Shown: positions 1 to 36,740 of the stretch, one piece after another
Layout: each line of letters opens with the position of its first letter
Numbering within the stretch: the first letter of the stretch is position 1
Origin: a virus
DNA: 36,740 nucleotides
Strand: one strand, 5' to 3'
IMG/VR virus record: IMGVR_UViG_3300021964_000204
Coordinates: 1 to 36,740 of that record
Notes under the pieces: model-generated
Database searches by the model: none
Told to the model about the DNA's origin: nothing
The model's input: the letters and a program-made list of their open reading frames with translations, nothing else
Made by a program: the position numbers and the translations under genes

Positions 1-2384
1 GGGTAGACGTAACTTGCAGTAACCCTAAAACCAAGTGCGCCACCAACAGAAAAACCAATGTCATTGGAAGCGACCCGATACATCCCCGTGTTGTCATCGT
101 CCAGAAAGGAGTAAGCGGGGTCAGCTTGCGTTCCGTCGCCAAACAGCATTTGAGCACTAGTGATTCTCAGACGTTCAGTAAAGCTCGTGGGTGGGTCGTC
201 AGCGTCCGTCGATGTCGGCACACTGTAAAGCGACACAGACTGACCTGTCTCGCCTCCATTGGCCGCTAGGTGCAGCGCCCAGCCAGCCGTGCTCGAAGCA
301 CCCGCTCCCGAGATGTATCGCCAGTTGACTGCTTGAGTACGATCACCTGAACCGCCGTAGTAAAGGTTGCTTGTGATGTAAGTGTTTGCACTCCATCCCG
401 TATGGCCGAAATGCCCGCTCGTTGTGTTGGTGGCGCGGAACGGTATGTTCCTTGCTTCAATGGCAGTGCTGTTCACATTAAGACGGACAGCCCCTGCGGT
501 AGTGAGGGAGAGAGTTCCTACTGCATCTAAGAACATCCCCGTGTCTGGATCACTGATAAATGCGTACGACGGTGAACCGTTTGCTCCGTCTGCTGTGAGT
601 AGCTGACTATCCGTAGCGTTCCACCGCAAATCGGAAGAATCAACATATAGCGCAGCGTCCCCGCCGGTATCCGGGGTCAACATCGGATAGTAGGTGCCTG
701 TGGTCAGGCTGCTGCCTGCGAGCGTGACGCTATCAGAGGACACACTCGTCAGCCCAGAGCCGTTCCCTTCAAACCGTCCTGTACCAGTGATTGAGATGTC
801 CAACCCCGTACCGGCCAGGTTGAGTCCAGTAGAGGAGTTGTACGTCAGGGCGACCGACCCTTCATATCCGTTACCGGAACCATTGGACACGAGCAATTCG
901 TCGTTTCCAACCTCTGCGGTCAGCCCAGTGCCACCGCGAGTGACTCCAAGCGTCCCGCTTGTTATGTCTGCCGCGCTATGTTCATGGCCTACGTTCGCAA
1001 CCTCGACCCATGTAGGTGCCCCATCTGTTGAGTTGTCGTCACGTTGGCCCAGCCAGAGTGTGTTGCCAAGCTCTAGGTACAGTCCTGCGTAACCGTTGTC
1101 AACGTCCCGTCTTCCCATCGTGAACCAGTAGCCGCGTGTCGCGCCGGAGGGGTTGCCCGTGGAGCTTCCCGCGTTAACAAAAACGTGAGTGCCAACACCT
1201 CTGTCCCAATCCGTCGCAGCTAGGGTGTCATAGCTCTGAGTAGTGACGCCGATGTCAGTTGTGTTAGGGAAAGTCCAGTTGCCAGTGATCGTCTCGTTAA
1301 CGTTCGACTCAACGAAGTTGCCGGTATCAAACAACGACACTGGAATCTGTTCGAACGGAACCGCAAGAGCGTCCCCAGCGTCCCCTACGAGAAGCTCGTC
1401 CGCACCGACTAGTGTCTCGTCCACCCACTGAGGGGCTGCGTTAAAGAGGTTCTCGGCCCCTCCACCAGCGTACATGATTCCGGCGAGAACCGCAGAAGTC
1501 CCGGTGATTGTAAGTCCTGACGCGCTTCCCCCACCCTGTGTGCTCGCCTCGCCAACGGATGTAACGATAGCCGTCAGGTCGTTATTAAACGATGACAAGT
1601 TTACATCGCCGAACAAAATCCTCTTAGTGTCCGACCCGTCGAGGTGGAACGCGAGCGAGTCTGCTGTGGTCGGGCTGGTTGTAGTAGGTGAACCAAGGCT
1701 CACAATGTCGAGGTCGAGGCCATCGTTGTTCTGGAGCCCGCTGTCCGTTGCGAGGGTCAAAGAAACGACCGGCGTGGTTCCTGCTGTTACGTTGATCGGT
1801 GATGTTCCGGTCACACTAGTGACTACGGGATTACCACCTTGAGTTATGGTTCCATTTACTTTTAAATCTTCCCCTTCTATTACTATAGGATTATTTCCAG
1901 TTGCAATAGATCCAGACATGACCAACACATCTACCATTTCTGGGGTCCCGTCTTCATTTTCTACAGAAAATATTAATGCCGGAACATCTGTAGATAATTT
2001 TGCACCACGCATTCCAGCCTTTTTGCCAGACGACAGATCAATCGCGAAATGTGGGTCGTCGGCCGCTGTATTAGATTTAGTAGCAATATATTGCTCGACC
2101 GATGATGGATTTCCTAAAGTTAAATTATCAACATATAACGTTCCACCACTTTCATTAGTTAGTCTCATAGCGGTAGTAGCATTATCATCTGGATCACTAG
2201 ATAGTAACCATTTATATTGATTTGTTCCACTGTTAGCTTCCCAAGCATATGCGGTAACGGTATTTTCGTTTACGTCATGATAATCATTTATATTGTCCAA
2301 TGACCATATCTGTCTTTTTTCCAATGCATTGACAGATACAGCAACATCGCTAGCATAAGATCCACTTGGTGAATATAACGCCAT
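1..2384 (-). CDS. Tail fibre-like protein, C-terminus off the window edge (mosaic)
   Basis: The reading frame starts at ATG 2384-2382 (MALYSPSGSYASDVAVSVNA), overlapping the TAA of the upstream giant fibre gene as TAATG. It stays open for 794 codons to the window edge, so the 3' end is missing. The first ~180 residues are AT-rich in DNA and end in a Gly/Ser/Thr-rich stretch (GTITQGGNPVV). The distal part is GC-rich and carries phage fibre signatures: GTLGVTRGGTG near residue 478, and two copies of a DPDTGMF / DDNTGMY motif (near 533-552 and 81-103 on the plus strand), each followed by a TLSLTTAGAVRL / DIGFSVGGALGF strand pair. Such NTGxY...G repeats are common in phage fibre and receptor-binding proteins. 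The role is inferred as host-contacting fibre. No chaperone or endosialidase domain is visible because the end is absent. Co-translation with the giant fibre is likely. Confidence 0.82.
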   Translation of the reverse strand, partial: MALYSPSGSYASDVAVSVNALEKRQIWSLDNINDYHDVNENTVTAYAWEANSGTNQYKWLLSSDPDDNATTAMRLTNESGGTLYVDNLTLGNPSSVEQYIATKSNTAADDPHFAIDLSSGKKAGMRGAKLSTDVPALIFSVENEDGTPEMVDVLVMSGSIATGNNPIVIEGEDLKVNGTITQGGNPVVTSVTGTSPINVTAGTTPVVSLTLATDSGLQNNDGLDLDIVSLGSPTTTSPTTADSLAFHLDGSDTKRILFGDVNLSSFNNDLTAIVTSVGEASTQGGGSASGLTITGTSAVLAGIMYAGGGAENLFNAAPQWVDETLVGADELLVGDAGDALAVPFEQIPVSLFDTGNFVESNVNETITGNWTFPNTTDIGVTTQSYDTLAATDWDRGVGTHVFVNAGSSTGNPSGATRGYWFTMGRRDVDNGYAGLYLELGNTLWLGQRDDNSTDGAPTWVEVANVGHEHSAADITSGTLGVTRGGTGLTAEVGNDELLVSNGSGNGYEGSVALTYNSSTGLNLAGTGLDISITGTGRFEGNGSGLTSVSSDSVTLAGSSLTTGTYYPMLTPDTGGDAALYVDSSDLRWNATDSQLLTADGANGSPSYAFISDPDTGMFLDAVGTLSLTTAGAVRLNVNSTAIEARNIPFRATNTTSGHFGHTGWSANTYITSNLYYGGSGDRTQAVNWRYISGAGASSTAGWALHLAANGGETGQSVSLYSVPTSTDADDPPTSFTERLRITSAQMLFGDGTQADPAYSFLDDDNTGMYRVASNDIGFSVGGALGFRVTASYVY
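1790..1870 (-). other. Composition break inside the fibre gene (mosaic junction)
   Basis: Hand counts of 60-base lines give 62% GC (from 1141), 57% (from 1741), 45% (from 1801), 33% (from 1861) and 35% (from 2161). The change falls at roughly codon 175-195 of the fibre gene, in the segment coding for the GTITQGGNPVVTSVTG stretch, and the reading frame passes through it intact. Rightward of the break the base composition matches the rest of the window. Leftward it does not. This is best explained as recombinational replacement of the distal fibre module. An assembly chimera is the alternative, and the intact frame argues against it. Confidence 0.7.
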
Positions 2385-5300
2385 TATTCAATCTCCTCTA
2401 ACATAAATCTATATTTTTTACCAGATTTGTTGTTTATAATATATAAATATTCTTCGCCCTCTTGAATAGTCCAGTTACCGTGAGTTCCATCAACACTATT
2501 TGGGCTACTACTCTCATTTGATAAGTGAAAATCGGCGGTGTATATGTTGGCCCAACGAAGGGATGCTGACCCGAGGTCATGTGCCGCGTCAGTATTTGGA
2601 CCAACATCACCCGAAACTTGTAATTTAAAGGAAGACGGGTCCGTAGTACCGATACCGACGTTGCCGGAACCACTTATTGACATTTTATTTGTTAAAGAAC
2701 CATCGTTTGTTTGAAAATTTATACTATTAACATCACTTTTAAAAACAATTCTAGAACTTAAACTACTAACTGATTCAGCAAAAGCAATTGCACCATCAGC
2801 GGTACCGTCTGTAGCAAATATTATTCCTCTACCAGTACTACTATAATCACCTATTTGTACCGTGTCTAATGCCGTACCAGAATTATTTTGCCATTGACCA
2901 GCTAGTCCTATATTATTTCCTTCAACATTTAAATTACCACTAGCACTAACATACCCATCGACTAACAAGAATGTTGACCCGGCAGTATCCAATACGATAG
3001 AAGCGGCGGAGCTGGTTACGTGTAATGCGGGAGTTGTTCCCTTAACTTTTAATGTGGTTCCGTCATACGTTAGATTGGTTTCTGCATCTACCGCATCACT
3101 AGCACCCGTAGCGGTTATGACCCTATCATTGGAATTATTATTGATTGTTAATGAAGTTCCACCACCACCAGAACCACCAACAATACTAGTTTCACCTAGA
3201 TTGAATATACTTTCTATTCCTTGTCCACGATCAAAATAAATACCATCATTTGATATTGCAATTGTTGGTAGAATGATTGAAGCACTTAAACTAGAAGTAT
3301 ATAGTTGTATATTTTCTGGCCACGAATCGCTCGGTGGCAGATCAGCATCTAGTAAACTAAACGCACCAACAAAATTAGTATTAATTATGGTATCGTCTAA
3401 TGGACTAAAACTTGCAGTAAAATGTATAAAATTATCCACATTATCAGAATAATCTGGAATTTGATATTCAAATGTATAACCACTCTGGGTAACCCCGAAG
3501 ATCATAGTATTAATTCCCTCTATCCACGGGTCATTCATATCGGCGGCCGATGGTAAATCATATAAAGAAAGATGAAATTCTACCACTTCACCAACGTTTG
3601 TTGTCCCGGCAGAAATACTTCCCATACTATGACCTTTAGTAAATTCGTTGGGTGTGGTGGTATTACCATACTCTATTACGGTAGCGAGGCCGGGGTTACT
3701 AGTAGATAATTGAGCGTCCTCTGGGTCTTCTCCCGGTCCAATCTTAATGCGGTTATCCGAACCAACAGTAACCAAACCAGCAAATTCCCCATCTAACGCA
3801 TATAAACTACCACTAAAGTATCCAGATGAAGCGGAAATGTCTCCCAAAACATTTAATGTAGATCCGTCCCATAACAGATGGCCAGTGGAACCACTGAGCG
3901 ATAACTTTGGTGCCGAGGCAGAACCAGATCCTATGAATATTCCTTTTTCTGCGTAGTCTTTAATTGGTTGTCCAATGGAAATGTATGGATTTTTACCCAA
4001 TGGCCAATCTGAAGCTAGTGTTATTTGTGCATATTTGGTTGCATATTCGCCATCACCACCCAATGACTCAGTAACGCCGACATTTATAGTTCTATGAGTA
4101 TAAATGTCCTGTGCAAGTAACATATCCGTTGCAACGGCTTTGAAAAATTCAAATTCTCTCCAATAACTACCCGAGTTAGACGAGGTTGGTGATGCCGAAG
4201 AAGCAGTTATGTTGCCTAATGATTCAGATTGTGGTGGATCTAAGATAAGATCGGGGTCTGTATTCGACCCAGACAAGAAATAATAATAAACACCATCAAC
4301 AGAAACTACATCTCTACTAATTTCTGTATGTTTGAATACAAAATTTGGTCCAAGGGCGTCAAATTCACCAACATATAATATGCCGGGACCAGTTGAACCA
4401 GTTTGGCCCGGAGTTCCGGGAGCACCGTCTTGTCCATCAGAACCAAACTTTCCAATAGTATATGATTGAACCTTTACTTGAGTATAATCTCCTGTAGATC
4501 CACTAAAAAATCTGAATTCATAAGCAGTATTATCGAAACCTACGTCATTCCATGATGCAGAAATAACCGAAGAACCAGAACCGATTGTAAATGTTTGGAA
4601 TCCGTTTTCAACAGAAGCAGATATACTACCACTGGCTAAATAGGTTGTCCCGCCTTGAGTTAATGAACCTGTAATAGTTGACGTTGTACCCACGGGGGCG
4701 ATTCCAGCAGAATTCGATACATATGTTACTGGACCATCTAAAATAAGGTTTATGATTGGAGCATCTTGACCGGGCGAGCCGTCAATATTAATATTAAATG
4801 GTTGTGCACCGACTTGTGTATAATTTCCGACAGAACCACTAAAGAATTTAAAATTATATCCGATAGGTGTTCCATCTTTATCAGCAGTCAATTGCCAAGA
4901 TGAAGACACACTTAACGATGAAGAACCAACAGCATTTACAGTAAGACCAGTTGTATCACTTGGGGTTATACTAGAACTAATTGTCGATAAAGTTGTTGCT
5001 GCCCTAATCAATGATCCTGTTATAGAGCTAGTTCCGGTGGGTAATATTCCAGCAGAACTAGAATTGAATGTGATTGCTCCACTAACTTCTAATATTGGTG
5101 TTATTCCGTCTTGACCATCGGTCAAATCTTCAACAGATACACTATCTGCAATATATCTACTACCAATAGCACCCGAACCAGTTAAATATCTAATTACAGC
5201 ACGTTCAAATATATCATCAGCACTAGCGGTGTAATATGAAGATGCGCCGCCTGGGTCATCTGGTCCACTACCAGACAGTGGTAAATTTGAACCACTAAAA

Positions 5301-8300
5301 AACAATCCAAATTGTTCACCATCAAACGAACCAGAGGGTACATTTTCAATAATACTACCACTTGAACGTTGAGTTTGGAAAATTAATCTTTCTGGAGTAG
5401 TGGTTCCTTGTGCATTTGTTTTAAACTGTAAACCATCAAGAGGTGTTATGTAATAAACAAAAGAACTTTCGCCGTCGATGCCGTCGGTCAAATCTGTAAC
5501 TGAAACGGTATCGACCAATACCGAAGCAGAATAAAATTGTAATTCTGCTCTATTTAGTATATCATCAGCACTAGCGGTATAAAATGCACTCGCGGGGCCG
5601 GGAGTGGGTCCACTACCAGAAACAGCTAATCCAGAACCACTATAAAATAGTCCGTACTCAGAACCGGAAGGTAAATCTTGAATCGCACTGCCAGTTGATC
5701 TTCTTGTAGCAAAATACAAGGCATCGGGCACCGTTAATCCATCTTTGTCGGTTTTAAATTCTGTACCATTTAACGTATCAATGTAGTAAATAACACCATC
5801 TTCACCAGCATTAGATTTAGTAAATGATTGTTTCTTTGAAAATTCTCTGGTTTCTGACCCACTAACAGCAGTGATCTTATATGTAATAGAAGCATTATTT
5901 TCTGCTGCTGGCATATTGTTTGGTGGGTTATCACCATATCTCAAATAAACACCAGTTGGAGTAGGAATTAAATCAGCATCAATATTATTTGTCGAAGTGA
6001 CAGAAGCAGAAAATTCTCCCGTGGTCGGTGTAGTGGTTACTGGAGTGAAGTTGGTTGCTCCATATAATACTTCGATGTCAGTTCCGCCACCAACATAACC
6101 ATCATTTACATTACCGTCATAGTCCGCAGAAAATGTGTGACTTTCATTTGATAATATAATCGTCCAGCCGTCAGTACCCGGCGTTATTCCAAAAAATTCA
6201 TTGTTATCAAAAGCAACACCATTAGGACTTGTGGTAGCGGATTCAGTTACGTGAACTTCTATTATCTGCGCAGTATAATTGTCTAGTGGTGGTGTTATAA
6301 ATGACGCAGTAACAAATTCATCAGAAGTTTGTGTCTTTTGTAATAGTGATCCGGTCCTATAAAAATTAAATTCGTAATCACCACCTTCTAAATTTTGTGT
6401 TTGTGCAGAAGCAGTTATAGATACTGGGGAAGGATCAACTCCAAATTCATCATAAACGATAGAATAATCACTTAATGTTAATTGAACCGTTCTAGAACCA
6501 GAACCATCACTGCCCGGAGCACCCTGTGTTGATTTAGAAAAAGATTGTACCTTAGTAAATAATGTAGTTACTGATCCAGTTACAGCAGCTATTCTAAATG
6601 TTACCGATCCCAAATCGGATGCAACTTCCATACCTTCTAGATCTGCAAATTCAACATAAGTTGGCTCACTGTCCGGTCCAAGTACCACAGAACCAGTTTT
6701 GTCTGGCTGATCTACACTACTAGATTGAAGTACGGATGCTGAAAAGTATCCGTTGGGCGGAGCCGATCCTGTCCACGGCAACAGATTATTTGCTCCATTT
6801 AATACTTCTATTTTCGTACCACTGCCGAGGAAACCGGCCGGGAATGGTACATTTCCGTCGTTATCTGCTGGTAATGTATGTGCGGTATTTGTTAATATGA
6901 TTGACCAACCATCTTTACCGGGAGTCACCCCAACAAAATCTTCCACATCTCTAGCCACACCACCAGCAACAGATTCACTAACTTGAACTTCTACATTTTG
7001 CTGTTTGTAATCATCTAAATCTGGAGTTTCGAAAGAAGCAGTAACGAACAGTGATCCTGTCGTTATGGTAGATAAAAATGATCCAGTTCTATAAAAATTA
7101 TATTCGTATGTACCACCCTCAAGATTTTGTGCTTGTGCGGAAGCAGTTATAGATGTTGGTGATGGAGTATTACCATATTGGTCATATACAACAGAATAAT
7201 CAGAAAGGGTTATTTTTATTGCTCTAGCACCAACTCCATCTGAACCGGGAGCACCGGGCGTACCGTCTGTCGCGTCTTTAACTCTATTGAATCTATAAAC
7301 GTCCGTTACATCACTAGCACTGACCGCTAATAATATTGAACTTGTTGGATCTGGGTTTAATGAAGCCGTTTGTTCACCGAATGCTGTGTGATATAATTCT
7401 ATATTAAGATTGCCGTTACTTGCGGTATAGAATTGTGACGGTACTAGAACATTATCGTCATCACGAAACTCAAATGTTGGGGTATCAGTAATATTAGTTA
7501 ATAGAACATCTATTGATGCGGTTTGTTCGGCTGGGATTGGGGTTCCATCGGAACCAAAAGAAAATAGTTGTCGATTTGATATAATTCTAATGGATTCACC
7601 ACCACCTTTTGGTGGAATGACAATTAAATCACTTATAAATTCATCGGAGATATCACCAGCCCATCCAATAAATTCTATTTTGAATATGTAAGTGGTTCCT
7701 TTTAGGATAGTATCTTCTGCATAAACAACAATTTCGTCAGGATTGAATCCATATTCAACTGCTGGTGTAATTACAAAGTTACTAAAGTTCCAAAATCCAC
7801 TTTCAACAATGAATCGTGGATAAACTACTCCATCTCTTGGTACGGTGAAATTGATTTGTCGTTCATATAATGATTTGTCATTGTCTCTGGTATTTATTTC
7901 GTCAACTAACAGGCCATATGTATTTTTTACACCATTTTGCGTAGCGATAATTACAGATGAACTATTTTTAGATTCAGCATCACTACCAATTCTGGTCATA
8001 TATGCTTTTACTGACCCAGTATCCGCTGTTGAATACGTGGTAGAACTTGAAATGTAACTTGGATTGTATACAGCGTCATATTTTAATGTGTATTGAACAT
8101 CTTGAAATAGTTGGAAAGACTCTTGTGTTCCAAAAAAGTAAGGAACAGCACTCTCTGTGTGGTCAGCATAGAATCCTTCTAATATTTCTTCAGAAGATGT
8201 GACCAATGTTCTGGGGGATGACAGCGATTCGCTATTTTCATAATCAGTAATGTCTAGTAAACCACCTTGCCAATTATTTTGTAATGTAGAATCTTCTAAA

Positions 8301-9484
8301 AATCTACCAATTGTTTGATTGCCTGTACTAGACCCAGTAATAAGAATATTTCTTTCGGTGGGTGCGAATTCGGTTAGTAGTTGCCACGCAGTAATTTCTG
8401 GGTTTGGTTCCTTAGCACTAATTCTAACCTTAGCAATTTCACCAGTTTGGGTAGTTGTGTAAGGAATTCTAAAGTTTAAAACCGACGAAAGAGCAGAGGT
8501 AACGTCAAATGTCTCTGTCGGATATTCAAAAATTACACTAGAAGTGATTTCTTCTTCAAGTCGCCTTTCTAAATTTCCACCCAAGCTATCTACTGTAACA
8601 TTTCTTATGTACGAACCGGAACGAAGTATTGGATTTAAGAAATCATCACCGTTACTAAATTTAATTGACTTTTCGGTGATTGCTAATGTTTCATTTAGTG
8701 TCTTGAATAATGGTGTGTATACACTAGCGGTCACATAATCTAAAACAATACTTTGTGAATCTGGTACTAGTACATCGTTATCATATAAATTACTAACTTC
8801 TCTCTTATATAATGATCCGGTAAAATAACCATCTACATTAACATCATCAAAGAATGGTGTTGGTGACCCAGCATTATCTATCATCTTAATAGCATAACCA
8901 TCAGATCTATGACCTTCAAAGTCATATTCCAATGATGCAGTATATATACTACTTGTTACGACCGTATCGGTTCTAGAAACAGTATTAAAATCTAGTCGTT
9001 CTACAGATAACCCATCTAAAATTCTAGCTGGAGAATTTGCTAGGATTAATTTGCTGGTATTTCTTCTAGTCGGATCAATGTCGATGGGAAACACCCAACG
9101 AATGTTAGGAGCTTGTTGTTGGTTGGCTGGAATCGGGCGCCCGTCTTCATAATTTGTTGCAGTTCCAACCACAACTAATTTTCCGGGCCCCTTTCTTGTT
9201 TTTTGGGTTATTTCAATAGAAGCTAATCTAGCGTTTCCTTCAGAATACCCTCCAACAATATTAGAAAATACAGATCTTCCGTTTCTATCAAGTACTTCGA
9301 TAAAAATTTCACTGTTTTGTTTTAATAATTGAGTTCCACGAATTAAAAATCCATTCTTACCCGCATGAAAATTTGAATCTAGTCGGGATACTTCAAAATA
9401 TTTTGAATATGAAACTGTATCTTCTATAAGAACAGGAACTTTTAATAAATTACGTTTAGTAATTCGTTTGGGAGTCCTAGCCAT
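2384..9484 (-). CDS. Giant modular tail fibre / virion structural protein (2366 aa)
   Basis: A very long protein beginning MARTPKRITKRNLLKVPV, with a basic N-terminus, an N-terminal region of about 735 residues, then six modules arranged A-A-B-B-C-C. Short collagen-like hinges such as TPGAPGSDG (near residue 740), QGAPGSDG (near 990), DGSPGQDAP (near 1570) and DGAPGTPGQTG (near 1685) separate most modules. After the last hinge comes a segment with HLLWDGSTLNVLGDISASSG, typical of fibre and tail-tip proteins. The C-terminal ~350 residues contain a GGSGGGG linker, the NVGIGTTDP motif frequent near fibre tips, a DLGSASLRWANIY segment, and an ending (NWTIQEGEEYLYIINNKSG) seen in T4-like phage fibres. 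The start has AGGG five bases upstream. A TATAAATA late-promoter match lies 57-64 bases upstream. It is probably a trimeric fibre attached to the baseplate. Which end binds the host is not shown by the sequence. Confidence 0.85.
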   Translation of the reverse strand: MARTPKRITKRNLLKVPVLIEDTVSYSKYFEVSRLDSNFHAGKNGFLIRGTQLLKQNSEIFIEVLDRNGRSVFSNIVGGYSEGNARLASIEITQKTRKGPGKLVVVGTATNYEDGRPIPANQQQAPNIRWVFPIDIDPTRRNTSKLILANSPARILDGLSVERLDFNTVSRTDTVVTSSIYTASLEYDFEGHRSDGYAIKMIDNAGSPTPFFDDVNVDGYFTGSLYKREVSNLYDNDVLVPDSQSIVLDYVTASVYTPLFKTLNETLAITEKSIKFSNGDDFLNPILRSGSYIRNVTVDSLGGNLERRLEEEITSSVIFEYPTETFDVTSALSSVLNFRIPYTTTQTGEIAKVRISAKEPNPEITAWQLLTEFAPTERNILITGSSTGNQTIGRFLEDSTLQNNWQGGLLDITDYENSESLSSPRTLVTSSEEILEGFYADHTESAVPYFFGTQESFQLFQDVQYTLKYDAVYNPSYISSSTTYSTADTGSVKAYMTRIGSDAESKNSSSVIIATQNGVKNTYGLLVDEINTRDNDKSLYERQINFTVPRDGVVYPRFIVESGFWNFSNFVITPAVEYGFNPDEIVVYAEDTILKGTTYIFKIEFIGWAGDISDEFISDLIVIPPKGGGESIRIISNRQLFSFGSDGTPIPAEQTASIDVLLTNITDTPTFEFRDDDNVLVPSQFYTASNGNLNIELYHTAFGEQTASLNPDPTSSILLAVSASDVTDVYRFNRVKDATDGTPGAPGSDGVGARAIKITLSDYSVVYDQYGNTPSPTSITASAQAQNLEGGTYEYNFYRTGSFLSTITTGSLFVTASFETPDLDDYKQQNVEVQVSESVAGGVARDVEDFVGVTPGKDGWSIILTNTAHTLPADNDGNVPFPAGFLGSGTKIEVLNGANNLLPWTGSAPPNGYFSASVLQSSSVDQPDKTGSVVLGPDSEPTYVEFADLEGMEVASDLGSVTFRIAAVTGSVTTLFTKVQSFSKSTQGAPGSDGSGSRTVQLTLSDYSIVYDEFGVDPSPVSITASAQTQNLEGGDYEFNFYRTGSLLQKTQTSDEFVTASFITPPLDNYTAQIIEVHVTESATTSPNGVAFDNNEFFGITPGTDGWTIILSNESHTFSADYDGNVNDGYVGGGTDIEVLYGATNFTPVTTTPTTGEFSASVTSTNNIDADLIPTPTGVYLRYGDNPPNNMPAAENNASITYKITAVSGSETREFSKKQSFTKSNAGEDGVIYYIDTLNGTEFKTDKDGLTVPDALYFATRRSTGSAIQDLPSGSEYGLFYSGSGLAVSGSGPTPGPASAFYTASADDILNRAELQFYSASVLVDTVSVTDLTDGIDGESSFVYYITPLDGLQFKTNAQGTTTPERLIFQTQRSSGSIIENVPSGSFDGEQFGLFFSGSNLPLSGSGPDDPGGASSYYTASADDIFERAVIRYLTGSGAIGSRYIADSVSVEDLTDGQDGITPILEVSGAITFNSSSAGILPTGTSSITGSLIRAATTLSTISSSITPSDTTGLTVNAVGSSSLSVSSSWQLTADKDGTPIGYNFKFFSGSVGNYTQVGAQPFNINIDGSPGQDAPIINLILDGPVTYVSNSAGIAPVGTTSTITGSLTQGGTTYLASGSISASVENGFQTFTIGSGSSVISASWNDVGFDNTAYEFRFFSGSTGDYTQVKVQSYTIGKFGSDGQDGAPGTPGQTGSTGPGILYVGEFDALGPNFVFKHTEISRDVVSVDGVYYYFLSGSNTDPDLILDPPQSESLGNITASSASPTSSNSGSYWREFEFFKAVATDMLLAQDIYTHRTINVGVTESLGGDGEYATKYAQITLASDWPLGKNPYISIGQPIKDYAEKGIFIGSGSASAPKLSLSGSTGHLLWDGSTLNVLGDISASSGYFSGSLYALDGEFAGLVTVGSDNRIKIGPGEDPEDAQLSTSNPGLATVIEYGNTTTPNEFTKGHSMGSISAGTTNVGEVVEFHLSLYDLPSAADMNDPWIEGINTMIFGVTQSGYTFEYQIPDYSDNVDNFIHFTASFSPLDDTIINTNFVGAFSLLDADLPPSDSWPENIQLYTSSLSASIILPTIAISNDGIYFDRGQGIESIFNLGETSIVGGSGGGGTSLTINNNSNDRVITATGASDAVDAETNLTYDGTTLKVKGTTPALHVTSSAASIVLDTAGSTFLLVDGYVSASGNLNVEGNNIGLAGQWQNNSGTALDTVQIGDYSSTGRGIIFATDGTADGAIAFAESVSSLSSRIVFKSDVNSINFQTNDGSLTNKMSISGSGNVGIGTTDPSSFKLQVSGDVGPNTDAAHDLGSASLRWANIYTADFHLSNESSSPNSVDGTHGNWTIQEGEEYLYIINNKSGKKYRFMLEEIE
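4440..5105 (-). repeat. Duplicated module C (two copies of ~110 aa) in the giant fibre
   Basis: Copy 1 (about residues 1458-1570) and copy 2 (about 1573-1682) share SSAGILPTGT / NSAGIAPVGT, SITGSL / TITGSL, YNFKFFSGSVGNYTQV / YEFRFFSGSTGDYTQV, followed by a collagen-like hinge. Confidence 0.82.
5115..5800 (-). repeat. Duplicated module B (two copies of ~110-120 aa) in the giant fibre
   Basis: Copy 1 (about residues 1228-1335) and copy 2 (about 1338-1456) share VIYYIDTLNGTEFKT / FVYYITPLDGLQFKT, a GLFYSGS / GLFFSGS strand, FYTASADDILNRA / YYTASADDIFERA, and end VSVTDLTDG / VSVEDLTDG before the next hinge. Confidence 0.85.
5810..7255 (-). repeat. Duplicated module A (two copies of ~240 aa) in the giant fibre
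   Basis: Copy 1 (about residues 745-985) and copy 2 (about 990-1225) share the order LSDYSVVYD / LSDYSIVYD, SITASAQ-QNLEGG, YNFYRTGS / FNFYRTGS, PGKDGWSIIL / PGTDGWTIIL, then an FSASV strand, and they end TKVQSFSKS / KKQSFTKS before a Gly-Asp hinge. The copies are diverged at DNA level, so the duplication is not recent. Confidence 0.85.
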
Positions 9485-9529
9485 AAATACCCTAATTTGT
9501 CTGAATTCAGTATACTATAATAAGTATCC

Positions 9530-12500
9530 TCAATTCATCGTATTTATATGACTGTAACCGTTGACCTTTTTAATTTCAATAATGTTATCGACCATATCGC
9601 GGATATTGTCTAAGTGACTAATGACCACGACATAATCAAATTGAGCTTTAAGTAAGTCAAACATTAATTGCATACCATGTAAGTATTCAGTATCAAGACT
9701 ACCCATACCCTCATCAATGATAAGAAAGTTTGACTTGGGTAGATTTGAAGCCTTTAACAGTGCGACACGAATAGCTAGACTACTAATAAACCGTTCCATC
9801 CCAGAACTATTCTCCAGTGGCCACGACCTTTCGTGGTCATACACAATACGACCGCCAAAATTCTTACCATCCACATCAAGTGCGATTGAGAATGGAACAA
9901 TCTGTGATAGAATACTATTAATTTCGCCTTCGATCACTGGAATTGTTTTAGAGATAAGAGTATACGGAATGCCATCTTTACCAACAGCATCAAGATAGTA
10001 TCGGTATGCTTCAAACTCTTGTTCTATCTTGGCGATCTCTTGTAGCTGATCCATGATATTTGACCGACTAGATTCATTAACCTTAAGATCAGAATGTAAT
10101 TCCATCTTTTGATTGTTGAGGTCGATCATTTCTTTCTTAGAAACTTGTAACTGTTGTTTTAGTTTATCAATTCCTTCTTGAATTTCTTTATTTGTGACCA
10201 ATGCATCTTCAAAGTCGGTCAGTTCTTCTAGTTTTTGATCAATACTTTCTTGTTCTGCTTTTATAGAAACAATTTGATTTTCATACTTATCTATATTGTT
10301 TTTACAAGAACGATGATCTAATTTGTGCTTTTCCAACAATTGCGTTGATTGTTTTGCTGTGAGGTAGAAACCATGATCTTCTTTCAAATCTTCAATAGCA
10401 ATTTTGAATGCAGCAATTTGCATAGCAGATTGGGAAGATTTTTCGTTCAATTCTTCGACCAGTGAGTTGATTTCGCCAATTTTTTCTAATTTTGACTTAT
10501 TATTTTCCACACACACTTCACAATCTGGATTATGATTGAATTGTGATATTTGTTCGATAGTTTGTAGTTTGTTATCAATGTTAGTTGATAGTAATGTGTA
10601 ACTTTGTTCTTCTGTACTTAGCTCTCTTTCAATAAACAAATAACTATTGTATGACTCTTCTAAAGATTCTATATCAACAGATCCCAAAGTAGTTTCAAGT
10701 ATTTCAGTTTTTGCTAAAATTTCTTCTTCTTCATTCTCTAAAACTTCTAGATTGTTTTGTATAACAGATAATTTCTTTTCATTTGAAGATTTGTTGGTAT
10801 CTAATATATTTCTATTAGATAAATTAGCAGGAACGGTAATTTTCTTAGAAGTTAGATGTTCAATTTCTAATTGTTGTTCATCTTGCTCACGTTCTGCTTC
10901 TCTAATCTTACTTTCAACACCCAATAACAGTAAATTCAACTCTTCAATGTTATTTTGGTACGTAACCAACTGATCTGTGAAATCTTCACGACTAAATTTC
11001 TTTAATACACCCTGAAGCTGTTTACTTTCTTCATTAGCAACGCGTTCTAGTAGTTCAAAGATGATAAGTCCCATGAACTGGTTAAGTAGAACCTTTCGTT
11101 CACTATTTGATTTGTCAATGAATAATGAGTTGCCTGTTTGACCAGATAGTGTGGTTAGAATGAAATCTTCGTAAGTTCCAACGATTGCACGAATATTTGC
11201 GTTAGTAGAGAACCGATCTTCACCATTTAAAATAGTTTCTGTACCGTCATCGTTTTCTTTCCAGAATTTTACGTCAACTCTTACAGTTCCCTTCTTATTT
11301 TTCTTTCCTTTTCGATTTATGACATACGTTGTCCCATTGACTTCGAATTTTAGCTCACATTCAAACTTTTTCTTGCGAATGTTCATAATATGATCACCAC
11401 GATACGCTCTTGGTGTCTTATCGAAGAGTGCAAAGATCAATGCTTCCATAGATGAACTCTTACCACTCGCATTTGGAGCAAAAATTCCGTAAGTTCCTTG
11501 CATATCAGTAAAATCTATAAAATTATCTTCACCGTAGGAAAATAAGTTAGAAAAACTGAATACTAATGGTTTCCAATGAATGTTTCTAGATTGGTCTGTG
11601 TAATTTATCAGCCCGTTCATCTTTTTATTGATCGAACAAGCAGATTCTACTAACTCTTCGGATACGGTTGGATAATTTGACGTAATCCATTCACTAATAA
11701 ATTTATTTTGGAGATTTACGTTGGTTAGATCACCAATATCAAAGGTACTGACCGCATTTGAAGAAATATTTGGATTGAGTCTGCTTGGGTTAACCGATAT
11801 GTCAATGATTCTATGAGTTTTCTTGATAACAGAAACAATTTTCTTTAGCTGTGAGTTCTCTACCGAAGAGAATACTCTAAGTCTTAGATTTTTTGGTAAA
11901 TTGTCTGGTATGGAAAACTTGTTAAGGTCTTTCTTTTCGATGTCTAAAGTTACGTAGCCCGTATCATTTTTTAGTTCAACAAATTCATACTCACATTTTG
12001 GCAGTTCCCATACAACATAACCATGACCACCAATAGTTTCACCATGATTTTGTTGAATTAAACTACTGGCATAAACAACTTCTGGCTTATTCTGTGTTTT
12101 GTTTTGGTGTTGGAGAACTTGATGTTTATGAATGTCGCCAAGCATGACCACATCCAATCCATCGAAACGATTAACTTCAACGTGCCTAGAGCTAATTGTG
12201 TAGTTAGTATCGGTTTTTGCACCGTATACCGGACCATGATACATTCCAATGTTGGTTTTTCCGGTCATAGTCGATACATCGGGCCAATCTTCAGGATCTC
12301 CTATAACCGAAAAGAGTGCGAACTGTGTGTCGGCCATCTCATAGACACCGCTATCGGTTAGGTAAAACAGATTTGGATGATTTAAATTCTTTACGATGGG
12401 AGATAGGCTGTTCATCCTATGTGGATTCGACAGATTCAGATCATGGTTACCATCAAAAATAATTGTGGGAGCTATGTCTGCTAGATTCTTGAGAAAGTCC

Positions 12501-12721
12501 GAAGCAAGGTCGATCATTTCTGGAGACATATCTAACTTTGCGTGTAGAATATCACCAGCAACCACGATTGCCCCGTTTGATAGATCAATTTTCTTTAATT
12601 GACTATACAGTTGTTTAAATGCCTTTCTATATTCATCGTGTCTTTTGAAGAGACGAATGTGAACGTCGGCTAAATGAACTACTCTTTCTAATTTATCAAA
12701 CGATACAAAAAGTTTTTTCAT
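9530..12721 (-). CDS. gp47-gp46: Fused Mre11-like nuclease and Rad50-like ATPase (gp47-gp46 fusion)
   Basis: One uninterrupted 1063-aa frame joins two proteins that are separate in T4. Residues ~1-380 are an SbcD/Mre11 calcineurin-like phosphoesterase: D19/H21 (ADVHIR), D57/H60 (GDILH), N92-H93-D94 (GNHD) and GDIHKHQ near 195, which are the metal ligands. Residues ~385-1063 are an SbcC/Rad50 SMC-type ATPase: Walker A GIFAPNASGKSS near 415, long coiled coils, a zinc hook CEVC near 734, signature SSGMERFISS near 974, Walker B FLIIDEGMGSLD near 1003, and an H-loop VVVISHLDNI. The complex resects DNA ends and supports recombination-dependent replication in the cytoplasm. The start follows the primase stop by 3 nt. 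The nearest SD-like bases (GGTG) are weak, so coupling to primase is likely. All active-site motifs are present, so both halves look functional. Confidence 0.95.
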   Translation of the reverse strand: MKKLFVSFDKLERVVHLADVHIRLFKRHDEYRKAFKQLYSQLKKIDLSNGAIVVAGDILHAKLDMSPEMIDLASDFLKNLADIAPTIIFDGNHDLNLSNPHRMNSLSPIVKNLNHPNLFYLTDSGVYEMADTQFALFSVIGDPEDWPDVSTMTGKTNIGMYHGPVYGAKTDTNYTISSRHVEVNRFDGLDVVMLGDIHKHQVLQHQNKTQNKPEVVYASSLIQQNHGETIGGHGYVVWELPKCEYEFVELKNDTGYVTLDIEKKDLNKFSIPDNLPKNLRLRVFSSVENSQLKKIVSVIKKTHRIIDISVNPSRLNPNISSNAVSTFDIGDLTNVNLQNKFISEWITSNYPTVSEELVESACSINKKMNGLINYTDQSRNIHWKPLVFSFSNLFSYGEDNFIDFTDMQGTYGIFAPNASGKSSSMEALIFALFDKTPRAYRGDHIMNIRKKKFECELKFEVNGTTYVINRKGKKNKKGTVRVDVKFWKENDDGTETILNGEDRFSTNANIRAIVGTYEDFILTTLSGQTGNSLFIDKSNSERKVLLNQFMGLIIFELLERVANEESKQLQGVLKKFSREDFTDQLVTYQNNIEELNLLLLGVESKIREAEREQDEQQLEIEHLTSKKITVPANLSNRNILDTNKSSNEKKLSVIQNNLEVLENEEEEILAKTEILETTLGSVDIESLEESYNSYLFIERELSTEEQSYTLLSTNIDNKLQTIEQISQFNHNPDCEVCVENNKSKLEKIGEINSLVEELNEKSSQSAMQIAAFKIAIEDLKEDHGFYLTAKQSTQLLEKHKLDHRSCKNNIDKYENQIVSIKAEQESIDQKLEELTDFEDALVTNKEIQEGIDKLKQQLQVSKKEMIDLNNQKMELHSDLKVNESSRSNIMDQLQEIAKIEQEFEAYRYYLDAVGKDGIPYTLISKTIPVIEGEINSILSQIVPFSIALDVDGKNFGGRIVYDHERSWPLENSSGMERFISSLAIRVALLKASNLPKSNFLIIDEGMGSLDTEYLHGMQLMFDLLKAQFDYVVVISHLDNIRDMVDNIIEIKKVNGYSHINTMN
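9541..9548 (-). promoter_or_regulatory. Candidate T4-type late promoter (TATAAATA) for the fibre genes
   Basis: The minus strand reads TATAAATA here, inside the last codons of the Mre11-Rad50 fusion gene. The T4 late promoter consensus is TATAAATA near -10, recognised by gp55, which is encoded in this window. Transcription would begin about 6-7 nt further on, leaving a leader of roughly 50 nt before the giant fibre ATG, which is an ideal position. Caution: with this base composition about four chance matches per strand are expected, so position is the main support. The leader also holds adjacent palindromes CTGAATTCAG (9501-9510) and AGTATACT (9509-9516). Confidence 0.5.
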
Positions 12722-12724
12722 ATA

Positions 12725-13645
12725 TTACACCATTTCTAGTTTCGTTCCTACCACATCAGTAAATTTACTATGTACTGCGTTATTGATGTTGGACCAAGCA
12801 AGTTCGAAACCCATATCACTTGCGTCCTTGTTGGTTGGAACTACTAATTTAACATTAACATTAACCGATTTCAAGTAACTCTCAATCTTTAATGCTTCAT
12901 TTTGTGCGTCTTTGTCTAACATAACATAAACCATTGGTGGCTTTTCTTTGACCAAGGTTTGTCGTAGTCTGTCGGACAGTAGCTTGCCCAGTAATGGGAT
13001 AGAATTTCTACGAACAGCGATTGCGTCGAATATTCCTTCGACCAAAACAATCGGCATATTCCAATTGATTAAATTTTCAAAGATAATATTGTTTCTGGAT
13101 GCTGGAGGGTTCTTGTACTTCATTCCCTCGTCATAATATGTTCTGGATACAAAGTAATTGACTTGATTATTTCTATCAAATGACGGAATGATGATTCTAT
13201 TTTTGTATTGACCATCATCACAATACCCAATCTGGTACCGATAAATGTCCTCTAGAACGACGCCTCTGGACTTAAGGAACCGTATGGCGTTTAGATACTC
13301 GTATGACTTCTCTGTGACCCTCCAGAGGGGTTTATACTCCTTAGGCAAGGTAATCTTGACCGTGTATTCTTCTGGGTTTTGTTCGGGAGCATAAGTGGAC
13401 TCTTCCTCACCAACGATGGAGTTGATCTCTTTTTTGGAATACCCTAATTTATATAACAATGAAGATATTTTCTTTCCACGTTCATTACAAATCCAGCACT
13501 TCCAATACCCGGCACGCTTACCAAAGTTAATCGAAAGTTTGGGTTTATGATGATAACAGAAAGGACAATGGAACAGACGCTCACCACTAGAGGTCTTTTT
13601 TGAGGTTCCAAGTATGTCTTCTAAAGAAAAAAGTATATTATCCAT
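12725..13645 (-). CDS. gp61: DNA primase (T4 gp61-like)
   Basis: The 306-aa protein has an N-terminal zinc ribbon with C27-x2-C30 and C50-x2-C53 (HCPFC ... WKCWIC), the CHC2-type template-binding motif of primases. A Toprim catalytic core follows, with the conserved glutamate in VLVEGIFDAIAV near residue 200 and the DxD in VMLDKDAQN near 242. Length is close to T4 gp61 (342 aa). It makes RNA primers at the fork, normally with a gp41-type helicase that is not in this window. It is flanked by a nuclease gene (13 nt gap) and the Mre11-Rad50 fusion (3 nt gap), forming a replication/recombination block. No strong Shine-Dalgarno is seen before ATG 13645, and no better start is available because the zinc ribbon begins at residue 27. 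Confidence 0.92.
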   Translation of the reverse strand: MDNILFSLEDILGTSKKTSSGERLFHCPFCYHHKPKLSINFGKRAGYWKCWICNERGKKISSLLYKLGYSKKEINSIVGEEESTYAPEQNPEEYTVKITLPKEYKPLWRVTEKSYEYLNAIRFLKSRGVVLEDIYRYQIGYCDDGQYKNRIIIPSFDRNNQVNYFVSRTYYDEGMKYKNPPASRNNIIFENLINWNMPIVLVEGIFDAIAVRRNSIPLLGKLLSDRLRQTLVKEKPPMVYVMLDKDAQNEALKIESYLKSVNVNVKLVVPTNKDASDMGFELAWSNINNAVHSKFTDVVGTKLEMV

Positions 13646-13657
13646 ACAATAAATATA

Positions 13658-14008
13658 TCAGCGTTCACCACATTTGTCAAGGAGTTCAAACAAATGTTCT
13701 GCTTCGAACGTTACATATAATTTAGAACGATTACGTTTGAAGAATAGAATGGGTGTGGAATCTTCTCTGGAGTTTTGTTCCGCTTGGTCTAACGCTGACC
13801 AGATGTTGAGCTTTTCTTGGTTTTTAGCTTCAACTGAGTATGGAAACAAATTACGGGCGGCCGGGGAGAGTTTAATGTCCTCTCCCGACTCACCCATAAT
13901 AGCTCCACGAACATCGTCTGGATGCAATTGTGGAAAATTTTCTAGTATTAAGTCTCGTATGTGGTTCTGTAACCTACGACCTTTAGCTTTTGCGCTACTT
14001 GGCCTCAT
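13658..14008 (-). CDS. Small PD-(D/E)XK-like nuclease
   Basis: A 116-aa protein with the pattern expected of a PD-(D/E)XK nuclease: a helix with basic residues (AKGRRLQNHIRDLI), GESGEDIKLS with D44, and the strand YSVEAKNQ with E60-x-K62, followed by a Q/E-rich helix (WSALDQAEQN) and strands PILFFKR and LYVTF. Restriction-type enzymes, Holliday junction resolvases and RecB-like nucleases share this core. The position directly upstream of primase and Mre11-Rad50 suggests a role in recombination or branch processing (inference). The start at 14008 has GAGG six bases upstream (GAGGTTATATG). A hairpin with 7-bp arms (13864-13870 and 13880-13886) lies inside the coding sequence. Confidence 0.72.
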   Translation of the reverse strand: MRPSSAKAKGRRLQNHIRDLILENFPQLHPDDVRGAIMGESGEDIKLSPAARNLFPYSVEAKNQEKLNIWSALDQAEQNSREDSTPILFFKRNRSKLYVTFEAEHLFELLDKCGER

Positions 14009-14022
14009 ATAACCTCACTTAT

Positions 14023-14334
14023 TTATCTTGATTTATTAATCACACCGGGAAGGTTTGGATTTTTTTCAATATATCTATTTTCTCTGTTGTATTCAGTGAA
14101 TTGTTGATTGACCTTTCCTAATTCTACGACATATTGATCTTCCATGACATTTGGAAGAAATTCAGTTGCAGCCTTTCCAGCTTCTTTTAGATCCAATAAA
14201 TTTGGAATGAATCCATTTGAATATGAATCAGTAACATCGAAATGATTAACTGCTTCTTCACCTTCACTCTGCTTTCTTGCTCTAACAACGTTGTCAGCAT
14301 TACTTTCGTCATACCTTCTTAAAATGTCAGACAT
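14023..14334 (-). CDS. Small hypothetical protein (103 aa)
   Basis: I do not recognise this protein. It is polar and mostly helical by composition, starts MSDILRRYDESNADN, and has no transmembrane segment, cysteine motif or repeat. The start is well supported by AAGGAG eight bases upstream. It lies between two tail-structural genes and the nuclease/primase block, with a 12-nt gap to the former and a 14-nt gap to the latter. A minor structural or assembly role is possible from position only. Confidence 0.75.
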   Translation of the reverse strand: MSDILRRYDESNADNVVRARKQSEGEEAVNHFDVTDSYSNGFIPNLLDLKEAGKAATEFLPNVMEDQYVVELGKVNQQFTEYNRENRYIEKNPNLPGVINKSR

Positions 14335-14346
14335 TTTGTTTCTCCT

Positions 14347-15159
14347 TTATTCGTCAAACTTAATTACAAAAGTTTGATCGGTATATTTCATTCTTGTTAA
14401 TGGTGCGGATAACTTAGCTGTTGCAAGTAACTCATTTTGGTCATTGTATAAACCAATAGATGTTATGTACGGTTCGGCAGAACCACTGTTAATATAATTA
14501 TTATATGTTTGTGTAGATCCAGAAATCACTGTAAATGACGACGGATTTAAAGTTATATTATACTCACTTGGTTTTATAGTACATATTACCGTATTTTCAT
14601 AAATAGTCAAAGTAGAATTAAAAGTGGTAGTGACCACACCAGCATTAGCAATACCCATACCTGACCCAGATATGAAATTGCCCGTAGTTCCAGCATCTCG
14701 CTGGACGGTAGCTAGTCCACTTTCATAAAAAATTTTACCAACGGTGTCCCCGGTTCCATTTAGTTTTAAATTTCCATTACTATCGTCACTAATGAAATCA
14801 CTGTCACCATCTATGTCAATTCTAAAACTACCCTTTTCTATTCTTTCACCGAAATATAATGAACCAATGTTCCAAACAAACATTGATGTATTTGGATAGA
14901 AATCATAAATGTCGGCTTCAAAGAACCAGTTTTTAACAGAATTGAAAAGTGGATAAGCATAGGAACCACTATTGGTTTGTGGTCCCAAATCACCTTCACC
15001 AGTTGGATAATTTGGATATACGGATAATGGATCTATTGCTAAATTAATATTAAATCCATCAATAAGCGAAGACCCAGAGGTCCATTCAATTGTGTAAGGA
15101 GTATGTACTAATATTTTTTCTCTAGTATGGCCTCCGCCAATCTCTTTGAAGACCGTCAT
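14347..15159 (-). CDS. Tail/baseplate-region structural protein, paired with the next upstream gene
   Basis: A 270-aa beta-rich, Ser/Gly/Asn/Thr-rich protein without transmembrane segments. Its C-terminal ~40 residues (YITSIGLYNDQNELLATAKL ...) match the C-terminus of the protein encoded just upstream (15171-16307), so the two share a module. The start has GGGAGG seven bases upstream. Genes of this type sit between baseplate and fibre genes in T4-like phages and are usually called virion structural proteins. The exact role is unknown. Confidence 0.78.
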   Translation of the reverse strand: MTVFKEIGGGHTREKILVHTPYTIEWTSGSSLIDGFNINLAIDPLSVYPNYPTGEGDLGPQTNSGSYAYPLFNSVKNWFFEADIYDFYPNTSMFVWNIGSLYFGERIEKGSFRIDIDGDSDFISDDSNGNLKLNGTGDTVGKIFYESGLATVQRDAGTTGNFISGSGMGIANAGVVTTTFNSTLTIYENTVICTIKPSEYNITLNPSSFTVISGSTQTYNNYINSGSAEPYITSIGLYNDQNELLATAKLSAPLTRMKYTDQTFVIKFDE

Positions 15160-15170
15160 TTAGAACCTCC

Positions 15171-16307
15171 CTAGAAGTCCAATCTCACACGAATTAATGC
15201 TTCCTTGGTTAGTGATTTCTCCAATGGGCGACTTAGCTTAGCAACAGCAAGTAGTTCATTTTGTTTATTATATAATCCAACAGTGGTAATAAACACCTTT
15301 GGGTCATACTCAAACTCTTCAATTTGAACCTTAGCGTCTGCTTCGTTAATCCATGTGGGATTGTTAGAAGTAGTAGCGTGATTGTTTCTAAGTCTGATAA
15401 AGAAATGTTGTGAAGAAATTGTTTCTGCAGAACGAGCTTGGAAATCTCCTCCAAGCACTAACGAACGATGTAATCCAATCCAATTGTATTGTTCAGTACC
15501 GTTTCCTGTAAGTGATCCAGTGTATGGTGATGCTGGAATACCAGTTGCATTGGTTACTGTATCGGCGGCGGTATCTGTATTTTCTGATTGTGCAGCAAAA
15601 CCAACAGTATCAATAATAGCACTTGGGTTAAGAATCATTATACCTTTTTGTGGATAGAATGTTCCATATCCTTCACCATTAGCAGCGGTTGATCCTGCAA
15701 TCGCACTTCCACTGACGCCTGAGATAGAACCAGAAACAATATTAAATGTATTGCCACTTTTAGCAAAACTTCTACGGGTTCCTAGTGCTTGTAAACTATC
15801 ATCAATAAATGTGAATAGTCCATTTGATCCTGACAAGGTTATTTGGAAGTTGCCGGGATCAACAACACTTTTAAATCTTGCTCTAGAAATAGCAATAGCA
15901 TAAATGTCTTCGGAAGTTACATTAGTACCTTGAAAAGAAAATAAACTATCTTCTGGGTCGTCAAGAAGAGCATTTTTAAACTGAAAATATACAGCCTTTG
16001 TAGATAACGTAGAGGTATCATCTTGTGTTAATGTGGGAGAGCCCGCACCAGATACGTGACCGTATGCTAATGAATATTGAACTTCGGCGGTTGAATCGGA
16101 GGCAGGGTCTTTATCAAAGACATTAACAAAATAACTAGCATTTGCTTTTGCTAATTGTGTAGTTGATGTAAAAAATGATGATAATGAACCTGTTTCTCCT
16201 GACCAAAGACCAGTGGTTACTTCAACATCACGGGTTACTATGTCTCGTGACTCAACTCCGTCTAGTGTTTCTGAACCAAATTTATGATATACTCCGTCGT
16301 GTGCCAT
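15171..16307 (-). CDS. Tail/baseplate-region structural protein with shared C-terminal module
   Basis: A 378-aa protein starting MAHDGVYHKFGSETLDGVES, beta-rich with many Ser/Gly/Thr turns. It includes a segment FYPQKGIMILNPSAI and a conserved-looking NWIGLHRSLVLGGDFQARS stretch. It ends with FITTVGLYNKQNELLAVAKL followed by a short basic/acidic tail, which aligns with the end of the next gene (14347-15159). An AGAGG ribosome site precedes the ATG. It lies in the baseplate gene run with an 11-nt gap to its partner. It probably belongs to the distal tail; no enzymatic motif is visible. Confidence 0.78.
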   Translation of the reverse strand: MAHDGVYHKFGSETLDGVESRDIVTRDVEVTTGLWSGETGSLSSFFTSTTQLAKANASYFVNVFDKDPASDSTAEVQYSLAYGHVSGAGSPTLTQDDTSTLSTKAVYFQFKNALLDDPEDSLFSFQGTNVTSEDIYAIAISRARFKSVVDPGNFQITLSGSNGLFTFIDDSLQALGTRRSFAKSGNTFNIVSGSISGVSGSAIAGSTAANGEGYGTFYPQKGIMILNPSAIIDTVGFAAQSENTDTAADTVTNATGIPASPYTGSLTGNGTEQYNWIGLHRSLVLGGDFQARSAETISSQHFFIRLRNNHATTSNNPTWINEADAKVQIEEFEYDPKVFITTVGLYNKQNELLAVAKLSRPLEKSLTKEALIRVRLDF

Positions 16308-16326
16308 ATTTAATTACCTCTACTTA

Positions 16327-17034
16327 TTAAGTTTGTCTTGGGTCAACAGTGAATGAAATGGTTTGTGTAACACCAGTATCTACACCTTGAATTCTAATCT
16401 TTGTTGTGATACTACTACGAACATCTTTAGCACGAACTGTAACCTCTGTTGAACCCTGTGTTGTTCTAATCAATGTTCCTGAGATATTCTTAGCACCGCC
16501 CGGAACAAACGCTGAAGTTAATGTTCCATCTGTTATGTTGGCTCTGGCCTGAACTGAGGCCAGCGCGATCGTTTCGTCAAAGTTACCCTCTAACGTAGCC
16601 GCGTCTTCATTGAACAATGTAATTACATAGTCTTCGCTTGACTCCGGCGGGGTCGGTGTGTAATTAGCTGTCTCCGGTGTAAACTTAAAGTTATCAGTTA
16701 GCGCTGCCGGACCCGTTGCAATGTTAATTGAATCTGCTAAAGTGAAGTCTTTCAAATAAGGCAAAGCACTCAAATTATCTGCGGTATAAAGTTTATAACG
16801 TAGAGCTTGTGTTTCGTCTGGGATTGCTTCTAAAACAGGCATACTCTCAATGATATTTGCATAATAATCTGTTCCTAATGGATGAGCAGTATTGTATAAA
16901 CTATAATCTACTTCATCATCAGAAACCGCCCATTTGGTAATGTTAAAAAAATCACCTCCTTGACTAAGACGTTCTCTTCCTAGTTTTGTAAGAACAGCGT
17001 CAACTGTAATTACTGTATTATCTAAATATGCCAT
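16327..17034 (-). CDS. Tail-region structural protein (235 aa)
   Basis: Starts MAYLDNTVITVDAVLTKLGR at ATG 17034, with AGGAG eight bases upstream. A TTG two codons earlier is in frame but would sit only two bases from the ribosome site, so it is rejected. The N-terminal ~85 residues (RERLSQGGDFFNITKWAVSD, then DYSLYNTAHPLGTDYYANII) are typical of a conserved structural protein in T4-like phages of marine bacteria (family recall, not searched). The C-terminal half is an all-beta domain rich in Thr/Ser with an SITTKIRIQG strand, resembling an Ig-like fold. The role is probably in the baseplate or fibre attachment. Confidence 0.78.
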   Translation of the reverse strand: MAYLDNTVITVDAVLTKLGRERLSQGGDFFNITKWAVSDDEVDYSLYNTAHPLGTDYYANIIESMPVLEAIPDETQALRYKLYTADNLSALPYLKDFTLADSINIATGPAALTDNFKFTPETANYTPTPPESSEDYVITLFNEDAATLEGNFDETIALASVQARANITDGTLTSAFVPGGAKNISGTLIRTTQGSTEVTVRAKDVRSSITTKIRIQGVDTGVTQTISFTVDPRQT

Positions 17035-17082
17035 ACTCAAATCTCCTAAGTTGTTCTAATATAAGTATTATGTATTACCACT

Positions 17083-20000
17083 TTAATCACAGTCAGCACA
17101 TGGTTCTGGAGCGCCGACTGTTAATGTGTTTCCTTCAATATCAAATATTTCATATGGGAAACCGCCATCAGCAGATGTTGTCTTGGTATTTAACGTTCCC
17201 AAATACGTTCTTCTAAGACCACCTAAAGTTACGTCCCTACAAAACTTAAAATGTCTATGTGTGTATTCCAGTGGAATTTTGTTTTGCCAATCCACTGTTA
17301 GATCATCTACAACCGTTGTTTTTATTTGGTCACCGGAACCAGAAATATAAGCAGAACCCGTTGTATTAATTACTCTGACTAAATCTTGATAAATTTCTGA
17401 ACGTCTTGTTACTAATTGCCAATTTCTATCTTGTTCTGGCGGATTTGTTGAAAGGACTGATGGATTTGATGGATATCCCGATCCAACAAAAGCAAATTGT
17501 CTTCCATTTTTAGAAAATAATTCTCCACTAGAACCAGTTAACCCGGGCGACTGTAAAGCCACATCACCCCTTCTGTACGATTGACCACTAGTCCAAGTAC
17601 CCCTATCATTTGGACCACCATTTTCTAACATATAAGAAGAAGTTACTGAAACGTCTCTACGATTATCTACATAATATAATCCATATGGACTATTAAAGTA
17701 CGTTGATGCTTCTCGTACATATGAAAATCTAGAGTTTGGGGGCAGGGACCAGATATCACAATGTGAACCAATTCCGACCAAGTTAACTTGAATGTTGCCA
17801 GTAATATTTTCTTTATATGTTCTTGGTAGAATTGCTTCTAAAGCACCAAACGAACTTGTGTTTCCAATCATGTCACCAAACACAAATTCTTCATGATTGG
17901 TTAATCTAGTAGTTCCTTCATAATAATCATAGCTACCTGTCATTGATAATAAATCAGTAGCATTAACTTCTGCGCCAAAGTTGTTTATACTATAACTCGA
18001 ATCATTGTTATTAAACAATCCATATACTTCAGTTGACAATATCTGATCTGGATCTCCCCTAAGTGTACTTACATTAACATCGAAAGAATATACAGCATCA
18101 CTTTCAAAATCTAACGAGCGACGGGAAGTTTCACCACTAAATTTAATATTTTCTCTATTATTGACCTTTGTTCTATTTAAAATATTTGGTCTAATGACAA
18201 TTCCTTTTCTAACTCGTGATCTAGCAGGTAAAAATTCTTCTATTGAGTCGTAGAATAATTTTAAAAACTTATCAAAGAATCTAATAAATGCATTATGATC
18301 AATAGTTGGTGCTAGTTCACGAATAAATACCTCTTCTAAGTCATTTAATCCTGAGTAACTGTCCTTATTCGTATCTTGTGGGTCGCCTAAGTATTGACCA
18401 ATATTAACATTACCAAATGAACGTATGATCTCTCTATCAATTCCATCAATCGGTGATATAGAAACGTCAATATCATTTGTAGCTACACTACTGGATAAGA
18501 ATTTTTCGTAAATAGCAACAGTTGTGTCTTTACTACTCAATGACATGGTTGCTGGTGAATCTGGAGCAATTCTAATCATGTCGGTAGTGTTCGAAGTAGC
18601 ACTAGCATCATATGATTGTTGAATCACAGTTCTAATATATCTTGTCGTATTGTATAGTGGGGATGTGCCTACTGGGAAATTACTACCACTTATGTTGGTC
18701 AAATCTAATGCAGCAGATTTGCTTACATATGGAGAGGTATTTGGTATATATCCATCACTAGTGACATCTGTTGGTAAGTTAAATGACAATCTAACATATA
18801 AATCTTCAAGAGAAGAAGTATAAGTATTACCAGCATATATGCCTGGATTTTCTGCAAATTCAATAAATTTAGTTTCAGTGATTTGATCACCAAACATTCT
18901 AAATTCATCAATGGATATATTACTATAATCAGCAGCATCACTTGAAGAAGCGGCCGGGATACCAATATATAATTCATCTAACCCTGACCAATCAGCGCTC
19001 ATACTCATTTGAGTTTCTTGTAATGATTGCGTAAAGGTTGTATCTTCATTTTCTATTTTTCTAACATCTAGTATAGCACCACCAGCATTATATTTTAACT
19101 GTAATGATACAAAATTTTCATCAAACAAATCAAAATAACTACTAGTGACTAAGGCAGTTGATCCAGAAAGGAGATCAATTCTACCCGTGTTAGCATAATA
19201 GGTGTTTGTTAGTCCGTCTGGGTGGAATGTTGCTTGAATTGTATAGTCATTATCAAGTCTAAACACCGGCTGTGTTCTGTCGTCTAATAATGCAAATCTA
19301 GCTTGTATAGTTTGAGGTGATCGTAAACTAGAACTAAATGGAACAACTAAATAAGAACCACTTGGGACGGACAATGCAAAGTCTTGTTCGGTGGTTGTTA
19401 CTTTTTTTGGTTCTAAACTAGTATATCTATTCGTTATACCTTCTCTGATCGTGATCAAATCTGGATTTATTCCAAAAACATTTAATAATGAATTGACCGA
19501 TTGCTTAGTTCCTTTAGTTCTTAGTAAGAATGGTAAAGCGTGTAAGTATCGTTTATAATATTCACCAGCAATATCCTTATAAGGATCATTTGTATTATTG
19601 CCCGTTACGTAATTTACTAACTTTTCTACACTATTAATACTTGGTGCACTAACACCAAATGATTCGAGAACTTTTTTAGCCATGTCCGCAGAAATTTCTT
19701 CATCAATTTTAGGATATCGTGAGGATATGTTTTCTAAATTTGTAATATATGATTTCACGTTGTCAAAATGATGACCAATCATCTCAGTAAATTTTACAAA
19801 ATCGCCAGAGAATTCATCTTCATTAATATACGTTGGAACATTTTGACTTAATATATTTGGATTATCAGTGTCATAGTCAGAAGCAATCACACTCATTGAT
19901 GTGTACCAATTTGATGCGGAAGTGTGTGTGGTTGCTAGTGGTATGCCTAATATTTTTGGATAGGTGTAATCATCTTTTTGATATTCGATTGGTGAATAGT

Positions 20001-21204
20001 ACTCGTCATTTGAACTACTATATTCTAATCCGGTTCTAAACCATAGTTCTTTTTCATATCCATCGAAGCTACGAATAAGTTCTTGAACTTTTATAGATGT
20101 ATTAATACTAGTATTAACAAAATCTGTGGGAGGTGTTACTGAACTAGTTATCATATTATATACGTTAGATGATCCAGTTAAACTAGCATTACCACTACTA
20201 TCAATAACCAGCTTCCCAAATACCGTTTCGTAATTACCTTGATTGGCAGAAGAAGCGGATATATTTAAACTTTCAATAAACACAGGAGCATCAATTATAT
20301 ATTGTTCTACTTGTTCTAATTTAGCTTTAAATACGTCTAATCTTTTTTGTGCAGAACCAAATGTAACAAAATTATTAAAATTTGAATAGTTTACATTAAT
20401 GTCCATTCCAGAATTTTCGTTATATAAATTTTCTAAAATTCCATTAGTGACAAAGTTTTTATAATCACTATCACTTATATCAGCAACACCAGTAGCACCA
20501 GCTATTCCCGAAATTAATTCTTCGAGGGTGGCGGTTACTCTAGAATTTTTTCCAATTGGAACTTGAGTCGCTGGTCTAAGTTGTGGAATTAAGAATTCGT
20601 CAATGGTTAAGAATCGCATTTTTTCAAATACACTACTTAATGTTTCTCTAGAAACAAATGCACTTGTGTTTAATGGATATTGTGTGGTGTCTAGAGGTTC
20701 TGCTAACTTTAGTGCAATTTCTGGATAGCCGTTTATTGAAGTGTTATCAGCAGGATCATAAACAGCTTCACCATTAGGCGTGATACGATTAGGTAGTGGT
20801 TTCCAATTTAAAATTGGAATTTGTCTATCGTCACGAAGATTAAGTAATGTTTTGCCGACTCGCATATCGTCGTAATATAATTCAAATTTTGGATCGAACC
20901 TAGACAACAATACATCTCGCAATACACTACGCATATTAATAGTTACGTGTTCTTCAACCTCAATAGAAACATTAAATGGAATTGTTAATTGAGTAGATAC
21001 TGTCGTTTGTAGTACAGGTTCTTCTGTTGGCTCTAGTGTAGTAGTAGTAGTAGTAGTAGTTTGTGTGGTATTAGTTTGACCACCAATAGGAGAACCAGAA
21101 CTTTGGCCGGAATCGCCCGAAGTATCACGGGTGGGGTCTTCCCTATCAATTAGAGTTTCATCTCCACGTAATATGTCCTGTCCTTCACTATTCCTAAATG
21201 ACAT
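17083..21204 (-). CDS. Large baseplate wedge-like protein (gp7/P2 gpI-like segment, LamG-like domain)
   Basis: A 1373-aa structural protein. The N-terminus is low-complexity, with a run of threonines encoded by an ACT repeat. Near residue 561 the segment FLLRTKGTKQSVNSLLNVFG resembles the KGT...LxxLG motif of P2 tail protein I, a wedge component related to T4 gp7. Residues ~620-800 look like a concanavalin/LamG-type sandwich (QARFALLDD, VSLQLKYNAGG, LDELYIGIP, SIDEFRMFG). A following segment has FFDKFLKLFYDSIEEFLPAR. The C-terminus ends in PEPCADCD. It starts ATG 21204 directly after the upstream TAG, with GGAG eight bases upstream. Position after gp6 fits a wedge protein. The gp7 assignment is tentative. 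Confidence 0.8.
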   Translation of the reverse strand: MSFRNSEGQDILRGDETLIDREDPTRDTSGDSGQSSGSPIGGQTNTTQTTTTTTTTLEPTEEPVLQTTVSTQLTIPFNVSIEVEEHVTINMRSVLRDVLLSRFDPKFELYYDDMRVGKTLLNLRDDRQIPILNWKPLPNRITPNGEAVYDPADNTSINGYPEIALKLAEPLDTTQYPLNTSAFVSRETLSSVFEKMRFLTIDEFLIPQLRPATQVPIGKNSRVTATLEELISGIAGATGVADISDSDYKNFVTNGILENLYNENSGMDINVNYSNFNNFVTFGSAQKRLDVFKAKLEQVEQYIIDAPVFIESLNISASSANQGNYETVFGKLVIDSSGNASLTGSSNVYNMITSSVTPPTDFVNTSINTSIKVQELIRSFDGYEKELWFRTGLEYSSSNDEYYSPIEYQKDDYTYPKILGIPLATTHTSASNWYTSMSVIASDYDTDNPNILSQNVPTYINEDEFSGDFVKFTEMIGHHFDNVKSYITNLENISSRYPKIDEEISADMAKKVLESFGVSAPSINSVEKLVNYVTGNNTNDPYKDIAGEYYKRYLHALPFLLRTKGTKQSVNSLLNVFGINPDLITIREGITNRYTSLEPKKVTTTEQDFALSVPSGSYLVVPFSSSLRSPQTIQARFALLDDRTQPVFRLDNDYTIQATFHPDGLTNTYYANTGRIDLLSGSTALVTSSYFDLFDENFVSLQLKYNAGGAILDVRKIENEDTTFTQSLQETQMSMSADWSGLDELYIGIPAASSSDAADYSNISIDEFRMFGDQITETKFIEFAENPGIYAGNTYTSSLEDLYVRLSFNLPTDVTSDGYIPNTSPYVSKSAALDLTNISGSNFPVGTSPLYNTTRYIRTVIQQSYDASATSNTTDMIRIAPDSPATMSLSSKDTTVAIYEKFLSSSVATNDIDVSISPIDGIDREIIRSFGNVNIGQYLGDPQDTNKDSYSGLNDLEEVFIRELAPTIDHNAFIRFFDKFLKLFYDSIEEFLPARSRVRKGIVIRPNILNRTKVNNRENIKFSGETSRRSLDFESDAVYSFDVNVSTLRGDPDQILSTEVYGLFNNNDSSYSINNFGAEVNATDLLSMTGSYDYYEGTTRLTNHEEFVFGDMIGNTSSFGALEAILPRTYKENITGNIQVNLVGIGSHCDIWSLPPNSRFSYVREASTYFNSPYGLYYVDNRRDVSVTSSYMLENGGPNDRGTWTSGQSYRRGDVALQSPGLTGSSGELFSKNGRQFAFVGSGYPSNPSVLSTNPPEQDRNWQLVTRRSEIYQDLVRVINTTGSAYISGSGDQIKTTVVDDLTVDWQNKIPLEYTHRHFKFCRDVTLGGLRRTYLGTLNTKTTSADGGFPYEIFDIEGNTLTVGAPEPCADCD
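21038..21060. repeat. Trinucleotide microsatellite (GTA/ACT) coding for poly-Thr
   Basis: About 7.7 perfect copies of GTA on the plus strand read as ACT codons on the coding strand, giving a threonine run near residue 50 of the 1373-aa protein. Copy-number changes would lengthen or shorten a linker without shifting the frame. Confidence 0.9.
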
Positions 21205-23115
21205 CTAGAAGGCTCCATTTCCGGTTGCTTCACCACTATCACTACTATATCCATCTGCGTTTATCAACACAAACGATGAACCATCATTCGGTTGTCTAAT
21301 TGTCTGGGGATTAGTAGCAGCTACGGTTCTAAATTCATACTCACTAAATGTTTCGTTATTTGGTACTAACCCTATAGATATATATCTATTGCCATTAGCA
21401 ATTGTTTCTGCCTTCAATAGTGTTCTTGATAGGTCATCGAATGGCTGTCCTTGGGAAACTCTTCTTGCGTATTCACCGGAATTTGATGGAACATAATTCC
21501 ATTCACCATATTGTTTTGATTGACCGGGGTTATGTTCTACTTCTCTAAATTGTAAATATCCATCAATGAGAGGACTAATATCATTTTCATCAATTCTCAT
21601 TCTGTATGTAAGTAATTGTGTTCCACGCGGTCCACTATAATCTGAACTACCTACGTTTAGGATTAGCCAATCAGATTTACCAAGAGATACAGGAATGCCG
21701 TCACTGTTTAGATAAGCAAAATCTTGTAAAGTAACATCACTAAAGTTTAAGGTGATTAATTGTGTATCGAATAAACTCAAATCAATTTCTTCTACTTCTG
21801 GGGTTAGAGTCTCACCATCTATTCCACCACCTCCATCACCTCCACTACCAACATCTCTCGTTAAATTGAATGTGGTCATCTGTGCGTCCAATTGTGAAGA
21901 AACTCTATTACCATTTTCAGTAGTTTCTTTTAAGATAGCATAATGTGTTAAATCTATTTTACCAACATTACTATCCATCTGACCAAGTATATTTAGTTGT
22001 TCGCCTGGCTGAATTGGACCATATCTTTGTGTTCCTAAATTAGATTCTGGTGACAATTCTATTCTGGTAGCACCCAATACTTCTATAGAACCGGGAACAA
22101 CACCCGAAGCACCAACCTCAATATAATACTCTAACACATCGTCATCGGCGACTCTTGCACCAACTGTAGTACCATCAAAGAAAAATGTTCGTAAGAAAAG
22201 ATTTGGTATATCAATTGTGCCGCCGAAGTTTTTGTCAACGAAGTTATTGAGTTCCTGTTCTCCCTCAAACATCCTAGTAATGTATCGGTTATCTGGTATT
22301 AATATTTCACCACTCGTTACATTCAATCTTTGAGTTGTTCCTAATAATTCATTTCCAAATCCGTCCAGATATCCATTTTTATTAAATGTAATGTCCCAAT
22401 TATCATCAACATCACCAGCAGTACTGGTTCTATTGAATTCAAAAATATAAGAATTTGGTTTGTTGGTGTCATAACCAAATCCTCTTCTTACCGCCTGACT
22501 TCTTGGTTCTTGTCCTTCAAATCTAGGAACAAAAATGGCTCGATATAAATCTATCGTATTGGGAGTAGTTTCTTCAATTACGTTAGTTGGAACTATCTGT
22601 GATGCCCCAGTTTCATTATCTAAAAATAATTTTACTGCGATTTCTTTTTGTGTTTCTTCTAATGATTCAAATGAAATTCTGTTTGTATCTAAAGCAAATC
22701 TAAGACCAATAGTTAATTGAGTAGATGCTTTATTAACCAAAAGTTGTCTATTAAAAATGTGATTTGTAATATTACCATTCAATGTTTCTACGATAGATTT
22801 AACTATACGTACACTGAACGGGAACTGTTTTTCTATTCCTTGTTGTGTAAAATCTTCTAATTGTATTGTTTGGTTATTTAAATTGCTCCCATCCTGAGAC
22901 TCAAATAGTATTTCAAATGTATCATTTGTTCCTTGTTTAGGAGGAAATGTTACAGTGATATTAGTATCACCCCCCTGTGGAACATACTCTATTTGATACG
23001 TTTCAATTACATCGCCTAAGGGCGCAATATACCCATCCGTATAAGTTTTTGTAAACTTACGAGTGTTGTTTGTTATATCTTGGCCAGAAGGCAAATGTAA
23101 TATTTTTATACTCAT
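21205..23115 (-). CDS. Baseplate-region virion structural protein (636 aa)
   Basis: Starts MSIKILHLPSGQDITNNTRK, overlapping the upstream stop by four bases (ATGA). It is an all-beta, acidic protein with no transmembrane segment. A GGDGGGGI linker near residue 427 separates two parts. Two similar strands, NITVTFPPKQ and LTIGLRFALD, lie in the first third. The C-terminal part contains FVLINADGYSSDSG and ends near NGAF. Its position between gp6-side genes and the 1373-aa wedge-like protein suggests a gp8/gp10-type baseplate role, but I could not match it to either. The function is inferred from context only. Confidence 0.8.
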   Translation of the reverse strand: MSIKILHLPSGQDITNNTRKFTKTYTDGYIAPLGDVIETYQIEYVPQGGDTNITVTFPPKQGTNDTFEILFESQDGSNLNNQTIQLEDFTQQGIEKQFPFSVRIVKSIVETLNGNITNHIFNRQLLVNKASTQLTIGLRFALDTNRISFESLEETQKEIAVKLFLDNETGASQIVPTNVIEETTPNTIDLYRAIFVPRFEGQEPRSQAVRRGFGYDTNKPNSYIFEFNRTSTAGDVDDNWDITFNKNGYLDGFGNELLGTTQRLNVTSGEILIPDNRYITRMFEGEQELNNFVDKNFGGTIDIPNLFLRTFFFDGTTVGARVADDDVLEYYIEVGASGVVPGSIEVLGATRIELSPESNLGTQRYGPIQPGEQLNILGQMDSNVGKIDLTHYAILKETTENGNRVSSQLDAQMTTFNLTRDVGSGGDGGGGIDGETLTPEVEEIDLSLFDTQLITLNFSDVTLQDFAYLNSDGIPVSLGKSDWLILNVGSSDYSGPRGTQLLTYRMRIDENDISPLIDGYLQFREVEHNPGQSKQYGEWNYVPSNSGEYARRVSQGQPFDDLSRTLLKAETIANGNRYISIGLVPNNETFSEYEFRTVAATNPQTIRQPNDGSSFVLINADGYSSDSGEATGNGAF

Positions 23116-24047
23116 TGGTTAACTATAAAGGGTACGGGTCCAGAATCATTTGTGTTCGTAGATACTAAATGATTCTGGACCACTTCGGATAGTATCACTT
23201 CTAATTGACTTTGAAATCTATTTTGTTGAATTCTATAGCGACGGCCGCCCGGCTTATCTGAATTTTGTTCATATCTCATCCAATCACCAATATCAAAATC
23301 TATATGTTTTATTAAATTTTCTACAAACTCAGAAAATGTGTATTGTATATAATTATCTACTGTTGATATTTTATTTAATTGGGATTCAGACATTTTGCTT
23401 AGTGTGTCCTCATATAATCCATCTACGTCATTAAAGTAAGTATTAATCAACTCTATAAAGTCGTCATAAAATATTGATGTAAATAAAAATTGTTCATAAT
23501 CTCTAGAAATTCTTGCATTTAAATTAACTTCACCTGACCCATCTTGATTTGGGTTAGCGTGTAATACAATTTCAGTTTTTGACGGAGATATAGTTTTTAT
23601 TCTCCAATTGATGTCATCATATGTTCCAACTTCGTCCGCGAAAAAATTAATAATAACATCATAAAATCCAGATGGAAGACCTTCTAAATATTTTACTTGT
23701 AAACTTTCTGGATTGCTGTAATCGTTTCCATTTCCCGGCTTCCAAATGTACAATTCTAATTTAAAATTTCCATCGTCTATAAATTGGCCAGTATCATCTA
23801 GATTATCACCACTAAGTACAACATATCCTTCACTAAGTGGAATAGAGGTAGAATAAATTAAAGTTTCGGTATCTGGAACATAAAAATGTAATTCTACAAA
23901 CTCTCTGTCTTTGTCTAGACCATAATAATATTCAGATTCTTTTCGATTAATTACATATTCTTCGTCCACTAAAACGCGTTGTATTCTTTGACCAGATACT
24001 AATTTTGGGTCATTAATATTTTGTTTATAATTTATAGCCTTAGACAT
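23112..24047 (-). CDS. Baseplate-region structural protein (311 aa)
   Basis: Starts MSKAINYKQNINDPKLVSGQ, with its ATG overlapping the preceding TAA as TAATG and GAGGAA seven bases upstream. The N-terminal half looks beta-rich (FVELHFYVPDTETLIYSTSI). The C-terminal half is helical and aromatic (QYTFSEFVENLIKHIDFDIG). No enzyme motif is seen. Translational coupling with both neighbours places it in the baseplate operon. Its last codons carry a perfect 15-bp inverted repeat (separate entry). Confidence 0.78.
   Translation of the reverse strand: MSKAINYKQNINDPKLVSGQRIQRVLVDEEYVINRKESEYYYGLDKDREFVELHFYVPDTETLIYSTSIPLSEGYVVLSGDNLDDTGQFIDDGNFKLELYIWKPGNGNDYSNPESLQVKYLEGLPSGFYDVIINFFADEVGTYDDINWRIKTISPSKTEIVLHANPNQDGSGEVNLNARISRDYEQFLFTSIFYDDFIELINTYFNDVDGLYEDTLSKMSESQLNKISTVDNYIQYTFSEFVENLIKHIDFDIGDWMRYEQNSDKPGGRRYRIQQNRFQSQLEVILSEVVQNHLVSTNTNDSGPVPFIVNQ
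23137..23181. repeat. Perfect 15-bp inverted repeat (coding hairpin)
   Basis: GGTCCAGAATCATTT at 23137-23151 is followed, after a 15-nt loop, by its exact complement at 23167-23181. It lies in the last ~25 codons of the 311-aa gene and just upstream of the 636-aa gene start. No U-run follows on the coding strand, so it is not an ordinary intrinsic terminator. A stable mRNA hairpin that affects processing, decay or coupling is the natural reading. Confidence 0.85.
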
Positions 24048-24295
24048 TATATTTCCTCAAAATTTACAGCAGTATATAAGTCATCGTATGTTCTTATAAT
24101 AGTGGTGAACGTATTTGTTTGTACTTTAACTACCTGCGATTCTAGATTTCTTTTGCTAGTTCCCTTAACAATAATTCTTTTTACATTATTGGGGTATATT
24201 GCGTTTTCTGACAATGGATATGGAGAAAGCACCTCCAAGGTGGTTAATCGCAAGCGTTGCGCTCGGCCTATTCGTCCTCCCGCTATATCACTCAT
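24047..24295 (-). CDS. Small baseplate-operon protein (82 aa)
   Basis: Starts MSDIAGGRIGRAQRLRLTTL; the ATG overlaps the stop of the upstream gene (ATGA) and the end overlaps the downstream ATG (TAATG). It has a basic N-terminus and a mostly beta C-terminal part (RIIVKGTS, TTIIRTYDD). I do not recognise it. The tight coupling on both sides argues for a real gene and a stoichiometric role in tail assembly. Confidence 0.75.
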   Translation of the reverse strand: MSDIAGGRIGRAQRLRLTTLEVLSPYPLSENAIYPNNVKRIIVKGTSKRNLESQVVKVQTNTFTTIIRTYDDLYTAVNFEEI

Positions 24296-25311
24296 GTTAC
24301 CTTAAACCTAAATGGCTTTGTTATCAAAATTTCACCATTTAAAGTAATTTTTAGTGTTAAGTCATAAAATCTATTTTTATAAAGTGGAGTAGTATCTAAC
24401 AACACATATGACGCTACCGAATCACAATCAACGTGTGAATATTGATCAAATGGAACCACTGTAGTTCCTGACCCAGCATCAACAATACTAAATTGTGACC
24501 CAGAAGGTAAGTAATATTTGTTACGGAATCTAGAAGTATTTGTATATGTCTTAGAAGGATATTTATCTCTCACAGTAAAATATAATTTACTTTTTTCATT
24601 TTTTATATATCTATCTTTTAAATTTTTTGGCGACAATTCTACATCAAAATTTGTTAATGCCGACAATGATCCTGTATTAAAAGTTTGATTTAGCCAAGCT
24701 AATTCTAATCTGGGTTCGTGTACCGTGTGTGTTTGTCTGGAGAAAAATCTAATATTTCCTTCATTAGAAACTTCATCTTCTGAACTACCAGTAAAGAACA
24801 TAATCAATCCGTAATTACTGGTCACTGATGATCCAGAAATCATCGGAGCAATTAAGTCAGTTACATTGATTCGTAATTCATCATTAGTTATGTCAGATAC
24901 GGACTGACTAACCACAACATCTGTTAAATAATCACTTCCACTAACATTCCATGTAGATCCGCTCGTTTTAATTTTCCAAGTTACACCGTCATCGGACACA
25001 AAAGGTGTCTGCATCGAATACCCAGAACCTTCGTTCCAAGAACTTGATACTTTACACAAATATATGAATTCATCTTGATGTAATTTTTCTGCGTGAGCCA
25101 CTGTTAGATTAAGAAACACTGAAGATTCTGTAGGGGCTCCTTGTAGATCAGTCAGATCAAATTGTATTAGTGAACGAACAGCTCCATTGATATATTCTCT
25201 ATCACTTTTTAACTTACCAACTTCTAATATTTCATCATATCCAGTATTTAGTGTGCTGAATACTTCATAAATAGTAGCATCTTTTATTGGTTTTAAATAT
25301 ATTCTACTCAT
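24292..25311 (-). CDS. DNRLRE-like virion structural protein
   Basis: A 339-aa protein whose first ~200 residues resemble DNRLRE-type beta-sandwich domains: KDATIYE near the start, RSLIQFDLTDL near residue 48, SVFLNLTVAHAEKL, YLCKVSSSWNEGSG, then LRINVTDLIAPMISG, NYGLIMFFTGS and an RFFSRQTH...PRLEL closing strand. DNRLRE domains are usually carbohydrate-binding or surface modules, so finding one in a baseplate operon is notable. The C-terminal ~130 residues form a second beta domain. Four-base ATGA overlaps couple it to gp6 and to the 82-aa gene. It occupies a position following gp6, equivalent to gp7 in T4, but shows no similarity I can see to gp7. Confidence 0.75.
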   Translation of the reverse strand: MSRIYLKPIKDATIYEVFSTLNTGYDEILEVGKLKSDREYINGAVRSLIQFDLTDLQGAPTESSVFLNLTVAHAEKLHQDEFIYLCKVSSSWNEGSGYSMQTPFVSDDGVTWKIKTSGSTWNVSGSDYLTDVVVSQSVSDITNDELRINVTDLIAPMISGSSVTSNYGLIMFFTGSSEDEVSNEGNIRFFSRQTHTVHEPRLELAWLNQTFNTGSLSALTNFDVELSPKNLKDRYIKNEKSKLYFTVRDKYPSKTYTNTSRFRNKYYLPSGSQFSIVDAGSGTTVVPFDQYSHVDCDSVASYVLLDTTPLYKNRFYDLTLKITLNGEILITKPFRFKVT

Positions 25312-27260
25312 TGTAGTGCCGTCCCTACGATATCGTTTTCTGGATAACGTAACTCAAATATACATGGGTCAGCTGACGGGTATACAATATTATTACTTCT
25401 ATTAGGTCCCGTAGCCGAAACGTCATAACTATATGGAGCATAATCTCTACCGTCACGTTGTTGATATTTGTTTACAATATCAATGTTAGTTACCGACTGT
25501 ACTCCTTCTATCCTAGCAATTTGTAATAACACATCATCTACCAAAATTGGTTGATTTATATTCCAATCATCAATGTCAAAATATCTTGCAATCGAATCAG
25601 AACATTTAGCTAAAACTTCATATGAATTAAATCCTTTGTATGTTACAATAGTATAATTTACTCCTATGGAAACTCTAAATGCGTCTAAGATATTAATTCT
25701 ATCGGTCATCATTCTATAACCTTTTAAGAATTTTTTTACATTTCTTTTTACTTCATCATTTAAAATAGTAAGTCTTCTGTCACTATCGTATCCTAACATA
25801 TAAAGATTTACATTATTATTAACTGGGGAATCATCCACGTAATCAATGTCATCGTCAATACTAGGCGTTTCTCCAAATTCATCTTGAAACTTTCCAATAT
25901 CACTAATTCCCGCATCATTGATAGCAAACGCTTTAGAAACAGCACCATATTTAGATGGCATTGATAATATACGTTTTTCGTAGTCAGTAGAAGTAACGAT
26001 TCTTCCCTGAGCATTTACAAATCCTATAGCTGCTTGTCTAATTTGTTCGGTGGTTGGATTGTTTAATCCACCCGTAGCCGGTTCTTCATTAATTATTGTA
26101 ATACTAGAAACCATTGTATTAAATGTTGCTAAATCACTTCCGTTTAATGTTCTAGTTTCATTCAAAGTAATTAAATTGTTAACCTTTGTAATTGTTCCCG
26201 AAGGGACGTTTGATCGCAACCCATTAGAAACTCTATAGTTAATTGTTAATGTGGTGTTTGCTGGAGCTAGACCAAATGAATCGCTGTTTGTAAAATTTAA
26301 TGTGTCTAACGAAACATTGGTCATGTTCTGTAAGTACTGTTGGTCATACACCGATTTATAGTCTGGGTTTTCATATACATCACTTAGGTCACCAGTTCCC
26401 GAACCGAATACTAATTCAATTTTATTATTTCTATTTAGTCTGGTAATAAATCTACGATTAACTTTTACCGATTTTATTGTATATAGAGGAGCAGTTGATG
26501 ATCCAAGAATATTCGTTACCACATCTTCAAAACGATAATCTTGAGACAAATTATCTACCTCATACCACGTATTTCCTTCCGCATCAACAACCGATACAAT
26601 TTCTACTGCATTATCGTCTTGGATTTCAATTTTTAAAAATTTAGTTGGATTATTAACTATTCTTTCTAATGTTTTTTCTGTTGCCGATACCAATTTACAT
26701 ACTTTAGAAACTATATACGTAGAAGGTAAACTAGTTCCGCTGTCCAGTGAAAATGTCTGAACAGTTCTGTTTTCACTATCTCCAAAATCACAAATGTCTT
26801 GCGTTAAAAATGTTCCAGCATCAAATTGTGTTGTTGCTCCGAAAGATGATCCTGCTGATATTCTTGGTAAAAATCTAGTGTCTAAATTACCATCACTGTC
26901 AGCAGGAACAAGAACAGACAATACAGCCTTACAATGTGAGGGGGAAGTTAATCTTGGTTTAAATCCTAAACCCTGTGCAATTGCAACGATATTTTCTCTT
27001 TCTTCTGCATATGCTAATAAACTTTCTTTAAAGGAATTATCTGTATAATATGAAAGAACGTCACCAACATAAGAAGCCATATCAATAAAAATAGAACCAG
27101 GCGATGCATCGCTGAAATCTTGATAGGTATCTGGAAAATAGAACTTAGTAAAATCGACCAAATTTTTCTTAAACTCAGAATAATCTTTGTTTAAATACTT
27201 TACCTGTTTTTTATCTATTTGGTCATTGATAACGACCGCTGAAATTTTACTAATTGCCAT
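25308..27260 (-). CDS. gp6: Baseplate wedge protein gp6-like
   Basis: A 650-aa protein close in length to T4 gp6 (660 aa). Near residues 52-72 it has SPGSIFIDMASYVGDVLSYY, followed by AEERENIVAIAQGLGFKPR, the signature of the gp6 / baseplate J-like family. A C-terminal part with RQAAIGFVNAQGRIVTSTDY resembles the conserved core that dimerises in the wedge. In T4, gp6 builds the continuous iris ring of the inner baseplate with gp7, gp25 and gp53. It starts at ATG 27260 with a GAGG site 10 bases upstream, 9 nt after the gp25-like stop, and is coupled to the next gene by ATGA. Confidence 0.92.
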   Translation of the reverse strand: MAISKISAVVINDQIDKKQVKYLNKDYSEFKKNLVDFTKFYFPDTYQDFSDASPGSIFIDMASYVGDVLSYYTDNSFKESLLAYAEERENIVAIAQGLGFKPRLTSPSHCKAVLSVLVPADSDGNLDTRFLPRISAGSSFGATTQFDAGTFLTQDICDFGDSENRTVQTFSLDSGTSLPSTYIVSKVCKLVSATEKTLERIVNNPTKFLKIEIQDDNAVEIVSVVDAEGNTWYEVDNLSQDYRFEDVVTNILGSSTAPLYTIKSVKVNRRFITRLNRNNKIELVFGSGTGDLSDVYENPDYKSVYDQQYLQNMTNVSLDTLNFTNSDSFGLAPANTTLTINYRVSNGLRSNVPSGTITKVNNLITLNETRTLNGSDLATFNTMVSSITIINEEPATGGLNNPTTEQIRQAAIGFVNAQGRIVTSTDYEKRILSMPSKYGAVSKAFAINDAGISDIGKFQDEFGETPSIDDDIDYVDDSPVNNNVNLYMLGYDSDRRLTILNDEVKRNVKKFLKGYRMMTDRINILDAFRVSIGVNYTIVTYKGFNSYEVLAKCSDSIARYFDIDDWNINQPILVDDVLLQIARIEGVQSVTNIDIVNKYQQRDGRDYAPYSYDVSATGPNRSNNIVYPSADPCIFELRYPENDIVGTALQ

Positions 27261-27269
27261 TTAAAATCC

Positions 27270-27644
27270 TCAAATATTTATCAATACTTCGTCACTGAAG
27301 TTTGGATTTTCAGATAACCTGTACTTTACGTACATTTGAGCCCTATAATTGTTTATATCGTCGTCGGTTGGTTGAAAAACAAATTCTTCTAAGTTAAGAT
27401 ATGGCATCCACCGCTCAACCGCTTCTTCAACAGATTGTCTAGCATTTACAGAAAAATCACTATTATTAAAATCAAAAACTAATTTATGAATGTTACATCC
27501 AAATTCTGGATTATTAAATCTTTCGCCAGGAATTGTTAAAATCAAATTAATAAAATTACTTTTAACTTGTTCTAGAACAGTTTCGGATGTTTGAAAATAT
27601 CCACCCGATCCCCGTTCTAGTGGTAATGTAAATCCCCTAGCCAT
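27270..27644 (-). CDS. gp25: Baseplate wedge / sheath initiator gp25-like
   Basis: A 124-aa protein matching the gp25 family in length (T4 132 aa) and motif: GERFNNPEFGC at residues 40-50, followed by IHKLVF. This is the conserved region of gp25 and of its type VI secretion counterpart TssE. In T4 it nucleates sheath polymerisation at the wedge core. The C-terminal part (MPYLNLEEFVFQPTDDD, then AQMYVKYRLSENPN) is also typical. It directly precedes gp6, the order seen in T4-like phages of marine bacteria. Confidence 0.93.
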   Translation of the reverse strand: MARGFTLPLERGSGGYFQTSETVLEQVKSNFINLILTIPGERFNNPEFGCNIHKLVFDFNNSDFSVNARQSVEEAVERWMPYLNLEEFVFQPTDDDINNYRAQMYVKYRLSENPNFSDEVLINI

Positions 27645-27647
27645 TTA

Positions 27648-28031
27648 CTAGATTCCCATTTTTTTCATTAATGAACCATAATCTTTATTCATGGCTTCGA
27701 GTACATCTTTATGTTTTTCTCCAACAGCACCCGCTTTAAATGACGCTGGTGGGGCAGCTGGGTTAACTAATACATTACTGGTATTAAATTGCATCGTATC
27801 CATTCCCATGTTTTGTTGGAACATTTCTCGTAACTGAGCACGCGTCATATCAGCTGCTGGTGATTGTGGTTTAATAGATTCAGTTTGTAGCTGCGGAGAA
27901 GATGTGGGCGATCCGCCCATAATAACATCAAACATTTCAGCCTTAACTTCTTTGATGATTTCGGCCTTTTGGTGTTCAACTTCTTTTCTAACAAATTCTC
28001 TAATTAATTTTGATAATTCTTTACTCGTCAT
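27648..28031 (-). CDS. Small protein between gp5 and gp25 (127 aa)
   Basis: The N-terminal ~35 residues form a charged amphipathic helix or coiled coil (ELSKLIREFVRKEVEHQKAE). A Pro/Ser/Gln-rich disordered middle and a Met-rich segment (MFQQNMGMDTMQF) follow, and the C-terminus is KHKDVLEAMNKDYGSLMKKM. GGGAG lies eight bases upstream of the start. The function is unknown. Its place between the hub protein and the sheath initiator suggests a small baseplate or assembly factor. Confidence 0.75.
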   Translation of the reverse strand: MTSKELSKLIREFVRKEVEHQKAEIIKEVKAEMFDVIMGGSPTSSPQLQTESIKPQSPAADMTRAQLREMFQQNMGMDTMQFNTSNVLVNPAAPPASFKAGAVGEKHKDVLEAMNKDYGSLMKKMGI

Positions 28032-28063
28032 AATAAAACTCCCATAGTTCCTTTATAAATAGT

Positions 28064-29326
28064 TTAGTCTCTTATTTTAACCAACTTACTTTTAATATCA
28101 CGAACACTCAGTTTCGTTGGTGTTATTCTACCTAGAGTTATTTCTGATAGAGGTTTGTATGGAATAACAATTGTTCTAGCTAACTCTTCTATGTGATCTA
28201 AAATTTCATATAATACCGATTCTAGTTCATTATACTTAGCAACAGAATTTTTTTTCTCAACTGTTCCCAAAAATATTTGTCCACCCAAACTAGACACCGG
28301 ATTTAAATAAATATCATTTCCCACATCAACAACCATATTTCTGTTACTGCCGAAAATAGTATCTCGTTCTGATGAAAGTATTACATCATTTTCTTTTGAA
28401 TTTAAAACAATTCTACCACTGTTTAAAATTGCTTGATTTTCGGACAGAACAGTTTTACTATTTCCCGTTCTATCATCTATGGTTTGTGTGTAATCTATTA
28501 TTCCCAATTCTTCTAATGTAAAAAAATTAGAAGAAAAATAAAAATTTATATCTTGATTTTCTGCCATAACAAAACACGAAGAATCTAAATTTACATCTTC
28601 TACAGTTAAAGCATATGGGGTGTCTTTCGTAGTATTTGAATTTTGTTTTTGACCAACCCTCATGATTAAAATGGCATCATTTTTACCACTATTTGTTGGT
28701 CCCAATACGGTTGTTCCAGTTTTTTCATTAACAATTGTATTTTGATTAAATGCGTCCTGCATTTGTGAAGAACCAAGTCGTATTGTAGACCCATAACGAT
28801 TCTGAATTAGTATATCACCATCAAAACTTTTTAAATTCTTTACATTTAATTTTGGAACATAATTGTCATTAGTTAAATTTTCTTCAGGCACACCACCATC
28901 TGTTTGATTTAAAGAACCTTCTCTAGCTTGTTGTGATTGAACTGTTTTATTCTGTTGTGTTTTTGCAGCGTTAGAACGATTTACAATATTAGGAAATCCA
29001 TTTAACTGCAATGTCTTATTTATATTAACTCTTCTTGAATAGAAATGAACACCCTGTATTTTTTGGACCATGACGGTTTCACCAATCAAGGGATATTCCA
29101 TCACACCAACTTCTATCGGATATGCATAAAAAGAATTTTGTGGGGTAGTTGAGTGGCCACCATAATCAAGATATTTAAAACGAACCCTACCAACTTCAAA
29201 TCCGTCTATTCCATAGTCGGAATGTTCTTCATTTATTACTACATCTATTACAGTAGCACTATTTGCATATAATCCAAATGATTTTAAATTTCCCGATACT
29301 GTGGGGTTCCAGAACAAATTACTCAT
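28064..29326 (-). CDS. gp5: Baseplate hub/spike protein gp5-like, lysozyme domain absent
   Basis: A 420-aa protein. The N-terminal ~100 residues fit the OB-fold of gp5/VgrG/gpV proteins (GFEVGRVRFKYLDYGGHS, then YPLIGETVMVQKI). The C-terminal third has repetitive beta strands (NSGRIVLNSKENDVILSS, RDTIFGSNRNMVVDVG, YLNPVSSLGGQIFLG) typical of the trimeric beta-helix spike. T4 gp5 (575 aa) carries a lysozyme between these parts. Here that space holds a low-complexity Gln/Asn/Thr segment and no lysozyme motif. It is probably the trimeric tail spike that punctures the outer membrane. Association with the gp25 and gp6 genes supports the call. Confidence 0.85.
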   Translation of the reverse strand: MSNLFWNPTVSGNLKSFGLYANSATVIDVVINEEHSDYGIDGFEVGRVRFKYLDYGGHSTTPQNSFYAYPIEVGVMEYPLIGETVMVQKIQGVHFYSRRVNINKTLQLNGFPNIVNRSNAAKTQQNKTVQSQQAREGSLNQTDGGVPEENLTNDNYVPKLNVKNLKSFDGDILIQNRYGSTIRLGSSQMQDAFNQNTIVNEKTGTTVLGPTNSGKNDAILIMRVGQKQNSNTTKDTPYALTVEDVNLDSSCFVMAENQDINFYFSSNFFTLEELGIIDYTQTIDDRTGNSKTVLSENQAILNSGRIVLNSKENDVILSSERDTIFGSNRNMVVDVGNDIYLNPVSSLGGQIFLGTVEKKNSVAKYNELESVLYEILDHIEELARTIVIPYKPLSEITLGRITPTKLSVRDIKSKLVKIRD

Positions 29327-29327
29327 A

Positions 29328-29708
29328 CTAAGTTCTCAAATTAGATAATTCTTCTTCGACTTGTTTTGCCTCTTCTTGTAATTCATCAATTTCTATACTA
29401 ATGTTGCTTAGTAGTTGACTTTTTTCTGCCTCAGTTAGTAGCATATCAGAACTAGATGATTTAGCTCCTATGGACATAGCACGTTGTGCTATCTGTGCAA
29501 CACGAACAATGTGTTCATCGTTCTTAACATTGACCTCCATAAAATCTTTAATGATTGGAGAAATGACAGCAGCATCTTCTGGGGTTCTGATCATCTGAAC
29601 TAGCTTGGTTATGTACGTATTGATCTGTATTCGTTTGCTGTCTGTGTTGTCATAGATATCCTTAAATACGTCTGATAAGGTTTTGTTATCAAATATAGGT
29701 TGTTCCAT
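29328..29708 (-). CDS. Small coiled-coil protein (126 aa)
   Basis: Chosen start is ATG 29708 (MEQPIFDNKTLSDVFKDIYD), with CGGAG eight bases upstream; an in-frame TTG at 29741 lacks a ribosome site and is rejected. The protein is helical and ends in a coiled coil (IEIDELQEEAKQVEEELSNL). It sits between late sigma gp55 and the gp5-like gene. I do not recognise it. A tail or late-transcription accessory role would be pure inference. Confidence 0.75.
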   Translation of the reverse strand: MEQPIFDNKTLSDVFKDIYDNTDSKRIQINTYITKLVQMIRTPEDAAVISPIIKDFMEVNVKNDEHIVRVAQIAQRAMSIGAKSSSSDMLLTEAEKSQLLSNISIEIDELQEEAKQVEEELSNLRT

Positions 29709-29733
29709 GATATATCTCCGTTTAATATAAATA

Positions 29734-30456
29734 TCAACCAAGTGGATATTTAGAAATTCTTCCCGTGTGTTGAAAATATTTAAATTGAGTTTCTACTATG
29801 TTTCTAAAAGATTTGACTACCTTAGTTATATCGCTAGTTTTACAATCTGTGATATCTCGTATCATTAAATAGATTGCTTTTTTATTGTAATTTTCTATTT
29901 GATGTGATCTAGTTAATAACAACAAAATAGCATATGCAATTTCTAAATCTTTTTCTCTAGAAAATACAGTATGTAATTTACCGTCCCAATACTTAACGAA
30001 TAGTTTGATAAATTCAACTCTTTCCGAATCGTGATATGTTTCGTGAGGATCTGTTATAAGAGTATCCTGAACAGAATAGCTCTCGTCGGTCGTATCAGAA
30101 AGATAAACCGTTCTCTTTTCTTCTTTATATCTTTTATTATTTTGAAGAATAAGATAATTTTTAGCTACAACCGAAAAATAACTGAAAGACTTACCTTTGT
30201 CTTCAGTAAAATTTGGGAGCTTTAAAATTAAATAAGATGTAACTTCATTTTTAACATCTTCAAAAGTTCCATCCATATAGGGAAACTTAAATCTATTAAT
30301 AACGTTTTCTGCCAATTTATCTAATGGCTTATATACATTATCTCTAAATATTTTTTCTCTGAGTAATTCGTCTTCTTCTTTATTGTAAGCTATAATAGCT
30401 TCTTGAGTTTCATTCGTCCAATAAAGATTCTTCTTTCTCCGTCTCTTCCGTGTCAT
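29734..30456 (-). CDS. gp55: Late-transcription sigma factor gp55-like
   Basis: A 240-aa protein, somewhat longer than T4 gp55 (185 aa). The N-terminus is very basic (MTRKRRRKKNLYWTNETQEA). The central segment FKFPYMDGTFEDVKNEVTSY, then FSYFSVVAKNYLILQNNKRY, is the sigma region 2-like core of gp55 proteins that binds the polymerase beta' coiled coil and the late -10 element. T4 gp55 has a C-terminal hydrophobic/acidic clamp-binding motif; no clear copy is visible in the C-terminus here (TGRISKYPLG). The start has AGGAAG seven bases upstream and overlaps the upstream TM-protein gene by 47 nt. No gp33-like co-activator is seen in the window. Confidence 0.88.
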   Translation of the reverse strand: MTRKRRRKKNLYWTNETQEAIIAYNKEEDELLREKIFRDNVYKPLDKLAENVINRFKFPYMDGTFEDVKNEVTSYLILKLPNFTEDKGKSFSYFSVVAKNYLILQNNKRYKEEKRTVYLSDTTDESYSVQDTLITDPHETYHDSERVEFIKLFVKYWDGKLHTVFSREKDLEIAYAILLLLTRSHQIENYNKKAIYLMIRDITDCKTSDITKVVKSFRNIVETQFKYFQHTGRISKYPLG

Positions 30457-30721
30457 ATATTAACTTCCTTAACTCGCTGGTGATTTCAATTAGTTGTTCG
30501 AATACTTGACCAACTTCGTCATCCTTTTCAAACATTTCCCTACTATCTAATTTACGAGCAGTGGCTAAAATATTACTAGCTTCTTCATAAAACCATTGTA
30601 TACGACCTTCATATTCATCTACTAAATCTTCATAGTTTTCAATATTACGCACTGTAACAAATGCGGAATAAAGCAAAAGAATATTACCCAAAACCGAAAT
30701 AACCAGCAACGCCACTACCAT
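30410..30721 (-). CDS. Small membrane-anchored coiled-coil protein (103 aa)
   Basis: One N-terminal transmembrane helix (VVALLVISVLGNILLLYSAF), then an acidic helical domain (IENYEDLVDEYEGRIQWFYE) and an acidic C-terminus. The ATG follows the upstream TGA by one base (TGATATG). The last 47 nt overlap the gp55 start in another frame. It could be a lysis-regulating or superinfection protein given its neighbour, a secreted murein-degrading enzyme, but nothing in the sequence proves this. Confidence 0.78.
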   Translation of the reverse strand: MVVALLVISVLGNILLLYSAFVTVRNIENYEDLVDEYEGRIQWFYEEASNILATARKLDSREMFEKDDEVGQVFEQLIEITSELRKLIYDTEETEKEESLLDE

Positions 30722-30722
30722 A

Positions 30723-31292
30723 TCATAGATCCTCTAAATTTAATTCGTAATCTGCAAATCTTGTCATATACCTTTGAATTGTCATTCCATTTGAATCTGT
30801 GGTTCCTACATTATTCTCTAGGAACCTCTTCATTCCTCTAGCACCAGCAAAATGTGCTCCTGCTAGAATGGACGATGGTGTAAGGTATACCCCATTGTGG
30901 GTTGTGTATCCATACACCAAAATATGATGTTGTAAACTTGTGTAATTGTCCCGTAAATACAGAACCATCGCACTGTCTTGTAACTGTGGACTATTCAAGA
31001 ATTCTTCTCTTGAAACTTCATAACCCAAATGTCTCAAAGTTCTAGGACTAAACTGATACTTTCCCATAAACCCAAAACGATTAACCACATCATAACGATT
31101 GTTGCTTTCTAAGCTACCGATAGCATCCATCAATTCTTGTAACTCATGAACCTTTTTTGGTGGTTCACTTACCACTATCTCTTCTATCTCAACGATAGGT
31201 ATTTCTTCTATGTTTTCTACTTCATTATTACCATTTTTAAAACTACTCATTAATACTACCAACAAAATGCTTAACATAAGCCTAATCTTCAT
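30723..31292 (-). CDS. Secreted lytic transglycosylase / muramidase-like protein
   Basis: A 189-aa protein with an N-terminal hydrophobic segment (residues ~4-18, MKIRLMLSILLVVLMSSF) that could be a signal peptide or signal anchor; no lipobox cysteine is present. An acidic linker follows, then an SLT-like domain: IGSLESNN with candidate catalytic E62, GFMGKYQFSPRTLRHLGY, and later LAGAHFAGARGM. These are typical of lytic transglycosylases and phage muralytic enzymes. It would cleave peptidoglycan in the periplasm, as endolysin or entry enzyme. The gp5-like hub here lacks lysozyme, so this may supply the missing activity (inference). The start has AAGGAG. Confidence 0.8.
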   Translation of the reverse strand: MKIRLMLSILLVVLMSSFKNGNNEVENIEEIPIVEIEEIVVSEPPKKVHELQELMDAIGSLESNNRYDVVNRFGFMGKYQFSPRTLRHLGYEVSREEFLNSPQLQDSAMVLYLRDNYTSLQHHILVYGYTTHNGVYLTPSSILAGAHFAGARGMKRFLENNVGTTDSNGMTIQRYMTRFADYELNLEDL

Positions 31293-31317
31293 TAGTACTC
31301 CTTGTCAAGTGAAACAA

Positions 31318-32415
31318 TTATAACAGGTGTGGCGTTGCCTCTCGTAAACCATTGGTAGTGACCGAAACAAAATTTCCATTGATATACATCTCATCAATTG
31401 TTTCAGCACCAACATAACTCATGGCAGAGCGAACTCCGTCCATTATTTCCCTAATCACGGATTCAACATTACCCTTATAGGGTACTGTAGTAGCTGTTCC
31501 TTCAATATTTTCTAAGGTACTAGAAGATAATGTTTTCTGAACATCACTTGCTGATCCGTGGTAAACTTTCATTCTCTGTCTTTTTCCATAATTACCAAAA
31601 TACAAAAACTCGCCGGGGGTTTCGTCTGTTCCAGAGATCATTGATCCAAGGATTACCGATGATGCACCCGCTGTAATCGCTTTGGCGACATCGCCTGGGG
31701 CACGGACACCACCACATGATATAATGGGTGTATTAGCTACTATAGAGGTTTCATGGAGACATGAAATTTGGGGAATGCCTACTCCTGTCCTAATGCGTGT
31801 TTCACACACTGAACCCCCACCTATCCCAACACGAAGTGCGTTAGCTCCCCAATACTCTAAATCTTCTACAGCCTTGGCGGTTGCTATGTTTCCTGCAATT
31901 ACATCGAACTCCATATTAAGCGACGTTCTCAGCATCTTCAATTCTTCAAGAGTCTGTCGCGTTGATAAATGATGACCGTGTGCTATATCTATGACCAGAA
32001 CATTAGCACCGGCTTCGACCAGTGCTCTTGCTCTATACATATCCTGTTCTTTAGCTCCAATAGCAGCTGCGATAACTGGATTTGTGTACCTATAACTAGT
32101 CCATTCGGTTCCCATAGATATGAGTTCTTCTTGTTTAGACTTTACTTTACTAACAATATCTACCTGTTCTTCTATAGTATTAAATCTATGAATGATTCCA
32201 ACACCACCCAATCTCCACATTTCAAACGCCATATCATATTCACAAATGGAAGCCATTGGTGAGGCGATTAATGGAATATCAATGTGATAATTTTCCGTAA
32301 ATAATGTACTGGTATCACAATTAGAACGTGAAGCTACTTCACTGTACTGTGGTATGATTTGTACATCATCGAACGTAAGAGCTTGATTAATGTTAGATAG
32401 TTTCGTATAGGGCAT
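31318..32415 (-). CDS. IMP dehydrogenase / GMP reductase family enzyme (auxiliary metabolic gene)
   Basis: A 365-aa TIM-barrel enzyme. It shows FDDVQIIPQYSEV at the N-terminus, SPMAS near 52, VIDIAHGH near 141, AGNIAT near 174, the catalytic loop GIGGGSVCETRIRTGVGIPQ with C204 and T206, SCGGVRAPGD near 233, and VPYKG near 311. No CBS (Bateman) insert is present. The short flap before VPYKG has E305-G306 and no Arg-Tyr dyad; IMPDH uses that dyad, whereas GMP reductase uses a Thr-Glu pair. This leans toward GMP reductase (GMP to IMP, NADPH) over IMPDH (IMP to XMP, NAD). The C-terminal LREATPHLL is not typical of either as I recall them. The start lies 23 nt inside the glycosyltransferase gene. 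It acts in cytosolic purine balance. Confidence 0.9.
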   Translation of the reverse strand: MPYTKLSNINQALTFDDVQIIPQYSEVASRSNCDTSTLFTENYHIDIPLIASPMASICEYDMAFEMWRLGGVGIIHRFNTIEEQVDIVSKVKSKQEELISMGTEWTSYRYTNPVIAAAIGAKEQDMYRARALVEAGANVLVIDIAHGHHLSTRQTLEELKMLRTSLNMEFDVIAGNIATAKAVEDLEYWGANALRVGIGGGSVCETRIRTGVGIPQISCLHETSIVANTPIISCGGVRAPGDVAKAITAGASSVILGSMISGTDETPGEFLYFGNYGKRQRMKVYHGSASDVQKTLSSSTLENIEGTATTVPYKGNVESVIREIMDGVRSAMSYVGAETIDEMYINGNFVSVTTNGLREATPHLL

Positions 32416-33016
32416 TTTGCTCTCGCTGTCTTTTAATTTCTTTGATATGATAAAGCGCCCATTCTTTTTCTTTAGGTAATGTGGTAAATGATGCGTGACC
32501 AGTAATCATCTCATGTACTTTATTTTTCCACACAATCTGCGGTTTATTTTGGAATATTCTAGTTTGATAGTCCGGCCACATTACCCAGCCCATTTCATTA
32601 ACTGTCCAATTCCATTTACTAACATCTTCCTGAGTTAATCCATTTACAATATTAATTCTAGGTACAGCAATCAAATCAACATCCGTATTATATTCTAATA
32701 GAGTATGTAAATTTGTTGATAGATAATCTGACATATATTCATCAGCATCAATCTGAAAAATCCATTTATTGCTACATTGTTCTTTTCCAAAGTTTTTATG
32801 TTCAGCAAAATTTTCATTTAGGTGATGAGAATAAATGTGTATGTCAATATCACTATTTTCTTGTTTAAAATTTTCTAACAAAGAAAGAGTTGGATATTCA
32901 GAAAAGTCTGATAGAAATATAATTTCATCTTCAAGACCAACTGTATTTTTTAGTTGGTCTAATAGCTTAGGAATATATTCCTCTTCGTCTTTAACCGTAA
33001 TAAGAAAACTAATCAT
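32393..33016 (-). CDS. Family 2 glycosyltransferase
   Basis: A 207-aa single GT-A domain: N-terminal ISFLITVKDEEEYIPKLLDQ, a nucleotide-sugar binding beta strand, and the metal-binding DADE at residues 90-93 (FQIDADEYMSDYL). A later DYQTRIFQNKPQIVWKNKVH segment is typical of WaaE/LpsA-like GT2 enzymes that extend lipopolysaccharide or protein glycans. The substrate is unknown: candidates are host surface sugar, virion protein or modified phage DNA. The start (ATG 33016) overlaps the UvdE stop as ATGA with AGGAAG seven bases upstream. It is short for a GT2 enzyme but appears complete. Confidence 0.85.
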   Translation of the reverse strand: MISFLITVKDEEEYIPKLLDQLKNTVGLEDEIIFLSDFSEYPTLSLLENFKQENSDIDIHIYSHHLNENFAEHKNFGKEQCSNKWIFQIDADEYMSDYLSTNLHTLLEYNTDVDLIAVPRINIVNGLTQEDVSKWNWTVNEMGWVMWPDYQTRIFQNKPQIVWKNKVHEMITGHASFTTLPKEKEWALYHIKEIKRQREQNALYETI

Positions 33017-33897
33017 AGATTCTTCCTGTAATTGAATAAAGCAAGTTCTTTGGCTTTTGCCTCTAGGTCAACGTCAACGTCGAAACCATAGTCATTAATA
33101 GGATTATACACATAGTCAGCGTGTGCTGTAATACGTGCTGTGTCGTCTTCGTGATCACGACGAGAATCGGAATAATGAAACAATGGAGTATGATCACCCC
33201 ACGTTTCGTATGCCATAAGAAAAGCATCTTGTTCGTCAACACCGTCGCTATGTAAACTATGATGAAAGTAATCGAAGGTGATTGGTGTGTCAAGTATGTC
33301 ACATAATTGACGAACGGAATATAGAGATTGTTTGTCGTCATTTTCGACAACAAACCTAGAACGAGCAGAATCGGATAGACGATCTATGGACCGTAGAAAT
33401 CTAGTTATGGTAGCGCTACGGTCAGAGCCTACAGATCCAATATGTACGTTGATAGGATATCGGTGAGACTTGTCAAGATCCATTAAGTCAAAGATTTCAG
33501 CGTGATGATTGACATTATCAATTGAATTGTCAATAACGTGTGGCTTTTCGGAACCTAACTTAATAAAGTGACTAGGATGAAAAGAAACGCGGATACCAGA
33601 TAGTTTGATTAGCTGCCCTATCTCTCGTAATTTATTAATTATCTTGTCGTTGTCTGGCAGGTCTTCTATCTGGTATTCGCTTTCCCAAGGAAACAAATCG
33701 GACGTAATACGATATAACTTTACGCCATTTTGTATATTCCATCTAATAATTTTATGTAAATCTTTAACATTTTCAAGAGCCAATTCAGAAGCATAGTTAA
33801 TACCTTTAGCTTTGAATGTACGTTGAATCATGCTACGAGAAGTACGAATACCTTTGCTAGCAAGAGTCAAATTTATACAACAATAACCTAAATTCAT
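33013..33897 (-). CDS. uvsE: UV-damage DNA endonuclease (UvdE/UvsE)
   Basis: A 294-aa TIM-barrel endonuclease. Recognisable family motifs are LGYCCIN at the N-terminus, YRITSDLFPW near 62-71, VSFHPSHFIKLGS near 104, INVHIGS near 148, FVVENDD near 182, ITFDYFHHSLH near 206 and LFHYSDSRR near 239. The H/E/D residues in these motifs bind the metal cluster. UvdE nicks 5' of UV photoproducts and starts alternative excision repair, a different route from T4 DenV glycosylase. Its stop overlaps the GT2 start, making them one translational unit. Shine-Dalgarno before 33897 is weak. It is an auxiliary repair gene fitting sunlit water (inference). Confidence 0.92.
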   Translation of the reverse strand: MNLGYCCINLTLASKGIRTSRSMIQRTFKAKGINYASELALENVKDLHKIIRWNIQNGVKLYRITSDLFPWESEYQIEDLPDNDKIINKLREIGQLIKLSGIRVSFHPSHFIKLGSEKPHVIDNSIDNVNHHAEIFDLMDLDKSHRYPINVHIGSVGSDRSATITRFLRSIDRLSDSARSRFVVENDDKQSLYSVRQLCDILDTPITFDYFHHSLHSDGVDEQDAFLMAYETWGDHTPLFHYSDSRRDHEDDTARITAHADYVYNPINDYGFDVDVDLEAKAKELALFNYRKNL

Positions 33898-33901
33898 ATT
33901 A

Positions 33902-34996
33902 TTATGGATCTCTGGATAGTCCCCAATTATTACGAGTTTTTATAGGGGGTTGGAAGTCTAATTCTTGTTTACTCTCTAAATCTAACATCTCTGCCCCCTC
34001 TTTGTCAAGGGTTTCTTCTTCTTCTGTTACAGTTTTGTCTGGATAATTGGAGACAGATTGTTCGGTTTCATCCACAAGATTGTGGGATGAAATTTCATCT
34101 ACAAGAATTTCTATAGTTTCTTCTTTAGTAGATCCTTCCCGTTCCTCTCTAGGAGATTTATTTTCTTCTACTTCTTTATATATTTCATATTTTTTATTTT
34201 CATCTTTGACCACTTTTTTCATCAATGCAAGTCGGTTATATCCAACAACTAATGCGACTGCTAATGGGTCAAAAACAAAGACAATCAATAGTGCGAATAC
34301 ATTGACGACGCTATCCATTGACCAACCTGTCAAGTTAGACAAGTACCGTAATGGACCAATTTCAGCAGCTACTTCATTGTTTGCTTCTAATTCAATTTTC
34401 TGAATATCTAGTGATGTAACGCTGTCGGTTGCTTCTTCAATTTTTAATGATACATCTTCACGTTCGCTTACAGCAATATTTAACTGTTCTTGAATTACAT
34501 TTCTAGTTGCCATTGAAGTACTGGTGACCAGCTGTCCTGTTTCTTGATCGACATATTGAATTGTATTGTTGGTTAGTCCTTCAGTTAGTTGTTGAATCGT
34601 TTCACTAACTCTAGTACGTTCACCAATATATAAATCCAATTGTTCTTGGTATCTTTCTTTTCGTAACTCAAGAACGTTAGCACGTTGTTCTACAATACTA
34701 AGTTGATCTGCGGTGGTTTGGTAAGCCGCAGTAAGAAACCCATAGATACCCGCTGATGTAATTACAATTAAAACACAGGTGGCTAATATATAGTAAAACC
34801 GTAACAGAACCGTTAAGTCTTTCCAATGTCTGGTCAAGAACGAAGCAGTAACTAATTTACCTGCTTCTAGACTTGAAGCCATAATTACTACAGGCATAAA
34901 TGCGCCTGCAAATAAACTTCCTAATCCTGAAATAGAAAAGAAAGCGGCAACAGTAGCAATAACCATTGACGCTAATAATACTAAATACTTAAACAT
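33902..34996 (-). CDS. Four-TM membrane protein with a large coiled coil
   Basis: A 364-aa protein: two hydrophobic segments at ~3-22 and ~28-46 (SLFAGAFMPVVIMASSLEAG), a third at ~68-92 (YYILATCVLIVITSAGIYGF), a long coiled coil ~95-220, a fourth segment ~230-255 (VNVFALLIVFVFDPLAVALV), then a highly charged, Glu-rich tail of ~100 residues with no fold evident. I recall similar proteins as hypothetical in T4-like phages of marine bacteria, but cannot assign a function. Topology would place coiled coil and tail on opposite or the same sides depending on orientation. Superinfection exclusion or membrane reorganisation is possible speculation. GGGG precedes the ATG. Local palindromes lie in the tail-coding region. 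Confidence 0.82.
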   Translation of the reverse strand: MFKYLVLLASMVIATVAAFFSISGLGSLFAGAFMPVVIMASSLEAGKLVTASFLTRHWKDLTVLLRFYYILATCVLIVITSAGIYGFLTAAYQTTADQLSIVEQRANVLELRKERYQEQLDLYIGERTRVSETIQQLTEGLTNNTIQYVDQETGQLVTSTSMATRNVIQEQLNIAVSEREDVSLKIEEATDSVTSLDIQKIELEANNEVAAEIGPLRYLSNLTGWSMDSVVNVFALLIVFVFDPLAVALVVGYNRLALMKKVVKDENKKYEIYKEVEENKSPREEREGSTKEETIEILVDEISSHNLVDETEQSVSNYPDKTVTEEEETLDKEGAEMLDLESKQELDFQPPIKTRNNWGLSRDP

Positions 34997-34999
34997 ATT

Positions 35000-35335
35000 T
35001 TACCCCAAAAAGTGTGGGGAAACGATTATTCGTGGTTTGCCTGTTAATTGTTTATTATATTCATCTATTTTTTCTTGTACATCAAATTGTACTTCACCAC
35101 TAGGCATTGATTTAAACGTATCAACGATAGTTTTCATATCTTCATGAATATCTCTGCCGGGTCGTTCCCATGACAACATAACATATTGTAACTCTGTACG
35201 TTCGCCTGATCGTAATTGTTCAATTATTGAAGGAGATATATATATTTCTTCATAATCTCCAAAATAATGTGTTGCGAATTGTAATCCCTCCATTTCTTCT
35301 ATAGGAGTGATCTTAACAGCAGTGTTATCCCACAT
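35000..35335 (-). CDS. Hypothetical protein (111 aa)
   Basis: Starts MWDNTAVKITPIEEMEGLQF, overlapping the upstream stop as TAATG, and ends RIIVSPHFLG. It is acidic, mixed helix/strand, soluble, with no motif I recognise (segments IYISPSIIEQLRSGER and EVQFDVQEKIDEYNKQL). Coupled translation with the 78-aa gene suggests joint function. Confidence 0.72.
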   Translation of the reverse strand: MWDNTAVKITPIEEMEGLQFATHYFGDYEEIYISPSIIEQLRSGERTELQYVMLSWERPGRDIHEDMKTIVDTFKSMPSGEVQFDVQEKIDEYNKQLTGKPRIIVSPHFLG

Positions 35336-35571
35336 TACCTTGGTCCGATTTTAAGAAACTGGTCATGAACAAAAAGGTGTTCTGGCTCTCCTAACAATTC
35401 TACCTGTTCAAAATCTTCGCCGGGAAAAACAAATTCTACAATGTAAGCCTTTCCCTTTTTCAAAAGACTCTGTGCAAATGCACCGTGTTCTCTATGTATC
35501 ATAGATGGTCCGGTGAAAAGTACTTCGTCACCTTTTTTAATTCCGTTTCTAGTTAAAATTGGTTCGTTCAT
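35335..35571 (-). CDS. Hypothetical small beta-rich protein (78 aa)
   Basis: Starts MNEPILTRNGIKKGDEVLFT. The pattern of short strands (KGDEVLFTG, KAYIVEFVFPGEDFEQVELL) looks like an SH3-like small barrel, but no family is certain. ATG 35571 overlaps the preceding TGA (ATGA), and its TAA overlaps the next ATG. No membrane segment is present. Confidence 0.72.
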   Translation of the reverse strand: MNEPILTRNGIKKGDEVLFTGPSMIHREHGAFAQSLLKKGKAYIVEFVFPGEDFEQVELLGEPEHLFVHDQFLKIGPR

Positions 35572-35933
35572 GAATCCTCCGGTAAGATAATATTGATTTT
35601 TATCTCATGTAATTGTTTACTAAGTTCTAATTTAACATCTTTGACATCCAATGTCAAGTCATCTACAATTACTGTTTCTGTATATTCTACATCATCTATA
35701 AATACCCTAGCAGTAATTTTTTTCTTTTTCTTTTTCTTATGTGATGTATCCCATGCATTCCACGGTTCAAATGGACCTCCCCCCGGTCCACCGCCAGACC
35801 CACCGACCTCAATTATTTCTTCTTCGATGGTTGCAGTAACAAATCCATCGGTAATTAAATTGAGCGGATCACCACTAATTAACCCCATAGTAAGAATGTT
35901 TAGGGGATCTATTACATATGTAATGGTTGCCAT
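35568..35933 (-). CDS. Gly-rich, poly-Lys protein (121 aa), probable minor structural
   Basis: Starts MATITYVIDPLNILTMGLIS. It has a Gly-rich linker GGSGGGPGGGPFEPWNAWD near 44-62, then seven lysines in a row at about 66-72, and a beta-rich C-terminal domain (ITARVFIDDVEYTETVIVDD). The lysine codons form a GAAAAA hexamer repeat ending in A7 (35717-35723 on the plus strand as T7), a possible slippage site. The ATG lies just after the upstream stop. The composition and neighbour suggest a virion component, but the role is unknown. Confidence 0.75.
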   Translation of the reverse strand: MATITYVIDPLNILTMGLISGDPLNLITDGFVTATIEEEIIEVGGSGGGPGGGPFEPWNAWDTSHKKKKKKKITARVFIDDVEYTETVIVDDLTLDVKDVKLELSKQLHEIKINIILPEDS

Positions 35934-35936
35934 TTA

Positions 35937-36650
35937 CTAGAGCCTTTGAGCAGTATACTCCGAACCCGCTACCGAGATAGACTGTGATATTTCTGGACCA
36001 GCGGCTCTGGATGTTGGTGAGACGACCAGAGGTCTTGTGGGGTCCAATCCAAGTAATCTGTATACCTCTAGTAACATATTCTCCTGTGAAGTCGTGAGAG
36101 ACGCTGTGACGACTGTATTGGGGTCTAGCGAAGCGGTAACGGTTGTTCCCGGTACGAGAGAAGCGGTAACAACAGTGCCGGGATCTAGTGTTACTGAAGC
36201 GGTCACAAATGTTTCAGTAATAGTTCGTGTAGCACGACTAGAAACGGTTGACCTAATAAGTCTTGTGTTTGGGTCAGGAGATTGAAAGATATTACCACCG
36301 GCTTCATCGAACAGGTTGCCTGTAATATTAATATCGTCGGGTAAGTTATCTTTTGGTGGTACTAGTTTCCATCCATTAATCAAGAAAAAATACCCATCTA
36401 GAAATGTTCCACCACCAAGTGGGTCACCACCAGCTCCACGCAGAGCAGGAGGAAACTTAGAATTAACATGAGCCAATGTCTCTTTTCCAACCAATACCCA
36501 TTCTTTCCAAGCACTATAGATATCACGTTTTACATCAATTTCTGTTATTTCATCAACGATGTAAATTAATTTGTTTGGGCCGTCAAAGATTACCTTGTTG
36601 TATAATCCCCAGTAGTCCCACTGGTTGTAAAACATTGGGAGCATAGCCAT
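35937..36650 (-). CDS. Structural-looking protein with decapeptide repeats (237 aa)
   Basis: The N-terminal ~110 residues contain a block seen in phage structural proteins: NQWDYWGLYNKVIFDGPNKL, then IDVKRDIYSAWKEWVLVG, and FLDGYFFLINGWKLV. The remainder is low-complexity, with a tandem VTASLDPGT-type decapeptide near residues 143-188, ending in Ser/Thr-rich sequence. No good ribosome site is seen before ATG 36650, but the frame follows the previous stop by one base (TGATATG), so re-initiation is likely. It is slightly richer in GC than neighbouring genes by eye. Probably a minor virion protein. Confidence 0.8.
   Translation of the reverse strand: MAMLPMFYNQWDYWGLYNKVIFDGPNKLIYIVDEITEIDVKRDIYSAWKEWVLVGKETLAHVNSKFPPALRGAGGDPLGGGTFLDGYFFLINGWKLVPPKDNLPDDINITGNLFDEAGGNIFQSPDPNTRLIRSTVSSRATRTITETFVTASVTLDPGTVVTASLVPGTTVTASLDPNTVVTASLTTSQENMLLEVYRLLGLDPTRPLVVSPTSRAAGPEISQSISVAGSEYTAQRL
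36085..36225. repeat. Tandem ~30-bp repeats coding for a VTAS decapeptide
   Basis: Plus-strand units beginning GAAGCGGTAAC recur near 36129, 36159 and (as GAAGCGGTCAC) 36195, coding for TASVTLDPGTV / TASLVPGTTV / TASLDPNTVV / TASL. The units are imperfect, consistent with an old expansion. Confidence 0.8.
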
Positions 36651-36651
36651 A

Positions 36652-36740
36652 TCACTGTATACGCTCTTTCCAAGTCATATTCCATCTTGTTCTAACATCA
36701 TACGCTTTTTCATTTAAGACCCTAACCATAAATGTCCATG
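36652..36740 (-). CDS. C-terminal end of a gene entering from the right edge
   Basis: An open frame with no start in view runs from the window edge to TGA 36654-36652, with WTFMVRVLNEKAYDVRTRW visible near its end. It stops one base before the ATG of the next gene, the spacing used throughout this operon, which supports it being a real gene end. Too little is visible to name it. Confidence 0.5.
   Translation of the reverse strand, partial: WTFMVRVLNEKAYDVRTRWNMTWKERIQ

Follow-up and report, generated by a model that had tools for sequence, protein, structure and literature searches.

A single-frame Mre11-Rad50 fusion gene of the Mimivirus R555 type in a tailed-phage genome fragment, with relatives split again inside the nuclease domain

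In phage T4 (gp47 and gp46) and in E. coli (SbcD and SbcC), the Mre11-type and Rad50-type enzymes are the products of two genes, as a sequence-only reading of this DNA had rightly pointed out. In the window (the whole analysed stretch of 36,740 nucleotides, IMG/VR virus record IMGVR_UViG_3300021964_000204) the motifs of both enzymes lie in one open reading frame. The locus therefore raises the question of whether this frame encodes a natural single-chain enzyme or is an error that merged two normal genes, and, if it is natural, to which known Mre11-Rad50 enzymes it belongs. The coordinates first given for the gene are correct; its strand, which had been left unstated, is minus.

9530..12721, minus strand: single-frame Mre11/Rad50 (SbcD/SbcC) fusion gene (Pfam, PHROG; the same ORF is whole in 148 loci)

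The ORF begins with ATG and encodes 1063 aa (~120 kDa), and the plus strand across 9530-12721 is crowded with stops. Pfam domains Metallophos (residues 13-199) and AAA_23 (391-625) both exceed their own cut-offs. Among PHROG profiles, an SbcD-like match at 13-372 (2.7e-24) and an SbcC-like match at 287-1061 (6e-50) jointly span nearly the entire chain. Each half is detected independently by Pfam and PHROG within one ORF, which bears out the proposal of a natural single-chain Mre11-Rad50. A chance frame is excluded by the length of the ORF and its degree of conservation. The AlphaFold2 (AF2) model of the whole chain has a pLDDT of 84.9 and a pTM of 0.47 (long coiled coil), while residues 1-380 reach 89.9 and 0.79. 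The preferred reading, to which a probability of about 0.88 is assigned, is that a complete Mre11 (SbcD) and a complete Rad50 (SbcC) are fused end to end in this gene, which is of the Mimivirus R555 type, and that the gene product is the Mre11-Rad50 complex of this phage. Judged from sequence motifs and predicted structure, both enzymatic halves have intact catalytic motifs, the helix-loop-helix (HLH) is kept, the linker is short and near-constant, and the zinc-hook CxxC is present.

In searches of viral contigs, the window protein found 9 relatives and its counterpart from Microcystis phage Mel-JY01, used as the query, found 20. An alignment search of viral contigs confirmed at least 591 loci. 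Single-frame homologues are 22-84% identical to the window protein. Two samples of loci, which share a few contigs, were picked by score, so the following fractions are not population estimates: the whole gene is in one frame in 107 of 118 loci in the first sample and in 41 of 80 in the second. Many of the remaining loci end at a contig edge and the rest are split elsewhere. No split at the Mre11/Rad50 junction was found in about 200 loci; relatives with two separate genes near codon 380 were what the sequence-only reading had named as the sign of a sequencing error. The residues D19, H21, D57, N92, H93, H162, D196, H198, N417, G420, K421, C737, G974, D1003 and E1004 are invariant in the 107 full-length homologues.

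These results bear on the possibility that a sequencing or assembly error merged two normal genes through a lost stop or start near codon 380. Nothing speaks for such an error except the two-gene arrangement of T4 and E. coli. Besides the single-frame loci in both samples, the sequenced isolate Mel-JY01 has the fusion as a single annotated CDS, and in 105 of the 107 homologues the stretch between the two halves (370-382) has 13 residues. An artefact is ruled out for practical purposes by the single-frame relatives, the invariant catalytic residues and the constant linker. A scan of a genome collection returned only six loci, every one of them from a metagenome-assembled bin, which gives no indication of a cellular home.

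The N-terminal half contains two Mre11 domains:

12005..12688, minus strand: Mre11 calcineurin-like nuclease core, residues 12-239 (Pfam, invariance in 107 homologues, fold match)
11786..11992, minus strand: Mre11 capping domain, residues 244-312 (AF2 model, VIA-align range 12-312 against an SbcD nuclease and capping crystal structure)

The nuclease motifs are D19xH21, G56D57, G91NHD94, H162 and G195DIH198. Motif V of the fusion (GDIH) has Asp where canonical Mre11 has His (GHxH), a family-wide trait with D196 present in 107/107 homologues. H60 in motif II (GDILH) is invariant in 81 rows. In VIA-align, residues 12-312 of the model match S. aureus SbcD (7dog_B) with Z 25.4 over 277 residues (rmsd 3.5), and the Mre11 half is accordingly predicted to have the nuclease and capping fold.

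The features of the C-terminal half are:

9533..11575, minus strand: Rad50/SbcC ABC ATPase with coiled coil, residues 383-1063 (VIA-align to 7yzo_D)
11456..11479, minus strand: Walker A APNASGKS, residues 415-422 (sequence, homologue alignment)
10511..10522, minus strand: zinc-hook CxxC, C734-E-V-C737 (C734 in 105/107 and C737 in 107/107 homologues)
9794..9805, minus strand: ABC signature SGME, residues 973-976 (homologue alignment)
9710..9727, minus strand: Walker B FLIIDE, residues 999-1004, with D1003 and E1004 (homologue alignment)

Residues 383-1063 align with E. coli SbcC (7yzo_D) with Z 32.3 over 350 residues (rmsd 3.6), and residue 383 corresponds to SbcC residue 1. The Q-loop is Q528 and the H-loop is H1036. 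By motifs and model, the Rad50 half has the ABC ATPase head, the coiled coil and the CxxC hook. The Mre11 and Rad50 motifs sit where they had been placed from the sequence, to which motif V (GDIH) and the signature (SGME) can be added. The SGME signature is typical of the whole homologue family. With Asp in motif V, unlike the Mre11s studied so far, and SGME in place of SGGE as the signature, metal use or ATPase rate may differ.

Between the two halves lie:

11612..11719, minus strand: predicted Mre11 C-terminal helix-loop-helix (Rad50-binding type), helices 335-349 and 355-370 (AF2, structural alignment, conserved block)
11576..11611, minus strand: inter-domain linker, residues 371-382 (reduced pLDDT)

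The sequence-only reading had described a fusion of gp47 and gp46 in which a covalent linker replaced the Rad50-binding helices of Mre11. Both parts are indeed in one chain, but the replacement is not supported. The two helices are predicted with an AF2 pLDDT of ~84-92 after a flexible stretch that follows the capping domain, are conserved, and fall inside an alignment with the T. maritima HLH, leaving a linker of only ~13 residues. In that alignment, residues 12-375 match T. maritima Mre11 (3tho_B, Z 24.7, 325 residues) with an rmsd of 10.4, which is probably high because the parts are flexibly linked; the aligned T. maritima ranges covering the HLH are 7..383 in 3tho_B and 7..385 in 3qg5_D. 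Nor is an identity with gp47 and gp46 in particular supported: motifs II and V and the ABC signature are different in the T4 proteins, and the fused proteins group apart from T4-like pairs. A supported branch (96/91) separates 20 fused proteins from the split pairs, nine of which were in the tree. This tree was built without R555 and cellular fusions, and its deep part is unsure due to the long branches of phiLo, E. coli and VibrioD386; no statement on a single origin of all fusions is made from it. A fusion of T4-type subunits with a substituted linker is thus very improbable. Close descent from T4 gp47/gp46, considered separately, is unsupported, given the motif differences and the tree (branch 96/91, long branches).

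If the R555-type fusion reading is right, two fusion chains would pair through their ATPase heads and Mre11 cores, with the HLH of each chain gripping the base of the coiled coil in the Rad50 part of that same chain (in cis). With such cis binding, the fusion would fix the 1:1 stoichiometry and leave the architecture unchanged. ATP cycles of Rad50 would gate the Mn-dependent nuclease, which would open and resect DNA ends into 3' overhangs for strand invasion. As with T4 gp46/gp47, the resected ends could feed recombination-dependent replication together with the primase encoded next to the fusion:

12725..13645, minus strand: DnaG/Toprim-type primase, 306 aa, directly upstream of the fusion (Pfam/PHROG)

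The primase stop is 3 bp ahead of the fusion start. A primase relative is a near-constant upstream neighbour, found in 111/118 and 79/80 loci of the two samples. Directly downstream of the fusion, a 2366-aa ORF (2384-9484, minus strand) is without a Pfam or PHROG match.

The window comes from a contractile-tailed phage, a distant relative of Microcystis phage Mel-JY01, with which its tail and baseplate genes are syntenic. Mel-JY01 encodes the same fusion (WWT39521.1, 'AAA domain containing protein'), with 36% identity over the full length and the same primase neighbour. Unlike in the window, a small additional ORF separates primase and fusion in Mel-JY01 and the structural-gene surroundings are partly reordered. 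Across the complete Mel-JY01 genome, nothing but the fusion matches Metallophos, and no second strong SbcC-family match occurs. In contigs of 237-274 kb the fusion is likewise the sole strong SbcC-family match; in the 735-kb phage LR756501 another stretch is SbcC-like. The window is a 36.7-kb virus fragment, and a second, split copy could lie elsewhere in this virus.

Among other genes in the window, two adjacent structural-looking proteins (15171-16307 and 14347-15159, minus strand) match the same several Mel-JY01 proteins with their C-terminal ends, a repeated C-terminal module in what are possibly fibre or virion proteins. An IMP dehydrogenase / GMP reductase-like gene (31318-32415, minus strand; PHROG 9582, 6.6e-93) is found amid phage tail genes. 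A UV damage endonuclease (UvsE/UvdE; 33013-33897, minus strand) scores 161.8 bits in NCBIfam against a cut-off of 124.45.

By analogy with T4, the fusion likely resects and tethers DNA ends for recombination-dependent replication. A specialised role instead, for example degradation of the host chromosome or cutting of hairpins and palindromes, is the less probable option, although by annotation T4 gp46/gp47 are needed for host-DNA degradation as well as for recombination. Cellular carriers of such fusions usually have the normal pair too, which points to a different role in those organisms (PMC3175470). In Mel-JY01, however, the fusion is the only copy, and together with the constant primase neighbour this fits a core replication role. 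The ~120 kDa single chain would be convenient for structural and single-molecule work, since only a single gene needs expressing and the stoichiometry is set.

The loci split elsewhere uncovered a second arrangement. Some relatives leave the fusion joint intact but have the fused gene cut again within the Mre11 nuclease domain, just past motif V. The corresponding site in the window and the re-split loci are:

12083..12118, minus strand: turn between strands 201-204 and 214-217, residues 202-213; unbroken in the window, re-split site in some relatives
L012, 4980-9205: re-split locus in huge phage LR756508 (484 kb)
L033, 3313-6547: re-split locus
L045, 5983-9324: re-split locus
L166, 4974-8552: re-split locus
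L167/L169/L174-L212, about 4962-9184: re-split loci of one phage group
L012, 5701-6618: endonuclease-like ORF in the re-split gap, with a CxxC zinc-finger-like N part and a TnsA-like nuclease domain (PF08722)
L169, 5653-6591, and the same place in L167-L212: conserved ~308-aa ORF in the re-split gap, with only a sub-threshold DUF354 match

The first piece is ~221-243 aa long with an additional ~25-aa tail, the second ~855-869 aa with a ~10-20 aa head. In most cases checked the adjacent frames overlap or almost touch, and the catalytic residues are retained in both pieces. The re-split state takes five changes to explain on a tree of 72 rows, and five are enforced by supported branches, i.e. 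at least five lineages. The tails are clearly alike in four of the five lineages (0/5000 shuffles reach the pairwise scores), with L033 weaker. A search of the tail peptide against isolated phages found only its own source record and, with so short a query, is uninformative.

The contents of the gaps vary. The ORF in L012 matches PF08722 (TnsA-like N domain) at 27.2 bits against a cut-off of 26.5 and is a candidate homing endonuclease. The ~308-aa ORF of the large phage group has no Pfam match over the cut-off; L166 has a 103-aa ORF, and L045 and L033 contain nothing sizeable. An Rfam scan for introns in the window and two re-split loci gave nothing at the gathering threshold. A split intein was considered and set aside, since there is no Cys/Ser/Ala boundary at a sensible place and a ~25-aa tail and ~10-20 aa head are too short for an intein.

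The re-split genes resemble known genes-in-pieces made by homing endonucleases, namely nrdA of phage Aeh1 and gene 43 of phage 25, whose pieces reassemble (PMC2988022). Of the re-split lineages, L012 has the endonuclease-like ORF in its gap, and the others have another gap ORF or none. On balance, it is probable that the fused gene was re-cut at least five times at one spot of Mre11 past motif V into a two-part enzyme (a nuclease-core fragment and a capping-HLH-Rad50 part) whose pieces would have to reassemble. The recurring ~25-aa tail would then probably derive from a mobile endonuclease element, and an unrelated ~308-aa gene would now sit in the gap of the large phage group. Both the mobility of the element and the reassembly are inferred. 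An earlier report of a re-split Mre11 was not found in the literature searched; the re-split relatives are less expected than the fusion itself and may be new. They suggest that evolution can shift the border between the nuclease and ATPase subunits, and they offer a natural test of Mre11 folding and assembly from pieces.

Contrary to what the sequence-only reading had implied, the fusion itself is not novel. In 2011 Yoshida, Claverie and Ogata reported the Mre11/Rad50 fusion R555 of Mimivirus along with twelve more, one of them in a Bacillus phage; together the set spans R555, the Bacillus phage, plasmids and eukaryotes (PMC3175470). The window protein is a new example of this known kind; what the survey contributes is scale, genomic context and structure prediction. 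As described for R555 (PMC3175470), Mre11 is N-terminal and Rad50 C-terminal in one frame. The active-site oddities of R555, His for the third motif II Asp and Asp for P. furiosus His206 in motif V (PMC3175470), recur as H60 and D196. R555-type fusions were argued to retain the HLH and a 9-12 residue linker, fitting the T. maritima geometry (PMC3175470); the window protein likewise keeps the capping and HLH regions, with a stretch of 13 residues against the 9-12 estimated. Aquatic viral metagenomes were found rich in R555 homologues adjoining phage primases (PMC3175470), and the window fusion is similarly viral and aquatic, with a primase neighbour. Unlike R555, it is encoded by a tailed phage, is shorter (1063 against 1351 aa), and can be viewed whole in its genomic surroundings. 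The best viral matches in a Foldseek search of BFVD are Mimiviridae proteins (Tupanvirus, Harvfovirus, Catovirus), full length at 19-25% identity.

Three further isolated phages have Mre11 and Rad50 in a single frame, annotated only as endonuclease subunit or metallo-phosphoesterase:

L121, 4412-7012: fusion of Thermus phage phiLo
L122, 5992-9948: fusion of Tenacibaculum phage PTm1
L123, 6004-9936: fusion of Tenacibaculum phage pT24

Compared with the window protein, these show 21-27% local identity, are 866-1318 aa long and sit on deep or unsure tree branches. T4 gp47/gp46 and E. coli SbcD/SbcC are the same two enzymes, and the halves of the window protein have the SbcD or SbcC fold. The T4 and E. 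coli proteins differ in having GHxH in motif V and SEGE or SGGE as the signature, and in T4 two small genes lie between the gp47 and gp46 genes where the window has one ORF. According to the survey, the 'sporadic' fusions of 2011 extend to a large and conserved family of genes on viral contigs that is paired with a primase, which supports the proposal of Yoshida et al. that viruses are the main home of Mre11/Rad50 fusions.
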